From a virus, in IMG/VR virus record IMGVR_UViG_3300025687_007517, positions 1-64,000 of that record: a stretch of DNA of 64,000 nucleotides; one strand, 5' to 3'. Below, in pieces: positions 1 through 64,000 of the stretch. How positions within the stretch are numbered: the stretch's first letter is position 1; every line of letters begins with the position of its first letter. The translations under genes were made by a program, and so were the position numbers. The notes below the pieces were generated by a model that saw only the letters and a list, made by a program, of their open reading frames with translations, ran no database searches and was not told the DNA's origin.

Positions 1-2278
1 TACTCTTTTCCTCTGCAACAGCAAGGGACAAGTTTGCAGCAGGTATCAAGTCCCTTGCGGCAAATGCATTCTCAATAAACTTGCAAGAGGTCTTGTATTT
101 ATCTCCACAAGGAATCTCGTCAAGAATACCAATACGCTTGTTGTAAAGGTCAAGGTTGCGCTCTGTGTCTTTACACTCGTTTAACAAAGAAGTTAAGTTT
201 TCTTTTAGTTTTGTGTTTTGCTCGACTTCTTCTGTTAAAGCCTTTTCGTCAAACTGTTGAAGAAGTTCTTTTGCGTTCTCCAAAAAAAGACTTGACTCGC
301 CTATCTTTGTATGATAGTTGTTTATTTTTCTATCGATACTCTCGATAAGAAGCTCGGCTGTGTTTATCTGGTTTTCGACCAATGGCGCGTCAATAATCTC
401 TGCTGGAATAGAGTCGAGTTTGTCTTCTGTTTCTTTGAGGTCTGCTTTTAAGGTTTTTAGTTTTTGCTCCAACTCTTCGCAACGTTGGTCGTTTTGTTCG
501 ATAAGAACTAAAACCTCGTCTTGTTTATTTGCAATGGCTTCTTCATCTGCGTCGAGGTTAAAGGTTTCCAGCTTTTTGAGGTAGCCTTTTGTATCGGCAC
601 TTTCTTTCTTAGCCAGCTTAAACTTTTTATCAAAGAACTCCAAGTCAAGGAACTTTGCAAGAATTTCTTTGCGACGGGTTGAGCCCTCGTTAATAAAGTC
701 AAGTGCGCCTAGCTGTGAAGACATAGAGGTTGTTAAAAAGTCTTCCAGTGTGCCAAAGGTATGACGAATACGAGCGTCAGTTCCGTTACGGTCTGTGGAG
801 TCAAGTATTTCTTCCTCACCTGTGGCAAGGTCGATAACGCTAAACTTTACATCTGTGCGTGCCTCTGTGGTTGCTTGACCACGAAGTTTCTTTTCGTATT
901 TCTCACTTGTGCGCTCGACAGTGTATAGTTTTGTGCCTACTTGAATCTTTACTTTGCCTCGACCACCATTCTTTTTATTATTTACAATATCAACATTCTT
1001 ACGAACATTCTTTGATGTAGAGTTGTAAAGCGTGTAAAGTAGAGAATCTACCACGGAAGACTTACCTGAGTAGTTCTTACCAAAGATGCCTACAAGACCC
1101 CGAATGTTTTCAAAGTCTATTTTGTTTCCCTCGCCATAACAAAACAGATTGTCCCACTCAAGGTGTTTGAGCGACCAGTTGACATTGCGAGCAACTTCCT
1201 CGTTTTCCTCGGCTTCTTTGTTGAACCGCTCGTTGAGCGAGAAGACTTCTTTGAGGAGTTCTTCGCTTGGCTCGTAGTCTTTGAGGTAATCGCGGATAAG
1301 CTCTTGTTGGACTTGAACGTCCCGAAGATTTTGCTCCGTAATTTCGTCTGTGTGCGCCGAAGATAAACTTACCCCAGCCCTGTTAAGGAAAGTAAGACTT
1401 TCGGGCTTGAAGCGCGTCCTAACCACGTCTGTGGCTTTCCTAATAGTTTCCACTGGAAGCTTGGTATTTGCTACAACACGAACTCTTGCACCGAGTGGTA
1501 TTTTTGTGTTTTTTGGCACTCTGCCTTTTGCTGTAAGCTCAATAGTGATAAAGGGCTTTGGGTTTCTAAAAGTGTGGAGTTCTACCTTAAAGTCATCCTT
1601 ATTATCGATAGTCCAAAGCAGGTAGCCTTTGTCCAGTTCTTCTGCGTGGTTTTGCTGGACTGTGCTGCCAACATAACGCACTCGCCCTTCGTCGTCAAGG
1701 ATTTGATTGGTTTTGTGAATATCGCCAAGCATGGCATAGTCAAAACCCTCAAAGATAGAAACGTCGTTCTCGCCGTGCTCCATAACCCAACCAAGAGAAG
1801 TCTCGCAGCCAGAGATAGAACCGTGATAAAGAGCAATATTAATTTTATCTTTTCTCGTCGGCTTAACCCAGTTCTCTGGGTCGAACACGGAAAGAACGTT
1901 AAACACAATATTTGTGTCCCACAGGGTCTCACCGGAGTCTTTAAGAAGGTGAATATGCTTGTGGTTGAGCGCAGTCACCAAAGGCGTGATGGCATCTTGA
2001 CGTGCTGTGTTTCTCAGGTTGCCGTCATGGTTGCCTGGAATAATAATAAGTGGGGCAATATCGGCAAGGTTTTTGAGAAAGTCTGTGGCGAGGTCAAAAT
2101 ACTCTGGCGAAAGGTTGACCTTTGTGTGCGCCAAGTCTCCACAATGAACAATACAGTCTGGCTTTTGTTTGCGTAGAGACTTATACATTTGTGCGAACAC
2201 ATCACGGTATTCTTTGTGGTATTTTAGGTTCCGTATATGGGTGTCACTAATGTGGGCAATTTTGTAGTTTAACTTCAT
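1..2278 (-). CDS. Fused Mre11 nuclease-Rad50 ATPase (gp47-gp46-like), partial
   Basis: One uninterrupted frame runs from ATG 2278 off the left edge (759 codons, read codon by codon without a stop). The first ~360 residues are an Mre11/SbcD/gp47 metallophosphoesterase: D12-x-H14 (SDTH), GD48, GNHD (N83-H84-D85), YHG and GDIH. The chain then continues into a Rad50/SbcC/gp46 ATPase: Walker A GKNYSGKS at 400-407, Q-loop SSQLG near 522, a charged coiled coil, and a C724/C732 pair (CGDKYKTSC) that looks like a zinc hook. The second ATPase half (signature, Walker B) must lie outside the window. In T4 the nuclease and ATPase are separate subunits that process DNA ends for recombination-dependent replication; here they are joined. 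Primase lies 8 bases upstream. Confidence 0.93.
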   Translation of the reverse strand, partial: MKLNYKIAHISDTHIRNLKYHKEYRDVFAQMYKSLRKQKPDCIVHCGDLAHTKVNLSPEYFDLATDFLKNLADIAPLIIIPGNHDGNLRNTARQDAITPLVTALNHKHIHLLKDSGETLWDTNIVFNVLSVFDPENWVKPTRKDKINIALYHGSISGCETSLGWVMEHGENDVSIFEGFDYAMLGDIHKTNQILDDEGRVRYVGSTVQQNHAEELDKGYLLWTIDNKDDFKVELHTFRNPKPFITIELTAKGRVPKNTKIPLGARVRVVANTKLPVETIRKATDVVRTRFKPESLTFLNRAGVSLSSAHTDEITEQNLRDVQVQQELIRDYLKDYEPSEELLKEVFSLNERFNKEAEENEEVARNVNWSLKHLEWDNLFCYGEGNKIDFENIRGLVGIFGKNYSGKSSVVDSLLYTLYNSTSKNVRKNVDIVNNKKNGGRGKVKIQVGTKLYTVERTSEKYEKKLRGQATTEARTDVKFSVIDLATGEEEILDSTDRNGTDARIRHTFGTLEDFLTTSMSSQLGALDFINEGSTRRKEILAKFLDLEFFDKKFKLAKKESADTKGYLKKLETFNLDADEEAIANKQDEVLVLIEQNDQRCEELEQKLKTLKADLKETEDKLDSIPAEIIDAPLVENQINTAELLIESIDRKINNYHTKIGESSLFLENAKELLQQFDEKALTEEVEQNTKLKENLTSLLNECKDTERNLDLYNKRIGILDEIPCGDKYKTSCKFIENAFAARDLIPAANLSLAVAEEKS

Positions 2279-2286
2279 TTATTCTC

Positions 2287-3213
2287 CTAAACGCAGGCAA
2301 CCTGCATAGCCAAAAGGTTATCTGGGTCTACCCAGGTGGCGTTTTCTTTTCTTTCTTGGAACTGTCCTCGGGTCATTTCACCTACATCGTCGTATCCTGA
2401 AATGTCTACTTTGTAAACATCTACATCATATTGTAGCAGTTTTCGCATAATTTTGTAAGCCTTTGAGTCGGCATCTGGGTCAAGGGCGAAATAGACTGCG
2501 GTATCGTTATGAACAATACTTTGGAATAACTTGCTTTCTTCTCGCAGGGTTGAGCCAAGAATAGGCACAGCGTTTTCACCTGCGATGATGGCGTCGAACA
2601 CACCTTCTACTAAAATAATTTCTTGGGAAAAGTCGAGGAACAGTTCGTTGAAAATAATGTCTTTGCTTGCATCGGGGTTGCGATACTTTGCCCAAGAACC
2701 TTTGTAGGTTCGTGCGATAAAGAAGTTTGGGTCACCGTCTTTGTTGAAAGATGGGATAATAATGCGGTCTTTAAACTCGCCCCAAGGACAGTAGCCTATT
2801 TTCCAAAACAGTATCTCGTCCATTGTGATGCCGCGCTTTGCGAGATAATGTCGGGCTGGAAGAGAAGAGTGGGGTAGGTTGTTCTTGCCAAGAAAAATAT
2901 AATCTTTTGGAAGCTCAATAACCTGCTCTACTTCTTCTCCTTCCTCGCCAAAAAGGTCGTCGAAGTTGGTTAGGTCTACATCGGGGGTGAGTTCCAACCA
3001 GCGTTGTTTGTCGGCAAATGTGGCAAAGCGGCGAACAAGACGGAAGATAGACTTGCCCGAATAGTTGCAGTGCCAACACTGGAACTTGTCTTTGTCGATG
3101 TTGACAGATAGTTTGTTGTTGTGGTGCTTACAGTTGGGGCAATGAAACAAACGCTCCCCACCGCTTTTGCGAAAGTCGCCTAATGTTCTGCGGAGGATAG
3201 AGACTTTTTCCAT
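2287..3213 (-). CDS. DNA primase, DnaG-type zinc ribbon plus TOPRIM
   Basis: A 308-residue primase that would make RNA primers for lagging-strand synthesis. It has an N-terminal zinc ribbon (C25-x2-C28 and C46-x2-C49; HCPNC and CWHC) and a TOPRIM domain from about residue 195 (LVEGVFDAI, then ALDPDAD). This is the T7/DnaG plan, shorter than bacterial DnaG and without a helicase domain. I chose ATG 3213; an upstream TTG at 3243 is in frame but would add ten residues before the conserved start. It overlaps the RuvC-like gene by 34 bases. A candidate sigma70 promoter lies about 80 bases upstream inside that gene. Confidence 0.88.
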   Translation of the reverse strand: MEKVSILRRTLGDFRKSGGERLFHCPNCKHHNNKLSVNIDKDKFQCWHCNYSGKSIFRLVRRFATFADKQRWLELTPDVDLTNFDDLFGEEGEEVEQVIELPKDYIFLGKNNLPHSSLPARHYLAKRGITMDEILFWKIGYCPWGEFKDRIIIPSFNKDGDPNFFIARTYKGSWAKYRNPDASKDIIFNELFLDFSQEIILVEGVFDAIIAGENAVPILGSTLREESKLFQSIVHNDTAVYFALDPDADSKAYKIMRKLLQYDVDVYKVDISGYDDVGEMTRGQFQERKENATWVDPDNLLAMQVACV

Positions 3214-3716
3214 ACTGACCAACCTGCTTTTGCGATAACCCAACTGTCTGCTTTGTCATATGACTCTGGACGTGGGTTGCCCTTTGTCGTGTATTGTATA
3301 TCAAAAGTGGGGTCGTTGTCAAGAACAAATTGTAGAACAACGGGTTTTGCTTTTGTGCCACGGGGAACTTTGATGCCTACGGCTCGTCTTGCTTCGCCTG
3401 CGGTTAGGTATTGTGGCTGGGCTCCAAAAAGGTTGTAGGTTATCCAACTAACGACTCCGTTGAATCTTTGTAGCGCTGCCATGGTCTTGGCAGAAGAGCC
3501 ACCGGAGTTGAAAAACATAAACGGTTGCTCAATAAAAACTTCGGTTATTTTAACCTCGCTTTTAATGGTTGTCAAGTATTCTTTTATTTTTTCTGCCTTG
3601 ACAAAAAAGTCTTTATGCTTGCGGAGGTCTATTGCTGAACAAAGTACAACATCTCCGTTGGTGTCTATTACAGACACACCTGTGATGGACGTTGAAACGT
3701 CAAGTGCTAATATCAT
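3180..3716 (-). CDS. RuvC-like Holliday junction resolvase
   Basis: A 178-residue RNase H-fold nuclease of the RuvC family, expected to cut four-way junctions during recombination and packaging. Acidic active-site candidates sit where expected: D6 (LALDVS), E63 (FIEQP) and D154/D157 (YDKADSW). It sits beside the primase and Mre11-Rad50 genes, so the three look like a replication/recombination module. No Shine-Dalgarno sequence precedes the ATG, but a TATAAT lies 6 bases upstream, so the transcript may be leaderless. Confidence 0.85.
   Translation of the reverse strand: MILALDVSTSITGVSVIDTNGDVVLCSAIDLRKHKDFFVKAEKIKEYLTTIKSEVKITEVFIEQPFMFFNSGGSSAKTMAALQRFNGVVSWITYNLFGAQPQYLTAGEARRAVGIKVPRGTKAKPVVLQFVLDNDPTFDIQYTTKGNPRPESYDKADSWVIAKAGWSVWKKSLSSAEH
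3293..3322 (-). promoter_or_regulatory. Candidate sigma70 promoter for primase
   Basis: On the minus strand: TTGACA (3322-3317), 18-base spacer, TACAAT (3298-3293). It lies inside the RuvC-like coding region about 80 bases before the primase start. It could be a chance match within codons. Confidence 0.4.
3547..3575 (-). promoter_or_regulatory. Candidate sigma70 promoter inside the ruvC-like gene
   Basis: Minus strand TTGACA (3575-3570), 17-base spacer, TAAAAT (3552-3547). It would drive primase with a leader of about 330 bases. The closer promoter at 3293-3322 makes this one less likely to matter. Confidence 0.25.
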
Positions 3717-3722
3717 ACTGTT

Positions 3723-3751
3723 ATTATACTATAAGTCAAGTCTTATTTTAA
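3723..3751 (-). promoter_or_regulatory. Candidate promoter giving a leaderless ruvC-like mRNA
   Basis: Minus strand TATAAT (3728-3723) ends 6 bases before ATG 3716, with a weak TTAAAA -35 at 17-base spacing. The predicted start point is the ATG itself, and no Shine-Dalgarno sequence is present. Confidence 0.35.
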
Positions 3752-4817
3752 AGGTGTAAGCCAAGTCTTCGGTTTTTTTGATTGGCTCGGCAAGATGGGC
3801 AATGCCAAGAAGTTGTTTGTTGTTGTCATAAATAGCAACCTTGGAAATGTAAGTCGTCTTAACAAAATCAGCATTAGTATTTGAGTATGGTGACTTTGTG
3901 ATGTTCTTAATTGTTTTTGGGGGCTCGTTGTATAAAGTAGTATTGCCGGTCAAGCTTGAACTGGCTAAATAATTTCCAGAAATGAAGGTGGGGTTGTTGC
4001 TGTAGTTGAACTCGTTTATCTCAGCATGAGCAAACATGGTCATGGTCGGCGTGTAGGTTGTTCCTTTGTACTCCAACTCAAAAGAGCTACTTAAAACAGT
4101 GCCGCCAGTGTCTGCAAAATCAATTAATGAGCCAGTGGCATTACCACTTGTATAGCCGTCAATAACCGTTGGTCCCAAAGCTGCTGTCCCAAACAGCGCA
4201 ATAAAGCCCTCATTATAAAGCGTGATACCTGCCACTGAACCACTAGACGAACCACTGATGGAGCGTAATACGCCATCGTTATTGCTGTCCTCAACCACAC
4301 CAACTAACGAACCAGTGTAATAGTAGTTCAAACGAAGCGAGCCGCGCTTAATTGTTGAGCCGTAAAAAATACTTGGTATTGAAATTAGCTTTACTGCTAC
4401 ACCATCAAAATACTCATCGTAATCATAATATTCAGATAGAGAGCGATAATAATTGATAATGTTTTTTAAGTTTGTTGTGTGGGTGAGGTCAACGCCGTAC
4501 TCAACTTGTACCGAAGATGTTAGGGGTAAATACGTCTTATACTCGTCGCCATACAAAGCCGTGGAGTAAGAACTGGTGGTTGTTGTTTTAAAGGAGGCGA
4601 AATCAGAGTCCTTATTTAGAAACTGATAAATTCTCTCATCTCCAGTTCTATTAACACTTAAATCGTAGGCAGATAGGTTGCCATTAGGAACATTAGAGTT
4701 TGAGCTAGAAATGTTATTAAGGTAAGTTTCTCCAGCAACAAAAGTAAAAGTTACTTTTGGGTGAGCTTTAATCGTATTAAAAATAATCTCATCTTTGCTG
4801 AACGGTTTAAACTTCAT
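3729..4817 (-). CDS. Tail-associated structural protein, paralogue A1
   Basis: A 362-residue protein rich in Ser, Thr, Gly and Asn. No enzyme motif is visible. The last ~40 residues (VAIYDNNKQLLGIAHLAEPI, then KKT and RLDL) match the end of the next gene (VGLYSSDNELLAVAKLSEPI, then KKT and RLDY). The position of NYS/NPTFI before the C-terminal domain also matches, so the two are paralogues. Its place beside tail genes suggests a fibre or baseplate-periphery component; that is inference. Its start overlaps the stop of the upstream gene. Confidence 0.75.
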   Translation of the reverse strand: MKFKPFSKDEIIFNTIKAHPKVTFTFVAGETYLNNISSSNSNVPNGNLSAYDLSVNRTGDERIYQFLNKDSDFASFKTTTTSSYSTALYGDEYKTYLPLTSSVQVEYGVDLTHTTNLKNIINYYRSLSEYYDYDEYFDGVAVKLISIPSIFYGSTIKRGSLRLNYYYTGSLVGVVEDSNNDGVLRSISGSSSGSVAGITLYNEGFIALFGTAALGPTVIDGYTSGNATGSLIDFADTGGTVLSSSFELEYKGTTYTPTMTMFAHAEINEFNYSNNPTFISGNYLASSSLTGNTTLYNEPPKTIKNITKSPYSNTNADFVKTTYISKVAIYDNNKQLLGIAHLAEPIKKTEDLAYTFKIRLDL

Positions 4818-5839
4818 TAGTAATCGAGGCGCACACGAAGGGTGACTTCGTTTGCGGGGGTCTTTTTAATGGGCTCACTTAGTTTTGCAACTGCTAACAA
4901 CTCGTTGTCAGAGGAGTAAAGTCCAACCGTTGTAAAGTATGAGGCTGGCAAATCTTCCTGCTGTTCTTTTACAAAAACCTGTGATTGGGTTAAGTATGTT
5001 GGGTTGGCGCTGTAGTTAAAGTCGCCATTAAGTGCCCTACAGAAGTAAATTGTTGAATTTAGCTCTGTGGTATTGTTAAAGGAGCAATCGTGCCATCTTC
5101 TTCTCAAACCTGCGGCAAACGTGTTTAAGGTTGAGCCGGTCAAAGAGCCGGTGCAAGTTCTGCCGTCAGCATCGAACACGGCGTCTTTGTCAAAGATTGA
5201 AGACGTTAAGACTGCAACACCAGCTTGGTAAAAAATTAATCCTCTACGATTATCTGCCGTAGCAGTGCCATTTTTGTAAAGAATTCCGTACTCGCCAGCG
5301 GGGGAGTTAATTTTGTAGTCTGTTGCCGCACCAGCGTCTGAGAATGAAACCACATCGGTTGGTGTAGTGTAACTGCCAGCAGTTTTCAGTGAAATACTAA
5401 ATGTTTGCTTTTGGATTTCGTCTTTAGTTAACAGTCTGGAAAAGTTAATAAAAATACAGGAATCTAACTCTGCACCGCCTGCGGCTAGGTTTCCGTCTTC
5501 GTCAAATTTGTTCACAGAACCAGTGCTGTCAAATCCAACTAAAACCTGCGCCATTTGATTGTAAATGTTTATTTTCTTCTCTTGTTGTGTCACGTCTGCT
5601 GTGCCGCTAAGTTCAGAATCAGCAGAGTAACCAGCAGTCACATCAAAAATGTGGTTTGCTGAAGAGCTTAAATATGGGTAATCATACACTGAAGTAAACA
5701 TACCGTGTGAATATGTCTTAATGTTTTCGTCAGCGTATGTGCCACTAACCAAAGTACCAGTTAGTGGAATAGCCTCGTGCAACAGAGTTTTAGTCGCTGT
5801 TCTATCGTTGGGTGTTAATGTTTTAAACGAACTTGCCAT
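4817..5839 (-). CDS. Tail-associated structural protein, paralogue A2
   Basis: A 340-residue paralogue of the downstream gene, sharing the FNYSANPTY segment and the C-terminal LSEPIKKT...RVRLDY domain. The N-terminal half differs, as expected when the distal or exposed part varies and the attachment domain is kept. Function is inferred from position in the tail block only. It is followed by a one-base stop/start overlap with paralogue A1 and preceded by a 15-base gap. Confidence 0.75.
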   Translation of the reverse strand: MASSFKTLTPNDRTATKTLLHEAIPLTGTLVSGTYADENIKTYSHGMFTSVYDYPYLSSSANHIFDVTAGYSADSELSGTADVTQQEKKINIYNQMAQVLVGFDSTGSVNKFDEDGNLAAGGAELDSCIFINFSRLLTKDEIQKQTFSISLKTAGSYTTPTDVVSFSDAGAATDYKINSPAGEYGILYKNGTATADNRRGLIFYQAGVAVLTSSIFDKDAVFDADGRTCTGSLTGSTLNTFAAGLRRRWHDCSFNNTTELNSTIYFCRALNGDFNYSANPTYLTQSQVFVKEQQEDLPASYFTTVGLYSSDNELLAVAKLSEPIKKTPANEVTLRVRLDY

Positions 5840-5854
5840 TTTTATTTCCTTTTA

Positions 5855-6796
5855 TTAAGCGGTCTTCTTTATGAATCGTAAAGCAATGTCTACAGAAAAA
5901 CCAGTGTTACCACCAGTTACTCTCATAATTGTATCAATGTACTTGTATGTTTCTCCATCAATTGGCGCTGTTGAGCCAAATTGATTAAACAAAGCCTCAG
6001 AGGTTCTAAGGTTTGTAGAAGCTTTGAATTTAAACTGCGCTCGTCCCTGGAATGGACCGGCGAGCGCTGAGTCGTTGGTAGAGGAGTCTGCGCTGGTGGC
6101 GTGTGGAGTAATTGCGTTTGTTAGAACATAAGTTGCAACCTGATCGTCGTCTAAGAAATCAAAGTTTTGTTCTTCGCTATTTCCATTTCCCGACACCAGA
6201 ACAAGTGAACCAAGTCTGTTGTCTAGTTCAACAATTAGTTGAGTTTCTTGTAAATCAACGTCTACCGATTGTCCTTTTGGTACATTAGGACTGTCGATGC
6301 CGAAGTCTAATCTAACGGTTGCAGTAGCGTCAGTTGGCTTAAGACCGTTAAAAACGCCGGTTTGATTGCCGGGGTCGGTGCCAAAAATCGCACCATTGTT
6401 AATAGTGTTATCATCTACACAAATGGTGTAAGCAGAACCAGACCCTGGGAGGGTGAATAGCCCGTTTGTGCCCTTTTGGTTTGGCTTGATAACAGGAAGA
6501 TACAATAGGTCATTTCTAGAGTAAGATACAAGACGGTGTTTAAGAAGCGATGTGTTGTTTGTAAAAGCCTCTAAAACTGGTGTTTGGAGAATGTCCAAGT
6601 CTGCAAAAGCAGAGCCGCTTGGGTGCGCTCCAGAAGGATTGTTAGAGTTTCTGTAAAGCCTGTAGTTAATCTCATCATCACCAAGAGCAAACTTAGTAAT
6701 TTTAAAGGAGCCATCTCCCTTTGCTAAACGCATTCTACCTGTATCTGTTAAGACTGCATCTAAAATAATGTCACCGCTGTTATCTAAAAAAGCCAT
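5855..6796 (-). CDS. Tail/baseplate structural protein, family B1
   Basis: A 313-residue protein. Its N-terminus reads FLDNSGDIILDAVLTDTGR followed by LAKGDGSFKITKFALGDDEI. The same pattern (FLD...LT..G...AKG.F.....F.DDDI.Y) begins the gene at 13112-14032, so the two share an N-terminal domain. I recall this N-terminal type from uncharacterised marine phage structural proteins, but its role is not known to me. The C-terminal half has a jelly-roll-like composition without clear motifs. It lies in the tail block, 14 bases after the 956-aa gene. Confidence 0.75.
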   Translation of the reverse strand: MAFLDNSGDIILDAVLTDTGRMRLAKGDGSFKITKFALGDDEINYRLYRNSNNPSGAHPSGSAFADLDILQTPVLEAFTNNTSLLKHRLVSYSRNDLLYLPVIKPNQKGTNGLFTLPGSGSAYTICVDDNTINNGAIFGTDPGNQTGVFNGLKPTDATATVRLDFGIDSPNVPKGQSVDVDLQETQLIVELDNRLGSLVLVSGNGNSEEQNFDFLDDDQVATYVLTNAITPHATSADSSTNDSALAGPFQGRAQFKFKASTNLRTSEALFNQFGSTAPIDGETYKYIDTIMRVTGGNTGFSVDIALRFIKKTA

Positions 6797-6810
6797 TTAT
6801 GTACCTCTTC

Positions 6811-9681
6811 CTAATTAGACTTGAGTTTTGAAAAATTCGCTAAAAGCGATTCAAGGGTTTGTTTATCGAGTTTATTATTTTGTATTTTATCAACAATAGC
6901 CTCGATTAACTCCGTGTTAACCCTAAACTCCTCTTCATTTGTAAGTAGTTTGCTAGCTACTTTTATATCTACATCAAGTAAATTTGATAGCTCAACAAGG
7001 TCAGAACCAAAGAACCCTTTTGATTTTAAGTTCTTCAAGTTTTGAGCACTGCTTTGTCCCGTCTTGTCAATCGTCACCAGTTTTGGAAAAAAGTTTAAGT
7101 CAATTGCTCTTCCGGTTGATTTTGATTTAATACGCACTTTGTAGAACATGTCTGGGTCAAAGGGGTCAATGTTCTTGTCGCCAATCTTAATCTGTTGAAA
7201 GTTTAATTTCTGTGCTTGGTCAAGAGCCGTCTTTGCAGGTTGTAAGTTCGGCTGTATTGCTTGCTCGCTAAATCCTACTGAAATGATGCCATTGGATTTC
7301 GCTGTTGTTGGCTGTGGAGCAGGTGCAACCTCGCTTGGGAAAGAATACTCTTTCAACTCTGCGGTATGAATCTCGTCTTCTTGAGTCACAGATAGCTCAA
7401 TAATCGGGCTTGGGTTAGATACAAGACCGTGCGCGTTGATTGCCCTAAAGCAATAGTAATAAGTTTTGTTTGGTGTTATCGAATCAATAAATCCAGTATT
7501 TTCGTTTTTGTTGATGGTTGTAACAAGCGCAGAGCCGAAGTCCGCGTAGTTTAACGGAGCCACTTCAAGGCGAAGAGCCTGATAAGAAACGATTGGAGAG
7601 CGACTAGAGAAATCAAACTCGTTCAATAGGGAGCTTAAGATTGAAATAGCTGCGGCTTCGCCGCCTATAGCGCTAACATATGCTTGTTCTGATGTTACGA
7701 AATTAACAAGGTCGTCAAAAGATAACTCGCCGTCGGCAAACGCACCTTCATAATCTTTCTTGTGGGCTTTAACAACCTTTTGTAGAGTTAAAAGATCTTC
7801 GTTAAAAATAGCAATAGGTTTTGTTTTGATTCCAGAAACGTTGTCGTTGAAAACTATTTTTACTTTCTCGGCATCAAAGCGACTTGGTAAAACAGTGACT
7901 GTTGGATAAACAGGGGGCTTGTCAAAAGCTATAACACCTGTTATTTCTTTCAGTGGCACTTTCATAATACGCAAGTCTGGGTAGCTTAGGAATCTGCTTG
8001 TAATGGTGTCTAGATTTGCCCCAGATTTAGTTTGGTTTTCTAGTGGCTTTACACCTGTGCCAACGCTAATAACGTGGCAGAAGAACCTATAGACGTACTC
8101 TGTGTTGTAGTTGATACCCGCATCAATAACTTTGATAATGTCTTCTTTGTTGGAAGAGGCTGGTATAATGTATTCCTTCTCGAATTCTGGGATTGTTGTG
8201 CCCTCGGGAGAAGTGACCACTCTGTGTCTTTCAACGGAGTAAGCAAGAACTTCAACATAGTTCTTTAACGGTGATGGTCGCAGTTTGCCCTTTTCATCTA
8301 GAATTCTTTGACCAATGGTTAAGAAGTTTCTATCAACGAACTCTTTCATCTTAGCTTGGAAAATGTATGAATCAAAACCGTTTAAAGAATTGTTTTCTTC
8401 AAACATACGGTAAATAAAATCTGTTCTGTTGATGTTTGACTGTGTAGCCACATCAAATGATATGTTGTTGTAAGTTGGGTTTATTGCAGCTAAGGCGTTT
8501 GAAAAATCGTTTTGACCATACATCACCAAATCTTTAATTTGAGAGTCCTGGCTGTTGGGCAAAGCCTTTGGGGGAATAAATTGAGCTTGCTTAAGAGCAT
8601 ACTTTAATGTCTCTCCAACGCACGGTGCCCTTCTAATGTTGTAGAGTCCTCTACCTAAAGAGGTAAATGTTGCGTCTGTGCTTAAAAACAAAAACGGACT
8701 CGTATTGACGGGGAACTTTTCTCCATCATCGGACAATGAAAAGAAAGGCTTTGTGGCTCTGTCAAGAACGTTGTAAATAAAAGTCTCGTAAATGTTGAGG
8801 TCTTTTAGCAATTCTTTAAATTCGTTGTTCTGTACTTCTGGGGTTATGTTAAAGTTGCTTACGATTTCTGCATTAAATGGAGTAACCGATTGACGCTCGT
8901 TGGTAAAATCAATAAGCTCTTTATCTAGGCTTAAAAATGACACATTGTTGATTTTAAAGTTTCCAACGCCGCCATTCCCAAAGCCTGCGGCAACAGCGTA
9001 TGCGCTGGCGTATTCACCGTCAGTTTTGTTGTAATTCTTTTGCGACAAGAAGGGCTTGTACATACCTGCTATTTTTTTCTTGTCTAAAAACGATACCTCG
9101 ATGGGATCGCTAGAAGTAAAAAGCTTTGTGTATTCTTTAAATGTTTTAAAAGAGTATTCGTTATTGGCAACAGTGTCTGTGTCCTTGTATTTTAGCTTAA
9201 CAGAGTTGTAAGCATAAAAGTCACTTGGTCTAACAACTTGTTGTGTTTGAAATAGGGTGCCGGAATCTAGACTCTCTAGACTATCAACATAGAAATTGTA
9301 ATTTGCAAACGCATCACACACTACTGAGCCATTTGTTTGAGTTATGTCAAAAAAGTGAAGGTTCTGTGGTAGGAACTGCGCTGTTTGAGGTGTCACCGAG
9401 CTATTGTTTGTTATTTCAATCTCTTCTTGGCAAACACTTCCTAGAAAGAAGTTTCTAGGCTCTTTCTCTAGCTGTTGATATACGGAGCTTTCTGGACTCC
9501 AATCAAAAACCTTTTTGTACGATAAAACTTGGTTATTGGCAGTTTTTAAAACAATGCCATTGGTTTCACTTTTATCACTGTCAAGCTGGTAAGACAGCTT
9601 TACAACATCTGGATAGTTGGGGTATAAGCCGGGAGTATCCCCTGAGCGCTGATTTCCCGTAAATGTGTAGGTTTTCTTCAT
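6811..9681 (-). CDS. Large tail structural protein (956 aa) with FN3-like segment
   Basis: A 956-residue protein with no family I can name. Around residues 680-770 a segment ending in YYYCFRAINAHGLVSNPSP has the hallmark of a fibronectin type III strand (YxFRAxNxxG). The last ~60 residues are Leu/Lys/Asn-rich and probably helical (NLLDVDIKVASKLLTNEEEF region). There is no signal peptide. It is flanked by other large tail genes with 14-base gaps, so a baseplate or fibre-connector role is likely but unproven. Confidence 0.7.
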   Translation of the reverse strand: MKKTYTFTGNQRSGDTPGLYPNYPDVVKLSYQLDSDKSETNGIVLKTANNQVLSYKKVFDWSPESSVYQQLEKEPRNFFLGSVCQEEIEITNNSSVTPQTAQFLPQNLHFFDITQTNGSVVCDAFANYNFYVDSLESLDSGTLFQTQQVVRPSDFYAYNSVKLKYKDTDTVANNEYSFKTFKEYTKLFTSSDPIEVSFLDKKKIAGMYKPFLSQKNYNKTDGEYASAYAVAAGFGNGGVGNFKINNVSFLSLDKELIDFTNERQSVTPFNAEIVSNFNITPEVQNNEFKELLKDLNIYETFIYNVLDRATKPFFSLSDDGEKFPVNTSPFLFLSTDATFTSLGRGLYNIRRAPCVGETLKYALKQAQFIPPKALPNSQDSQIKDLVMYGQNDFSNALAAINPTYNNISFDVATQSNINRTDFIYRMFEENNSLNGFDSYIFQAKMKEFVDRNFLTIGQRILDEKGKLRPSPLKNYVEVLAYSVERHRVVTSPEGTTIPEFEKEYIIPASSNKEDIIKVIDAGINYNTEYVYRFFCHVISVGTGVKPLENQTKSGANLDTITSRFLSYPDLRIMKVPLKEITGVIAFDKPPVYPTVTVLPSRFDAEKVKIVFNDNVSGIKTKPIAIFNEDLLTLQKVVKAHKKDYEGAFADGELSFDDLVNFVTSEQAYVSAIGGEAAAISILSSLLNEFDFSSRSPIVSYQALRLEVAPLNYADFGSALVTTINKNENTGFIDSITPNKTYYYCFRAINAHGLVSNPSPIIELSVTQEDEIHTAELKEYSFPSEVAPAPQPTTAKSNGIISVGFSEQAIQPNLQPAKTALDQAQKLNFQQIKIGDKNIDPFDPDMFYKVRIKSKSTGRAIDLNFFPKLVTIDKTGQSSAQNLKNLKSKGFFGSDLVELSNLLDVDIKVASKLLTNEEEFRVNTELIEAIVDKIQNNKLDKQTLESLLANFSKLKSN

Positions 9682-9695
9682 CTTATTAAATAGAC

Positions 9696-12600
9696 TTAAA
9701 AGTTAAAATCAGTGATGTTTAGATTGGCAACGGATGATGCTATGTCGCCAGCCGTTTTCGTTGCTCCAAGAGTATCGACCACGTTGCTCTGCTGCGATTG
9801 ACCCTCTGCAACGGGAGTGTCGTCACCAAAAGTGCCGCCAAGAGGTGTCGTTGTTGGTGTGCCAGTTCCACCCTGACCAGAGCCAGGAGCAGGTGTTGGA
9901 GCAGTGGGTCCAGTTGAGCCACCGCCAATCCCTGGCAGCGAGCCAAATGTTCCAGCAGTTTGCTGACCCCCTGTATCATCACCGCCCGGTGCAGCTATGC
10001 CGCCTGCAAAGCCACCTAGACCGCCGCCGCCAATTTGTTGAGCAAAGGCAACATTGACGCCCTCTGGGGCAAAAGCTGCTCCCGGTTGAGGAGTTCCTAC
10101 GCCTTGTGGCGAGCTTAAATCAGTTTGTGATGGACCTGTGGGTGTTGGGAAAACATTTACTCCAGGCTGAATAATTGGATCGGTAAATGCCGCTATTTCA
10201 GTTTGGATACCTTGGCTGAAAATGGGTTGTGTTGGGTTTGATGCAACAATAACGTCGTTAATGTCATTCACTATTGTTTTGGGCATTGCGTACTTTGCGA
10301 TAACATCGTCTGCTGTTAAATCTTTTGCTGACTTAACTGGTAACTCAAACGATAGAGTGTTTTGAACATCGGCAACGGAGTACAAGAAGTATTGGTTGTT
10401 AATCATCGAGAAGGGGAAGAAGTTTGTTTCTTCCTGTGTGTATTCTTTTGAAAGACCAAGGCGACAAAGGAAGTAGCCCTGTTTTGGTTGTGCTTGGCTT
10501 AAAAATCCAAATGTCAATGGCTTCCAAGAATCATTGTCGTAGTATTCTATGCTCGCAATGTTTGTAAAAACAAGCAGAGCGGTTGTGATTTCCAACTGGT
10601 CTAGTGGTCTGTCGCCTGCAATTGCTGCCTTTAAAGAGAACATGAAGTCTGACGAATCTTGTTGAGTTGTTCCAGAAGTTCCAAGGAAGTTGTGTGGCTG
10701 TGGAAGATTTGGAAAGTATTTTTTTAAATCCAAGCCCTTGGTTGAAATAGACACCAATTCTTTTAGTGCTTTTATAAAGTTGCTAACCTTCTCTTGACCC
10801 ACAGTCTCAATCAGCTTATAAACACTTGTTACATCTTCTAAATCTTGGTATTGGGTAATTGTTTCTTTTGGAAACCTCTCTTTGTTAAGACTAAAGATGC
10901 CGTCTGCAAAATACTGATTAAACGATTTATTAGAAAAATCATCACTGGTGGTGAATATTGGCTCGTTAGTTGAATTAACTACGCTTACACCAGAAGCGAG
11001 GAGTCCTTGTAATAGCTTTGAATTGCCCTCGGACTCTTGATAACCCGTTGATTTACCCGTAGAAACACTTAAGCTTAAGCTTGTCATTGAGTTTTTTGTA
11101 GAAGTTACAAAAAAGTTAGCGGGTGACGTAAATGGAACAGTTACTTTATCGTTTGACATCAACAGTGGGCTAAATTTTAAAATGTAATTGCTTATGCTCT
11201 GTGGTGTGAAGCCTGTAAAAAACGCATCTTCTTGAGGGGTTGTACCAAAGTATTTTGCGTATTCAAAAATGAATAGCTCGTTAAGCTGGTCTTGGTCTAG
11301 AACTAGAATTGGGTCATAGCTTTTAGACTTGCTTCTGTTAAAGTAATCAATAACCAGTTTGTCTGACTTGTAGTCTTCTGCTGAAGGTGGCTTGACCGAT
11401 ACTGTTTTAGCCAACTTGTAGGACTTGGTTGCCACAGTACCCTTTTTTGAGTCGTTTTGTTTGGGTTCTAGAGACAAGTCTGGGGCAAGTGAAAAGCTTT
11501 TAATCTGCTCTAGGCTACTAGCTAGTGCGTCTTTCAACACAAAAAATGTTGATGGCAAAATTGTTATTGGATTTATCTTTGATAAAATGTCGGCAAAGAC
11601 CTTTTTCTGTTTGGGGTTTGCTCCCGATACTTGCAAAATGTTAACATACAGGCTTAAAAACGCTTCCTTGGTTTCAGTTATCATATCTTTGTATTCGTTA
11701 AAAAACGCTGTTGTCATTTTGTTCAAGTCGTCATCATAATACCTTGATAGGGTTATTACATTTTCCAAAGCGGAAAACTTTTGTAGTTTGGCTGTTGCCT
11801 CGTGAAAAAAGTTAATTAAATTACTAAACACTTTTGATTCGTAGGTTAGTTTAATCCCATACTCATAAGTGTAGGCTTTGTTGAACTTTTTGTCTTTAAC
11901 CACGAAAAGGGATTTTAAAGTGTTTTCAGTTGAAACGTTGAAAACGCTGATAGTTAAATCTTCTTCGTCCGGTGAGCCAAAAAGGTCGTTAGGTAAATTT
12001 TCTCCTAAAATTTTAGACGTAAAAATCTCTTCTTCTGGAAAATCTTCTGTCTTGTTGTCGTCGATGTTGTTTGAGATTCTTTTTCTTGTAAGGGTAAATG
12101 ATTTGATTTGCCCCTGATAAACGTTGTTTGTGTTCTGGAAGTTAAAAGCACTGCTGTTAAGAAACTTTGTTAAATTGAACTCAAAAGCAAGATTTACAGA
12201 ATTTGCTTCTAGGCAATCCCAATAGAATAGCTCACCAAGCGGCGACTCTAGCTTTTCTAGTTTTAAATCATCAAAGTATCTAGTTGGCGAGGCACTAGCA
12301 AATTTTTGTGCTTCTCCAAATGTTTTAGCATTGATGGCATTTCCCTGTTGGTCAATTGTGTAAAAATCACCTTGATTAAAGTCTAGTTGAAATGCGTCAC
12401 TCTTTGTTGTTCCAACAAAGTTGCTAACCACATTTGGGTCAGTAACAGTCACCAAAGAAAGGTTTGGAGACTCTGTGTCTAGTGGCTGTTTTACAATTTG
12501 TATGGTTGGGTCGGTATTAACTTTAAAAGGACCAGCCCAAATTTCTTGATTTTCGGTTTGTAGAGCTTGAAAGGTGAAATTAACAATACCACCCTTTGCT

Positions 12601-13112
12601 ATTGTAAAAGGCAGGGAGTAAGAGATTTGCCCTTTGAAACTTCCAAACGGGGCGTTTGAAAAATCTGCAATAACCTCAATCAATCCATATAGGTCCGTTA
12701 ATCTGTCAGTAAGATTTGGCAAAGAAACACCATAATCGTATCTATTAAATTCTATACCCTCTGTTTGAAAAGGCTTGACAAAATCAGTTGAGAAGGGCAG
12801 GCTTGTTGCATTAGTACCAAAAACTGTCTTCAATGGCTTTGTGGATTCAATAAATACCCCTTGCTTTTTTATACCTGGGGTGACACTAAGGATCTTCTCA
12901 ACAACAGAAAAGTTTGCAAAGGAATGCACGGTTGTTGTTAGAACTGACTTGTAGGAATCAAAGATGCCTTTCCCGCCTTGCAGCGGCTCAAAGAAAGACC
13001 AGTTTATTTCTGCTGAAATCTTATCTTTGTCGTCTAACAAAATTGATGTAATAACAGGAAAAGGAATCTTCTGTTTGGTCAATGAGTTTATGTCAAAATC
13101 TTCAAAATTCAT
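9696..13112 (-). CDS. Large tail structural protein (1138 aa) with Gly/Pro-rich tail
   Basis: A 1138-residue protein with no recognised enzyme motif. Residues ~1-970 look like globular beta-rich domains. The last ~150 residues switch to a low-complexity Gly/Pro/Thr/Gln linker (GGGGLGGFAGG, GTPTTTPLGG) that ends in a short normal sequence (ASSVANLNITDFNF). Such linkers join structural domains flexibly. Start and stop overlap or abut the neighbours, so it belongs to the same transcript as the 956-aa and family-B genes. The function is unknown. Confidence 0.7.
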   Translation of the reverse strand: MNFEDFDINSLTKQKIPFPVITSILLDDKDKISAEINWSFFEPLQGGKGIFDSYKSVLTTTVHSFANFSVVEKILSVTPGIKKQGVFIESTKPLKTVFGTNATSLPFSTDFVKPFQTEGIEFNRYDYGVSLPNLTDRLTDLYGLIEVIADFSNAPFGSFKGQISYSLPFTIAKGGIVNFTFQALQTENQEIWAGPFKVNTDPTIQIVKQPLDTESPNLSLVTVTDPNVVSNFVGTTKSDAFQLDFNQGDFYTIDQQGNAINAKTFGEAQKFASASPTRYFDDLKLEKLESPLGELFYWDCLEANSVNLAFEFNLTKFLNSSAFNFQNTNNVYQGQIKSFTLTRKRISNNIDDNKTEDFPEEEIFTSKILGENLPNDLFGSPDEEDLTISVFNVSTENTLKSLFVVKDKKFNKAYTYEYGIKLTYESKVFSNLINFFHEATAKLQKFSALENVITLSRYYDDDLNKMTTAFFNEYKDMITETKEAFLSLYVNILQVSGANPKQKKVFADILSKINPITILPSTFFVLKDALASSLEQIKSFSLAPDLSLEPKQNDSKKGTVATKSYKLAKTVSVKPPSAEDYKSDKLVIDYFNRSKSKSYDPILVLDQDQLNELFIFEYAKYFGTTPQEDAFFTGFTPQSISNYILKFSPLLMSNDKVTVPFTSPANFFVTSTKNSMTSLSLSVSTGKSTGYQESEGNSKLLQGLLASGVSVVNSTNEPIFTTSDDFSNKSFNQYFADGIFSLNKERFPKETITQYQDLEDVTSVYKLIETVGQEKVSNFIKALKELVSISTKGLDLKKYFPNLPQPHNFLGTSGTTQQDSSDFMFSLKAAIAGDRPLDQLEITTALLVFTNIASIEYYDNDSWKPLTFGFLSQAQPKQGYFLCRLGLSKEYTQEETNFFPFSMINNQYFLYSVADVQNTLSFELPVKSAKDLTADDVIAKYAMPKTIVNDINDVIVASNPTQPIFSQGIQTEIAAFTDPIIQPGVNVFPTPTGPSQTDLSSPQGVGTPQPGAAFAPEGVNVAFAQQIGGGGLGGFAGGIAAPGGDDTGGQQTAGTFGSLPGIGGGSTGPTAPTPAPGSGQGGTGTPTTTPLGGTFGDDTPVAEGQSQQSNVVDTLGATKTAGDIASSVANLNITDFNF

Positions 13113-14032
13113 TAGCAGAAGTCCTCTTCAATCTCGGGCAAATTATCGTACAAGCCATCGGCAAAGCTAAATCCACCTGTGTCTGTAAATACCAGGGAGT
13201 CTTCATTATCAAACTCAATCACACTCATTAGTGATGGGATTATTGCACTACCTTCTTCAATCGCGCCTGCTGTGTATTGTAGCTGTGTGACAAAGCCTTT
13301 TAAGTCTATTGCGTAACCATTTACTGTTACAGTTTTATTTTTCTTGACTGCGTAAAACTCTATCTCAAAACTGTCTTTTTGTTGAACCGCGTTCTCTTCT
13401 ACAACCAGACCGATTGTTTTTCCTCTTTTTAGTTTTAATCCTGTGCCGTCTTCAAATGTGGCAAGGAGTTTTGTGTTCTCATCGATGCCCAACTCAGGAG
13501 CGGAAATTTGCTCTAAATCGTCAGAGCCCACAGCAGTAGCGAGCGCTGCCAATTCTTCTGACAGTTTCTCTGCGATTAAAAATGTGTTCATCTCAAAGTT
13601 TAATTGGGGAACAAAGTGGTTAATGCCAGAAATATTTTTTATTGACTCAGAAGAAGATAGCTCGTTTTGCAAACAAAAGAAGGTGTATTTTGGAGCAGTT
13701 TGGTCTCCAAGAGAGGAGTCTGATAGTCCCAGACTAGATTCAAACAAATCCTCTTCTATCTCTGCCTTTTTGCCAAGTGGGTTTATCTTTGGATTGCTAA
13801 CACTTATTTTTGAAATATTGGTTAGAAATGAGGACTTTGGTGTCTCGCTGACAATTCTATCTTCAGAGTCGTTCTGGGCTTCTGAGTAATTTGCTTTATT
13901 AGTATCGTATAAGATATCGTCATCTACAAAAGCATATGAATCGGGTAAAAACAAACCTTTAGCAATTTGTTGCTGTCCATATTTTGTGAGGACGAGTTCA
14001 ATAACTTGTTCTTTTTGGTCTAGAAAGCTCAT
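13112..14032 (-). CDS. Tail/baseplate structural protein, family B2
   Basis: A 306-residue protein whose first ~45 residues (FLDQKEQVIELVLTKYGQQQ, then IAKGLFLPDSYAFVDDDILY) share the pattern of the 313-aa protein at 5855-6796. The rest differs and is acidic (ends EIEEDFC). A shared N-terminal domain with variable distal parts suggests two versions of a tail attachment protein. It lies between the 1138-aa and 2692-aa genes and overlaps the former by one base. Confidence 0.72.
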   Translation of the reverse strand: MSFLDQKEQVIELVLTKYGQQQIAKGLFLPDSYAFVDDDILYDTNKANYSEAQNDSEDRIVSETPKSSFLTNISKISVSNPKINPLGKKAEIEEDLFESSLGLSDSSLGDQTAPKYTFFCLQNELSSSESIKNISGINHFVPQLNFEMNTFLIAEKLSEELAALATAVGSDDLEQISAPELGIDENTKLLATFEDGTGLKLKRGKTIGLVVEENAVQQKDSFEIEFYAVKKNKTVTVNGYAIDLKGFVTQLQYTAGAIEEGSAIIPSLMSVIEFDNEDSLVFTDTGGFSFADGLYDNLPEIEEDFC

Positions 14033-14047
14033 GTATCTTAAATAGAA

Positions 14048-17000
14048 TTATGTCTCTGTTTTATCAACGAAATCAACTTCGGCAGTAACTTTAGCTGTTT
14101 CAATAACGGAACAGAAATCATAAGGATAGTTGTAGGTAAAGTCCTCTGTCGTGTATTTTGTGCCCTTAAAGCTTGGAGCGGCGTCAAAAGCGAAGTCTGT
14201 TTTTAATGGGTTATCAACCGTCATAGCAAAATAGTTGCCCTTTGCGCGCTTCTTGACTTTGAAGATGTGCCATTTTATTGGGTAGCGATTCCAGTTTGTA
14301 AACATTTCGGTATTTTCAATATCAAACTCTACATACTCGGACTGCACGTCAAATTGTTGTAAGAGGCTTGGTCCTAAATTTTGCCAGTATTTCTCAATAT
14401 CTTTTTCTGTAAGCGTCACGGAGAACTCTTTTATTAACATACCAAGAGGTAAGATTCCCAGGTTCTTTTTAAAATCAAAACGAGGTGGGAAGACATACTT
14501 GTCTAGCAATTTATCAAGCTCTGACCATTCGTTTGGTTCGTTTTTAATTTTTGATTGCTCAACAAGGAAATTAAATTTATCTCTGGGAATATTAAAGAAT
14601 TGTCTGTCGCCATTTGGCAGTATCTTATATGGAATACAAACAAGCGCCTCTTCAATATCTGTTTTCTTTGAGGGTTTGCCTAGTTCAATAGTATCTGGGA
14701 AGCCAAGAAAATCTTTTAAACTCTCTTGACCGGCACGGTCTTTGAAAGAGATTTGGAACTGCACATTACTGCCTGGAATTTCTAAATAATCTTTCCACAA
14801 AAAGCCGTCACCAACCAAAAATGGTGTTTCCCATTTTGGCTGAACTGCCCAGACATTTTTGTTTGTTCCTAGAGGGTCAATTACTTTGATTGGCAGACCT
14901 GTTTTTGGATCGACTTCTGATTGCTTAACCTCGGCTTGACCAAGAAAGTTAATTGACTCACTGAGATTAGAAACGTTGTTTGTAATAAAAGACGTAAATT
15001 CAATATTTTCATAAACAGAGTTCCCAAAGGTTGCTGTTACTTGGTTTTGTATTTCTGAAATGGTGTATTTTATTGTTTCTTGTGGAGACCACTCCAAGAA
15101 AATTGATGACGAACCAAACGCCCAGCCAGGAGCCCAAAGCCTGTCCGTTGGGTCGTCTAAATCGCTGCCTGGGCGACCAGAGCCGGAAACAACCGGACCC
15201 CAACCGTCTAGTGTCGTATCAAATCTCCAAGGAACGTAATTAGAATTAATAGAACTGGTAGAGATACTAAGTGCAATTTCAACACCATAAGTCCTGGTTT
15301 TATATGCAACGGGCAAGTCCTTTTCTTCTTTTGAGTAAGCGGTTGTTAATGTGTTATCCTCTAGACAAAATTCAATTGTACTTGCCAAAAAGTTTGACAT
15401 TGCCAATTGTGGCTGTGGTGGTAAAGTGTTTGAGAAAGAAGCTGTAGAATCCATAGACATGCTGGCGTGTGTGTACATATCCACAATACGACCGGCTTCT
15501 TTTATTTTATCGTAAGTTAAAAGCTCTTCAAACGGAATTCTAACAAAAGAACCTGTTGCATCACCAATTAAAATTTGTGATTTGTAATCAGTGTTAGCTA
15601 TTCCGGTTTCTATAGAGCCTGTAAAAATGCCATAAGGCATTGCAATAGCTGCCTTGATTGAGTTAAATAAAATCCCAGGCATAAACAGGGGCTGCATCAT
15701 TGTTCTAAATGTTGGTTCGTTGCCAGTTAGTGCAACAGAATCTGAATATGAGCTTGAAAAAATCTGTGCCAATTGCACTGTTCTTTCAGCGGGGTAAAAC
15801 CCTTTGTAGGGCAATAGCTTTGTTATTGCATCAATTTTTAATCTAAATTTAGATGGTACTTTATTTGGAGCCATCTTGTCAGAAAAATCTTTATAATTTA
15901 AAGCTAGATCTCCATCAAAAAATCTAAAGATATTCTCTGTTGCAGCGGAAGAACCTGTAATCTCCAGAGAGTTAACCGCTTCGCTTTCTAGGCTGTTGCC
16001 ACCAGAGTAAATTGCATCAATATGCTCAGAAATTCTATATTCTGGTACAAGACTGTGGTCTTTGCCGACCACTTTTACAAACTCTGAGAATAGTAGGTGG
16101 TTATCATAATAAGCAGGGTTTCTTGTCTCTGTGGCAGCAGACCAATCTTCGTAAAAGCTTATGTTAAACGTGTCGCTGAGAACTTCTTGATATGGCATCT
16201 CTAGTAGCGGTCCATAAACGTGAGATGGAAAATCGCCAATGCCGGGGTCATCAAAACTCGCAGTTACATCGCCAGATGGAACATTTACGATAAACCTATT
16301 CAAAACATTTTTCGGGTCTCTTAAAATACCGTATGATACATTGTCTGCTGCCACTTGGTCATAGCTTGCAGTTGGGCTTGATGATGTTGGCAATGGGTCA
16401 CTTCTGAGATTTACATATTTTTTACCCGATAGTGACTGGGTTAAATTTGATAAATTAAGTCTGGCTGCACGGTTGGTGGACGTGTCGTTAAATTTTGTTG
16501 TATCAAGCGGTGAAACAGATGGACCAACTTGATCACCCAGGGCAATAGACGCAGTTGCATCTGGACCTGCATACAATAAATTAAATCCCATTTCATTCGC
16601 GGTGGTTCTGACTGTATTATCCTTAAACGTTTCTGTTGTTGGGGTATCATCGTATAGCCTAATCAAAGAACGGTCTTCTCTTGAACTTCTCCAAGTTTGT
16701 ATAAACTCACCTCTCAAAAGAGAATTTTTTAAGTAACTGTATCTCTGTAGTGGGAATATTTGGTGTGAATATTTTGAAAACAGAATATCACCCTCAGTTA
16801 GAACGTTTTGGTAAGGCAAATTGTAAAAATCATAAAACTTGTCAAAAGAAGATTTGTTCGTTTGCTGTGCTTGTGATAAAACAACATCACTAATCTTTTT
16901 ATCAAAAAGATACTGCTTTTCTGAATTGTGGCTAATAGCGAACAAGGTAGAATTCTTTACACTATCGTCTGTAAGGTCGGCAGCTATCAAAACTGGGTTA

Positions 17001-20000
17001 TAATTTGCCAAAGCTGGTTCAACTGCAACTAATCGAGTGCCGTCTTTGGCTGTTAGGACTCCACTCTCTTTTACAGATTCAATTCTATCTAGCTTTTGTG
17101 AGTAGATGTTATTTTTCTTTAGGTGTCTGGTAATTGGGTTTCTTTCACTTCTAATCTGTCTCCAAGTGTTCCAACCCGATGGACCATTTCCTACAACATT
17201 TAAGAAGTAAATGTCGATGTTGTCAGCCAATGATGCAACCGAGGTGTAATTAGCTGGTGCAGTAACCAAGAAGTCGCCGTCTAAATCATAGTGATAACCA
17301 CCGTAAATTGAAAACTCCCCTGGTGTGACATAACCTGCAAAGTTGATTTCATAGTCTGTTGAGGCTTCAAAATCTCTCAATGTAGAAGTAAAGAAGCTAA
17401 TATCACTAGAGCTTGACGCAAACCCTACCAACGCTACGAGGTTACTAGAAGTTGGAGCAGCGTAGCTAATCCAAGAATAACCAAAATCTCTAGCTGGTAT
17501 ATTATTTGTAATAAATCCGTTATCAAACACTGATGCTGTAAAAGTGTTTTCCCCAGAAGAGTATTCTATTTGTTTTCTGCCATTTCTTTGAACCTTGTGA
17601 ATTGATGCCGACAAGTCGTTTGAGCCTGACTCAAATCCCCCAAAGGATGATGGAATCGTTAATAGACTTTGAAACGCTTGTCTTACAATTAGATTTCTAT
17701 TGTTTAATTCGTTATAAACAGAAAACTCTCTGTTGATTGGGTCTAGACCGCCACCGTTTGTCTCTGGACCGCCTGGGGCATTAAACCTAGTGACAATTAC
17801 AGAATCGCTGTTAGCACCAGTAAATATACTGTAATCAATAACACCACTAACATAAGGACTATCAAGCGTATCAGATAAACCTAGTGCATCAGCTTTTTTA
17901 AAGTTGTTAAAGCTTTTACCCGCAGTTTGTACCACTTCGTAGTTAAAGGCAAAGTTGCCAAGGGCAGAGCCCGTTGTCTTAATGTTCTTGATGTTAACGG
18001 GGGCTCTAACGGGCGGGTCTTGATAAAACTGGTCTACAGGCGCATCGTAACCCTCTTGTCTTCTCACGTTTTCCAAGGACATGGAGTTCGCATTGGTTAG
18101 ATTAAATCTAAATCTTTCTGGTCTGTCGCCTGTATCTGTCAAGCGCACCTTTCTCGATTTAAAGCCGCCAACGCGCTGAGAAGTGAAAGTGCCCTGAAGT
18201 GGCTGCTCTGAATCGGGACCAAAAACATCGTGATGAATGTTCGTTATGATATGGCTTGGATTGTTGTCGTTGTATGTATTTGAAACATAACTATCCGTCG
18301 ATACGGATTGGGAGACTAAGTTTCCTGGGACTACTAAATCAAATTTATAGTCTTCTCCGTCAGCTTGGGCTTGGGCTGCGAGTTTTCTTTTGTCCACCAA
18401 ATCGAGGTCATCATCACAATCTTTAGGAGTTTTTACCCCAGAGCTTGGTATTTGAATGTCGCTAAAGTTGGTGCCGCCGGTTGTTTTGAATAATACACCC
18501 TTGTAGAAATCCAGCTTTTTATTATCAGTAAAGTTAATACCACCGTGAAGGCTTTTTGATTTACTAATTTTTTCAGTAATTGGTGACGTTTGTTTTCTTG
18601 CCTGGGTTTGGTTTACAACTTGGCGAATTGTTTCTCTTGCTTCAAGGGTTCCAGTTGGAAGAGTTGAATCAAAAGTATCGTTGTTTCTCTCTGCGCGGTA
18701 TTTCCACCACAAACAATTGTCTCTTTCTTCGCCACTCAAAGGTTTGTGGAAAAATTTCCACTCAAATGGGAGATTTGAGCCGGTGGCAGTGCCTTCCAAA
18801 TCCGGTGTCTTAAACTCAATTGTTGGGAGTTTGTGTTGATATTTGTTTCGCTCTAGAACGTGGCTCTCGATAACATTGTAAATTTGGTCTGAGCCGTTCA
18901 AAGAAGCTGGTAACAGGTTAATTAAAATTTCATTTATCGAGTTGTCAAGCCACTTGTAATATTCAAAGAAAGAAGCGATGGTTCTTTTTGTCTGAACTGT
19001 TGAAAAGTATCTTGTGCCTAGCTTTTTTAACTCCTTGTATTCCATCCTGTATTTGTTTACTGGGTCTCCAATTAGTTCATTGAAGCCATCGATAGATGAG
19101 AAGAAAGAAAGTATGTCTTGGTCTATGGCGTATTGTAGGCTTTTTTCTATAGTAAAGTATGCGAGCTTCGCCTTTAGAATACTCTTGGTTGCCTTATCGT
19201 CTTCAGTTAAAATGTTGACACCAGTTAAATCACCAAAATTTTCTGGGTTTGTGTTTTTGCCCACTGTAAAGTATCTTGTTTCAAAAACATTTGTAGAAGA
19301 TGGGTCAAACTCTTTACCACCAAACTGATACAAGCCTCCTAGCACGGTGTCCAAGTAACTATTTCCAACGGTTTTATATGAACCGGAAGACAAATCTGGT
19401 AAAGAAAATTCCCCACTAGCGTCTGAAGTTGATAATAAATCCGTGCCAACGTTTAAAACAAGAGAGTTGATTTTTGGAACGTATGAGCCGCTAAATTGAC
19501 TAGCGAGTGGTAAAAAGTTCTTGTATGGTTCGGTTCTACCAAAGTTTCTTGGGTCTTTTGCATGGCTGATTAGCTCGTTGTTATCCAAATCATCCAGCCA
19601 AACTCTAAAGAACCCAACATTAACATCTGAGTTGAGTACCACTGAACCAGTTAAATTGTCTCTCAAGGCTCCGTAAAATGGCTTTCTATTTTGTGAAAGC
19701 ATCTTTATGCCGCGATCAGAGTGTATAGAAGCAGTCAAATTAAACGAATTTAAAACAATTTGGTCTTCTGTATTGTATCCTCTAAAGTTAACAACATAAG
19801 AGTTTGCCCCAGTTTGTAAAGAATTATTTAGGTCAGCTAATCCATAACCAACGGGCTTAATAGTAACCGCTAGGTTCCAAGACTCGTTGTCATAGGAGTC
19901 GTCAAAAAATTCTGTTTCTAATTCAGGTAATGTGTAGTCGCCTGTCATTGAAGCGTTTGAGGAAGTTAAAACAAATTTTACCTTTTTGTCTATTAAATTG

Positions 20001-22126
20001 TTTCTTACTGCCTTCACTACAAAGCCAGCGTCATCGCCCAGAACAGTTGTACTTTCATCTGTTTCGGTAGTTACCGAGACGCCACGCACACCAAAAATGC
20101 TCGTTGTCGCTGTGGAGAAATCAATGTTACTATTGGTTCCCGGTTCTGGAACTTTGGGTAAGAAAACTTGACACTCATAAGTGTTAGCAAGCCTTGACTC
20201 AATCGAGTCTGCCGAACCAGAAGTACCTGAAATGAATGGAGTGCCTACTGTACCTGATAATGTCGGGTAAACAACCGCATCGTGATGTGAAGCGGTTGAG
20301 AAGTTTACAAAACGGAATTTCTCTTCGTAAAGCTCTCTCTTGTCGTCCAGTGTGATAATCGAATTGTCTTCATACAAAGACAGATTGATTAGCTCGTTAT
20401 CCACGCCAAAACAGCGTAGAGTATTACGAAGAGCTTCTGTAGTTCCCTTCATTTTAAAAATTTGGGAACTGTTGTTGTAGAGGTTTGAGTAAATTATTCT
20501 CTTTACCTCTTCAAGCTTAAACAGAAATTCGCCTCTGTCGCCTGCATTTAGAAGATTGGCGAGGATGTCTTCATCTTGAAGAATTCTATTTGTAATAAAA
20601 CCCCTTGAGTTGAGAGCAATTTGAGAAAATTTTGTTTTTGCAATTTCGTCCTTGTAATAATCCATTGTTTGGATTTGTGGTAAAGTTTCTATCTCTAAGT
20701 AAAGCTCATCTAAAAATGAAGATAGGACTTGCGTGAACTTTTTTAATTCTTGTGAGTTACTAGCATCCTCTTCTACAATCCAGTTTGGAAGGGTGTTGTA
20801 GATGCTATTGTTATTGTACCTGTCGTAAACAGAACCCGACAAAACCTTTTCAGCGCGGTAATTTTTAACCAATGGGTGAAAAGAGTAAAGAATAGGGTCT
20901 TTAAATTCTCGGTCAGACAAACCAGAGAGAACAAAAGCCGAGTCGGTGCTTCTTGCCGTGGATACATATCCATTAAATGTTCCGTTGTTTAAACGACCAG
21001 AGTAATCTAAAATTGTGCTGTCAATAGAAGAAGTTTGTGTAATGCCTTCGTTAAATTTGAAATAGACGCCTAAATCTTGGTTTGATGAATCGGCGGTTGC
21101 GCCGCCATTTACAGATTGTTTAACAAACGTTCCAATCTCTTTACCAGTTCTAGTGGTTCTCCAAAATCTAAAGTCATCAACAGAGCCAGAAAGTTTACCC
21201 CAGCCCAGGGCTGTGCCAGACGCGCCCGTCTGTTCCGTAACAAGAGCGCCAACAGCCCCGACAAAATTGCCGGTCACGGGATTAATATCGCCAACAATCT
21301 CCTGGCTTCCTTTGAAAACTCCGTCTAAATAAGAATCGACTACAAGTTCGTCACCATAAGTAAAATTCAAAGCAACATGGTGCCAATTTCCATCAACCAA
21401 GCTGGCTGAGGAAATTGATGTAAGTTGTGCTTCAGCGTGTACTGTGCCAGATGCGACAGACACGTTTAATACATTTGTAGAGGCTGTAAGCTCTACAGTA
21501 AAGCGAGCGTTTGAAGCTGCAATGCTGGAACTGTTCCAAATGTCAAGTACAACCTCTTTTTCCGTTAAAGATGGTAGAAACTCTGATTTATTAATCCAGA
21601 ACTCAACGCAGTTGCCTGCGGAGTGACCAAAGCGCAAGTTGTAGGTAAATTTATTATCGTCTACAACATTTTTTACACGCAGACCCCCGTTAAATAAGAT
21701 ATATTGCTTTGTTTGTGGCTCGCCATATCCATCAACTAGAGATCCAGCAGCGGTGCCCCAGCCATCAGATGAAAAAACAACGTAACCATTAGTTCTTGGG
21801 TATTCGTTCTCAAGTATGTGATTTTCTAAAAATGAAGAGCTTAAAAGGTATCTTTCACGGTCTGTTGTTGTTCCATCATAAGGATAGAAGTCAATAATTC
21901 TATCAACAGCTTTGGCGTAATATTCCTCGGCTGAACCGTATCTAGCAAAGTTACTTGCACTTGCAAAATCAACGGGTGGAACGTATCTTTCTCTGTTTTG
22001 CTTCTTTAGAGCAACAGCTTCGCCACGGTCAAAGTCTTGTCCAAGGCTGTGTCTTGTTTGCTTGATTATTGGCTTTGATACTTTTTGCTTTGATTTAATT
22101 TGGTCAATGTACTTTTTAAAACTCAT
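14048..22126 (-). CDS. Giant tail protein (2692 aa) with LamG-like domain
   Basis: One open frame of 8 kb, the longest gene in the window. After a basic N-terminal stretch, residues ~120-330 form a laminin G/concanavalin-like domain (FWINKSEF, WHHVALNFTYGD, SYLDGVFKG, DDFRFWRTTRTGKEIG), a fold used for carbohydrate binding or trimeric fibre contacts. The remaining >2300 residues are rich in Ser/Asn/Thr/Tyr without repeats I can define. It starts directly after the DNRLRE-like pair (start 22126 next to stop 22127). A long tail fibre or baseplate-associated host-recognition protein is the best guess. It contains no coiled-coil tape-measure signature. Confidence 0.75.
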   Translation of the reverse strand: MSFKKYIDQIKSKQKVSKPIIKQTRHSLGQDFDRGEAVALKKQNRERYVPPVDFASASNFARYGSAEEYYAKAVDRIIDFYPYDGTTTDRERYLLSSSFLENHILENEYPRTNGYVVFSSDGWGTAAGSLVDGYGEPQTKQYILFNGGLRVKNVVDDNKFTYNLRFGHSAGNCVEFWINKSEFLPSLTEKEVVLDIWNSSSIAASNARFTVELTASTNVLNVSVASGTVHAEAQLTSISSASLVDGNWHHVALNFTYGDELVVDSYLDGVFKGSQEIVGDINPVTGNFVGAVGALVTEQTGASGTALGWGKLSGSVDDFRFWRTTRTGKEIGTFVKQSVNGGATADSSNQDLGVYFKFNEGITQTSSIDSTILDYSGRLNNGTFNGYVSTARSTDSAFVLSGLSDREFKDPILYSFHPLVKNYRAEKVLSGSVYDRYNNNSIYNTLPNWIVEEDASNSQELKKFTQVLSSFLDELYLEIETLPQIQTMDYYKDEIAKTKFSQIALNSRGFITNRILQDEDILANLLNAGDRGEFLFKLEEVKRIIYSNLYNNSSQIFKMKGTTEALRNTLRCFGVDNELINLSLYEDNSIITLDDKRELYEEKFRFVNFSTASHHDAVVYPTLSGTVGTPFISGTSGSADSIESRLANTYECQVFLPKVPEPGTNSNIDFSTATTSIFGVRGVSVTTETDESTTVLGDDAGFVVKAVRNNLIDKKVKFVLTSSNASMTGDYTLPELETEFFDDSYDNESWNLAVTIKPVGYGLADLNNSLQTGANSYVVNFRGYNTEDQIVLNSFNLTASIHSDRGIKMLSQNRKPFYGALRDNLTGSVVLNSDVNVGFFRVWLDDLDNNELISHAKDPRNFGRTEPYKNFLPLASQFSGSYVPKINSLVLNVGTDLLSTSDASGEFSLPDLSSGSYKTVGNSYLDTVLGGLYQFGGKEFDPSSTNVFETRYFTVGKNTNPENFGDLTGVNILTEDDKATKSILKAKLAYFTIEKSLQYAIDQDILSFFSSIDGFNELIGDPVNKYRMEYKELKKLGTRYFSTVQTKRTIASFFEYYKWLDNSINEILINLLPASLNGSDQIYNVIESHVLERNKYQHKLPTIEFKTPDLEGTATGSNLPFEWKFFHKPLSGEERDNCLWWKYRAERNNDTFDSTLPTGTLEARETIRQVVNQTQARKQTSPITEKISKSKSLHGGINFTDNKKLDFYKGVLFKTTGGTNFSDIQIPSSGVKTPKDCDDDLDLVDKRKLAAQAQADGEDYKFDLVVPGNLVSQSVSTDSYVSNTYNDNNPSHIITNIHHDVFGPDSEQPLQGTFTSQRVGGFKSRKVRLTDTGDRPERFRFNLTNANSMSLENVRRQEGYDAPVDQFYQDPPVRAPVNIKNIKTTGSALGNFAFNYEVVQTAGKSFNNFKKADALGLSDTLDSPYVSGVIDYSIFTGANSDSVIVTRFNAPGGPETNGGGLDPINREFSVYNELNNRNLIVRQAFQSLLTIPSSFGGFESGSNDLSASIHKVQRNGRKQIEYSSGENTFTASVFDNGFITNNIPARDFGYSWISYAAPTSSNLVALVGFASSSSDISFFTSTLRDFEASTDYEINFAGYVTPGEFSIYGGYHYDLDGDFLVTAPANYTSVASLADNIDIYFLNVVGNGPSGWNTWRQIRSERNPITRHLKKNNIYSQKLDRIESVKESGVLTAKDGTRLVAVEPALANYNPVLIAADLTDDSVKNSTLFAISHNSEKQYLFDKKISDVVLSQAQQTNKSSFDKFYDFYNLPYQNVLTEGDILFSKYSHQIFPLQRYSYLKNSLLRGEFIQTWRSSREDRSLIRLYDDTPTTETFKDNTVRTTANEMGFNLLYAGPDATASIALGDQVGPSVSPLDTTKFNDTSTNRAARLNLSNLTQSLSGKKYVNLRSDPLPTSSSPTASYDQVAADNVSYGILRDPKNVLNRFIVNVPSGDVTASFDDPGIGDFPSHVYGPLLEMPYQEVLSDTFNISFYEDWSAATETRNPAYYDNHLLFSEFVKVVGKDHSLVPEYRISEHIDAIYSGGNSLESEAVNSLEITGSSAATENIFRFFDGDLALNYKDFSDKMAPNKVPSKFRLKIDAITKLLPYKGFYPAERTVQLAQIFSSSYSDSVALTGNEPTFRTMMQPLFMPGILFNSIKAAIAMPYGIFTGSIETGIANTDYKSQILIGDATGSFVRIPFEELLTYDKIKEAGRIVDMYTHASMSMDSTASFSNTLPPQPQLAMSNFLASTIEFCLEDNTLTTAYSKEEKDLPVAYKTRTYGVEIALSISTSSINSNYVPWRFDTTLDGWGPVVSGSGRPGSDLDDPTDRLWAPGWAFGSSSIFLEWSPQETIKYTISEIQNQVTATFGNSVYENIEFTSFITNNVSNLSESINFLGQAEVKQSEVDPKTGLPIKVIDPLGTNKNVWAVQPKWETPFLVGDGFLWKDYLEIPGSNVQFQISFKDRAGQESLKDFLGFPDTIELGKPSKKTDIEEALVCIPYKILPNGDRQFFNIPRDKFNFLVEQSKIKNEPNEWSELDKLLDKYVFPPRFDFKKNLGILPLGMLIKEFSVTLTEKDIEKYWQNLGPSLLQQFDVQSEYVEFDIENTEMFTNWNRYPIKWHIFKVKKRAKGNYFAMTVDNPLKTDFAFDAAPSFKGTKYTTEDFTYNYPYDFCSVIETAKVTAEVDFVDKTET

Positions 22127-23569
22127 CTAGTCAACCCTAAAAACAATGTTATCTTCTTGCTCAATAAAACTTAAATCTTTTTTCACGACAAACGAAGCGC
22201 GGTATTTGTACCCTGCTTCAAATTGTGAAAAGTCAAGCTCAAAATAGTTGCCTTCGCCATCGTAAGATGTTTTTGTGAAAGCATTGTTTCCTGAACCTGT
22301 TCCATACGGTATGAACTCCAAGTCATCGCTAACCCTTGTTATTTTATAATAAAGGTCTTCGATTATTGTAGAACTGGCGGTTTCAGTTCCGTCTGGATAA
22401 ATAGTTGGCGACCAATCTTTTGGTCTAACATAAAGTTTTATTCTCGCTTTCTCGGCGGTTGAATAAGATTGTTTTACATTTGCGGGTAAAATTACAAAGT
22501 CGTCAAAATCACGATTGTCTAGTGAGTCAAATGTAAGAACACTCACAGCAGAGCCTGTGGCATACTCTACCGAACCAGAGTGCCAAACTGGGAAAACAGT
22601 TGTAATAGAGCTTGAGGCATAAGCAAATGAGGCTGAATAAATGCCAGTTGATACATATGAGCCAGTAACATTTGTGTCACCGTCAGCAACAACTCCACCA
22701 CCAGTTGGTAATTTGAGCTTTGAGCCTGCTGGTGCAGTTGTACCAGAATAAATGCTCAATAAAATTTTACCAGTGCCCACGTCTGGAAGGTTTTGCAGTT
22801 GTCCATTTATGTAATTGTAAAGATAAAGATTGTTTAGGTTATCTGCTGCTGGGGCTAGTGCTGAACTAAGATAGAACGTTGAAGCGTTGTCTTTCTTTGC
22901 GTCGTCGTATCTAGACTCCAATACGGGTCTTTTAATAACGTATTCACTTGTTCTGCTGTAAAAGCGTTTTGTGTAATAAGACGCTGAAACGTCCTCTTGG
23001 CTTGAGGTTAGGAAAATGCCAAAACCATAATTTGTTTTTGTTCCCTCCAACCATTCATTAACGAGTGGGGTAACATCAACCTCTATGTCTTCCTCGCCAG
23101 TAGTGAAAGAAGCTGTGAATCTTGGTGTAGCGTGGTAATCACCACCGGCAGTTGTCCAAGCAACTCCAGAGGACGCGCTTTCCCAGTTCGACACACCCGT
23201 GTAATCCTTGTTTGCAAGGTCCGGTCCTGTGCCCTCTGTCCAAGAACGAGACACAGCCGCAATAACTAGGGTGAAATCTTTTGGAGGCGTCTCAGGCTGT
23301 TCTGCGGAGAATAATCTTAAAACAAAGTTTGAACCACTTTCAATAGTTCCGTCATCGATGTTTCCTGAGATTGTTGAGATGGGAAACTCAATAAGAATTC
23401 TTGAGTTCTCATTTAAGGAAGCGGAGGGACTGTTTTGCCCATAAATAGAAAACACTTCCACCGAATCAGCTAAACCGGCGTTTGTGCCGGTGAGCCTATT
23501 ATCAAACACTTCGCCAAAAGCATTTGTAATGGTGTTGTCTTTTGTTGCTACATACTTCTTTACTGCCAT
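22127..23569 (-). CDS. DNRLRE-like structural protein, paralogue C1
   Basis: A 480-residue protein opening KKYVATKDNTITNAFGE. Its first ~200 residues resemble DNRLRE-type beta domains (LIEFPIS, WTEG, VTPLVNEWLEG, YGFGIFLTSS) found in surface proteins. The next gene is a tandem paralogue with the same order of motifs, the same PAVGT/LPTGGGVV-DGDTN repeat section, and DLYYKI...YGTGSGNNAFT near the end. Both DNA and protein similarity are visible. The role is probably a virion surface or fibre part; that is inference from domain type and location. Confidence 0.75.
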   Translation of the reverse strand: MAVKKYVATKDNTITNAFGEVFDNRLTGTNAGLADSVEVFSIYGQNSPSASLNENSRILIEFPISTISGNIDDGTIESGSNFVLRLFSAEQPETPPKDFTLVIAAVSRSWTEGTGPDLANKDYTGVSNWESASSGVAWTTAGGDYHATPRFTASFTTGEEDIEVDVTPLVNEWLEGTKTNYGFGIFLTSSQEDVSASYYTKRFYSRTSEYVIKRPVLESRYDDAKKDNASTFYLSSALAPAADNLNNLYLYNYINGQLQNLPDVGTGKILLSIYSGTTAPAGSKLKLPTGGGVVADGDTNVTGSYVSTGIYSASFAYASSSITTVFPVWHSGSVEYATGSAVSVLTFDSLDNRDFDDFVILPANVKQSYSTAEKARIKLYVRPKDWSPTIYPDGTETASSTIIEDLYYKITRVSDDLEFIPYGTGSGNNAFTKTSYDGEGNYFELDFSQFEAGYKYRASFVVKKDLSFIEQEDNIVFRVD

Positions 23570-25032
23570 TACACTACCCTAAACTTAAACTTTTGTCTCT
23601 GCTCGCGGTATTGACCGTCTTCTTCAAACAAGAACTTGATTACATAATCTTCTTCTTTTGGGAAAACAGAGAAATCCAAGTCAAAGTAATTACCTTTGGA
23701 ATCGTAAGAAAGTCTTGTGTATTCGTTGTTTCCTGAGCCTGTGCCGTAGCTAATAATTTCAAAGTTATCTCTTTCTCGGTAAATCTTGTAGTAGGCTTTG
23801 CTGATTATTGTAGCTTCAAGTGTGGATTGCGTTGTTGTGTAGATTGTTGGAGACACAGAAGGGTCTCTTACATACAATCGTAGCCTGCTCACTTGATTTT
23901 GCAAGTATTCTTCTTTGAGGTTGGTTATTGATAAGAAGTATTTCTTTATTCTTCTCGCACCAACCGTGCCACGAGCTTGGGGCTCTATTGCTGAGCCTGT
24001 ATGGTATTCCACTGAACCAGAGTGCCAAACAGGATAAATGTATTCTAGTGAGCTTGAATTAAAAGCAACCGACACCGAGTAGATACCGGGAGACACATAA
24101 GAACCTGTGGCGTTTGTATCACCGTCTGTTACAACTCCACCACCAGCAGGCAAGCCCAGCTTTGAACCAGAAGGCGTGGTTGAAGAGCCAGAGTAAAAGC
24201 TGACAAGAATGTCGTTTGTTCCAACTGCGGGAATGTTTTTAAGGTTGCCCCTTATTTGGTTGTAAAGATAGATTGTGTTGAGGTTGTCTGTTGAACTAGC
24301 TCTTGAAGAACTCAAAAAGAAGTTGCCTGTATCGTCTTGAAGTGAGTTATTCCAACGTGCTTCTAGTTGTGGTCTGTATGCTTCATCGTTGTATTCGCGA
24401 GAATAAAATACCTTCTTGTAGTAGGACTGTGCTGCTGCTTCTTGTGAAGAGGTTAAGTAAATGCCAAGACCATAGTCTACAGTTCCATCTGTTATAATAC
24501 TTTCAACATAAGGGGTAACGTCTAATAAAATGTCTTCATCGGCAACTGTAAAGTCTTGCTCAAAAAGAGGAGAGGCGCGGAAGTCGCCACCGGCTGTGGT
24601 CCAAGTAACCTCTGGGGAAGAAGAGGCTGTTAACCAGTTTGAACCAACTAGATTTGTACCCTCTTCATCAAAACTTTTTCCCCTGCCCTCATTCCAATCT
24701 CGACTTATGGGTGCGACCACCAAAGTAAAAGAAGTGGGACTTGTTGTTGTTTCGGGGTAGTTCTTTAGTTTGAGGTAAAACGACACACTACCGGATGCAG
24801 GAATGTCACCATTGGAGCGGTCTGTGCTTGTCTGTGAGAGGTCAAATTGAACAATAGCCCTAGACTTCTCGTTATCATCTGTCGAGGCTGTGACGGTGTT
24901 GTAGAGAGAAAAAATTTGAAGACTGTCTGTTAGTCCGTAGTTTAAATTACTAACACGTCGAGTGTTGCTGTATTCTCGATAAGCATTTGAAATAGTGTTG
25001 TCTTTTGTTGCATAGTATTTTTTAATGCTCAT
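23569..25032 (-). CDS. DNRLRE-like structural protein, paralogue C2
   Basis: A 487-residue tandem paralogue of the 480-aa gene: KKYYATKDNTISNAYRE at the start, WNEGRGKSFDEE and VTPYVESI in the middle, then LPAGGGVVTDGDTNATGSY, and YGTGSGNNEYTRLSYDSKGN near the end. The two genes overlap by one base, so they arose by duplication and are co-translated. It lies next to the gp6-like wedge gene, which suggests a protein that docks on the baseplate. Confidence 0.75.
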   Translation of the reverse strand: MSIKKYYATKDNTISNAYREYSNTRRVSNLNYGLTDSLQIFSLYNTVTASTDDNEKSRAIVQFDLSQTSTDRSNGDIPASGSVSFYLKLKNYPETTTSPTSFTLVVAPISRDWNEGRGKSFDEEGTNLVGSNWLTASSSPEVTWTTAGGDFRASPLFEQDFTVADEDILLDVTPYVESIITDGTVDYGLGIYLTSSQEAAAQSYYKKVFYSREYNDEAYRPQLEARWNNSLQDDTGNFFLSSSRASSTDNLNTIYLYNQIRGNLKNIPAVGTNDILVSFYSGSSTTPSGSKLGLPAGGGVVTDGDTNATGSYVSPGIYSVSVAFNSSSLEYIYPVWHSGSVEYHTGSAIEPQARGTVGARRIKKYFLSITNLKEEYLQNQVSRLRLYVRDPSVSPTIYTTTQSTLEATIISKAYYKIYRERDNFEIISYGTGSGNNEYTRLSYDSKGNYFDLDFSVFPKEEDYVIKFLFEEDGQYREQRQKFKFRVV

Positions 25033-26825
25033 TACAGAACTGTTCCAATTAAGTCTCTATCAAAGTATTTTACTTCAAACACATGGTCTTCTAACTGAAG
25101 CAAACGTGTACCATCAGCAGAAAGGCTTTCTGGAATGCTAAACGTTGTGGTGGCGTAGAGACCTCCAGATTGCACGGTTGCAAATACCTCTACTACATCT
25201 AAAACACCTTCCGCGTCTTTTAACTCGCGGAAGAAATCATTATAAAAGATTGGCTCGCCAATGTCATACTTCACCGAGAGCATTGTCTCTAGTTTTTTAT
25301 TACAAGCCTCAATAACATCAAACTTGTTTGTTTTCTCGTCTCCAACCACTGTAAAGTTGATTGCAACATTGACAATCTTTGCATCAAGAATGTCAACGGT
25401 ATCTGAAATCATTTTGTGGCGAGCAAGATAAGTTTGAATGTTCTTTTTTATTGTTGTATTTGTCTCTGTGAAATTGCCGTTTTGGTCTTCGCTAATAACA
25501 TAAAGGTTAATATTCTTTTTGAATGAATCCTTGTCCTGAGCAGCACGAACTCTTTTTACTGCTCCAAACTGTGAAGGCATTGCGTAACAAAGAGACTCGT
25601 AATCTTGTTTTGTAACTGCGCGGCGTTGAGAGTTAACAAAAGAAACTGCTCTGACCCTTAGCTCGTCTGCATCGGGCACATTAACAGAACCAACAATTGA
25701 TTCATCGTTAGAACAAGCAATACTGTCTCTGACTGCATTCTCCGTTGTAACTTGGTTGCTTGTTCCTGGGAATACAAGTTTAAAATCCGATACTGTGTTG
25801 ATTTGACCTTGGCTTGCATTTGGATTTAAGCTTGAGTTCTTTAAATACACGATTGTTAGTGTTGTATTTGCGGGGGCTATGCCAAATTTATCATTTTGGA
25901 TTAAGTTTGAGGGGTCAAACGTAGTTGAGGAAATATAAGGTCTCCCAAATTTTTGCACCGCAATGTTTTGAGGTCTTGCATACAAATCCTCTGACAAATT
26001 CTGGTCTGAACCAAAACCAAATTGCAAAGTACAGTTCTCACTATTCTTTTCTGTTGTAAATCTTCTGGCTACTAGAACCGGCTTCATAATCGAAGGAACT
26101 TTGTCATTTGGAGCGTTTTTATTTTTTAATTCTTTGTAAACAACATTTTGACTTAGATGATCGACTTCAAAGTATTCATTACCCTCCGAGTCAAGAACAC
26201 TAATAATTTCTGTTATAAACTCATCGTCGATTGAGACTTTTCTAAATCTCTCAAAATCACCAACTTCGATTTCAACTGTTTCTGCTTGACCAGACACAAC
26301 CTGCCCAACAGCACGCACAGCGTAAAAGCTTGGCAAACCAGTTGTTGAATCAACAATAGCCACTTCGCGTTGGTTGTTTGGGTCTTCAAAGTTTATGTCT
26401 TCTGTTAAGATAAACGAAGAACCATCTTCAGTTGTTACAATTGCTCCCTTTTTAATTGTTGGAGCATAATTTGTGTTAATTGAGGTTGGGTCTGAAGTTA
26501 AAGCTGGAATTGTTGCGAAAAAGGAAACCAAACCTTGTGATGAGTAGTTGTATTCAAACTTGAAACCAAGAGTTTTTGCAATTCTTACAATGTTATCAAA
26601 TTCGTTAGCTGTATCTAAAAATGCCTCGTTAGCTTGGTAATCCAAGTAAAAAGAAAGAATGTCACCAATGTAAGCAACATAATCAGTCATCAAAGCGCCG
26701 AAGCCTGCGTCCTGAAAGTCTTTGTAAGTATCGGGGTAGTATCTTTGGGCGTAGTTGATTAGAGATTGTTTGATGGTATCAAAATCTCGGTCTGTGTATT
26801 TGATTACATTATTTTTCTTGGGCAT
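25032..26825 (-). CDS. Baseplate wedge protein, T4 gp6-like
   Basis: A 597-residue protein of the gp6/baseplate J-like family. The N-terminus has the typical opening YTDRDFDTIKQSLINYAQRY followed by DFQDAGFGALMTDYVAYIGD and LSFYLDYQANEAFLDTA. The middle contains RAVTKQDYESLCYAMP, a conserved segment of this family. In T4, gp6 dimers form the iris ring of the baseplate and undergo the sheath-triggering change. The gene order next to a gp25-like protein supports the assignment. Length is close to T4 gp6 (660 aa). Confidence 0.9.
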   Translation of the reverse strand: MPKKNNVIKYTDRDFDTIKQSLINYAQRYYPDTYKDFQDAGFGALMTDYVAYIGDILSFYLDYQANEAFLDTANEFDNIVRIAKTLGFKFEYNYSSQGLVSFFATIPALTSDPTSINTNYAPTIKKGAIVTTEDGSSFILTEDINFEDPNNQREVAIVDSTTGLPSFYAVRAVGQVVSGQAETVEIEVGDFERFRKVSIDDEFITEIISVLDSEGNEYFEVDHLSQNVVYKELKNKNAPNDKVPSIMKPVLVARRFTTEKNSENCTLQFGFGSDQNLSEDLYARPQNIAVQKFGRPYISSTTFDPSNLIQNDKFGIAPANTTLTIVYLKNSSLNPNASQGQINTVSDFKLVFPGTSNQVTTENAVRDSIACSNDESIVGSVNVPDADELRVRAVSFVNSQRRAVTKQDYESLCYAMPSQFGAVKRVRAAQDKDSFKKNINLYVISEDQNGNFTETNTTIKKNIQTYLARHKMISDTVDILDAKIVNVAINFTVVGDEKTNKFDVIEACNKKLETMLSVKYDIGEPIFYNDFFRELKDAEGVLDVVEVFATVQSGGLYATTTFSIPESLSADGTRLLQLEDHVFEVKYFDRDLIGTVL

Positions 26826-26846
26826 TGCTGCTTCCTCTCCAACTAA

Positions 26847-27212
26847 TTAGTTTTGGATTTTAATTTCTATATTATCTTGCAAGTTGTATGGGTCATACAC
26901 ATAAAATACCTTGACCAATAAAAAGTTGTCTCTAATCTCTGTTTCAACGTTTAGAAGAGTAACATCAGGGAGGTATTCCTCAAATTGTGAATCGATTCTC
27001 TGTTCTAGCTGTGGTGGCAACTGTCCATCCAATGCATTTTCAAACAAGAAGTCTCTCAAGCCAACGCCAAAGTCTGAAATCATAACTCTTTCGCCGGGGG
27101 CTGTTAGCAGCACGTTTTTGACGTTTTGCTTGATAAATTCCTTTACTTCGTCAATTGTTACAAACGTATTTGACTTTGATTTTGCTAACGGTAGTTGTAC
27201 TGTAAATGACAT
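26847..27212 (-). CDS. Baseplate wedge protein, gp25/GPW family
   Basis: A 121-residue protein with the family signature TAPGERVMISDFGVGLRDFL at ~40-60, preceded by a helix (VKEFIKQNVKNVLL). It ends with a beta strand (LLVKVFYVYD). T4 gp25 is 132 aa and initiates the tail sheath; GPW/gp25 proteins are found in nearly all contractile tails. It is placed between the gp6-like gene and the 1312-aa gene. The start ATG 27212 has a short leader with GGAGA upstream. Confidence 0.92.
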   Translation of the reverse strand: MSFTVQLPLAKSKSNTFVTIDEVKEFIKQNVKNVLLTAPGERVMISDFGVGLRDFLFENALDGQLPPQLEQRIDSQFEEYLPDVTLLNVETEIRDNFLLVKVFYVYDPYNLQDNIEIKIQN

Positions 27213-27226
27213 AAATTATCTCCAAA

Positions 27227-30200
27227 CTAAATATCACACTTCAAGTCCAAAATGGCTAAAGATTTCTCTGGGTCTATTTCAGCTATTTCGGCTTGCAGTT
27301 TTTTAGCTTCTGGTGACTCTGGGTCAAGCCCACTTAAAATTTCTTCCTTTGTTTTCTTCTTGAGCCATTCAAAGAACTCATCTGGGAATCCTAGTCCTAG
27401 AGACTGTGCTAACATGATAAGAAAATATATGGCAGGGTTGGCAGCATACACAATAGACAACAAGAGTGCCTTAACTGCTTCAATAACCATTTTTGGAATC
27501 ATAATTAAAAGCAGCAGCCATAATGAAAATGATTTTGATTTGAACACGGTCTTTGGGTCTTGTGCTTTTTCAAAAGCTTTAAACGCATCCCCTAGCGCAG
27601 TCTTATCAACACCCAGCGGTTGTACCCCACCTGTGAATCTACGCATAATCGCAGGCTTCAAGGTAAAGAAGAACTTCTTATTGGATGGCACAAAAGACTT
27701 TTCAACTATTAAGTTCAATAAAACGTCATTAAAAAAGTCTTCTTTAAAAGCATCAAAGATGTTGATGCCTTTATCGATCTTAAGAACGCCACTATCTAAC
27801 AGTTTTTTTGGCAGTTTTTCTAGCTGTCCTTTCTCTGGGTTATCAACGTATTCTTTAATTACTTCGTCTGGTATGCTTGCTTGCCCAACAAGGCTGACGG
27901 TATCTTTAGCAAGAATAATGTTATCATACACAAAGACTGTTTCAAAGTTGCCAGACGAAGTTGTAGCAAAGAAGTTTTTGTAAAATTCAACATCAGAAAC
28001 TTTTAGTTGTAGCGACTCTTCAGCAATGCGGAGCGTCTTAACCACAAGAACTACAAATCTAGCATAATCGTCTAAGGATTTAAATTTCACCGGAGCTTGG
28101 TCAATCAAGAAGCTCTTGATTTTTGTTTTTTCGGAATCCGTGGCAAATAAAAACGCAGATTTGTCAATAACAACATCTGTGATGATCTTTTTTATTGCAG
28201 CGGTGGGCAGGTCGGCGTCCGTTGCTTTTTTAAGCGCCGAGTTAAACGCTGAATACCAGGCATCGATAGCATTATTGTTTTTAACTTCAAATAGGGCGTT
28301 TGGGGCTGGATTTGTTGTTTTCTTAATTTTCTTTTTTAGTATCTCGCTAATGCTTAAAGTGTCTTTGACAGCAGGAGATGAAGCCTCTGACAACAATTTT
28401 ATCTCTTGCTCAACCAAGTCCTGAACTGTTAAACCAGCCTCACACAAAATGTTTCTAACTGGAATCTCGACAAAGTATTTTTCCGCAGCCTTTTCAATTT
28501 GATTTGAAATTTGACCAACCAAAATTTTTGTAGCGCCAATCAACGCTGTTGCTTGTTCCTCTGGTAGTATTAAAAGTGCTGATGTAAAGTTTGGGTACAA
28601 CTCAATCATCTGTGTGTAAGCAAAAATACGCAAGGCTTCAATACTAGCCTCTTTTGACGGGTCTGTTGAGTAGGCAACGGACTGCTCTCTGTTCTTGCTG
28701 TATTCACAGAGTTCTTCTTTAACTCTTCCTCTGCGTGGCAAACGATAGAACTTCACAACATCTAAAACAGTTTTGTCTTTTATTGAGTTGTTAAAGTTTG
28801 TCAAAAACTCATTAAACACGTCTTTTAAGATAGACTTATAAACATCTAGGGTGCCCTTTGGCGTGTTGAATGTACCAAATTGATTTTTAAAGTATTTTCT
28901 TTCCACAGGGTCAGTGCTATCCTGTCCCTCGATTGACTCACCTAAAATAGCCAGTGGTGTTTTCCCATTGTTTGTTGTAACACCCTTGTTTGGGAGGTTG
29001 TATTTGTTAAATGTTTCGATTTTGTAGCTGCCATCACCCTCGATAATAATTGAGTCAAACAGTAGACCACCAAAAAACCTAACCCTGTTTCCAACTCTGT
29101 TTCCGTTGTCAATCAGGTCTGGTGCAATTGAAAGCTCTGGTATGTTATCTGGCTTTACTTTAGTTAATATTAGCTCTGTTCCAAAGTCAATTGTGTCGTC
29201 GGTCTTGCCGTCCGGTGGTTCAATACCAATATCCTCAAGGGCTTTTGTCAGATCAGGGTCTTTTTCTTTTTGAATTTTGGTCAATCCTTTATCTATGTTA
29301 GCAATGTCGTCGTCAAAATTAATCTCGTACTGGTAAAGGGCTTCTTGAGCCTGACGATACGCTTCGTTTAATAAGCCACTAAAATCAATGTCTGGTAGTA
29401 AATTATTTATTGCGTCCTCGGACAAAAGATTGGCTAAATCATCAACCGTTATTTGCGGCACATCAGGATCACCATAACCAGCGGGTACTTTTGCCGCTGT
29501 TGGGTCGTCTGTTTTTGTATCACAATAGTCTGCTGTTGGGTTGACGTTTGGCTCTGCTTCATTTACCACTTTGCAAAAGGCTGTTCCAGTTTGAAGACCT
29601 AGTTGGTAGAAATAGTTTGCGTAAGAATAAAGGTCGTCAAAAAATGTATCTACTTTTGTTTGCTCGGCAAATGACTGAAGTTGTAGAAGCAATAATGGCT
29701 CGGCTTGTCCTTCTAGTAGCCTGCACATCTCTTTGCCGGTCAAGCTAGAAAATGTCAAGTTGATAAAACTTTGAAACGACACGGAGTCGTTCCCAGTAAA
29801 TTCTTTTCCTAGAGAAGTCGCTGCTGTGTTTTGAAAAGCAATAGGGTCTTCAAAGAGGTCTTGAGGTTGAACTGAACCGTAGTCAAAATCACCTTCGGGT
29901 TCATTACTGGCTAGCGCTAGGAGGCACTGTTGGACTAGAGTGTTAATGAACTGTCGTCCAAGCTCCAGCAAAAGACTGTCTACCTGCTTTTTTAGTTCTT
30001 TGGTAACCGTGCCCATGGGTTTTGACGAAGACTTGTTTTTCCATAGTTTTTGTATCTGGTTGTAAAAATTTTCGTATTTGTCAAACTCTACACCAAATGA
30101 TTTATAGTTTTTTGTTAGTTCCTCTAGTTGTTCTGCGAGTGCCCTGGCTAAAGAAAGATATCCTTGTGCTTTCAATCCCTCAATTAAAAGAGCCGCTCCA

Positions 30201-31165
30201 CACTCAATCAGTGGCTTCAATCCCCACTTGTTTAACGTAGCATAAAGTTTTCCAAGCTCAGAATTAACCTTTTTCAAAGTAGCTTTTAGTGCCTTTACAG
30301 ATTCATTATCTGCTCCTGTTTCAGCAAATGATTCTGTTCCCTCTGCTACATTAGAAAGTGCTGCTGGGAAGTTAAAGAAGGCAAAGTCTCCCAAGTATTC
30401 TGCATCACGAAGAGTTTGTGAATAAACTTGATTTCTCGTAATAACTGGTGGTTCAGCGTTGTCTCTAACTGCTTGGGCTAAATCTAGATTTACACCTGAA
30501 GCTGTTTGTCCTAAAGATTGTCCAATTTTAGCATTTACATAATTGCTTTCTTGGGCTCTTGCTTTAAGGAAATCATTTAAGTCTTTTAAGTCTCTTATGT
30601 TCGCAATTTTTGCTATGTCAGATATATTGTTAATCTTAAAGTCTTTCTTTTTGCCATCGTCAATAAAGTCTTTTATTTGTTTTGAAAGTGGCTTTTGCTG
30701 TTTCTGTTGAGTAAATTTGTTGTACTCAACCTGAATCTTCTCGACATTTAGTTTTTTTGAAGCCTCTTCAATTCTGTAAAGAAGGCGAACCACGCCGTTT
30801 GGTCGAGGGTCGATTGTTTTCCTATCGTTCAAAAGTATGTCTTCTGACGAAGGGTATGTCTTAGGCTTTGTTGTTTCGCCAGCTATCTCACAGGTTTTGT
30901 CGCCTTTGAATTTTGGAATTGGTGTGTTAATGTCTTCGGGATCTTTTTTATCTACTTCAATTGTGAAAAGCTTGTTGTCAATAAAATACTGTAATGCCTG
31001 TGGGCGAAAATCGTTAAAAACCACAAACCAGTTTTTGTTTGGGTCTAACTCCGTTAAATCAGTCCAAAGGCAATAATAAACATAATCATTGGGAGCATCA
31101 TAATAGGCAACCCTAAATTGTTCCCAAGTTGAATCGATAAATAATTTTGAAAGTGGATTAGACAT
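27227..31165 (-). CDS. Large baseplate-region protein of unknown function (1312 aa)
   Basis: A 1312-residue protein with predominantly charged, helix-prone sequence (many Lys/Glu/Asp/Leu) and few Gly/Ser-rich parts, unlike the fibre proteins to the left. A hydrophobic segment near the C-terminus (LWLLLLIMIPKMVIEAVKAL followed by LLSIVYAANPAIYFLIMLAQ) could cross or insert in a membrane. It ends with a Glu/Lys helix. Position between gp25-like and hub-like genes argues for a baseplate or tail-tube-associated role. No T4 counterpart is obvious. The hydrophobic C-terminal stretch is unusual for a purely structural protein. Confidence 0.7.
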   Translation of the reverse strand: MSNPLSKLFIDSTWEQFRVAYYDAPNDYVYYCLWTDLTELDPNKNWFVVFNDFRPQALQYFIDNKLFTIEVDKKDPEDINTPIPKFKGDKTCEIAGETTKPKTYPSSEDILLNDRKTIDPRPNGVVRLLYRIEEASKKLNVEKIQVEYNKFTQQKQQKPLSKQIKDFIDDGKKKDFKINNISDIAKIANIRDLKDLNDFLKARAQESNYVNAKIGQSLGQTASGVNLDLAQAVRDNAEPPVITRNQVYSQTLRDAEYLGDFAFFNFPAALSNVAEGTESFAETGADNESVKALKATLKKVNSELGKLYATLNKWGLKPLIECGAALLIEGLKAQGYLSLARALAEQLEELTKNYKSFGVEFDKYENFYNQIQKLWKNKSSSKPMGTVTKELKKQVDSLLLELGRQFINTLVQQCLLALASNEPEGDFDYGSVQPQDLFEDPIAFQNTAATSLGKEFTGNDSVSFQSFINLTFSSLTGKEMCRLLEGQAEPLLLLQLQSFAEQTKVDTFFDDLYSYANYFYQLGLQTGTAFCKVVNEAEPNVNPTADYCDTKTDDPTAAKVPAGYGDPDVPQITVDDLANLLSEDAINNLLPDIDFSGLLNEAYRQAQEALYQYEINFDDDIANIDKGLTKIQKEKDPDLTKALEDIGIEPPDGKTDDTIDFGTELILTKVKPDNIPELSIAPDLIDNGNRVGNRVRFFGGLLFDSIIIEGDGSYKIETFNKYNLPNKGVTTNNGKTPLAILGESIEGQDSTDPVERKYFKNQFGTFNTPKGTLDVYKSILKDVFNEFLTNFNNSIKDKTVLDVVKFYRLPRRGRVKEELCEYSKNREQSVAYSTDPSKEASIEALRIFAYTQMIELYPNFTSALLILPEEQATALIGATKILVGQISNQIEKAAEKYFVEIPVRNILCEAGLTVQDLVEQEIKLLSEASSPAVKDTLSISEILKKKIKKTTNPAPNALFEVKNNNAIDAWYSAFNSALKKATDADLPTAAIKKIITDVVIDKSAFLFATDSEKTKIKSFLIDQAPVKFKSLDDYARFVVLVVKTLRIAEESLQLKVSDVEFYKNFFATTSSGNFETVFVYDNIILAKDTVSLVGQASIPDEVIKEYVDNPEKGQLEKLPKKLLDSGVLKIDKGINIFDAFKEDFFNDVLLNLIVEKSFVPSNKKFFFTLKPAIMRRFTGGVQPLGVDKTALGDAFKAFEKAQDPKTVFKSKSFSLWLLLLIMIPKMVIEAVKALLLSIVYAANPAIYFLIMLAQSLGLGFPDEFFEWLKKKTKEEILSGLDPESPEAKKLQAEIAEIDPEKSLAILDLKCDI

Positions 31166-31167
31166 AG

Positions 31168-32136
31168 TTAATTTGTGTTGTTAAAGTTGCTACAAATGTA
31201 ATTAGACTTTCCGGTAGAATTGAGGTATTTAAACTTAATGATATCATTACTGCCCTTGATTGTGCCAACAGCAAAAGAAAGTTGCTCTAGTGCAATAGTG
31301 TGGGTTAACACTGCGCCCTGAAAGTTTGGCGACGTAGAGGTTGGAGCACCAAAAAATGGCGAGATGTGTATGTGAGCAGCCAAGTCGGTGTTTATTTTAC
31401 CAATCTCCTCAATAATACCATCCACAGTTTGTGACAGGGCATCTACGTTGTCCATAATTTTAGTTAAGCAATCTACAAGGCTGTTGCCTTTTACTAAGGG
31501 TTGAAGTGCTAGTTCCTCATCTGTTTGGTTGCCAGCGATAAGGTCAATACCCCTTGGGCGACCAATTGATACTTTTCTAGAGTTTTTGTTTGGTTCTGTT
31601 TTGGAAACGCCAGCAACAATTTTTACACCTTCTCGACCAATGATTCTAACTGCGTCTGCTTTAATACCAATACCAGACTTGCCTGTTGATTGTCCAACAA
31701 CGCCGGGGGCTAAACCAAATGCGTCGTCAATATCGACCTTTTGAGAAATGTAAATTCTAGCGGAGTCTAAATCAAAGTTTGGTCCAGCCGCAACAATTGT
31801 TTTTCCATCTACTTTATCTACCGGAACAAAACCCTGTGCGCCGACAAATAAGTCAATCATGTGTGCGCCATCTTCACCCATAGCACCGCGACCCTTGTCA
31901 ACGGGTGTTTCTAAAACAGTACCATTTTTTAAGCGGTCAGTTGTTTTGCCAATTCTATCAGTTCCCTGAATAATGTATGTGTTACCGTGTTGTTGAAGTC
32001 TTTCTGCTCCGCGCTTGACATACAATGGATAAGGGTCAAGAGGCTGTGTTGCATTATTAATCGAAGACAAGTTTCTGGTTATTGAACCAGCTTGTCCGTC
32101 GTTAATCTCTATTTTTGGTTGTGTTGCTCTTGTCAT
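31168..32136 (-). CDS. Probable baseplate hub/spike protein
   Basis: A 322-residue protein. The middle is a run of short beta-strand repeats (KADAVRIIGREGVKIVAG). It then shows AHIHISPFFGAPTSTSP, a His-x-His/Gly-Pro-rich pattern seen in phage spike or gpV/gp5-type tips. The C-terminal segment is rich in Asn and Lys (NNTN end). It lies between the 1312-aa gene and the tail-associated M15 peptidase, where the cell-puncturing complex would be expected. The family match is partial, so hub/spike is an informed guess. Confidence 0.55.
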   Translation of the reverse strand: MTRATQPKIEINDGQAGSITRNLSSINNATQPLDPYPLYVKRGAERLQQHGNTYIIQGTDRIGKTTDRLKNGTVLETPVDKGRGAMGEDGAHMIDLFVGAQGFVPVDKVDGKTIVAAGPNFDLDSARIYISQKVDIDDAFGLAPGVVGQSTGKSGIGIKADAVRIIGREGVKIVAGVSKTEPNKNSRKVSIGRPRGIDLIAGNQTDEELALQPLVKGNSLVDCLTKIMDNVDALSQTVDGIIEEIGKINTDLAAHIHISPFFGAPTSTSPNFQGAVLTHTIALEQLSFAVGTIKGSNDIIKFKYLNSTGKSNYICSNFNNTN

Positions 32137-32151
32137 AATTTATTGGGTCTT

Positions 32152-33837
32152 TTATGGGTAGCCGTCCCAGGAGGTGTTTGAGGGGGCTTTGCGTGCGCGT
32201 GCCTGGGAGCGTTTGTAGGCGCTGAGGTCAATGCCGCGAGGCGTCACGAGGCGCTGCTTTTGGCTCCAATATTCAAAGTATTTTTTTTGCGGGATTACAT
32301 AAATTGGAATCTTAGTTACCCTTGTTGGATAAGGTCTGTTAAAAATTAACTTATTATTCTTCGTGTCGATACCAACTCCTCCAAATTTAAGGTCTTTTTT
32401 GATGTCTTGCTTCTCATAAATTTTAGAGTCGAAGTGTAATTTAGCTGTCGCGGAGAACAACTGTGAGGTGGGAAGTTTGCCCATAGCCTCCTTATTAGGA
32501 GAATCCTCGAAATTTTGAAGCGGACCTCCTTTTGACAATTTCCAAGATAAAGAAGCTTGCGTTGTTTCAAGATCCACATTTCTGTTTTGGTTTTCTGGAA
32601 GGGATGAATTTGTGGCTCCGAAGCTTTTACCAGCCTCCGTCTTTTTCCACGCCTCCCAACTATCTTTCTGTTTTTTTATCTCACGATCAAGTGCTTCTAC
32701 CTTTGGGGCAGAACCCGCGCCCTCGGTAGAAGAATAAGGGCGATAGCCATAATACAACTGCCTGAATCTCAATCTTACGGACTTTGGAATTTTTAAGGGG
32801 CTCACTTTATCAAAAGCTAGATATTCGTCCCTCTTGTAGTCTCCTGCTGTTTTTATTGTTGGGTCGCCATCAGGGTCTGGATAAAAACGAACCCAGCGCT
32901 CTGTGCCGCCTTTTGTTCTTAGATCATAGTGTGGATGGCTTCCCCCGTAAAAACCGACCACACCATTGGTTTCATTATACCATTTAGGGTCAAGATACAA
33001 GCCCATTCTTTTGTTAGACAACATGTTGAATTCTATCATTGCTGCAACAAAAGCGTATGACTCCATTCTTCCCAGCCTTTTACGATCAATCTCTATATCA
33101 AAATCAAAAGCGTTGCCGGTTGAATGGTTGCCATGGGGCTTGTCAGGCTTTGGGTCGCGTTTGCCTGACGTTACTATCAAGGCAGCTTTTTTTGTTGCTC
33201 CGTAGTACCAGCCAGCAGCTTCTGCAATTTTCTCTGCTTCACGAATTAAACGCTGTCGAACACCTTTTAGGCGAGCACCAGGGCGGGCTCTCACCTCGCA
33301 CTTAAAAGGCAAGCCGAGAAAGCCCTTATCAACATATACTGGTTTATTATCTTTTTTGGTGCCGGTGTCGGTGGGGTCTAAAAATCTATTGGAACCATCA
33401 GAGGTGTCGGAGTCATCACCGTCTCTGGATTTAGAACCATCCCCTGTGACATTCTGGCTGTTAACAATGTATCCTCGGCTTGTATCGACGGGATTTTCAA
33501 ACGAAGCTTGAACTGGTGCGCCAACCTTTAAATAATCTCCCTTAAGGGCAATACAAATGCAATTGTGTTGTGCAACGTTTAAAGGGTCAAGGTAAGAATG
33601 CACATCGGGAATTCTTACTCTAATTTCAACATACTGATTTTGTTTTACAAATTCTCCATAAACCCTCTTTAACTTTTCAAGCTCACCGGCTGCAACACCG
33701 GCATCTCCTAAAATTTCAAGAATATATCCCGACTTTTTAGAGGAAAAGATTATCGGGCTTGTTGCTTGTTTTTGTTGTAATTTAAGCTCGGTTAATGGGC
33801 TGTCAGAAAACGGAGTTAAATTAGTATCGTAAAACAT
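32152..33837 (-). CDS. Tail-associated M15 peptidase (baseplate lysin)
   Basis: A 561-residue protein with an internal M15 (VanY/D-Ala-D-Ala carboxypeptidase-like) domain at about residues 200-330. Zinc-site motif HSTGNAFD (HxxGxAxD) and a downstream HPHYDLR supply the metal ligands. An N-terminal beta domain and a C-terminal region of ~200 residues flank it. The location in the baseplate block suggests local peptidoglycan digestion during infection, the task that the lysozyme domain of gp5 does in T4. It differs from the endolysin at 59491-60414, which also uses an M15 fold. Confidence 0.82.
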   Translation of the reverse strand: MFYDTNLTPFSDSPLTELKLQQKQATSPIIFSSKKSGYILEILGDAGVAAGELEKLKRVYGEFVKQNQYVEIRVRIPDVHSYLDPLNVAQHNCICIALKGDYLKVGAPVQASFENPVDTSRGYIVNSQNVTGDGSKSRDGDDSDTSDGSNRFLDPTDTGTKKDNKPVYVDKGFLGLPFKCEVRARPGARLKGVRQRLIREAEKIAEAAGWYYGATKKAALIVTSGKRDPKPDKPHGNHSTGNAFDFDIEIDRKRLGRMESYAFVAAMIEFNMLSNKRMGLYLDPKWYNETNGVVGFYGGSHPHYDLRTKGGTERWVRFYPDPDGDPTIKTAGDYKRDEYLAFDKVSPLKIPKSVRLRFRQLYYGYRPYSSTEGAGSAPKVEALDREIKKQKDSWEAWKKTEAGKSFGATNSSLPENQNRNVDLETTQASLSWKLSKGGPLQNFEDSPNKEAMGKLPTSQLFSATAKLHFDSKIYEKQDIKKDLKFGGVGIDTKNNKLIFNRPYPTRVTKIPIYVIPQKKYFEYWSQKQRLVTPRGIDLSAYKRSQARARKAPSNTSWDGYP

Positions 33838-34131
33838 CTACTCTTCCTCCCCGTTGTCGTTGAGGTTATCGTAGATAGCATCAATGTCTGCTGATGAGAT
33901 AGTTTCAGTTTGTTTACTAGTCTTCGCCATAAGTGAAGCAACCTTTACTAGCTGTTCGTTGGAACGCTGTAAGGTTTCTAGGTACTTGGCTACAACAAGA
34001 CCTTGACGACCGTGGTCTGCCCTTCCTTGATGAATGTCTTGGCTTATTTCATCAAGAGCAGTGTTGGTCGCCTCTCGGTCAAGTCTAATGTTTTTTATTG
34101 CTTCTTCAAGAAGTTCTTCATATTTCGCCAT
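33838..34131 (-). CDS. Small hypothetical protein between tail lysin and late sigma factor
   Basis: A 97-residue, mostly helical, acidic protein (ends NDNGEEE). No family recognised. It abuts the tail-lysin start and overlaps the late sigma gene by 14 bases, so it is co-translated with both. A packaging, tail-assembly or regulatory accessory would fit the position, but nothing in the sequence proves any of these. Confidence 0.65.
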   Translation of the reverse strand: MAKYEELLEEAIKNIRLDREATNTALDEISQDIHQGRADHGRQGLVVAKYLETLQRSNEQLVKVASLMAKTSKQTETISSADIDAIYDNLNDNGEEE

Positions 34132-34795
34132 CGTTCCAATCAGACCTAAAGCCTCTATACCTCACTTTGAGCTTTGTGAGGACGGTTGCGATTTGTTTTG
34201 TGTTCAAATCGGTGATCTCCCTCATGTAAAGATAAATAGCTTTTTTATTGAAAATTTCTATTTGGTCTGAGTGCTCAAAGAGAACTTTTATGGCATTAAT
34301 AACTTTTACTTCGTTTTCTTTCTCGGCTGCTTCATACCATTCATCGATATTCTCGCGGAGGTGGGCGAAGAACTCGGTGCGGTTTCTTTCGTGCTCGTAT
34401 GGTATGTGGTCGGTAAGGGGGTGCTCTAAATTCTTTGACTCGTCAATAGGAGTCTCAGTTTTTAAACGCTTGGTTGTTTTCTTTACCTTGTGGATAAACC
34501 AGTTTTTGGTAACGACTGAAAAGTAAGAGAAGGCTTTTGAGCCCTTGTCGGGGTCATACTTGTCAAGAATAGTGACCAACCAAGCTTTACATTCTTCGCG
34601 TAGGTAATCAATGTTTGGAAGAGTTGTGAACTTGTATGTGTAGATAATTTTATCAACAAGTTCGTCGAACGCAGGGTGAATAAACTCGATGTAGAGTTTT
34701 TCTTTTGTGTAGCGGTCTGTTGTTTTACAGTATTTAACTATGGCATCCTCATGGACTTTTGTAAAATACTTTCTTTTAGTTCTCTTCTTCGGCAT
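34118..34795 (-). CDS. Late-transcription sigma factor, gp55-like
   Basis: A 225-residue basic protein. Residues ~60-105 contain a sigma region 2-like segment (YLREECKAWLVTILDKYDPD, then AFSYFSVVTKNWFIHKVKK) of the T4 gp55 type, where a Y/F-rich helix binds RNA polymerase and the -10 element. T4 gp55 (185 aa) directs core polymerase to TATAAATA late promoters. This supports a separate late programme for the tail block. It overlaps the upstream TM-protein gene by 20 bases. Confidence 0.75.
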   Translation of the reverse strand: MPKKRTKRKYFTKVHEDAIVKYCKTTDRYTKEKLYIEFIHPAFDELVDKIIYTYKFTTLPNIDYLREECKAWLVTILDKYDPDKGSKAFSYFSVVTKNWFIHKVKKTTKRLKTETPIDESKNLEHPLTDHIPYEHERNRTEFFAHLRENIDEWYEAAEKENEVKVINAIKVLFEHSDQIEIFNKKAIYLYMREITDLNTKQIATVLTKLKVRYRGFRSDWNDGEI

Positions 34796-35066
34796 CGCCT
34801 GCTATCTCCTCTTGTATTCTCGCCACGTCTTTTAAAGTCTCGCTAAGAACTGTTGTGGCTGTGACAAGGTTTTGTATAATAGGGTCGCCGTAGTATGTTT
34901 CGCTAGCGTTGACAGTATTTACAAGCTCGTCAAAATCATCGACCTGTTCTCGCAGGTCGGAAATTCTTGCCTGAATGTTGTTAAGGGTTTCGGCAAAGTT
35001 ATAACAAAGGTATGACAGTGCTGCTGTCGTAGAAACAAAAATAACTACTAGTGTCCATTCAAGCAT
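34776..35066 (-). CDS. Small membrane protein with coiled coil
   Basis: A 96-residue protein: an N-terminal hydrophobic helix (LVVIFVSTTAALSYLCYNF, ~residues 5-23) followed by a heptad-like acidic region. ATG 35066 has AAGGAG upstream, better than the TTG at 35075. The TM-plus-coiled-coil layout resembles an inner-membrane spanin, but no lysis partner is adjacent and the lysis genes are far away, so this stays open. Confidence 0.6.
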   Translation of the reverse strand: MLEWTLVVIFVSTTAALSYLCYNFAETLNNIQARISDLREQVDDFDELVNTVNASETYYGDPIIQNLVTATTVLSETLKDVARIQEEIAGDAEEEN

Positions 35067-35322
35067 TTGGGTCAAACTCCTTTGTTCTTGCTTCTTCTTG
35101 CATTTGTTTTAAAACCTCTCGGTTTTCTTCAATGCCCTCTTTCGTTGCTTCACCCACTTTTTTGTCGCCTCTTTGCTCGGTCTTCATTGTAGTGAAGTGG
35201 CTAGGAATGCGAAAAACAAAGGGCGAGTCACACTCTTCGCACTTGGTGACTATCTCTGACATAGAGTGCCACTCGTCCCAGTTTCTCAAACAAGTGTTAC
35301 AACGATAAGAATATTTAGGCAT
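35059..35322 (-). CDS. FmdB-type zinc-ribbon protein
   Basis: An 87-residue protein opening MPKYSYRCNTCLRNWDEW and then CEECDSPFVF: two CxxC knuckles of the FmdB/zinc-ribbon regulator type. The rest is charged and probably helical. Such small zinc ribbons occur in many phages, with unknown partners. Start ATG 35322 lies inside the end of the cupin gene, with an 8-base overlap; longer in-frame starts upstream lie inside the cupin and lack conserved sequence. Confidence 0.75.
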   Translation of the reverse strand: MPKYSYRCNTCLRNWDEWHSMSEIVTKCEECDSPFVFRIPSHFTTMKTEQRGDKKVGEATKEGIEENREVLKQMQEEARTKEFDPNA

Positions 35323-35668
35323 CTGTTCTTCCATAGTCGTCTGAAAGACGAACAACGTCGTCAAGGTGTGGGGTGCTTGCTTCAATTAGCATAACACCCT
35401 GGTCTTGAGGGGCTGTGAAGCGGTGAATTGTTTCTGGTTTTATTCTAAAAGATTTACCCTCTGAAAGAATTGTAATATTGTCTTCGTTATCAGTCTTTGC
35501 TAAATCGAGATGAAGAGTTCCATCCTCTACAAAAATAGTTTCATCTTTAACCCTGTGAAACTGTCGTGAAAGACGTTGCCCAGGAGCAACATAGATTCTC
35601 TTAACAACATACAATTCAGTGTTGATTAAGATATCTTCCCAACCCCATGGTTTCTCAATCCTATTCAT
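35315..35668 (-). CDS. Cupin, mannose-6-phosphate isomerase type II-like
   Basis: A 117-residue single-domain cupin. The opening EKPWGWED and the motifs QRLSRQFHRVKDETIFVEDG and IKPETIHRFTAP match the C-terminal isomerase part of bifunctional ManC/PMI proteins, which interconvert fructose-6-P and mannose-6-P. The histidines of the metal site are present. I favour ATG 35668 because GAGG is well spaced; ATG 35677 is an alternative. It may supply sugar precursors for the glycan genes to the right. Confidence 0.72.
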   Translation of the reverse strand: MNRIEKPWGWEDILINTELYVVKRIYVAPGQRLSRQFHRVKDETIFVEDGTLHLDLAKTDNEDNITILSEGKSFRIKPETIHRFTAPQDQGVMLIEASTPHLDDVVRLSDDYGRTDA

Positions 35669-35840
35669 CTTCGGCATCCTCGGGGGCTGAGACAGTTGGC
35701 GGGTTATTTACAACCAGTTCATTATTGTCGTCTGGATTAAATTCAAATCCGCGAAGAATTCCTGTAATGTCTTCTTGGTTTAGGATTGCCTTTTGTAGTG
35801 CCATCATAATTGAACCGATAGCTTGATTTGATAGTGTCAT
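35661..35840 (-). CDS. Small conserved phage protein
   Basis: A 59-residue protein starting MTLSNQAIGSIMMALQKAIL, helical at first and acidic at the end. I recall similar short proteins in marine T4-like phages but no function. ATG 35840 with GGAG upstream is preferred over the in-frame start at 35861, which would overlap the HAD gene. Confidence 0.65.
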   Translation of the reverse strand: MTLSNQAIGSIMMALQKAILNQEDITGILRGFEFNPDDNNELVVNNPPTVSAPEDAEDE

Positions 35841-35841
35841 T

Positions 35842-36141
35842 TTATTCTCCAAAAAACTCATTTGAGTTTATGTTTTTATCATCTATGAACAAGTCATAAA
35901 CTGGCTTACCAAATTTTAAGTCGTGGTATTTTACTCCCCACTTTTGGAATTGGGCTTCGGTAATTTCTCTCCAATCAATCCCAGAGCCAGTTCCTCTTGC
36001 AGTCCAGTATACAATAGTATACCCCATTTCATAAAGATTGTTTATCTTTTCTATTCTATCTGGAAATGGAGTTGCTTGTGAGTAATCTCTTGTTTCAGGA
36101 GATTGGCAGATAGTCTCATCTATGTCAACGTAGTAAATCAT
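35842..36141 (-). CDS. HAD-superfamily phosphatase
   Basis: A 99-residue minimal HAD enzyme: motif I DIDET (nucleophile D6, general acid D8), motif II Thr in YWTARG, motif III Lys (K79 or so, FGKPVYDLFIDD) with the acidic pair at the end. It is cap-less, like capsule or NulO-9-phosphate phosphatases. It overlaps the FkbM gene by four bases. It could dephosphorylate a sugar intermediate of the neighbouring glycan genes, such as a NulO-9-phosphate; that is inference. Confidence 0.8.
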   Translation of the reverse strand: MIYYVDIDETICQSPETRDYSQATPFPDRIEKINNLYEMGYTIVYWTARGTGSGIDWREITEAQFQKWGVKYHDLKFGKPVYDLFIDDKNINSNEFFGE

Positions 36142-36776
36142 TTATCTCCTTTTCTAAATCTTTTTTTGTTATGAAACGTTCTTAACGTTTCTTCTGTGTA
36201 AAATTTATCGCCTATTCCACTGTCATTAGTGGCATCCCAGTAATAAATCTTATGACCAAAGGTCTCTAATTTTTCAATAAGCGCAAGGTCTTCCTCAAGG
36301 CTTATTCCGCATTTTGGTCCATGTAATTCACCATAGATTTTATTAATGTATTTTATAGCCCCAGTATCAATTAAATCCTTAAATACTTCGTACTCGGCTC
36401 CCTCTATGTCTAACTTTAATACAATACAATCGCTCGCAGAAAAATTTTCAAGTATAAATCTTGAAAGACAAATAGAACTTATGTAGGTTGGGTTTTTATT
36501 GTTTTTTTCTATCAGTAGAGAGGACGATTCGTTTTTAGAGTCATAAAAAATAATATCCTCTTCGTCTTCAGTCCAGAGGGCTTTTTCATAAAGTTTAACA
36601 ACACAACCCGCTTCTCTGGCACGGATGGCTGCTTCATTCCAATATTCCTTAATCAGTCCACTTTTTGTACACTCAAATGAATGAATTTCATACTCACTTG
36701 CTTCGGGATGGTGGTTAACAAATTGGTCTATAGACTGACCCTTATTAGCACCCCCGTCAATAAATACCTTTCTCAC
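36138..36776 (-). CDS. FkbM-family methyltransferase
   Basis: A 212-residue SAM-dependent methyltransferase of the FkbM type. Motif I is DGGANKGQS (residues 6-14) and the family hallmark KLDIEGAEYEVF sits near 120. FkbM proteins O-methylate sugars or small molecules, and in glycan loci they usually cap surface sugars. Overlaps of four bases with the HAD gene and one with the PhyH gene put it in the same operon. Confidence 0.85.
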   Translation of the reverse strand: MRKVFIDGGANKGQSIDQFVNHHPEASEYEIHSFECTKSGLIKEYWNEAAIRAREAGCVVKLYEKALWTEDEEDIIFYDSKNESSSLLIEKNNKNPTYISSICLSRFILENFSASDCIVLKLDIEGAEYEVFKDLIDTGAIKYINKIYGELHGPKCGISLEEDLALIEKLETFGHKIYYWDATNDSGIGDKFYTEETLRTFHNKKRFRKGDK

Positions 36777-37612
36777 TAAACAACCTCCATAAAATCAAAT
36801 AACGGCTTCTTGTGGTGCGGCAGATTATCAACCCACTTTTTTCTTGTCTTAAACAAACGGCTAACATCGCTTTCCATGTGTACTACATAATTTAGTGTTA
36901 ACATACGCCTATCTGCTTTTTCTGGCTTTAGTCCTTTGTGAAACCCTGTTGTTAGGGCAATCAACAAATCCCCAGACTTTGCTGTTAGTTTTTTAATCTT
37001 GTCCTCGCCGTAATAAGCCCTCACTTCCTCGTCTGACCAGCGGTACTTGGATAGGTGATCATAAAACTTGTTTGCATTGCTCCCCTCCACAAATGTTAGT
37101 GGTCCACCGTGCTCGTCAACATCGTTCAGGTAGATAAAAAATTTCATAAATTTTATACTATTTCTATCCGCGTGATAAAGTTGTGTTGTGGTGGCAGGGT
37201 TGTTGGTTAGTTTACTCAATCGAAAGTTTTGCGTGCATAGCGATGGAACACATTGAAAGAATTCGGTGGCTATCTCATAAACTAGATCGCTGGTAGCTAT
37301 TTCAAACGCTGTTTTAGAGGCGTATAAAGGGTCTTGTATCATAGTAAAAAATTCGTTGTCTTGAGAAACAAGACCGCTCGCTTGTGCTGCATCAAAGTCT
37401 TGCCCAAGTGCGTCAATCTGCTGCTTTGTAAAAACCCCGTCTAGTTTGACATAGCCATTGGTGTTTATCTCGCTTATCAACTTGTCGTGTTTATTCGTCA
37501 AGCAAGGGTAATCCCCTCTTCTTTCGCCAATTCTTTCATTAAAGTAGTTCACGGCTGCGAGACCGCCGTGATAAAAGCCAATTTGTTTTGTTGTGAGCCA
37601 TTTGGTGTTCAC
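36776..37612 (-). CDS. PhyH-family Fe(II)/2-oxoglutarate dioxygenase
   Basis: A 278-residue oxygenase. The metal triad is visible as H-x-D in LYHADRNS and a distal His in TTGFHKGLKP; the Arg of ADRRML would bind 2-oxoglutarate. GGPLTFVEGSN is the usual family loop. PhyH-like enzymes hydroxylate small molecules and occur in glycan and natural-product loci. A sugar or lipid hydroxylation that alters surface glycan is plausible here. Confidence 0.8.
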   Translation of the reverse strand: MNTKWLTTKQIGFYHGGLAAVNYFNERIGERRGDYPCLTNKHDKLISEINTNGYVKLDGVFTKQQIDALGQDFDAAQASGLVSQDNEFFTMIQDPLYASKTAFEIATSDLVYEIATEFFQCVPSLCTQNFRLSKLTNNPATTTQLYHADRNSIKFMKFFIYLNDVDEHGGPLTFVEGSNANKFYDHLSKYRWSDEEVRAYYGEDKIKKLTAKSGDLLIALTTGFHKGLKPEKADRRMLTLNYVVHMESDVSRLFKTRKKWVDNLPHHKKPLFDFMEVV

Positions 37613-38490
37613 TAGACTCTCCGGTGTGGGTCAGACAAATACAGGCGATAGTTTTCCCCTATTTTCTCTGTTAAAACTTCAGTAGATAAATTACAAGCAT
37701 GACCATGACCCAGATTATAAAATTCTATGTCTTTTCCAATGTCGTGAAGTACATAATCCCAAAACTCAAGGTATTGGTTTTTGTATTTTTGTTCCAGTTT
37801 CACGCCAGTAAAGTTTCTCTCGTAAGTACCATCTTTTTTTTTGTCTTTTTGAAACCCGTGGTGATTTTCGTCTTTGTCGTTTTCAAGATGTTTGTACCCG
37901 TCCATGCCTATTATTGATATGCTTTTTGGTTTCAACGAGCAAACAAACGAAGCAATCCTGACCATCGCTCCTATTTTTGAATGGTATCTTGTATGAGCCC
38001 AGAAAATCCTGTCGCCATATTTTTCTTTAAACAAAGATAGCTCATTTTGTGACCGACCTATGTTTTCAAACCCTATTAGGTGAGAGGTGTTTTCTAAATG
38101 CGCCACTAATCTTGGGTCTTGTGGCTTCACTTCGTCTCCTAAAAAAACAAATGACATTGGGATTTTAGCAGCATACTCGTTGACAAAATAGTGGTTACAG
38201 CTAACAACTTTATCATAATCTCCAACAGTAGAAAAATCAAATGAATTTAAAGAGGGACCACCGCCAATCAACAAGACAGAAGAGCCATTAAATTCTTCAA
38301 ACTCTTTTTTCTTTTGATAAAATACTTCTCCGTTGACAACGACCTCTCCCCCGCCAAGATGAGGGACTATGGCGCTTTTTACATAATCCAAGCCTCGGTG
38401 GGGGTTATTAATAAAGCCATATCTATCCCAAATAAAGGAACTGTTAGAGGGGCTTTCCGTTTTCCATGTTTTTTCTTCTGTCCAAATCAT
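37612..38490 (-). CDS. DUF115/MptE-like protein
   Basis: A 292-residue protein. A Rossmann-like nucleotide-binding motif VLLIGGGPSLNSFDFS lies near 70 and ISIIGMDGYKH near 195. These match the DUF115 (MAF/MptE-like) group, related to sialyltransferases of the CstI type, which bind CMP-sugars. Sitting next to CMP-NulO synthesis genes, it could be the transferase that uses the activated sugar. The C-terminal domain of the 664-aa protein at 46105 has the same GPSL motif. Confidence 0.65.
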   Translation of the reverse strand: MIWTEEKTWKTESPSNSSFIWDRYGFINNPHRGLDYVKSAIVPHLGGGEVVVNGEVFYQKKKEFEEFNGSSVLLIGGGPSLNSFDFSTVGDYDKVVSCNHYFVNEYAAKIPMSFVFLGDEVKPQDPRLVAHLENTSHLIGFENIGRSQNELSLFKEKYGDRIFWAHTRYHSKIGAMVRIASFVCSLKPKSISIIGMDGYKHLENDKDENHHGFQKDKKKDGTYERNFTGVKLEQKYKNQYLEFWDYVLHDIGKDIEFYNLGHGHACNLSTEVLTEKIGENYRLYLSDPHRRV

Positions 38491-39185
38491 ATAATCAACT
38501 CCCTTGTTTTTTTGTAACCAATGTTAAAAATGGCATCAAGAACACACAAGTGAGAAATAAAGTCTCCATACCTTTGATCATAAATTGGGTGTTCATAATT
38601 ATGATATTTTATTTCTATACCACTTTCACCAAAAACATCAGGAGACTCTTCTATATATTTTCTGGATGCTGGTGCTGATAAATAAGTTTTTGCACCAAGC
38701 TCTTCACATATGTTACAAAGATACTTTTCTCGTTTACCACTTGAAGAGAGATTGGAACTGTAAATAAGTTCAGTTTTTAACTGCAATTTTTCACAGGCAT
38801 CTTTAATTATAGAACAGTTTAAGTCACTTAGGGTGTCATAATTTTTTACTAAAATTTCTTTTATAAAACTAATACCATCATTGTAAAATTTTGATTTTGA
38901 ATAATTTTGTTCTATTGTGCTTAAGGTGTTTTCTTTCCACTTGTCATCAATTGCGATTTGACAATCTTTTATTAATGCTCTTGAATTCCCTTTTTTAACT
39001 GGGACTGTGATAAAATATTCTCCATTTGGTGTTTTAATTCTATTTCTAGTTTGCCAAGATCTTTTTACCACTTGAACATCATCAAAAAAAACAAACACAT
39101 CACTCTTATTTATCATACTAAAATAGCCGATCCAAGGCATGAATGTTGGTTGCATTATTGCAACGGTTTTATTCTTCAACTGCAT
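38487..39185 (-). CDS. WbqC-like protein
   Basis: A 232-residue protein of the WbqC family. It has the family opening MQPTFMPWIGYFSMINKSD, then FFDDVQVVKRSWQTRNRI and VPVKKG. WbqC proteins are found in O-antigen and nonulosonic-acid loci; their exact reaction is unsettled. This supports a surface-sugar role for the cluster. It overlaps the beta-propeller gene by 17 bases and the DUF115 gene by four. The DNA from here to about 44600 is visibly more A/T-rich than the flanks. Confidence 0.82.
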   Translation of the reverse strand: MQLKNKTVAIMQPTFMPWIGYFSMINKSDVFVFFDDVQVVKRSWQTRNRIKTPNGEYFITVPVKKGNSRALIKDCQIAIDDKWKENTLSTIEQNYSKSKFYNDGISFIKEILVKNYDTLSDLNCSIIKDACEKLQLKTELIYSSNLSSSGKREKYLCNICEELGAKTYLSAPASRKYIEESPDVFGESGIEIKYHNYEHPIYDQRYGDFISHLCVLDAIFNIGYKKTRELII

Positions 39186-40053
39186 ATCCCACCCCAGTTA
39201 AACCGTAGCCATTTCCATTATAAAGCATATATTTTTTATTGTTGTGCTTAAATACGCAAGGATAGGCAACCATTTCAGAATCCCACCCTTCTATAGAGAC
39301 GCCTAGAACTTCTTTTTTATCGCGTAACCAAAGTTTACCATCTTCTGATGTTGCCCTTCCGATTCTGTAAGTTTTTTCTGGGTCTTTGTATGAAAAGAAC
39401 ATTTCATATCCATTAGCTGTCTTTAATACATTCGGTCTCGCTAGAGCGGTTTCCTTTCCCTGCAACTCAATCGCAACGTCGGCGTTTCTTTGCCAATTAA
39501 TACCATCATCAGAAACTGCATATTTGATGTTGTATTTTGGAAGGTTCTTATTAATCCACCCTTCGCCAGAAACATACCACATCTTATATTTATTATCGTC
39601 AAAAATTACCCAAGGAGCAGTTAAAATCCCATAAGGCTCTTTGTCTGTTTTTTGAAATAGTGGGGCGCGAGAGTGTCTTTTAATGTCCCCATCCTTTTTT
39701 ATTGCCAATCCCATAATTAAGCTCATTCTATACGTTGTCGTACCAGAATTCCAGCCTATATAATAAAGTTTATCTTGAAGCATACATGATGGAGTTACAC
39801 CATTGTCATCAAAGCAACCTCGTTCACCAATTGAAAAGACTGGTTCTGTAGAATATGATATAACTTTAATATTGTCGCCATCTATGGCAATTTCACTGGC
39901 ACCAATGTGTGAAACATTGTTCTCATCGCGCCCAGAGTAATAAACGATATATTTGTTGTCTTCAACGTGTCTAACTGTCGGCAACATTGCATGAGTTTTC
40001 ATCCACCATAAATTATTCTGCGGACTTATAATCACACCCTTCTTTTTCCACAT
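39169..40053 (-). CDS. Beta-propeller glycoside-hydrolase-like protein
   Basis: A 294-residue protein with repeated blade motifs: YIVYYSGRDENN, YKMWYVSGEGW, YEMFFSYKDPEKTYRIGRAT and YMLYNGNGYG. This is the five-bladed propeller of GH32/43/68/130-like enzymes. It may act on a sugar or serve as a carbohydrate-binding protein. The catalytic acids are not clear enough to give a family number. It is set within the nonulosonic-acid cluster. Confidence 0.7.
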   Translation of the reverse strand: MWKKKGVIISPQNNLWWMKTHAMLPTVRHVEDNKYIVYYSGRDENNVSHIGASEIAIDGDNIKVISYSTEPVFSIGERGCFDDNGVTPSCMLQDKLYYIGWNSGTTTYRMSLIMGLAIKKDGDIKRHSRAPLFQKTDKEPYGILTAPWVIFDDNKYKMWYVSGEGWINKNLPKYNIKYAVSDDGINWQRNADVAIELQGKETALARPNVLKTANGYEMFFSYKDPEKTYRIGRATSEDGKLWLRDKKEVLGVSIEGWDSEMVAYPCVFKHNNKKYMLYNGNGYGLTGVGYAVEE

Positions 40054-40055
40054 AA

Positions 40056-40751
40056 CTACTCCGTTGTCTTTTTAAAATAAGAAGCCATGATTTTTTTATT
40101 TAAATCACTTTTTTTGTCAAAAATGCTGCTTTTGCTCGCAAGAATTGCATCCCCATCATTCAAATTTTTTGTTACACCAGCGGACATTCCTACAAAACAA
40201 TCATCTCCGATATTGACAAAATCAGCCACTGTTGAATTTACTCCTAAAAAACACCTCTGACCTATTTTAACATGTCCAGAAATACAAACGTGGCTACTGA
40301 TGTAGGTGTGATCTGATATTGAACAATTGTGACCAAGGTGGTTTCCACTCCAAATCATAACATTGTTTCCTATAGAAACTGTTGGTTGTATAGTTTGGTT
40401 TTCCAAAACAAAGCAATTATCGCCAATGTTAAGATCACTCCACACAACTGATTTTGAGCAGACATAACTGACTAGTTCATACCCCATGTTTTTCATGAAG
40501 AAATATTTTTCTTCACGAATTTTGTTCAACTTTCTGTATGAAAGCGCAACGTGTGCTTTATAGAGATTAGGAGGGTATTTTTTACTTACTTCTGTTGCGG
40601 CAACCAATGGAAGTCCTAAAAAACTATCACTATTAACATATTGTTCATCTGCTGTAAAAGCAACAACCTCATATTGACTATCATGTGTAAAATAATAGCA
40701 CGCCAATTCTGCATACTCTCCAGTACCAAAAATTATAATTTTATTTTTCAT
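40056..40751 (-). CDS. NeuD/PglD-like sugar acyltransferase
   Basis: A 231-residue protein with an N-terminal Rossmann-like part (IIIFGTGEYAELA) and a C-terminal left-handed beta-helix of hexapeptide repeats (IGDNCFVLENQTI, IGNNVMIWSG, IGQRCFLGVNS, IGDDCFVGMS). This is the architecture of NeuD/PglD O- or N-acetyltransferases that decorate sialic-acid-like sugars. It overlaps the CMP-sugar synthetase by 11 bases, typical of neu/pse/leg operons. Confidence 0.85.
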   Translation of the reverse strand: MKNKIIIFGTGEYAELACYYFTHDSQYEVVAFTADEQYVNSDSFLGLPLVAATEVSKKYPPNLYKAHVALSYRKLNKIREEKYFFMKNMGYELVSYVCSKSVVWSDLNIGDNCFVLENQTIQPTVSIGNNVMIWSGNHLGHNCSISDHTYISSHVCISGHVKIGQRCFLGVNSTVADFVNIGDDCFVGMSAGVTKNLNDGDAILASKSSIFDKKSDLNKKIMASYFKKTTE

Positions 40752-41436
40752 TTAAAAAATATTCCTTATTTTTGTACAACACTTCAGCAATTTTGAATTG
40801 CCACTCATAATCAATATCAAATGTTTCTTTTTCGTGAACAACAAACAACTCAGGATCGTTTTTTACAAAGTTCCCTAGATAAATTCCTTGTTCAATTCTG
40901 CTCATTTTTCCAGCATAGAGGCAATGTGCGGCTTCATAACATGTTTCTACCAATTTTGTATCCATTGTACCGGGATATTTTGTTTTTAAAACACCATCTG
41001 TGTTCCAATAAAAATTCTTTTTTTCATGAACAGCAAACAAACTATCATTTTCTGAATTTAGAAAATGGTTGACAAATGAATCAATAGTTTCAATAGTTAA
41101 AATTGGACAACACGCATTAATAATAATATAATATTTCCGATCTAACTTATTGTACCATTCTGAAACGACCCTAGTATCTTTACTTTCTCCTACAGATTTT
41201 TCAGATCTATGATAGATGTTGATATCGTATTTTTTAGCTATTTCTTTTAGTTCTTGGTCATAAAGAGAGACATAAAAGCTATCTTTGGGGATCACCTTGG
41301 AAGAAAGAATTTTTTCAATTGCAATTTCAAATAGGTTTTTGTTAGCAAACTCTTTAAGCATTTTATTTGGTATTCTTGTTGAGTTGGCTCTTGCTTGCAC
41401 TATTATTGCTAAATCTTTAATTTTCTTTTGTGCCAT
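40741..41436 (-). CDS. CMP-nonulosonic acid synthetase (NeuA-like), copy 1
   Basis: A 231-residue cytidylyltransferase that would activate a nine-carbon keto-sugar with CTP. Motifs: IIVQARANSTRIPNKMLKEF (nucleotide-binding loop, residues ~10-29), INACCPIL, and DIDYEWQF near the end. ATG 41436 is preferred; the in-frame TTG 41454 would sit deeper in the upstream gene. A paralogue lies at 44589-45269. Overlap by 20 bases with the small gene upstream indicates translational coupling. Confidence 0.8.
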   Translation of the reverse strand: MAQKKIKDLAIIVQARANSTRIPNKMLKEFANKNLFEIAIEKILSSKVIPKDSFYVSLYDQELKEIAKKYDINIYHRSEKSVGESKDTRVVSEWYNKLDRKYYIIINACCPILTIETIDSFVNHFLNSENDSLFAVHEKKNFYWNTDGVLKTKYPGTMDTKLVETCYEAAHCLYAGKMSRIEQGIYLGNFVKNDPELFVVHEKETFDIDYEWQFKIAEVLYKNKEYFLNEK

Positions 41437-41614
41437 TATTCGCCAACCTATCACTTAATTGTTGAATTTTTCTATCGCATTCTTTTATTTCTGAGAATAA
41501 AGATCTTGCTCTTTCTGGTGCTAATTCAAAACACATTCTTACAACGTCCATCCAATTAACATTATTTCTTGCACGAATTTCTTGTATTTCGTCAATGATT
41601 TGTTCATCTGTCAA
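41417..41614 (-). CDS. Small hypothetical protein in NulO cassette
   Basis: A 65-residue charged, helical protein (DEIQEIRARNNVNWMDVVRM). It lies between neuB-like and neuA-like genes and overlaps both (11 and 20 bases). I have seen short proteins of this kind in sialic-acid-type loci but cannot give a function. The overlap pattern makes it a real translated gene. Confidence 0.65.
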   Translation of the reverse strand: MTDEQIIDEIQEIRARNNVNWMDVVRMCFELAPERARSLFSEIKECDRKIQQLSDRLANNGTKEN

Positions 41615-42626
41615 TTTTTACTCCTTTTGTTAAATTATCAAACTTTAAAAACTCGTCTTCCGCAAGATCATCATTAAAGACATAGCCAGAATCAGATATT
41701 TTAAAAAAATCAGATGCTGGTATGTTATTTTCATAAAATGGTCTTTTGGTTGTTAAATTCTCTTTGGAAGCTAGTTCCCCTTTTTTTACACTTCTTTTTA
41801 AAACAATGGACCTTCTACCTTGAAAAGAATTTTCTTTTTCACTGTCTGTAAACATGTTTTTAATTCCTTTTGAGTTTTCTGCCAATCTGATTAGTTCGGT
41901 CATTTTCTTTAATTCATCAGGTTCTAATGCAAAAGAATGATCAGGTCCATTCATTTTTTTAGATAATGTAAAATGCTTTTCTATACATTCTGCTCCGCGC
42001 ATTACAGCAAAAGAAGGAGTTACATATGATAAAGTGTGGTCGGAAAGTCCAACTTTAATGTCATACCTTTCTTTTATTGCATCTATTGTGTTCAAGTTAA
42101 TTTCTTCTTGCGGGGTTGGATAAGCACTATTGCAATGTAATATTGTGATATCTTCACACCCAACACTATAACAAGTCGTCAATATTTTTTCTATAAATTC
42201 TAATCCACACCCAAGACCTGCGGAAACAATCAATGGTAGTTTTGTTGATGCTGCATAATTAATAAACCTCAAATCAGTGCTTTCAAAACCAGAAATTTTT
42301 ATTCTCTTAACACCGATATCATACAAAAAATCAACTGCTTGCTCATCAAAAGGTGTGCACATAAACTCTATATTTTGATCCGAACAATAGCTTTTCAGGT
42401 CTTTGAGCCATTGGTTTGTTACCTCTAGAGGTTTAAAAAGTTTAAACACGTTAAACCCATTTACATTATGACTTTTGGTACTAAAAAGTTTTTGTGCCTT
42501 AAAAGACTGAAATTTCACTGCATCGGCACCACAATCTTTGGCGACATTTACTAGTTTTTTAGCGATATCAAAATCACCATTGTGGTTTGAGCCAGCCTCT
42601 GCTATTACAAATGTATTGTTTTTCAT
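41604..42626 (-). CDS. NeuB-like nonulosonic acid synthase, copy 1 (with SAF domain)
   Basis: A 340-residue synthase of the NeuB/LegI/PseI family, condensing PEP with a six-carbon amino-sugar to give a nine-carbon keto-acid. Motifs: FVIAEAGSNHNGDFDIAKKL, DAVKFQSF, CTPFDE, HCNSAYPTP and GLSDHT. The C-terminal ~65 residues (RSIVLKRSVKKGELASKENL) are the SAF/antifreeze-like domain that closes the active site of the partner subunit. No Shine-Dalgarno precedes ATG 42626; a TAAAAT lies 6 bases upstream, so the mRNA may be leaderless. Confidence 0.88.
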   Translation of the reverse strand: MKNNTFVIAEAGSNHNGDFDIAKKLVNVAKDCGADAVKFQSFKAQKLFSTKSHNVNGFNVFKLFKPLEVTNQWLKDLKSYCSDQNIEFMCTPFDEQAVDFLYDIGVKRIKISGFESTDLRFINYAASTKLPLIVSAGLGCGLEFIEKILTTCYSVGCEDITILHCNSAYPTPQEEINLNTIDAIKERYDIKVGLSDHTLSYVTPSFAVMRGAECIEKHFTLSKKMNGPDHSFALEPDELKKMTELIRLAENSKGIKNMFTDSEKENSFQGRRSIVLKRSVKKGELASKENLTTKRPFYENNIPASDFFKISDSGYVFNDDLAEDEFLKFDNLTKGVKIDR

Positions 42627-42632
42627 ACAATA

Positions 42633-42661
42633 ATTTTATCACACAACTAAAACATTGTTAA
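42633..42661 (-). promoter_or_regulatory. Candidate promoter for neuB-like copy 1 (leaderless)
   Basis: Minus strand TTAACA (42661-42656), 17-base spacer, TAAAAT (42638-42633), ending 6 bases before ATG 42626. Transcription would start at or next to the start codon, and no ribosome-binding site is visible. Confidence 0.4.
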
Positions 42662-43609
42662 CTTGTGTAATGGCAGGTTCAGAATCTTGTGATGTATTTT
42701 TTCAAGAAACGGAAGAACCTGTGAGGATTTGTAGTACCTCATCTTATGAAGCATAGGATAGTGTCTAGATAGCCCCATAATCTCAATCGTTTTATTGGCG
42801 TCTTCACACAAAGTTGTAGCAAAATAATAAGAAGATTTGTTGTCGTGTGGTAACAGTGTTTTAGAAGAAGCAAGTTTTTCATAGTTTAATTTTCTTTGCA
42901 ACAACAGGTGTTCATATCTTTTTATCTGAGTCAGACCAATTGTAGCATTTAGATTATTCATGTAGAATTTAAATCCATCAACAGATATATTGTATGAATT
43001 GCCCTGCTGTTCTCTCCCAAAGTTTCTATACCGCAAAAAATAGTCGTTTGCGCGGGAGTCGTCGGTAGAAATCATACCACCGTCTGATGTACATATCGGC
43101 TTATATGGATGAAACGAGAAGAAAACAAAGTTACAATTAATAGTGGGAGTCACGCAATGAGCGCTGTCAACGACCACAATTTCGTCTCCCACAAGGTCAA
43201 AGTCGAGAATTTTACTGACGCCGCCGTACAACACCGGCATGACCACAACCTTATTTTTTGTGGGCTTTCGTATTTTTTTATAATGTTTTGAACAGAACTG
43301 CAAATTTTCCTGTACATCTACAAAATAAAGATTGTGACCAAAATGTTTAGCTGCCCATGCAGGAGATGTGAAACCCAAAGAAGTTGTGTAAACATCGCAT
43401 ATACCATGTGTGTCGCGTAGATAAGAATATATCATAAAAGCGGCGGCTGATGCTGAATTTGTTGATGCATTGTACTTTTTGTTTGAAAAATTAGAGAAAT
43501 GGTTTTCAAATAAACGAACGTTTTCTCCAAAGCCCAACTCTCCAGAAGATATAACTTTTGTTATCTGATTGATATCAGCATCGTTTATTTTAGTTTCAAA
43601 CAGTTTCAC
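42647..43609 (-). CDS. DegT/DnrJ-family aminotransferase (PseC/LegC-like)
   Basis: A 320-residue PLP aminotransferase. The lysine expected to bind PLP lies in FSFHPYKPICTSDGGM, and VDSAHC supplies the cofactor-stacking region. These enzymes install the amino group on 4-keto-sugars made by the dehydratase next door. GTG 43609 overlaps the upstream stop as GTGA, the usual coupling here; an in-frame upstream start at 43639 would overlap by 34 bases. It is slightly short for the family (~370-390). Confidence 0.82.
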   Translation of the reverse strand: MKLFETKINDADINQITKVISSGELGFGENVRLFENHFSNFSNKKYNASTNSASAAAFMIYSYLRDTHGICDVYTTSLGFTSPAWAAKHFGHNLYFVDVQENLQFCSKHYKKIRKPTKNKVVVMPVLYGGVSKILDFDLVGDEIVVVDSAHCVTPTINCNFVFFSFHPYKPICTSDGGMISTDDSRANDYFLRYRNFGREQQGNSYNISVDGFKFYMNNLNATIGLTQIKRYEHLLLQRKLNYEKLASSKTLLPHDNKSSYYFATTLCEDANKTIEIMGLSRHYPMLHKMRYYKSSQVLPFLEKIHHKILNLPLHKLTMF

Positions 43610-44592
43610 GAGCAAACCAAACCTTTGTTTATTAAACAAATCAACTTTTCTTTATCACACTGAACCCATAAAGATGAGTTGAATTCTTGACCATTATATT
43701 TGTTGAATTCTTGATAACTCTTTGAGGTGTATTGTGGTCTAACTTGAAGGAGGTTTGTCCCTGCAACTTCATAAGTAAATGGCAGTTCGGTCTTTGCCAA
43801 CATGTCCTCGTGCAGCTTTTCTCCCGGTCTAATACCACTGATCTTGGTTTTCACGTTCGTGTTTAAAATTTCCGCAACAGCTTCGACGCATTGAGGTAAC
43901 GTATAAGAATCGATTTTTGGGATAAACACCTCTCCCCCAATTGCATTTTCTAGAGAGCTAAGAACGGTGTCAACTGCATCCTCAAGAGTAAACAAAAAGC
44001 GTGTCATTTCTGTTGAAGTCACATTAACGGTTTGACCTTTTTTAATTGCTGATATCCATAGGGGAATAAACGAACCACGAGACGCAATAACGTTTCCATA
44101 TCTTACAGATGCGAAGACAGTGTAATTTGAATTATAGTCGTAATTCGTAAAAATCCTTTCTGCAATAAACTTTGACGAACCATAAACATTTACAGGTTGA
44201 CAAGCCTTATCTGTTGATATAAGGACACACTTGCTCACGCCTGCGTGTAAAGAGGAAATTGCAACATTTTCAGAGCCAACAATGTTTGTTTTTACACACT
44301 CATCTGGGTACATCTCCATATCGTCAACTCTCTTGAGTGCTGCTGTATGAATTACATAGTCTGGTTTATGGAGCATCATAGATGTTTTTAGTTTTTCTAA
44401 ATCTCTTACATCTCCAATAACCCTTTTTACTTCTTTGTCTGCACCGAAATACAGTGCCTGTTTACCCTCATCTCGACTATAGATAATAATTTTACAACCA
44501 AGACTCTTCAATCTCTTAATTAGCGCACGCCCAAGAGAACCTGTTCCACCAGTGATAAAAATTTTCTTATTGTTATAAAATTTGTTATTCAT
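43606..44592 (-). CDS. NDP-sugar 4,6-dehydratase (PseB/CapD-like)
   Basis: A 328-residue extended SDR enzyme: NAD-binding ITGGTGSLGRALIKRL (residues 12-27), HTAALKRVDDME, LISTDKA, and YGSSKFIAE supplying Tyr-x3-Lys. This fits UDP-GlcNAc 4,6-dehydratases that begin the pseudaminic or legionaminic branch. RPGEKLHEDMLA is a family hallmark. It is followed by the aminotransferase with a GTGA overlap, which strongly suggests consecutive steps. Confidence 0.88.
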   Translation of the reverse strand: MNNKFYNNKKIFITGGTGSLGRALIKRLKSLGCKIIIYSRDEGKQALYFGADKEVKRVIGDVRDLEKLKTSMMLHKPDYVIHTAALKRVDDMEMYPDECVKTNIVGSENVAISSLHAGVSKCVLISTDKACQPVNVYGSSKFIAERIFTNYDYNSNYTVFASVRYGNVIASRGSFIPLWISAIKKGQTVNVTSTEMTRFLFTLEDAVDTVLSSLENAIGGEVFIPKIDSYTLPQCVEAVAEILNTNVKTKISGIRPGEKLHEDMLAKTELPFTYEVAGTNLLQVRPQYTSKSYQEFNKYNGQEFNSSLWVQCDKEKLICLINKGLVCS

Positions 44593-45269
44593 TTATTCCT
44601 CATTTTATAAAGGCTTTCACACATATTAAACTGCCACTCATAATCAATGTCCAGACTCTCTCTCTCTGCCATCGACCATAACTCTATATCATTTGGTTTA
44701 TTAAAATCTCCCATCCATACGCCCTGACCAACCTTCTCCAAGGAGCCAGCGTAAAGACAGTGTGCCGCCTCTTTAATGATCTTTGCTGTCTTGGTGTTCA
44801 TAACATCTTCTTTCAGTGGTGTTAGAATAGTACCGTCTTCATCCCAGAAATAATTCTTTTTGTCCATCACGGCAAACATACCAGCTTTTTCTGACTTGCA
44901 GTAATCAAAGTAAAAATTTTCAATTGTCTCTTTTGTAAGCATTGGAGCGCAAGCGTTTACCATTACAACATACTTATGTGGCAGCTTATCCCACCACTCA
45001 TACATTTCTGTCATTGGAGTGCCCTCAGACAACGCAGACTTTTCAGTTCTTTCATAAACATTAAATGGATACTTTGAACATAATTCTTTAAGTTCTGGTT
45101 CATAGACAGAGCACCAAACATTTTCATTTGGGATTTTTGAATCTTGTAATTTTTGCAAAGCAATGTCCATTAGCGTGGTATTTGCAAAAGGACGAATCAT
45201 CTTTTGTGGGCATCTTTGAGAAGAAAGCCTTGCTTGAATAATAACTGCAACGTCCTCTACTTTTTTCAT
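44589..45269 (-). CDS. CMP-nonulosonic acid synthetase (NeuA-like), copy 2
   Basis: A 226-residue paralogue of the copy at 40741: IIQARLSSQRCPQKMIRPF, VNACAPMLTKETI, EAAHCLYAGSLE and DIDYEWQF. The two proteins align along their whole length, so they come from a duplication or from separate acquisitions of related cassettes. It overlaps the dehydratase by four bases. Substrate preference cannot be read from sequence. Confidence 0.82.
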   Translation of the reverse strand: MKKVEDVAVIIQARLSSQRCPQKMIRPFANTTLMDIALQKLQDSKIPNENVWCSVYEPELKELCSKYPFNVYERTEKSALSEGTPMTEMYEWWDKLPHKYVVMVNACAPMLTKETIENFYFDYCKSEKAGMFAVMDKKNYFWDEDGTILTPLKEDVMNTKTAKIIKEAAHCLYAGSLEKVGQGVWMGDFNKPNDIELWSMAERESLDIDYEWQFNMCESLYKMRNK

Positions 45270-45271
45270 TT

Positions 45272-46108
45272 TTATCCTCTCAGTTTTTTACGAAATGGAA
45301 GTTCCGTATCGGTGACTCCAATTGTCCCGTCTCCAAGAGCCTGCTCAAGTTCTCTAACACCCCTTACAAGCTTAATAAGCCCTTGTGGTTCTACAGAAGA
45401 CAATTGGTCTGTTCCCCACATTGTTCTATCAAGAGTGATGTGTCGTTCAATAATCTCTGCGCCCAACATAACTGTAGCAACAGAAGTGCCAAGACGGAAT
45501 TCATGTCCACTGTAGCCAACCTTGCAGCCATAACGGTCTTTAAGGGTTTTAATGCATGACAAATTTAACTCGTCCACCGGAGCGGGGTAACTGCTGTTGC
45601 AATGCAATAAGGCAAATTCTGTGCCCTCTTCTCTCATCCACTCAACTGCTTTATCAATCTCCTCTACGGTGCTCATACCAGTAGAAACAATTAATTCTTT
45701 GTTTCTCTCGGCAGACCACCTAGAGCTAGCCCTAATCAACTCTTCGTTTGTAAGCATGGCTGAAGGGATTTTAATAAAGGGGATTTCGTAATTTGATAAA
45801 AATTCTAAACTGTCTAAATCCCATGGAGATGCAGACCACTCAACGCCCTTCTCTTTGCAGTATCTATCAATCTCGTCGTACTCTTCTTTCTCAAACTCTA
45901 CCTTGTATTTGTACTCAAGGTAAGTCATCGTGCCCCATGGCGTCTCTCTCATTACATTTTTTTGATGCTCTGGAACACAAACGTCTGGATTTCGCTTTTG
46001 AAACTTGACTGCATCACAGCCAGCTAATGAGGCTACATCGATAAGTCTTTTTGCGTTTTCTAGCGAGCCGTTGTGGTTAATACCAATTTCTGCGATTATG
46101 TATGTCAC
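45272..46108 (-). CDS. NeuB-like synthase, copy 2 (lacks SAF domain)
   Basis: A 278-residue synthase with the catalytic barrel motifs IIAEIGINHNGSLENAKRL, DAVKFQKRNP, LHCNSSYPAP and GYSGHE. It ends soon after the barrel (PFRKKLRG) and lacks the C-terminal SAF domain present in the 340-aa copy and in most NeuB proteins. It may act with a partner or use another closing element. It overlaps the glycosyltransferase gene by four bases and is two bases from the synthetase. Confidence 0.82.
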   Translation of the reverse strand: MTYIIAEIGINHNGSLENAKRLIDVASLAGCDAVKFQKRNPDVCVPEHQKNVMRETPWGTMTYLEYKYKVEFEKEEYDEIDRYCKEKGVEWSASPWDLDSLEFLSNYEIPFIKIPSAMLTNEELIRASSRWSAERNKELIVSTGMSTVEEIDKAVEWMREEGTEFALLHCNSSYPAPVDELNLSCIKTLKDRYGCKVGYSGHEFRLGTSVATVMLGAEIIERHITLDRTMWGTDQLSSVEPQGLIKLVRGVRELEQALGDGTIGVTDTELPFRKKLRG

Positions 46109-48099
46109 AATTTCTCCCGTGGAATGCCTTCATAAAGGCTACTAATGTCAGATACTATTGTAAGCGAAATTCCATTTTCTTTTAACCAATAAAACATCTC
46201 TTTTGTTGCTGCTCTAGTGGTTTCTATTTCCCAATCAAGAATGTCGCCGCGATTCACAAGACCTTGTGTATTACCGTAAAAGTGCTTGTAATTGTCTTCA
46301 TTAACTTTATTATAAGTCAAATCCCATCCCAATACAACTATTTTTTTAACACCAAGATGAACCGCAGTTTGTATTACAGTTTCATACATTATGCCTGGAC
46401 CACATGGTCTTTGGGCTTCCAGCGGGTAATCTTCAAACTTTTTTGTAACAGCTAAAAACTCATTGTCTATTTCTGTTCTTATTGGAATCTTGAAAAATAA
46501 GTCGTCATGCTGTAAAGCTGACCATCTCATACCCTTGTCGTAATTTGAACTTCCTACGACAATTGGGTTTGATTCTTTATAATCGTAATGCACACCCGCG
46601 TTAGGGCTTGGCAGGTTTGAACAATTAAAGAAGTGAAAGTCTACCACTTCTGGACAATACTCGTAGGCTTGCTTAACTGCGAAAACAAGCTTATTAGATA
46701 ATTTTTCTTTTAACTGTTCTCTGTTATAGTCCTTCAATGAGGGACCACAGTTTAAGATGTAGCAAGTGTCGCCCTTATAAGAGTTCTTTAAAAGCGATAC
46801 TTTTTGCTCCAGACTTTCCATGGAGGAAAGCTTAGATTTCAATCGATTAGTAGTGCTTTTTGGAGAAGAGATAAGCGGTGTAGCTTTCTCAAAACTAAAA
46901 GAGTCTGTAAGGATTCTTTTTATGTTGTCCTTGCCACAATGGTCACTTAGCTTTTTGGAGTTGTTTTTTGCAATTGCAGCTAACTCTTCTCTATTGTCAA
47001 ACGCATACCTCATTTTTTCCATCAAGGACAACACGTCAGGCTCATAATAGTTTGAACCACATTCATAGTTTGGAAGTTTATAGCACGGAGCCAAATGGCA
47101 ACCAAACATCAATGCGTTTGGCTCTAGGTAATCTGCATGACCACCCTTATCTGGAACAATTACCGGCTTGTTAAACGATGCAGCCTCGGCAATAGTTAGC
47201 CCAAATCCTTCGCCTCTTGTTGCTAGAACAAAACAATCACTAACATCATAGAGATAATTTATTTTTTCCCTTGACAAAACATCTACAAGGACATAAACAG
47301 GGCAGGCGGGTGGTGTGTTTTTTTCATCCGTAAAGACGCCTGCTTTAATTGCTTTTATTTGGTCCGCTATTTGCTTAAACGCTGTTGAACCCTCTTTGCT
47401 AGTATTGTCAACGTATGTTTTAATCACCAAAGCAACATCTGTCTGGCTCTTAAATTCTGAAAAGTATGCTCTCAACAATGGCTCAAAGCCCTTGCGGTGA
47501 CCCCATTGACTCATTGCAAAAAAAGTAAACTTCCCATCGAGTGAAGGGAGTTTTACAGCCTTCTTGGCTGTATTTTCAACTGGACTGATGTAGTGCGGCA
47601 AGAGTTGAGTTTCGATACCAGTTTTTTTGTAGGATTCACAATTCCAACGCGATGGAACAAAATTAATCTTTGTGTTGTGCTTCTCTAGCACCCCTTTCCA
47701 ATACGAAGGTATTTTGTCTGTTTCCCAAGTGGTAATACTGTGATTCTCGCTACAATTATCAATAAGAGTCTTAAAGAGGCGAAATGACTCCTTAAGTTGT
47801 GGAGGCAACCTATCTAAGTTTTCCATCCATGTCATCACCGGAGGAGGCAAATGCCAAAGAACAGAATAATCACTTTCTTGAATTTTGTCTACTATAGCCT
47901 TTGTTTTAATCTCGTGCTTTTCAATTAAGTCTAGCACAGAGTCAGGTGCAGAATTTTTTTGTTCAAAATTTATTGACAGGGTAAAAAGATTGTATCCGCT
48001 TTCCCTCTCTAATTCGGCTAGAATTTCCAAATAACCTCGTGCAGCGGAGGCATAACCCGAAGCATCTCGAAATTGCCCAACAAATACTAAATTTTTCAT
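46105..48099 (-). CDS. Glycosyltransferase fused to DUF115-like domain
   Basis: A 664-residue two-part protein. Residues ~1-410 are a GT-B glycosyltransferase (GT4 type; ATRGEGFGLTIAEAASFNKP near 300 carries the EX7E donor motif). Residues ~450-664 are a second domain opening CYILNCGPSLKDYN and later KIVVLGWDLTYNKV, the DUF115/sialyltransferase-like motif also seen at 37612. One chain may carry two sugar-transfer activities. It overlaps the next gene by four bases. Confidence 0.8.
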   Translation of the reverse strand: MKNLVFVGQFRDASGYASAARGYLEILAELERESGYNLFTLSINFEQKNSAPDSVLDLIEKHEIKTKAIVDKIQESDYSVLWHLPPPVMTWMENLDRLPPQLKESFRLFKTLIDNCSENHSITTWETDKIPSYWKGVLEKHNTKINFVPSRWNCESYKKTGIETQLLPHYISPVENTAKKAVKLPSLDGKFTFFAMSQWGHRKGFEPLLRAYFSEFKSQTDVALVIKTYVDNTSKEGSTAFKQIADQIKAIKAGVFTDEKNTPPACPVYVLVDVLSREKINYLYDVSDCFVLATRGEGFGLTIAEAASFNKPVIVPDKGGHADYLEPNALMFGCHLAPCYKLPNYECGSNYYEPDVLSLMEKMRYAFDNREELAAIAKNNSKKLSDHCGKDNIKRILTDSFSFEKATPLISSPKSTTNRLKSKLSSMESLEQKVSLLKNSYKGDTCYILNCGPSLKDYNREQLKEKLSNKLVFAVKQAYEYCPEVVDFHFFNCSNLPSPNAGVHYDYKESNPIVVGSSNYDKGMRWSALQHDDLFFKIPIRTEIDNEFLAVTKKFEDYPLEAQRPCGPGIMYETVIQTAVHLGVKKIVVLGWDLTYNKVNEDNYKHFYGNTQGLVNRGDILDWEIETTRAATKEMFYWLKENGISLTIVSDISSLYEGIPREKL

Positions 48100-49337
48100 A
48101 GTACCATTACTTGTTCTTCTGGTTCTTCAATTCCCAGACTTTCAACAAACTGACTGTTTAGCTTGCTTTCTTCAAAGGTTTCTAAAACCCACTTTTGTAA
48201 AGATTTAGAAAGCCCCTGATAAACATGATGTTCGTTTTTCATTTTACGAAGCGCCATCTTATACGAGCCCTCTCTAGCAAACGCCCATTGTGAGTTTGGT
48301 TGAATAACCCCTTCCCAATGTGCTTCTCGTTGTACAGGAAGAACATCAAAGTCTACTTTTAAGAATTTTCCTTTGTTTTTCTCTTTGCCTTTCTTATCTT
48401 TCTCGGGCATGAACAAGAAGTCACACTGCCCCGACCAACCAATAGTGATAATTGGCAATCCAGCAATAGCAGCATCAAAGAGCGGAAGACCATATCCCTC
48501 GCCGTGAGCAATGTTAATAAAGGCTTTAATATTTTCGTGTCTGTAAAGCCCCTGCATCTCCGCTTCGCTCATATAACCGTGAAGGAGTGTCACAGAACAT
48601 TTGCGGTCCTTGTAGGTGGCAAGGAGCGCCTGCAAACGCTTGTGTGTAAAGTCTCGGTCAATGGTGCAATTCTTGTAGGAGTTCGTCTTTACAACAAGAC
48701 CAACTTCTCGGTCGATGTTCTCTTCGACAAACCAGCGAATAGCATTCTCAAAGTTCTTTCTTGGACCCCACTGACTGACTAAAAGATAGTTAAAGTCGTG
48801 CGGGAGGTCGAGTTCTACCTCTGTGGGGTTTTGTGGGCGAACAGGGTAGTTTACGACCTCTACCGGCTTCTCTAGCTTATAAGGGAATTTATTACCGTGT
48901 TGGTCCTGTGCTTCCACCACAGTATTGACAAAAACGTCCTTAGAGTGGTTGCTAACAACGATTATCTTGTCCATAACCTCGTTACATTTTTGTAACCACT
49001 GTGGGGCGACCTTTGTTGTCTCAATACCGGCTGTGTAGCCAATATTAACAGGTGCCATTTTCTCAAACTCGTTGGGGATGGTAACCTGAAGGGAAATATC
49101 AAAAGCAACTCTGCCTTGGTTGGCTTGTAGTAATTGTGCTGTTTTTTGAATTGTTTTAATTAGCCACTCTCTTTCTTCATCATCTTCAATAATGTGGTTT
49201 GACTTTCCCCATTCCAAATTCATAAGATAAATGTCAAAAAGGTCTGGACGTGAACGCAGAGCCCTAAGAGCAAAACGTGTTTGCTCGCCATATCCAGTTT
49301 GTGATAGGGCTGGACCCTTTACAATAATCTTCTTCAT
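48096..49337 (-). CDS. Glycosyltransferase family 4
   Basis: A 413-residue GT-B enzyme with N-terminal glycine-rich KGPALSQTGYGEQTRFALRA and the C-terminal donor-site HGEGYGLPLFDAAIAGLPII. The second acidic residue of the usual EX7E is Asp here. ATG 49337 overlaps the upstream stop as ATGA; an in-frame start at 49382 would lie inside the upstream gene. The acceptor is unknown. Confidence 0.82.
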   Translation of the reverse strand: MKKIIVKGPALSQTGYGEQTRFALRALRSRPDLFDIYLMNLEWGKSNHIIEDDEEREWLIKTIQKTAQLLQANQGRVAFDISLQVTIPNEFEKMAPVNIGYTAGIETTKVAPQWLQKCNEVMDKIIVVSNHSKDVFVNTVVEAQDQHGNKFPYKLEKPVEVVNYPVRPQNPTEVELDLPHDFNYLLVSQWGPRKNFENAIRWFVEENIDREVGLVVKTNSYKNCTIDRDFTHKRLQALLATYKDRKCSVTLLHGYMSEAEMQGLYRHENIKAFINIAHGEGYGLPLFDAAIAGLPIITIGWSGQCDFLFMPEKDKKGKEKNKGKFLKVDFDVLPVQREAHWEGVIQPNSQWAFAREGSYKMALRKMKNEHHVYQGLSKSLQKWVLETFEESKLNSQFVESLGIEEPEEQVMVL

Positions 49338-50596
49338 ACTGATAGTTGCTCCCATGCCCTGTATCCCTTGCGGGTATCCCAAGAGCCATTTTCTTCAAGA
49401 ACCTCGTCCATAAACTCTACCCAGCCTTTTTCAAGCTGCTCAAACGAGTAGTTCTTCTCGACGTGCTTTCTACCTTGTTCTCCGAGCTTACGACGTGCTG
49501 CATGACTCTTTGACCACATCTCATAAAGAGCTTGAACAAAATCGTCCTCGTTGATTCTATCCTCGCGGATAAAAGGAATTTCTTGTGAGCCAATAATGGC
49601 TTTTGATGCGGGTTCGATCCCAACACCAAATTCTTTTTTGCCGTCTGTTATTTGTTCTTGCAGACCACCTGTTTTATTCACAATAATAGGCGTGCCACAA
49701 GCTAATGATTCTAGTGTGGCGAGACCAAAGCCCTCGGCGTCTGAAATGTTTACTGTTACGTCGCAAGCATTATAAAGTCTTGCAAGGGCTGCGGCTGGCA
49801 TTTTTTGTCTGCTAAACTTTACCTGACCGTCTGTTAAGCCTAGCTCATTAATAATCGCATCCAAGTTCTGACCGTGGGGGTCTTTAGTGTCAGTGTGCAT
49901 GATAAGCACAGCCTGATCATCCCCAACACGGTCCAAGAATTTTTTAAACCAAAAAATAAGTGAGCCGGATTGTTTACGTCTCGCGTTTCTGTTATTCCAA
50001 AAAATTGTAAACTTATCAGCAGCATCGCCAAAGTTTTCTTGTCTAAATTTCTGCCTTTCTTCTTCTGGGAAGAGTGAAAAGTCGGGTGGCACAGCGTGAG
50101 GAATGTACTTGCGCTTTACCTCTGGTGCTACCGTAGCAACAATATCATCAGTAACTTTGCTGATGGTTGCGATAGCATCGTTAGAAAGGTAGAACTTTCT
50201 ATTGAACTTTGGGTAAGGGTAGTTGTCCCAAACGTGGTAGTATACCAAAGGACAGTGTGAACGAATCTCTTCTTCGATTTCCCACAACCAGCCCCAGAAA
50301 CGTGGATCGGTCATAATCCAAACTGCGTCTGGTCTTTCTACCCAAAGTGCTTCACGAATTATGTGAACGTCTCCATATCCTTTAATTGGGTAAATGATTA
50401 AATCATCTCCCCATTCTCGGGTCTTTTGCGGCTGGTAGTTCTCATGTTGAATAGCCCCACCGAAGCACAGGAACTTATATCGTCCGGTCTTTAGTAGGGC
50501 TTCAACGAAGTATTTGGTTTGTGTGCCGACACCCGAAGGTGACATTGGGTGGTCAGATAAGACCAATATTTTTTTCTTTTGTATGTCCTCTGGCAT
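49334..50596 (-). CDS. Glycosyltransferase family 4
   Basis: A 420-residue GT-B glycosyltransferase: N-terminal LSDHPMSPSGVGTQTKYFVE and C-terminal DAEGFGLATLESLACGTPII with an intact EX7E motif. This is the first gene of the glycan block in transcriptional order, followed by two more transferases with four-base overlaps. The protein is likely cytoplasmic and may modify phage DNA, virion or host surface; the sequence does not say which. Confidence 0.85.
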   Translation of the reverse strand: MPEDIQKKKILVLSDHPMSPSGVGTQTKYFVEALLKTGRYKFLCFGGAIQHENYQPQKTREWGDDLIIYPIKGYGDVHIIREALWVERPDAVWIMTDPRFWGWLWEIEEEIRSHCPLVYYHVWDNYPYPKFNRKFYLSNDAIATISKVTDDIVATVAPEVKRKYIPHAVPPDFSLFPEEERQKFRQENFGDAADKFTIFWNNRNARRKQSGSLIFWFKKFLDRVGDDQAVLIMHTDTKDPHGQNLDAIINELGLTDGQVKFSRQKMPAAALARLYNACDVTVNISDAEGFGLATLESLACGTPIIVNKTGGLQEQITDGKKEFGVGIEPASKAIIGSQEIPFIREDRINEDDFVQALYEMWSKSHAARRKLGEQGRKHVEKNYSFEQLEKGWVEFMDEVLEENGSWDTRKGYRAWEQLSV

Positions 50597-50603
50597 GTTT
50601 ATC

Positions 50604-51386
50604 CTATGTACAATGTGGAGTATTGAAGAACTCGCACTTTTGACAAGATAAACGGTTCTTCATGTGGTTTTGTGTATTCACATTGTACAAGGCTTTTTTC
50701 AATAAGTTAAGTGCATTTGTGGTTTTTCTTGGACCGGAAGTCACACGGAAAATCTCCACCTTTTGCCCAACCTTTGCTGTGCGTTTCAGCAGGGCAAAGT
50801 GTGTCTCAATCTGGTCAAGTGGAATGCCCATTTTCTGCGACCAGTAGTGCTTGTACAATGTAAGTTGGTAAGTCACCATACGATCAGAACGCTTCTTTGC
50901 ATCCCAACCCCAAGAACAAGACTTGTAGTCAATAATGTGATACTTGCCGTCCTTGGTTTTGATGATAAGGTCGATGTACCCCTTGAACTTATAAGCGGCG
51001 TCAGTGAACTCACCAATGCCTTCCATAAGGGTATCTTCTGCTTTTACAAACTCAAAGTCGGTTCCAAAGTATTTGTCAAAGCCTGCGTCGAGTTCTTCGA
51101 TGATACCAAGACCTTGGTTGTAAAAGTCTGTGATTTGTTTCTCGGTAAATGACTCACCGTTCTTTTCTAGAGTCTTTAGTTCCTTGCGGAACACCTCTCC
51201 AAAGAAAAACTTTTTATCTAGTTCTCGACCAGACTCAAAATACTTTTCACATACGGAGTGAATAGCGGAGCCAAAGCCGGTAAAGATGTTGCCTTTGAAC
51301 TTCTTGACTTTATCCTCGTAGATAAGCTTACGAGCGTAAGGACAGAAGTCCCACTTGGCGAGTTCAGAATACGAAATGTGAGCCAT
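50604..51386 (-). CDS. PD-(D/E)XK nuclease, RecB/Cas4-like
   Basis: A 260-residue nuclease. The catalytic core is GYIDLI...IIDYKS (D then D-x-K, residues ~130-155), and cysteines at FCPYARKL and CQKCEFFNTPHC can hold an Fe-S cluster as in Cas4/AddB. Such proteins trim DNA ends during recombination. It stands directly behind a consensus sigma70 promoter (51411-51439), with a leader of about 18 bases, so early expression is likely. Confidence 0.82.
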   Translation of the reverse strand: MAHISYSELAKWDFCPYARKLIYEDKVKKFKGNIFTGFGSAIHSVCEKYFESGRELDKKFFFGEVFRKELKTLEKNGESFTEKQITDFYNQGLGIIEELDAGFDKYFGTDFEFVKAEDTLMEGIGEFTDAAYKFKGYIDLIIKTKDGKYHIIDYKSCSWGWDAKKRSDRMVTYQLTLYKHYWSQKMGIPLDQIETHFALLKRTAKVGQKVEIFRVTSGPRKTTNALNLLKKALYNVNTQNHMKNRLSCQKCEFFNTPHCT

Positions 51387-51410
51387 GAATACCTCTTCTG
51401 TTGTGCTAAC

Positions 51411-51439
51411 AATATAACACCACAGGAGTGTGTTGTCAA
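51411..51439 (-). promoter_or_regulatory. Sigma70-type promoter
   Basis: Minus strand TTGACA (51439-51434), 17-base spacer, TATATT (51416-51411). Start point predicted near 51404, upstream of the RecB/Cas4-like gene. The -35 overlaps the stop of the 84-aa gene. Confidence 0.75.
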
Positions 51440-51690
51440 GGGTTTTTATCTAAATCTTTGAATGCTTGTGCGTAGCCTCTAATAAAATTTTCTTCTGCTA
51501 CGACTGAAAGGAACTCTGGGAACTCATCTGCGAAGATTTTTACTATGTCTTCGACTGTGACTTCGGGTTCATTTGGGTGGAGTGTTTCACCAATGTAATC
51601 AACAATGAGTTCTTTTAGTTTTGTCTCTCTCTTGACAAAAACGTGTTTTAGGTCGTTTTCTACAACCTGCTCTTCTGTTATTGTTTCCAT
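51436..51690 (-). CDS. Small hypothetical protein
   Basis: An 84-residue acidic, helical protein (VEDIVKIFADEFPEFLSVVA). No family recognised. It overlaps the PhoH stop by one base and its own end carries the -35 of the next promoter, so it closes the PhoH transcript. Confidence 0.65.
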   Translation of the reverse strand: METITEEQVVENDLKHVFVKRETKLKELIVDYIGETLHPNEPEVTVEDIVKIFADEFPEFLSVVAEENFIRGYAQAFKDLDKNP

Positions 51691-53012
51691 TATAATACCT
51701 TTGAGGCAAGGGTTGCTACTTTGGAGCGTTCGCCCTTTTGCAGCGAGATGTGTCCTGCTAACTCATAAGGCTTGAACTTTTCAAGTGCATAAGTTAGACC
51801 GGATGAGCGTGCATCGATGTAAACGTTATCGATTTGCTCAACGTCGCCTGTGAGAACTATTTTTGTTCCCTCGCCAACTCTGGTTATTATAGTCTTTAAC
51901 TCATGTATTGTTAAGTTCTGGGCTTCATCGATAATAATGAAGGCATTTGCGATAGAACGACCACGAATGTAGGTCAGCGCTTCTATCTCGATAAGACCGC
52001 GCTCAGAGTACATTTCTAGTGCTACACGGTCATCCCCCATTAGGAACTTCAAGTTATCTTGGATAGGAGCAAGCCATGGAGCCATTTTTTCTTCCAAGGT
52101 TCCCGGTAGGAAGCCAATATCCCTTCCCATAGGCATAACAGGTCGGGAAACAACTAATTTTTTATAAATAGGTTCGTATTGACCCTCATCAAGAGTCTGT
52201 TCCATACCTGCTGCGATGGCTAGTAGAGTCTTGCCGCACCCTGCTGCGCCTATGAGGGAGACAACTGGAACGTTTGGGTCCATAAGTAGGTTTAGGGCAA
52301 AAGCCTGTTCCTTGTTCCTTGGTTTTACGTCCCAGATTCCGTGTTTGTACTCGTCTACCTTTATGAGTGGTTTGTTGTAGTTTATAAAGCGAGATAAGGC
52401 TGTCTTCTTATCGTTAGAAGAGGAAACAAGCATTACAAACTCATTTGGAAGAAGATTTTTTTCTTCTTTGTCGATGAAAAGCTTCTCGCCGCTATAAAAG
52501 TGGTCGATTGTTTGATCATCAACCAAGTGTTTGGTAAAGCCTGTGTAAATGTGCTCTTCACGCTTTACAACTTGGTTTTCGTTGTAGTCCTCGCACTCAA
52601 TACCCAACGCATCACAACGTACACGCAGGTTAATGTCGAGAGAAACAATAACAACTTTTTTATTTGGGTTCTCGTTCTTCTCGTTTAGAGCGGCTGCAAT
52701 AATAATGTTGTCAGGGTCTCGCTTATCCATTTCTGGTGGAAGAGCGGACACATCTGAATAAACAGCCCTAATGATGCCGAGCCCCTTGTCGATACGAATA
52801 CCTTTGTGAAGGTTTCCTTTCGCACGGAGTTCGTCAAGAAGACGAATAGTATGACGAGCGTTCGCACCTACGCCGTCTTGTCGTTTTTTATGTTTATCGA
52901 TTTCTTCAAGGACTTTAAGAGGTAAAATAACGTCATTTCTACCAAACTTTTTGAAGCAGTGCGAGTCGGTTAAATAAACATTTGTGTCGAGCACATAAGT
53001 TCGCTTTGCCAT
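51690..53012 (-). CDS. phoH: PIN-PhoH ATPase
   Basis: A 440-residue protein with an N-terminal PIN nuclease domain (YVLDTNVYL, D residues of the metal site, EIDKHKKR, VVIVSLDINLR; ~1-150) and a C-terminal PhoH ATPase (Walker A GAAGCGKT near 255, Walker B IIDEAQNLT near 355). This YlaK-type fusion may be an RNA helicase-ribonuclease. phoH is very common in marine phages; its benefit to infection is not settled. A strong terminator lies 19 bases upstream of the start and no clear promoter lies between. Confidence 0.88.
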   Translation of the reverse strand: MAKRTYVLDTNVYLTDSHCFKKFGRNDVILPLKVLEEIDKHKKRQDGVGANARHTIRLLDELRAKGNLHKGIRIDKGLGIIRAVYSDVSALPPEMDKRDPDNIIIAAALNEKNENPNKKVVIVSLDINLRVRCDALGIECEDYNENQVVKREEHIYTGFTKHLVDDQTIDHFYSGEKLFIDKEEKNLLPNEFVMLVSSSNDKKTALSRFINYNKPLIKVDEYKHGIWDVKPRNKEQAFALNLLMDPNVPVVSLIGAAGCGKTLLAIAAGMEQTLDEGQYEPIYKKLVVSRPVMPMGRDIGFLPGTLEEKMAPWLAPIQDNLKFLMGDDRVALEMYSERGLIEIEALTYIRGRSIANAFIIIDEAQNLTIHELKTIITRVGEGTKIVLTGDVEQIDNVYIDARSSGLTYALEKFKPYELAGHISLQKGERSKVATLASKVL

Positions 53013-53030
53013 TACTTTAAATAGTTTCCC

Positions 53031-53059
53031 AAAAAAAAGAAGGGAGGCTTTCGCCTCCC
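53031..53059 (-). terminator. Intrinsic terminator
   Basis: Minus-strand hairpin GGGAGGC-GAAA-GCCTCCC (53059-53042) followed by a T-rich run (53041-53031, eight T in a row). It would end transcripts arriving from the lipoprotein gene, just before phoH. Confidence 0.85.
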
Positions 53060-53089
53060 CCCAAATGCTTATTCAGTTTTTTATTTTAT

Positions 53090-53383
53090 TTACTCGTCGC
53101 TATCTGTTGCAGCGTCGGGTGTGGCAACAGCGTCAGCCACATTTGGGAAACCGTCTCCCAGAATGTCTGCTACTGTTGTTGCGTCGGCTGGAGTGGATGC
53201 AGCATCAGCGACAGTCGCGGTGTCCTCAGCGGTTGTTGCGTCTTCAACCGGGGTCGCGTCTGGTGATGCTGCATCGCTCTGCACTGCAACTGAGGTATCG
53301 CAAGGTGCGGTGTCCTCCTTCTTGGTGTCGCAGGCAGCAAACACAACAGCCATAAAACTCAAAACAATAATAAAATCTTTCAT
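53090..53383 (-). CDS. Small lipoprotein
   Basis: A 97-residue protein with a hydrophobic signal (IIVLSFMAVVFAAC) ending in a Cys lipobox and Asp right after the Cys, which in enteric bacteria keeps lipoproteins in the inner membrane. The mature part is a low-complexity Ala/Thr/Asp/Val chain. Phage lipoproteins often block superinfection or take part in lysis; nothing here decides. GGAGAGG precedes the ATG. A terminator follows the gene. Confidence 0.72.
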   Translation of the reverse strand: MKDFIIVLSFMAVVFAACDTKKEDTAPCDTSVAVQSDAASPDATPVEDATTAEDTATVADAASTPADATTVADILGDGFPNVADAVATPDAATDSDE

Positions 53384-53392
53384 ATCCCTCTC

Positions 53393-53602
53393 CTAAGTTA
53401 CGTTAGTGTCTTGTGCTTCTGGAGCAACGGTTCTTCCGGTGGCATAAGACCAATAACGGGTTTGTTTTTGATTCTTTCTATCTTTTGTAACAACATACCA
53501 AACAAGTGGGTTGCCTGGAACTGGTTGTCCTTTTAGACCTGTCTTTGGACAGTGTGTGACGTTTTTACTAATGCGGTTATAGAACTCAACATAGTTTGTC
53601 AT
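53393..53602 (-). CDS. Small hypothetical protein
   Basis: A 69-residue protein (NRISKNVTHCPKTGLKGQPV), mostly beta-prone. No family recognised. AAGGG lies at good distance before ATG 53602, and the 54-aa gene ends three bases upstream. Confidence 0.6.
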   Translation of the reverse strand: MTNYVEFYNRISKNVTHCPKTGLKGQPVPGNPLVWYVVTKDRKNQKQTRYWSYATGRTVAPEAQDTNVT

Positions 53603-53605
53603 TTT

Positions 53606-53770
53606 TCACCCTTTAAGTAGTTTCTTGTCTTCGTTAAGGTCAGTCTTTTTTTCTTGTAGCTCTTCCTCATGCAGAAGGCGTTTTAGGTCGGGGTATTTGT
53701 CTAGAACCTCGACGGTTGTGATGCCTTCTTTCTCAGAAATGTTTTTTATTACTTCTTGCACTTTTGACAT
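53606..53770 (-). CDS. Small hypothetical protein (54 aa)
   Basis: A 54-residue charged helical protein (ISEKEGITTVEVLDKYPDLK). Its ATG 53770 shares bases with the upstream stop (TAATG), a standard coupling in this genome. No family recognised. Confidence 0.6.
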   Translation of the reverse strand: MSKVQEVIKNISEKEGITTVEVLDKYPDLKRLLHEEELQEKKTDLNEDKKLLKG

Positions 53771-53940
53771 TACCAGCAGTCCTCATTGTCGTAGTCGTCC
53801 TCGTCGTCCTCATAGCTGTCGAAGAGGTTTGCGTCATCGTCTCGTCCAACGCCATAGTCGTTGTCATAAAACGAGTCACGGGTTGAGTAATCAAAGCTAA
53901 CACCAGCGGGAAGCAAAACGCTAAACTCCATGTCATCCAT
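53770..53940 (-). CDS. Small acidic protein
   Basis: A 56-residue protein with a very acidic C-terminus (YEDDEDDYDNEDCW). Acidic early proteins of phages often mimic DNA or bind host proteins, but this is only a thought here. ATG 53940 overlaps the upstream stop by 8 bases, and a perfect sigma70 promoter stands about 75 bases upstream. Confidence 0.6.
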   Translation of the reverse strand: MDDMEFSVLLPAGVSFDYSTRDSFYDNDYGVGRDDDANLFDSYEDDEDDYDNEDCW

Positions 53941-54469
53941 CTTTGAACTCCTTTTCACGGTTGATTTTCTTCAACTCTTTTAGCGACCACTTTGAGTAGT
54001 AGTCTGTTTTACGAAGGGTATTATACCCACTTTGGAAGTCTTTGTCAAGACCTACATTCAACATTGGGTAAGGCGAACAACGAGTTTTTACACCACCGAT
54101 ACTGTAAGGGTGGTCAGGGTGAAAAACTATTGCCGACAAACCCAACTCCTTTACGAAGCGCTTAAAGTGTCTCCCAAACGCTTCAGTCTCTTTATACCCT
54201 ATTTTGGAGAAAGGGTCAAGTATTAAAAGCGACTTTTTTTCACTTTTTTCTAAAAAAGTTATTAAAACTTGTAAAAGTTTTTCATCTGGCTGGTCAATAA
54301 TGATGCGTTGAGCGTGCCACATAATACTGTCGTTAAGTCTTTCTTTTCTCGCAAAGGGACAAGGCGCAAACCCCGCAAAAGCGGGGTCTGGCTTCTCAAC
54401 AACTTGTTGGAGATAAACTTTTGTTGCCTCAATGGCTTCGTTTATCTTTCTAGAGTAAAGGTGATTCAC
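53933..54469 (-). CDS. DUF1415-like protein
   Basis: A 178-residue protein with GFAPCPFARKE near 38 and FHPDHPYSIGGVKTRCSPYP in the second half, resembling the CPFA and FHP...SP motifs of DUF1415. Function of that family is unknown. GTG 54469 overlaps the previous stop as GTGA. Its 3' part holds the -35/-10 of a promoter (54020-54048). Confidence 0.6.
   Translation of the reverse strand: MNHLYSRKINEAIEATKVYLQQVVEKPDPAFAGFAPCPFARKERLNDSIMWHAQRIIIDQPDEKLLQVLITFLEKSEKKSLLILDPFSKIGYKETEAFGRHFKRFVKELGLSAIVFHPDHPYSIGGVKTRCSPYPMLNVGLDKDFQSGYNTLRKTDYYSKWSLKELKKINREKEFKDG
54020..54048 (-). promoter_or_regulatory. Perfect consensus sigma70 promoter
   Basis: Minus strand TTGACA (54048-54043), 17-base spacer, TATAAT (54025-54020), inside the DUF1415-like gene. 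It would serve the acidic-protein gene (53940) and those after it, down to the terminator at 53031-53059. Confidence 0.75.
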
Positions 54470-54621
54470 TTCTTTGTTTCTTCTACAAGTCGCTTCATGT
54501 CCTTTGCCACTGCTGACTTAAACTGTTTAACGTCAGCTTGTGTGGAGCGTAGTTCGTCTACAAGGTCGGTAATTCTTGCTTGTAGTTTGTCAATTTGCTT
54601 TTGTTGTTCTTTCAGTGTCAT
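54466..54621 (-). CDS. Small coiled-coil protein (51 aa)
   Basis: A 51-residue protein (EQQKQIDKLQARITDLVDEL) with clear heptads. Start ATG 54621 has AGGAG upstream. It ends in a GTGA overlap with the DUF1415-like gene. No function known. Confidence 0.6.
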   Translation of the reverse strand: MTLKEQQKQIDKLQARITDLVDELRSTQADVKQFKSAVAKDMKRLVEETKK

Positions 54622-54630
54622 TTTTTTCTC

Positions 54631-55122
54631 CTAGCATTCAATCTCAAGACGACCCAAGTCAGTGTAGACCTCTGCGGTCCAACCAAAAAGCTGGTTATCT
54701 CCAGCCTCAAGGACAGTCTTTACATTTGTGTTAACAGTGCAGGTCACAGTAGCCATGGCACGTTTGTGGTCCATTTGGTCCATTTCTACTTCAATCCAGC
54801 CCTCGTTGTAAGCTAGACCGTCTTGCTGAAATACTCCCGCAAGGTGGTCGGCAAAATCACCAGAGCCACGGTAGTAACCACCCATTAGTGACTCATCGCG
54901 AAGCGAGTCAATAACGTCGCAAGCTCCGCGTGAGGTAAATGGCTGAACTGCCACTGTTTCAGCTAGGGTGTGATAAGAGCCTAGCTCCTTGAGAGCCATA
55001 TCTGTGCCCTCACCTGTGTGTGTGAAAACAGAAGTCTTTTCCTTATGAGTTAGTGTGACTCGCTTGTCAAAGTCGTTACCAACTGCTTGCGCCAACTTAT
55101 CCTTCCAAGAAACAATTTCCAT
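54631..55122 (-). CDS. Hypothetical protein (163 aa)
   Basis: A protein of 163 residues starting MEIVSWKDKLAQAVGNDFDK; an in-frame start at 55152 would overlap the dUTPase. Beta-rich towards the end (VEMDQMDHKRAMATVTCTVN). I do not recognise the family. It follows dUTPase immediately. Confidence 0.65.
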   Translation of the reverse strand: MEIVSWKDKLAQAVGNDFDKRVTLTHKEKTSVFTHTGEGTDMALKELGSYHTLAETVAVQPFTSRGACDVIDSLRDESLMGGYYRGSGDFADHLAGVFQQDGLAYNEGWIEVEMDQMDHKRAMATVTCTVNTNVKTVLEAGDNQLFGWTAEVYTDLGRLEIEC

Positions 55123-55123
55123 T

Positions 55124-55588
55124 TTACTCTCCTGTGCTTCCAAGGGCACCACTGCCCCTATTTGAAATGGTTAGTGGGTCGTCATAAAGCTCACCCTCGT
55201 GAACCTCAAAAGCTCGCCACTGGACAACGGGAACAAGAACAAGTTGGGCGATCTTATCCCCTTCCTCTACCAGCTTCTTTGTTTTACCAATATTGTGTAG
55301 GTTGACAAAGATTTCACCGCTGTATCCAGAGTCTACAACACAGGCTCCAACAACGAGGTTCTTTTTAGCTGCCATGCCAGAGCGGTTTTTCACTTCTAGC
55401 ATGTAGCCGTGGGGAACTTCGACTTTGAGACCTGTGGGTAGAACAACTGAATCACCTGGGTCCAAACGAACAAAGCCAAAGTGACCGGGTTCGTCTGGAC
55501 AATAAAAAACATCTGCTCCTGCGTCAGATGGATTAGCCCGTGAGGGCAGTTTTGCGTTAGGGTGTGTTTTAGAAACTTTTAATAGCAT
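55124..55588 (-). CDS. dUTPase
   Basis: A 154-residue trimeric-type dUTP diphosphatase, hydrolysing dUTP to dUMP to keep uracil out of DNA and feed dTMP synthesis. Conserved motifs: DAGADV (1), RSGMAAKK (2), GVCVVDSGYSGEI-like VGACVVDSGYSGEI (3), GDKIAQLV (4) and NRGSGALGSTG (5). Length is typical. It pairs functionally with the thymidine kinase at 57254. Confidence 0.94.
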   Translation of the reverse strand: MLLKVSKTHPNAKLPSRANPSDAGADVFYCPDEPGHFGFVRLDPGDSVVLPTGLKVEVPHGYMLEVKNRSGMAAKKNLVVGACVVDSGYSGEIFVNLHNIGKTKKLVEEGDKIAQLVLVPVVQWRAFEVHEGELYDDPLTISNRGSGALGSTGE

Positions 55589-55601
55589 TTTGCCTCCACG
55601 G

Positions 55602-55674
55602 TGCCGGAAGAGGGACTTGAACCCCCAACCTACGCATTACAAGTGCGTTGCGCTACCAGTTGTGCTATTCCGGC
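55602..55674 (-). tRNA. tRNA-Thr(TGT)
   Basis: A 73-base cloverleaf on the minus strand: acceptor GCCGGAA/TTCCGGC, anticodon stem ACGCA/TGCGT around loop CTTGTAA (anticodon TGT, codon ACA), T-loop GTTCAAG. The base after the discriminator reads CCG, so CCA is not encoded. The 5' end overlaps the end of a 35-aa reading frame. Confidence 0.92.
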
Positions 55675-55772
55675 TTTTTCTTTTTATTTTTCTTTTTAAG
55701 TTTTTTGAAGAAGGACTCCACTTTTAAAATGAAGTCCCTCATCGCTTCGTATTCGGGGCGACCCTTATACAT
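55665..55772 (-). CDS. Very basic 35-aa peptide
   Basis: ATG 55772 follows the stop of the histone-like gene by one base. The product (YKGRPEYEAMRDFILKVESF, then a Lys-rich end with KKLKKKNKKKK) would bind nucleic acid by charge. Its stop codon lies in the 5' end of the tRNA-Thr gene. Short, so real translation is likely but not certain. Confidence 0.45.
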   Translation of the reverse strand: MYKGRPEYEAMRDFILKVESFFKKLKKKNKKKKPE

Positions 55773-55773
55773 A

Positions 55774-55962
55774 TTAATCGTCAGTATTGCGAACTTCAAG
55801 AACCTGCTTACGAAGGGTCTTTAGCTCATTGACAGCAAACTGTGCAGTCTTACGCACACGAGTTCCAGCAGCCTTGTTGCCAGCGTCGGTCTTCTGGGCA
55901 TCAGCAAGAGCCTGTGTGAGTTGGTCTACAACAGTTTGTAGTGTGGTTGTTACTGTACTCAT
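55774..55962 (-). CDS. Histone-like protein (Hc1 type)
   Basis: A 62-residue protein whose C-terminal part GNKAAGTRVRKTAQFAVNEL resembles the small Hc1/histone-like proteins of bacteria and phages that bind DNA. ATG 55962 overlaps the DUF3310 gene by four bases. Confidence in the family is moderate, since only one segment matches. Confidence 0.55.
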   Translation of the reverse strand: MSTVTTTLQTVVDQLTQALADAQKTDAGNKAAGTRVRKTAQFAVNELKTLRKQVLEVRNTDD

Positions 55963-56288
55963 TTTTTCTCCTTTTCTAATTTATCAATTAAATAATCCAG
56001 ATACCATCTGGCTTTCTTCAAGTCGCCAAGGCGCGAACTCTTGTGCCTTGAACGAACAACATACTTGACAACATTGCCTTCAATGAAGTCAAGCCCCCAA
56101 TCAAGAATAGCATCGATTGCTTCGATTTTACCTTGGTTGTAGTGGGCTGGGTGGTCAACTAGTTCTGCATATGCTTTTAGCTGACTGCGTTCTGTGTTTT
56201 CTGCGTATCCACCATTTGGTAGTTTCTTTTCTTTTTCTGGCATATCAAATGGGTCTACTTTGTCTTGTGAATAAGTTTTTAAAAACAT
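55959..56288 (-). CDS. DUF3310 protein
   Basis: A 109-residue protein with the DUF3310 core: DHPAHYNQGKIEAIDAI, GLDFIEGNVVKYVVRS, LGDLKKARWYLDYLI. T7 gp1.7, a nucleotide kinase, carries the same domain, which hints at nucleotide metabolism beside dUTPase and thymidine kinase. ATG 56288 is two bases from the tRNA-Glu CCA end. Confidence 0.78.
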   Translation of the reverse strand: MFLKTYSQDKVDPFDMPEKEKKLPNGGYAENTERSQLKAYAELVDHPAHYNQGKIEAIDAILDWGLDFIEGNVVKYVVRSRHKSSRLGDLKKARWYLDYLIDKLEKEKK

Positions 56289-56289
56289 T

Positions 56290-56364
56290 TGGTACTCCCG
56301 AGGGGAATCGAACCCCTGCCACCGGAGTGAAAATCCGGTATTCTAACCGTTAAACTACGGGAGC
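56290..56364 (-). tRNA. tRNA-Glu(TTC)
   Basis: Cloverleaf on the minus strand: acceptor GCTCCCG/CGGGAGT, anticodon stem CCGGA/TCCGG, loop TTTTCAC (anticodon TTC), T-loop GTTCGAT. CCA is encoded at 56292-56290. Confidence 0.94.
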
Positions 56365-56367
56365 ATT

Positions 56368-56577
56368 TTACCATCGTTCTTCAATAAAATCAAGCACTTC
56401 TTGTGCATGTGCGCCCCGTTCTGCGGCTTTAATAATTTCTTCTGTGATGGAGGGGTGTTCGCCAACTCCAACGGAGCGCATAACATACAACTCTATTTTC
56501 GCTTCGGCGTCTGCAACGTCTGCTTCAAGCTTCTTCTTAGCAGCTTCAACAAACTTTCTTCCTGTATTATCCATCAT
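56368..56577 (-). CDS. Small hypothetical protein (69 aa)
   Basis: A 69-residue helical protein (AAKKKLEADVADAEAKIELY). ATGs at 56577 and 56574 are equally possible. No family recognised. It lies just upstream of the tRNA-Glu gene on the transcript. Confidence 0.6.
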   Translation of the reverse strand: MMDNTGRKFVEAAKKKLEADVADAEAKIELYVMRSVGVGEHPSITEEIIKAAERGAHAQEVLDFIEERW

Positions 56578-56603
56578 TAGCCTATTATACCGCTTTTGAG
56601 CGC

Positions 56604-56705
56604 TCAGTTAAGGATTAAGTTATAAATTGCTGGAACTAGCTGAAATAAACAAAAGCCAGCAATAGCCACTCCCAAGATATTAACAACGAGTTCTTTGAGA
56701 GTCAT
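56604..56705 (-). CDS. Tiny membrane protein (33 aa)
   Basis: A single-helix peptide (LVVNILGVAIAGFCLFQLVP) of 33 residues. ATG 56705 follows the 37-aa TM gene by one base. Too short to classify. Confidence 0.45.
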   Translation of the reverse strand: MTLKELVVNILGVAIAGFCLFQLVPAIYNLILN

Positions 56706-56706
56706 T

Positions 56707-56820
56707 TTATGCTCCAAAACCAACATGAAGAACAATACCAGCAGCAACACTAAATGCTACAACAAAAGCCCAAAAAACACGGGCAGCTTCTTTCTCAAAG
56801 TGTTTATCATCTACAAACAT
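56707..56820 (-). CDS. Tiny membrane protein (37 aa)
   Basis: A 37-residue protein with one hydrophobic helix (VFWAFVVAFSVAAGIVLHVG) and a charged N-terminus. ATG 56820 has GAGAGG upstream; the longer in-frame start would lie in the tRNA-Ile gene. It and the 33-aa protein form a pair of small TM peptides; a holin-like role is possible but unsupported. Confidence 0.5.
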   Translation of the reverse strand: MFVDDKHFEKEAARVFWAFVVAFSVAAGIVLHVGFGA

Positions 56821-56840
56821 TATTACCTCTCTCAAAAAGT

Positions 56841-56917
56841 TGGTACGGGTGGTGGGGCTTGAACCCACTATCTCTGCTTTATAAGAACAGGGCATTTACC
56901 AGTTATGCTACACCCGC
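56841..56917 (-). tRNA. tRNA-Ile(TAT)
   Basis: Minus-strand cloverleaf: acceptor GCGGGTG/CACCCGT (closing G-U), anticodon stem CTGTT/AGCAG, loop CTTATAA giving anticodon TAT (codon AUA), T-loop TTCAAGC. CCA encoded at 56843-56841. Most bacteria decode AUA with a lysidine-modified CAU tRNA, so a UAU tRNA is unusual. Confidence 0.88.
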
Positions 56918-56919
56918 TT

Positions 56920-56997
56920 TGGCACCCCCGACAGGACTCGAACCTGTAACCTACGGTTTAGAAGACCGTTGCATCTATCCAATTGTGCTACGGAGGC
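56920..56997 (-). tRNA. tRNA-Arg(TCT)
   Basis: Minus-strand cloverleaf: acceptor GCCTCCG/CGGGGGT, anticodon stem ACGGT/ACCGT, loop CTTCTAA (anticodon TCT, codon AGA), T-loop TTCGAGT. CCA encoded at 56922-56920. A consensus promoter lies 20 bases upstream. Confidence 0.93.
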
Positions 56998-57016
56998 TTT
57001 ATTTTTTCATAGGGCT

Positions 57017-57045
57017 ATTTTAGTGTATTCCGCGAAGGTTGTCAA
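57017..57045 (-). promoter_or_regulatory. Sigma70-type promoter for tRNA operon
   Basis: Minus strand TTGACA (57045-57040), 17-base spacer, TAAAAT (57022-57017). It directs transcription of tRNA-Arg, tRNA-Ile and the genes beyond. It sits in the last codons of the 61-aa gene. Confidence 0.75.
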
Positions 57046-57205
57046 GTACATTTTCTCTTTTTGCTTCTTCCATTTTCTCGCTAATAAACTCAGCAAGAGC
57101 ACGGCGAGCATCAGCAGAAGTCAGGTTAATAATCTTTTCACCACGAGAGTCGATAAACTCTTTAATGATGTTCTCAATAAAAAACTTGTTTCTGTGGTAG
57201 TGCAT
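57020..57205 (-). CDS. Small hypothetical protein (61 aa)
   Basis: A 61-residue charged helical protein (GEKIINLTSADARRALAEFI). ATG 57205 has a GGGAGT upstream. No family recognised. Its own promoter lies at 57229-57257 and its end holds the tRNA promoter. Confidence 0.6.
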   Translation of the reverse strand: MHYHRNKFFIENIIKEFIDSRGEKIINLTSADARRALAEFISEKMEEAKRENVLDNLRGIH

Positions 57206-57228
57206 TTTACTCCCAAAGTTATAACGCT

Positions 57229-57257
57229 ATTGTATCGTAGTTTCTGGGGTATGTCAA
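57229..57257 (-). promoter_or_regulatory. Sigma70-type promoter
   Basis: Minus strand TTGACA (57257-57252), 17-base spacer, TACAAT (57234-57229), overlapping the stop of the thymidine kinase gene; drives the 61-aa gene. Confidence 0.72.
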
Positions 57258-57796
57258 GTGTTATTGGTCATGTGGTGCGTATGTTCTTTACACCGTGGTT
57301 CGTAGTCGCCCTTTCCACCAACAGAGACTTTATCTTTTATCTCGGTTAAACGAATGGAATAATAAGCGTCTTCTCCGCAAAAGCAAACTGCGGGGCACAC
57401 TTCTATTTTTGTGGCGTATGGCAACATGATACTCATTTCCTCAAAGGGTTGTCCAAGCGAAGAAAGCTGGAGGGAAGAAACATAAACTGTTTTACCAGCT
57501 TTGTAAAGGTCAATAAGCACGTCTGCTATGTTTGGTATCATAAATGCTTCATCGACTGCTACTACGTCTGCTTTACCAAGGTGGGTTATTATTTCTTCTC
57601 CGAGTTCTATGTTTATGGAACGCCAACGGTTGCCGTTGTGGGAAATAACAGACTCGGTTGAGTATCGTGTGTCCATTTTTGGCTTGAACAGCTTAATAAC
57701 TTTTTTTTGATACTTGGCTCGCTCTAAGCGAGAAAGCATTCTAGAGGTTTTGCCTCCAAACATAGGACCAGTAAAAATAACGAACTCTTGTTTCAT
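57254..57796 (-). CDS. tdk: Thymidine kinase (TK1 type)
   Basis: A 180-residue thymidine kinase that phosphorylates thymidine with ATP. P-loop GPMFGGKT (residues 10-17), the DEAF acid in VAVDEAFMI, and zinc cysteines (CPAVCFCGED and a later C) are present. The lasso region YEPRCKEH ends the protein. It works with dUTPase in dTTP supply. It overlaps the gene upstream by four bases. Confidence 0.92.
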   Translation of the reverse strand: MKQEFVIFTGPMFGGKTSRMLSRLERAKYQKKVIKLFKPKMDTRYSTESVISHNGNRWRSINIELGEEIITHLGKADVVAVDEAFMIPNIADVLIDLYKAGKTVYVSSLQLSSLGQPFEEMSIMLPYATKIEVCPAVCFCGEDAYYSIRLTEIKDKVSVGGKGDYEPRCKEHTHHMTNNT

Positions 57797-57999
57797 ACCT
57801 CAACCTTGGAAACCATACCTTCTCTTGAAAGAAGGTCTTCCCTAATAACAACCAAACCATTAACACTTTCTATGCGGATCGACAAAAAAGAATTTTGTTT
57901 TTTCTCGATAAAACCGTATCTACACCATTTGCCGTCTTTGTGAGTGTAAAGTGTTTCACCTGCTTTGTAGTTACACAGCCTGTACTTTCCTTCCATCAT
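57793..57999 (-). CDS. Small hypothetical protein (68 aa)
   Basis: A 68-residue beta-prone protein (GKYRLCNYKAGETLYTHKDG). ATG 57999 has GAGG at good spacing. No family recognised; it overlaps the thymidine kinase start. Confidence 0.6.
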   Translation of the reverse strand: MMEGKYRLCNYKAGETLYTHKDGKWCRYGFIEKKQNSFLSIRIESVNGLVVIREDLLSREGMVSKVEV

Positions 58000-58007
58000 A
58001 ATGCACC

Positions 58008-58520
58008 TCAAAAAATGTAGTCTAACCAAGTTTTGGGAATATCCCTTCCGAACTTCTTACTATTTTCAACAACCAACTCAACTGGTGTGTCTGGTTTTCT
58101 AATAAGTTTCATACCAGCTTGTTTCAAAGACTTGTTTCCTTTTTTCTGGTTACAGCGCCTACAACAAGCCACTATGTTGTTCCAAGCCTTCTTACCGCCC
58201 TGTGAGGACGGAATAATGTGGTCTAGGGTAAAGTTTGCGGTCGTCATTTCGATGCCACAGTATTGACACCGCCCTTCATCACGAATAAATACGTTGTCTC
58301 GGCTGAACTTTACAACACGGTTGAAGCGGAACTTCTTTATGACATTGCCCACAAAACGAACAATGGATGGGACCGGAATAGCCTCATCCACTGTTTTTAT
58401 TTTTTTGTTCTCGTAGACTTCTACGATTTCAACACGTCCTGCGAACCACATAGAGATGGCTTTTTGCCAAGAGACTTGAGCCATCGGCTGGTATGCTGAA
58501 GATAGAACTAATGTGTCCAT
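58008..58520 (-). CDS. HNH endonuclease
   Basis: A 170-residue protein with an HNH nuclease domain: CQYCGIEMTTANFTLDHIIP, SSQGGKKAWNNIVACC and RCNQKKGN. The two CxxC pairs bind zinc and the His-Asn-His residues form the metal site. Freestanding phage HNH enzymes may be packaging-linked or homing nucleases; no intron is visible, so either is open. Confidence 0.87.
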   Translation of the reverse strand: MDTLVLSSAYQPMAQVSWQKAISMWFAGRVEIVEVYENKKIKTVDEAIPVPSIVRFVGNVIKKFRFNRVVKFSRDNVFIRDEGRCQYCGIEMTTANFTLDHIIPSSQGGKKAWNNIVACCRRCNQKKGNKSLKQAGMKLIRKPDTPVELVVENSKKFGRDIPKTWLDYIF

Positions 58521-58527
58521 ACTATAA

Positions 58528-59172
58528 CTATACTATTTCATCAACCAAGCCCCACTTTACGCACTTCGCAGAGTCGAGCCAAAGGTCGTGTTTCAGAATC
58601 TCATCCAGTTCCTTTTTTGGAATGGAACAGTGTTCCTTGTAAATTTCCTTAATGCGAGACATTAAAAGGTCAAGGTTTTCCATTTCATCCTTGAACTCTT
58701 CGTACTTGCCCCACATAACTGATGACAGTTGGTGGATAAGCATGAAAGAATTTTGATGAATGAAACGCTTGTCTCCTACCACCGAAATAAGTGTAGCAGC
58801 GGAAGCGGCAGAACCGTCAATATAGGTATGTACGGGCGTGCCAAGGGACTTAATAGTATCAACCGTTGAGAAGCCTGCAAAAATGCTTCCTCCATAAGAG
58901 TTGATGTAGAGTTTAATAGGTACTTCGACTCCATATTTCACCTTTACGACTTGTAGGTCTTTGTCCATAGTGCGGAGAGCTTTATTAAGAACTTTTGCGT
59001 TCTCTCCATTTACCTCTCCATAAAACATAATACAGTTATCGTGTGAATCAACTGCGCTTGGGGAAGAACCTCCACCGCCGTCGCTCAAAATTAAAATTTT
59101 TGGTTGTTCGGCTTCTTCTTCCTCTTCCATTTTCTTGGTAGTTTTCTTATCTGCCCAATAGTATCTTGTCAT
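58528..59172 (-). CDS. ClpP-like serine protease
   Basis: A 214-residue ClpP/crotonase-fold protease. The oxyanion strand YINSYGGSIFAGFSTVD, the nucleophile Ser in DGSAASAAT, the catalytic His in FMLIHQLSS and the Asp in the LDSAKCVKWGLVDEIV region are all placed as in ClpP. It lacks the usual propeptide. Phage ClpP proteins may process prohead proteins or borrow host ClpX; no ClpX is in the window. The ATG has AAGGA upstream. Confidence 0.85.
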   Translation of the reverse strand: MTRYYWADKKTTKKMEEEEEAEQPKILILSDGGGGSSPSAVDSHDNCIMFYGEVNGENAKVLNKALRTMDKDLQVVKVKYGVEVPIKLYINSYGGSIFAGFSTVDTIKSLGTPVHTYIDGSAASAATLISVVGDKRFIHQNSFMLIHQLSSVMWGKYEEFKDEMENLDLLMSRIKEIYKEHCSIPKKELDEILKHDLWLDSAKCVKWGLVDEIV

Positions 59173-59189
59173 TCAGTTGTTTCCTTATT

Positions 59190-59284
59190 TTATAGTGTAG
59201 ACTGTTGAGGCACCTTTTACCCCGTGCCTTCCTGCGGGTTAGCCCAGACCTAACGGAAATCACCCCCTTGGCGGTCTTGATGGA
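59190..59284 (-). ncRNA. Possible structured leader before clpP-like gene
   Basis: Between the 68-aa gene and clpP, the minus-strand RNA can form a hairpin GTTAG-GTCTGGG-CTAAC that is extended by TTCC/GGAA after a bulge. A second hairpin AGGCAC-(10-base loop)-GTGCCT follows. No T-run follows, so it is not a terminator. I could not match it to a known riboswitch. TATAAAATA lies between it and the ATG. Confidence 0.4.
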
Positions 59285-59491
59285 CTAAGTTAATTTTTTT
59301 CGGGGGTCGATTTTTGAATCGTCCGAAATGCTGTTTATGTACCAATGAGTTTTAGTGCTGTCTCTGAGGTCGTTACATTTGGTGTAGCACCAGCTTGCTG
59401 CCTCGGAAAACGTTTTATCTTTTAATACAAAAACTTTTTTTTCTTTCTCGCTATAAGAAGATAGAATAGCTGTGTAATTTTTTCTAATCAT
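59285..59491 (-). CDS. Small hypothetical protein (68 aa)
   Basis: A 68-residue protein (MIRKNYTAILSSYSEKEKKV). Its ATG shares bases with the endolysin stop (TAATG). No family recognised; position after the endolysin could suggest a lysis helper, but there is no membrane segment. Confidence 0.6.
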   Translation of the reverse strand: MIRKNYTAILSSYSEKEKKVFVLKDKTFSEAASWCYTKCNDLRDSTKTHWYINSISDDSKIDPRKKLT

Positions 59492-60414
59492 TAGAACCAA
59501 TTCTTGCCAAAGACACAATCCTTGGCTTCATTCCAATAAACAAACTGCTCGCACTTTGATAGGGGATAAACTTTTAAAAGCTCCTCTCCAAACTTTGAGA
59601 CACCCTCGGTTAATGCTCTTTCGTACTGAAAGTGCCACCACTCTGCTCCACCGTATGAGCCACCTCTGAAAAAGGAGCTACGAGCACGAATAGAATGGAA
59701 ACCGTGTTTTAGAGCAAGCGCTGTGAAATCAACAAACTTGTCTGTGACTTCTTTTTTGTGGATAACTGTTTTTCCTGCTCTGCGGGTAATGTATGTGCCT
59801 TCAATGGTTTTTTCTTCACCCTCTTCGCAGCGCATCCAAACTCGCCAGCGTCTTCCACCAATGTCTTCAATGACGTAAGGGTCAACCGCAGGGTCTTTCA
59901 TTCCTGTTGGAAGAGCCATGTCAAAAGCTAGACCAGTGTAGTGCATCGACTTTTTGGAGCGTGCAGCACCTGCTTTGGAAGCAAGACCACGACGACCACC
60001 GGCTGAAGTGATGATGCCGCCCAAAGAATGAACTTCCTTGTAAAGAGCGTTGTAAGCTTCTGCTGCGTCTGAACGAAGCGTGACGCGGGTGTAACCGTCT
60101 CTGCCTGGAAACTTGTCTGCTGGGCAGCGTTCCCAAGAAAGTTTTTCTGCGGGTGGAACAAGAACCTCTTCTTGCTCGTCTTCGCCAACTAGGTCAAGAC
60201 CCTTTTCCTTTAAAAGTTCGTTGAGCTTTCCAATGGTGCCGTTGCCGACAAGACCATCAACCTTTAAGCCTTGATAAGCTTGAAAAGCTTTTACTGCTTT
60301 TTCTGTTGCTGGACCAAAAGCTCCGTCGCAAGTTCCTAGCTCATAGCCAAGTGCTTCTAGACCCTCTTGGAGTTCTACTACTTGGTGTCCAGATGAACCT
60401 CTTTTTAATAACAT
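59491..60414 (-). CDS. Endolysin: PG-binding plus M15 peptidase
   Basis: A 307-residue endolysin. Residues ~3-65 form a peptidoglycan-binding type 1 domain (LKRGSSGHQVVELQEGLEAL, AFGPATEKAVKAFQ). The C-terminal M15 domain has the metal motif HYTGLAFD (HxxGxAxD) and WWHFQY. It would cut peptide cross-bridges at lysis. ATG 60414 has a strong GGAGG nine bases upstream; the in-frame TTG at 60432 does not. No holin is seen beside it. Confidence 0.88.
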   Translation of the reverse strand: MLLKRGSSGHQVVELQEGLEALGYELGTCDGAFGPATEKAVKAFQAYQGLKVDGLVGNGTIGKLNELLKEKGLDLVGEDEQEEVLVPPAEKLSWERCPADKFPGRDGYTRVTLRSDAAEAYNALYKEVHSLGGIITSAGGRRGLASKAGAARSKKSMHYTGLAFDMALPTGMKDPAVDPYVIEDIGGRRWRVWMRCEEGEEKTIEGTYITRRAGKTVIHKKEVTDKFVDFTALALKHGFHSIRARSSFFRGGSYGGAEWWHFQYERALTEGVSKFGEELLKVYPLSKCEQFVYWNEAKDCVFGKNWF

Positions 60415-60436
60415 AATAAAATACCTCCACAAGTAT

Positions 60437-60643
60437 CTAGTTTACAAGTGTTGCGTACTTCTGCTCATCATAAAGAATTTCATAAACGCCAACGATACGC
60501 CAACCCTTTTCCTTTGCTTCCATGAACTGATAGCGTAGCTCTGTGGCTTCGTAATAAGCTTCCTCAAAACTGTTAGCAGAAAAATTTTTATCGTAAGCTT
60601 TTCCAAGCTCGTCATTCTTAAAATGTACCTTGTACTTATTCAT
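60437..60643 (-). CDS. Small hypothetical protein (68 aa)
   Basis: A 68-residue protein (YKVHFKNDELGKAYDKNFSA). Alpha/beta-like pattern, no family recognised. It sits between the PurA/PurZ-like gene and the endolysin. Confidence 0.6.
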   Translation of the reverse strand: MNKYKVHFKNDELGKAYDKNFSANSFEEAYYEATELRYQFMEAKEKGWRIVGVYEILYDEQKYATLVN

Positions 60644-60651
60644 TTTATCTC

Positions 60652-61653
60652 CTAAATCATTTCTGGGCTGGATGAAAAGTGGGTATTGATACCCTCAGTG
60701 GGGAACTCCTCTTTAAGAAAGTTCAAAAAATAATTTTGAAAACCTTCTTGATCGCTGAGAATATTAACTTGACCGTTTTGATCAAAAACGTTCCAAGTCC
60801 CCACTTCTTTAAGCACGTCCATTTTGTTGATAACAACGTGAGTCACACCGTTGACCAAAATAGCATTACTGATCAAGTTCATGTCAGTCCAGCTTACTTG
60901 ACGAGGGCGACCAGTTGTTGCGCCATATTCCTTACCAATGGTGCGAATCTTTGAGAAGATAGGGTTGTTCAACTCAAACTTCTTTGCACCGACATAAGTC
61001 TCGTAGCATTTCATTACTCCCCAGACCTCGTTGAGTGCCTTTGGTGGAATGCCATTCAGAAGAGCACCAGCGGTGGTACAATGGGAGGAAGTAACAAAAG
61101 GATAGTCTCCCCAATCAATATCCAAACCAAAGCCTTGTGCGCCCTCACAGAGAACATAATTTTCTGGTTGGTTTAACTCTGGGAGAAGGTCAATCAAAAA
61201 TGGTTCTAACTCAGCGCAGTCCTTTGCACGGATACCTGTGCGAGCGTACTTGTCTCGGTAAGCAGGACCGTTGCCACGCTTTGTGGTGCCAATCTTTTTT
61301 TCTGCATCTTCCTCGTCCAAATGGTCTTGGGTAATGACGTGAGCGTTTTTGGCTACAAAGATAAGACCCTTTGTATCAACGCCGCCCTCTTCCAACTCCC
61401 TAATCTCTTTTAGAAGTTGCTGAGGGTTTACAACACAACCCGAACCAATAATGGACTTAATACCAAAAAAAACACCACAAGGGACGTGGTGCGTTATGAA
61501 CTTTTTGCCGTTGTGGTAAATCGTGTGCCCTGCATTACAACCACCGTTGTACCGGAGGACATGAGTGTAGTTCCTTGTTCTGGCTAGGTGGTGAGCTACT
61601 TTGCCTTTCCCACAGTCGCCGTACTGAAGGTCTACAATAACATCTGCCTTCAT
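60652..61653 (-). CDS. Adenylosuccinate synthetase family (PurA or PurZ)
   Basis: A 333-residue enzyme of the adenylosuccinate synthetase family, shorter than bacterial PurA (~430) and like archaeal PurA or phage PurZ. Seen: YGDCGKGK (D13), NAGHT (H43), TKRGNGPAY, CEGAQG, TTGRPRQVSW and NKMDV. PurA joins Asp to IMP; PurZ joins Asp to dGMP on the way to 2-aminoadenine (Z) DNA. From memory, PurZ proteins usually replace D13 with a small residue, so the retained D13 points to PurA or to the PurZ0 type. GGGAGAAG precedes the ATG. The promoter region is rich in dyad repeats. Confidence 0.9.
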   Translation of the reverse strand: MKADVIVDLQYGDCGKGKVAHHLARTRNYTHVLRYNGGCNAGHTIYHNGKKFITHHVPCGVFFGIKSIIGSGCVVNPQQLLKEIRELEEGGVDTKGLIFVAKNAHVITQDHLDEEDAEKKIGTTKRGNGPAYRDKYARTGIRAKDCAELEPFLIDLLPELNQPENYVLCEGAQGFGLDIDWGDYPFVTSSHCTTAGALLNGIPPKALNEVWGVMKCYETYVGAKKFELNNPIFSKIRTIGKEYGATTGRPRQVSWTDMNLISNAILVNGVTHVVINKMDVLKEVGTWNVFDQNGQVNILSDQEGFQNYFLNFLKEEFPTEGINTHFSSSPEMI

Positions 61654-61831
61654 TTCTTCTCCCTGTGTTACACAGTGTATAACACATTATAATAGACATA
61701 TATATTAAATTTAAGTAAAACAGTTCTGTCAATAACAGTGTTAGTCATATATTGTTAATCACAGTGTGTATCACATATGTGAATATGAGTATACCTGAAG
61801 AAAATGAAAAGTCAAGACCTTTTCTGAAGAT
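61654..61831 (-). promoter_or_regulatory. Promoter region with dyad (operator-like) repeats
   Basis: The longest gene-free stretch. Minus strand TTGACA (61732-61727), 17-base spacer, TTTAAT (61709-61704); an overlapping TATAAT sits at 61691-61686. Dyads TGTGTTACACA (61664-61674), GTGTATAACAC (61675-61685), TGTGTATCACA (61765-61775) and TCACATATGTGA (61771-61782) flank the promoter on both sides and suggest repressor binding. Confidence 0.65.
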
Positions 61832-64000
61832 TTATCCAAGGGAGGCAGAATAAGCTGTGACTCTTCCTCTAAGATTCATTGGTCCTTTAATACCTTTTGA
61901 AAATGGAAGCTGCCCTGCTTTGTTTTTGTAGCCACCGGGGTTGTTAAGATAGGTGTTGATTGTCCCGTTGGGAGAAATACTAGAACTAACGTTCGCCGCT
62001 TCATCGATTACATTATTTAAAATAGTAATTTCTTGCGTGGGTTGTAAAGTTCCTGTACTTAAATTTACAAGAGTGGTAAAGCCCATTTGAATTGTTAGAC
62101 CGCTACTAGCCCAAGAATTATTTCCAGCAATAGTAAATGTTTTATTTCCACCCTCTTGATCATTCCAATTTAAAGTAGTTGGTAGTCCAGTGTAGTCTGC
62201 TGAAGTGGCTGTGCCTCCTATTTGTGTTATAGAAGCTGTAGCCGCAAAATCAATACCACCAGAACGAGCCACAGTGATTGTAACTGATGTTGGAGTTCCT
62301 GCCCCAGCTTGGTAAATTGAAGCAGAAGCTACGGAGAAATTAACCGAACCAGTTTCGTTATCAATAACGGTTAATGTAAACTGGTTAGTGCCTGTAGTCG
62401 GGGTTGGGTAAGCAAATGTACCAGAATTTGGATATTCAATACTGTCAAGGTTGACAATAATTGTTTCGCTTTGACCATCCTCAAGAATATCATCAACAAT
62501 AGTAAGAGGCACATCGACTGTTGGTTCAAAGTCATTAAAAGAAACGGTATCTGGTGCTGTGTAGTCTGTATTTCTTGTTGCTGTGCCAGCATAACTTAAA
62601 GAAGCAGTGGCAGCGCCATGAATACCATCTGTGCGAGTAATTTGAACGTTATATGTTCCGACACTTTCATTTACAGAAGCGCTAGTGGCAGTAAATCCAA
62701 ATTGTCCAGGGTAAATTAAAGTACCAGTTGAAAAACTGCTAGTTCCAATTACGGCAACAGAAGGGTTACTAAGACCTAAAATTAACTTTCTGGGTGGGTC
62801 TGCTTCTGTAGCGTCTGAATTGAAAATAATGTCAAGGTCAAAAGTTTTTGTTCCTTGTTCTTGATCGGACCAGTTTAGTGTGTATGGAAAATTGCCAGCA
62901 TCATAATCTGCGTCTGGGTCGGCACTTGAAGCAGCATCAACAACAACTTCGACACTTGCCTCACCATCACCACCAGAGGTTCTTGTTACTTCATAAGTAT
63001 AGGTTACTGTATCCCCTGAACTGGCTGTTAGACTAAAGTCTAAATAAGTCGGGCTAAAGTTTAGCGAACCAGTTTCGTTGTCTTCAATTGACAAAACAAA
63101 AGAGGATTCTTGTCCAATTTGAACTTCTGGATAAAAAAGCTCACCAGATAATGGGTTTTCTGTGCTAAAAAGACTAAACGTGCCACTCTCTGTGTTTTCA
63201 TCGATTACATCGTCGGACGCAGTAACCGCAAAAGAAGATTCGTTTTCGCTATCACTAAAGAAGACCGTACCTGTAACGTCACCATTGCCAGCAACACCAA
63301 ATGTAATACCATTAAATGTTAAATCGTTTTGGTAGTCCCAAGCGTTACTTCCAGTGACAATGCCAATCGTTGCAGTTAGTTCTCCGTAAGTGCCGCTAAT
63401 TCTGTTAATTGAAACAACTGTATTGTTGCCTTCCACAATTGTTGCAGTCGATGAGGAAAACTCTATAAAACCTGGGTAGATAATGTTTGTAGAAGAGGTC
63501 GAAGGCGATACAATACTTGCCTCGCCACTGCTAGAAATGTAAGGTTGAAACGTTTTTGTTGTTGTTGGATTTGATAAAAACGTTACTGTAAAATCTTTTG
63601 AACCTGTTTCGTTCAGTGCCCAAGTTAAATCTAATGGGAATATATTAGTATAATCTGTGCCTGCAACTGCCGTACCAGTTACATCAATTGAGGCTGTTAA
63701 TACTGTTGAGCCAGACTGTCTTTGCACAGAGAAAGTTCCAGTTGTCTGACTTCCTTGTCCTGGGTAAAGGACGTTTGGTGCAACGTTTGCGCCAGTAAAT
63801 GTAAATGAAACTTCGCCTGCTGGTGAGATGTTTAAAGGTTGTGTATCATAGTAAGGGTGAGATACTGGTAATGAACCCGTTAAGCCCCACTTCCAAGCAA
63901 GGTAGCCTTCGATTCTTTGACGGTCTTCTTCATTGGGAACACCGTCAAGGATAAGCATTTCTGCCAAAGTCCAGTGAGGTCTAAAGTTGCTTCCTTCAAC
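61832..64000 (-). CDS. Calx-beta adhesin/tail fibre, C-terminal part (partial)
   Basis: The frame runs off the right edge (722 codons in the window). First visible residues match a LamG C-terminal signature (AEMLILDGVPNEEDRQRIEG, then YLAWKWGLTGSLPVSHPYYD). After it come about five Calx-beta-type repeats of ~90-130 residues (pattern FS...A.V.E....V.I.R..G). The end is a short Gly/Asn-rich tip (FSKGIKGPMNLRGRVTAYSA). Calx-beta domains occur in phage fibres and surface adhesins. This is likely a host-recognition protein, distant from the main tail block. Confidence 0.8.
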   Translation of the reverse strand, partial: VEGSNFRPHWTLAEMLILDGVPNEEDRQRIEGYLAWKWGLTGSLPVSHPYYDTQPLNISPAGEVSFTFTGANVAPNVLYPGQGSQTTGTFSVQRQSGSTVLTASIDVTGTAVAGTDYTNIFPLDLTWALNETGSKDFTVTFLSNPTTTKTFQPYISSSGEASIVSPSTSSTNIIYPGFIEFSSSTATIVEGNNTVVSINRISGTYGELTATIGIVTGSNAWDYQNDLTFNGITFGVAGNGDVTGTVFFSDSENESSFAVTASDDVIDENTESGTFSLFSTENPLSGELFYPEVQIGQESSFVLSIEDNETGSLNFSPTYLDFSLTASSGDTVTYTYEVTRTSGGDGEASVEVVVDAASSADPDADYDAGNFPYTLNWSDQEQGTKTFDLDIIFNSDATEADPPRKLILGLSNPSVAVIGTSSFSTGTLIYPGQFGFTATSASVNESVGTYNVQITRTDGIHGAATASLSYAGTATRNTDYTAPDTVSFNDFEPTVDVPLTIVDDILEDGQSETIIVNLDSIEYPNSGTFAYPTPTTGTNQFTLTVIDNETGSVNFSVASASIYQAGAGTPTSVTITVARSGGIDFAATASITQIGGTATSADYTGLPTTLNWNDQEGGNKTFTIAGNNSWASSGLTIQMGFTTLVNLSTGTLQPTQEITILNNVIDEAANVSSSISPNGTINTYLNNPGGYKNKAGQLPFSKGIKGPMNLRGRVTAYSASLG

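What the first reader, a model, noticed from the sequence alone, without database searches (positions are those of the whole stretch)
1..2278. Mre11 nuclease and Rad50 ATPase in one polypeptide
In T4 and cellular systems the nuclease (gp47/Mre11/SbcD) and ATPase (gp46/Rad50/SbcC) are separate genes. Here the nuclease domain (~1-360) continues without a stop into the Rad50 N-terminal ATPase half (Walker A at 400-407), then a coiled coil with a Cys pair. I read all 759 codons and found no stop. A fused complex fixes stoichiometry and may change how the coil and hook work.
Basis: partly seen in the sequence, partly recalled or inferred. Interest (0 to 1): 0.7.

Follow-up and report, generated by a model that had tools for sequence, protein, structure and literature searches.

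The report
Phage Mre11–Rad50 fusion repair protein
This phage makes its DNA-break nuclease and the matching ATPase motor as one protein instead of two; the fusion is real and widespread in viruses, but this kind of fusion has been known since 2011.

Summary
On the minus strand, 2278..2 is one open frame of 759 codons that runs off the contig end: Mre11/SbcD nuclease, capping domain, helix-loop-helix, an 8-residue linker, then the Rad50/SbcC N-terminal ATPase half and a coiled coil up to the hook. It is not an assembly join. Independent IMG/VR contigs (97% nucleotide identity) carry the same gene complete: 1050 aa, with Rad50 signature, Walker B and H-loop in the same frame. Against the closest there are 55 synonymous and 1 nonsynonymous codon differences. 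101 of 106 related viral loci hold the fusion in one frame. Eleven large relatives plus Microcystis phage Mel-JY01 carry only the fused version and also a RecA-family recombinase. RuvC and primase genes usually lie upstream.

The kind is known: Yoshida, Claverie and Ogata (2011, PMC3175470) described Mimivirus R555 and twelve other fusions, argued that homologues abound in aquatic phages, and noted the same His-to-Asp change in nuclease motif V. Most likely function: a phage SbcCD/gp46-47 equivalent that resects DNA ends for recombination-dependent replication. New member of a known kind; low interest.

The parts
2..2278 (-). Fused Mre11(SbcD)-Rad50(SbcC) gene, 759 codons, cut by the contig end (complete in relatives: 1050 codons)
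1379..2278 (-). Mre11-type phosphodiesterase and capping domain (residues 1-300); motifs D12/H14, D48, N83-H84-D85, H152, G-D186-I-H188
   Evidence: Pfam Metallophos E 4.6e-13; 275 residues match S. aureus SbcD nuclease+capping domain, Z 24.8; motifs invariant
1205..1318 (-). Helix-loop-helix (residues 321-358) at the place of the Rad50-binding domain of Mre11
   Evidence: predicted helices 321-335 and 339-358; identity as Rad50-binding domain is inferred from position
1181..1204 (-). Linker (residues 359-366) between the nuclease part and the first Rad50 strand; R364, N365 and W368 invariant in 41 fusions
641..1180 (-). Rad50/SbcC N-terminal ATPase half (residues 367-546), Walker A GKNYSGKS at 400-407
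   Evidence: Pfam AAA_23; model residues 366/368-1050 match SbcC/Rad50 heads, Z about 31 (model of L003)
116..640 (-). First arm of the coiled coil (residues 547-721)
   Evidence: predicted helices
80..115 (-). Hook apex with Cys pair C724 and C732 (C-x7-C)
   Evidence: sequence; helix break at 722-732 in the model; Cys conserved
2..79 (-). Start of the returning coiled-coil arm; the rest (residues 760-1050) lies beyond the contig and is seen only in relatives such as L003
2287..3243 (-). DnaG-type primase gene directly upstream; homologue present in 76 of 77 fusion loci with at least 2 kb upstream
   Evidence: phrog_47 E 4.8e-40
3180..3716 (-). RuvC-like Holliday junction resolvase gene, overlapping the listed start of the primase ORF; homologue present in 69 of 77 fusion loci
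   Evidence: phrog_827 E 1.6e-9 and phrog_159 E 4.1e-9

Best explanation
A fused SbcD-SbcC (Mre11-Rad50) protein of a contractile-tailed phage. It most likely dimerises into the usual M2R2-like complex (two nuclease sites, two composite ATPase sites, two hooked coiled coils). The linker keeps each nuclease tethered to its own Rad50 in the place where the separate subunits already sit. ATP hydrolysis gates access of broken or hairpinned DNA ends to the nuclease; the resected 3' ends are used by the phage RecA-family recombinase for recombination-dependent replication and repair, with primase and RuvC from the same gene cluster in restart and resolution. Shown here: fusion, motifs, domain order, conservation, gene neighbourhood, lack of a second SbcC in twelve large relatives. 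Inferred: oligomeric state, resection activity, role in replication.
For: Both domains over curated cut-offs in one frame. Complete 1050-aa versions in independent contigs. 55 synonymous against 1 nonsynonymous codon difference to L003, with synonymous changes on both sides of the junction. 101 of 106 loci fused in one frame. Model: residues 366/368-1050 match E. coli SbcC and archaeal Rad50 heads at Z about 31; residues 5-300 match SbcD at Z 24.8. Helix-loop-helix kept, and the 8-residue linker is close to the 9-12 residues that Yoshida et al. give for spanning the ~28 A gap. Twelve of twelve large relatives have exactly one Rad50 domain, which is the fusion, and one RecA-family gene; none has a second phosphoesterase of this family except one extra 257-aa one in G007. 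Primase in 76/77 and RuvC in 69/77 loci.
Against: No experiment on any phage member was found in the papers searched. Motif V has Asp where canonical Mre11 has His (GDIH in 96 of 96), which could change metal use or activity. RecA was not found in the window's own 72.5-kb record, which is a fragment. pTM of the model is 0.49, so the relative placement of nuclease and ATPase parts is not established.
Confidence: 0.85

Rival explanations
1. The same enzyme, but its main job is degrading host DNA or cleaving hairpins/palindromes left by replication rather than making ends for recombination-dependent replication.
For: E. coli SbcCD cleaves hairpins, and T4 gp46/47 is annotated as required for host-DNA degradation as well as recombination.
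Against: Gene neighbourhood is primase and RuvC and large relatives carry RecA, which fits recombination-replication; the roles do not exclude each other.
Confidence: 0.3
2. Assembly join or missed frameshift between two separate genes.
For: The gene lies at a contig end and no reads were available.
Against: About 100 other contigs have the same single frame, two of them 97% identical to the window; purifying selection runs through the junction.
Confidence: 0.01
3. The Asp in motif V makes the nuclease inactive or a different phosphoesterase, so the protein is mainly a DNA tether.
For: GDIH stands in 96 of 96 fusions and GHIH in none; Mimivirus R555 has the same change.
Against: All other metal-binding positions (D12, H14, D48, N83, H84, H152, H188) are invariant in 41 fusions and Asp can bind metal; strict conservation argues for a working site.
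Confidence: 0.07
4. A defence or counter-defence SMC-like protein (Lamassu LmuB-like or similar).
For: Hits to LmuB (E 1.4e-21) and mad3 (E 4.9e-16).
Against: These match the shared Rad50/SMC-type ATPase region only; the nuclease half, the replication neighbourhood and the one-per-genome presence fit SbcCD.
Confidence: 0.02

Closest known systems
Mimivirus R555 type Mre11/Rad50 fusions (Yoshida et al. 2011, PMC3175470; top fold match: Tupanvirus 1379-aa protein A0A6N1NVE8)
   Same: Same domain order, nuclease then Rad50 with both ATPase halves; Asp in place of His206; linker of about the same length; homologues abundant in aquatic virus metagenomes, with phage primase genes on the same scaffolds
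   Different: R555 is 1351 aa with a longer coil; this one is 1050 aa in a tailed phage; about 20-22% identity to giant-virus members in the fold alignment
Microcystis phage Mel-JY01 protein WWT39521.1 (annotated 'AAA domain containing protein')
   Same: One-frame fusion of about 1067 aa, primase-like gene just upstream, RecA in the genome
   Different: 28% identity; hook is CKHCC, not C-x7-C
T4 gp47/gp46 and SPO1 gp21.3/gp21.9 (separate subunits)
   Same: Same two enzymes, nuclease gene upstream of the ATPase gene; in SPO1 a primase gene lies next to sbcC
   Different: Two proteins from genes separated by small ORFs; CxxC hooks; motif V with His
Bacillus phage 0305phi8-36 fusion
   Same: A phage Mre11/Rad50 fusion reported in 2011
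   Different: Reported to lack one P-loop segment and the capping/HLH part; record not held, so not checked here

Membership tests
Mre11/Rad50 (SbcD/SbcC) fusion proteins | Metallophosphoesterase and Rad50 ATPase in one frame, nuclease first | tested here: met
Mre11/Rad50 (SbcD/SbcC) fusion proteins | Rad50 C-terminal half (signature, Walker B, H-loop) in the same frame | tested here: met
   Met in relatives L003/L006, 97% identical in DNA; outside the contig for the window itself
Mre11/SbcD nuclease | Metal-binding motifs DxH, GD, GNHD, H, GHxH | tested here: met
   All present except the first His of GHxH, which is Asp in 96/96, as in R555
Mre11/SbcD nuclease | Capping domain and Rad50-binding helix-loop-helix | tested here: met
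   Capping: SbcD match over residues 5-300, Z 24.8. HLH: predicted helices 321-358; its contact with the coil was not tested
Rad50/SbcC | ABC head split by a long coiled coil with a Cys hook at the apex | tested here: met
   Head Z about 31; coil 547-902 with apex at 722-732; hook spacing x6/x7 in most, CxxC in some
Mre11-Rad50 complex | ATP-regulated nuclease activity on DNA ends, M2R2 assembly | not testable with these tools
   needs purified protein
Mimivirus R555 clade | Common descent with R555 rather than an independent fusion | not tested
   R555 sequence not held; only fold-level similarity to mimivirid fusions seen

The most novel reading that the evidence does not exclude
The conserved linker (R-N-x-x-W) and the long-spaced C-x6/7-C hook make these fusions a mechanistically distinct class, in which nuclease and ATPase are coupled in cis and the coil apex joins by a metal site or disulphide unlike the CxxC zinc hook.
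Probability: 0.08. Interest if true: 0.4.

Novelty: new member of a known kind. Interest (0 to 1): 0.18.

Why it matters
Modest. It confirms with complete genes what the 2011 study could only suggest from short metagenome reads: that R555-like fusions are common in aquatic phages, apparently replace the separate pair, and sit with primase and RuvC in genomes that carry RecA. A single-chain version of about 1050 aa could be a convenient object for structural work on how nuclease and ATPase are coupled.

Tried and rejected
Extending the contig leftwards: not possible, the window starts at base 1 of the record; near-identical contigs were used instead. A separate Rad50 elsewhere in the record: the family search found only the one AAA_23 match. 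Plasmid collection: only weak hits to phosphoesterases. Cellular genomes: four hits, all in MAGs; L113 appears to be the same contig as viral L043 (same 24,260-base length), L115 breaks off in a run of 100 N in a scaffold, so no clear cellular copy. The reported Bacillus phage fusion could not be checked, record not held. A tree with only three split phage pairs set them apart from the fusions at 100/99 support, but on very long branches, so it does not settle how often fusion arose. A hook unique to the fusions was rejected: split Moorella phage SbcC also has C-x7-C. Defence-system reading rejected as shared ATPase family.

Full report
What was checked. The finding is a single open frame on the minus strand, 2278..2, 759 codons, ending at the contig edge. 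The window is the first 64,000 bases of a 72,510-base virus record. Pfam finds the calcineurin-like phosphoesterase domain (residues 6-165) and the Rad50-type AAA_23 domain (375-621) in this frame, both above the curated cut-offs; PHROGs names the halves SbcD-like and SbcC-like.

Is it an artefact. A scan of IMG/VR with the 759-residue protein gave 23 loci. L003 and L006 have complete genes of 1050 codons in one frame, ending in the Rad50 signature (SGAEKT), Walker B (ICDEP) and H-loop (ITHID). Between window and L003 the 2,278 bases are 97% identical, with 55 synonymous and 1 nonsynonymous codon differences, of which 6 synonymous and none nonsynonymous lie in residues 341-420, around the junction. 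A second scan with an alignment found at least 587 stretches that encode relatives and kept the best 80. Over all 106 loci examined, 101 hold nuclease and Rad50 C-half in one frame; four others are cut by contig ends and one, LR756508, is interrupted by an insert. An assembly join is excluded for practical purposes.

Anatomy. An AlphaFold2 model of the L003 protein on an alignment of 41 sequences has mean pLDDT 82 but pTM 0.49, so the domains are usable and their relative placement is not. Residues 5-300 match the nuclease and capping domains of S. aureus SbcD (Z 24.8), and 366/368-1050 match SbcC and Rad50 heads (Z about 31). Two helices at 321-335 and 339-358 occupy the place of the Rad50-binding helix-loop-helix; residues 359-366 are the linker; the first Rad50 strand starts at 367. 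The coil runs from about 547 to 902 with its apex at 722-732, at the Cys pair. R364, N365 and W368, at the linker, are invariant in the alignment of 41 fusions. Motif V of the nuclease is GDIH in 96 of 96 unique fusions, with Asp for the usual His.

Hook. Of 96 unique fusions, pattern matching found C-x6-C in 61 and C-x7-C in 16; of the other 19, most have CxxC at the same place, some have a long-spaced pair in a slightly different context, and two gave no pair. T4 gp46 and SPO1 SbcC have CxxC, while the unfused Moorella phage SbcC has C-x7-C. The spacing is therefore not tied to the fusion.

Context. Directly upstream lie a DnaG-type primase and a RuvC-like resolvase. Among 77 fusion loci with at least 2 kb upstream, 76 have the primase and 69 the RuvC homologue. 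Eleven large IMG/VR relatives (127-204 kb) and Microcystis phage Mel-JY01 each have exactly one Rad50 domain, the fusion, and each has a RecA-family gene; one has an additional small phosphoesterase. The window also encodes a baseplate wedge protein, so the virus is probably a contractile-tailed phage. RecA was not found in the window's own, incomplete record.

How it most likely works. By family knowledge, Mre11-Rad50 is an M2R2 complex in which the Mre11 helix-loop-helix sits at the root of the Rad50 coil and ATP gates nuclease access to DNA ends. Yoshida et al. give a gap of about 28 A between Mre11 C-terminus and Rad50 N-terminus in the T. maritima complex, which 9-12 residues can span. 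The 8 linker residues here, nine steps between helix and strand, are close to that. So the fusion most likely keeps the canonical architecture and fixes one nuclease per ATPase. The probable role is end resection for recombination-dependent replication and repair, as for T4 gp46/47. This is inference from homology and neighbourhood; no activity was shown.

What is known. Yoshida, Claverie and Ogata (2011, PMC3175470) described Mimivirus R555 as an Mre11/Rad50 fusion and found twelve more in a Bacillus phage, bacteria including plasmids, and eukaryotes. They noted the same His206-to-Asp change, and concluded from metagenomes that R555-like genes are abundant in aquatic viruses, probably including phages, with phage primase genes on the same scaffolds. 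A fold search against viral models returns full-length proteins of this kind from Tupanvirus, Klosneuvirus relatives, Tenacibaculum phages and a Listeria phage. The present gene is a new member of that kind, complete in its relatives.

Verdict. Real, correctly read, ordinary in kind. What is added here is the complete gene in many phage genomes, the apparent replacement of the separate pair, the constant neighbourhood, and the observations on linker and hook.

Noticed in passing
L026 (LR756508.1) 6565-7595: The fusion gene of this 484-kb phage record is interrupted right after nuclease motif GDIHKRQ by about 1 kb holding a separate Cys-rich ORF of about 305 aa, looking like a homing-endonuclease insertion; no Rfam intron match.
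   Followed up: partly
L077 7720-7899; L092 4892-5071: A second, separate copy of the last 60 residues of the Rad50 C-terminus (55-57% identical to L003) lies about 0.8 kb downstream of an intact fusion gene.
   Followed up: no
window 80-115: Hook cysteines spaced C-x7-C (C-x6-C in most relatives), unlike the CxxC zinc hook; also seen in the unfused SbcC of Moorella phage MTATph1.
   Followed up: partly
window 42647-50596: Cluster with three glycosyltransferase-like genes, an aminotransferase and a nucleotide-sugar epimerase in a phage genome.
   Followed up: no
window 55600-56997: Four tRNA genes: Thr(TGT), Glu(TTC), Ile(TAT), Arg(TCT).
   Followed up: no
window 60652-61653: An ORF whose sequence reads like an adenylosuccinate synthetase (PurA/PurZ-like); judged by eye only, not tested.
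   Followed up: no
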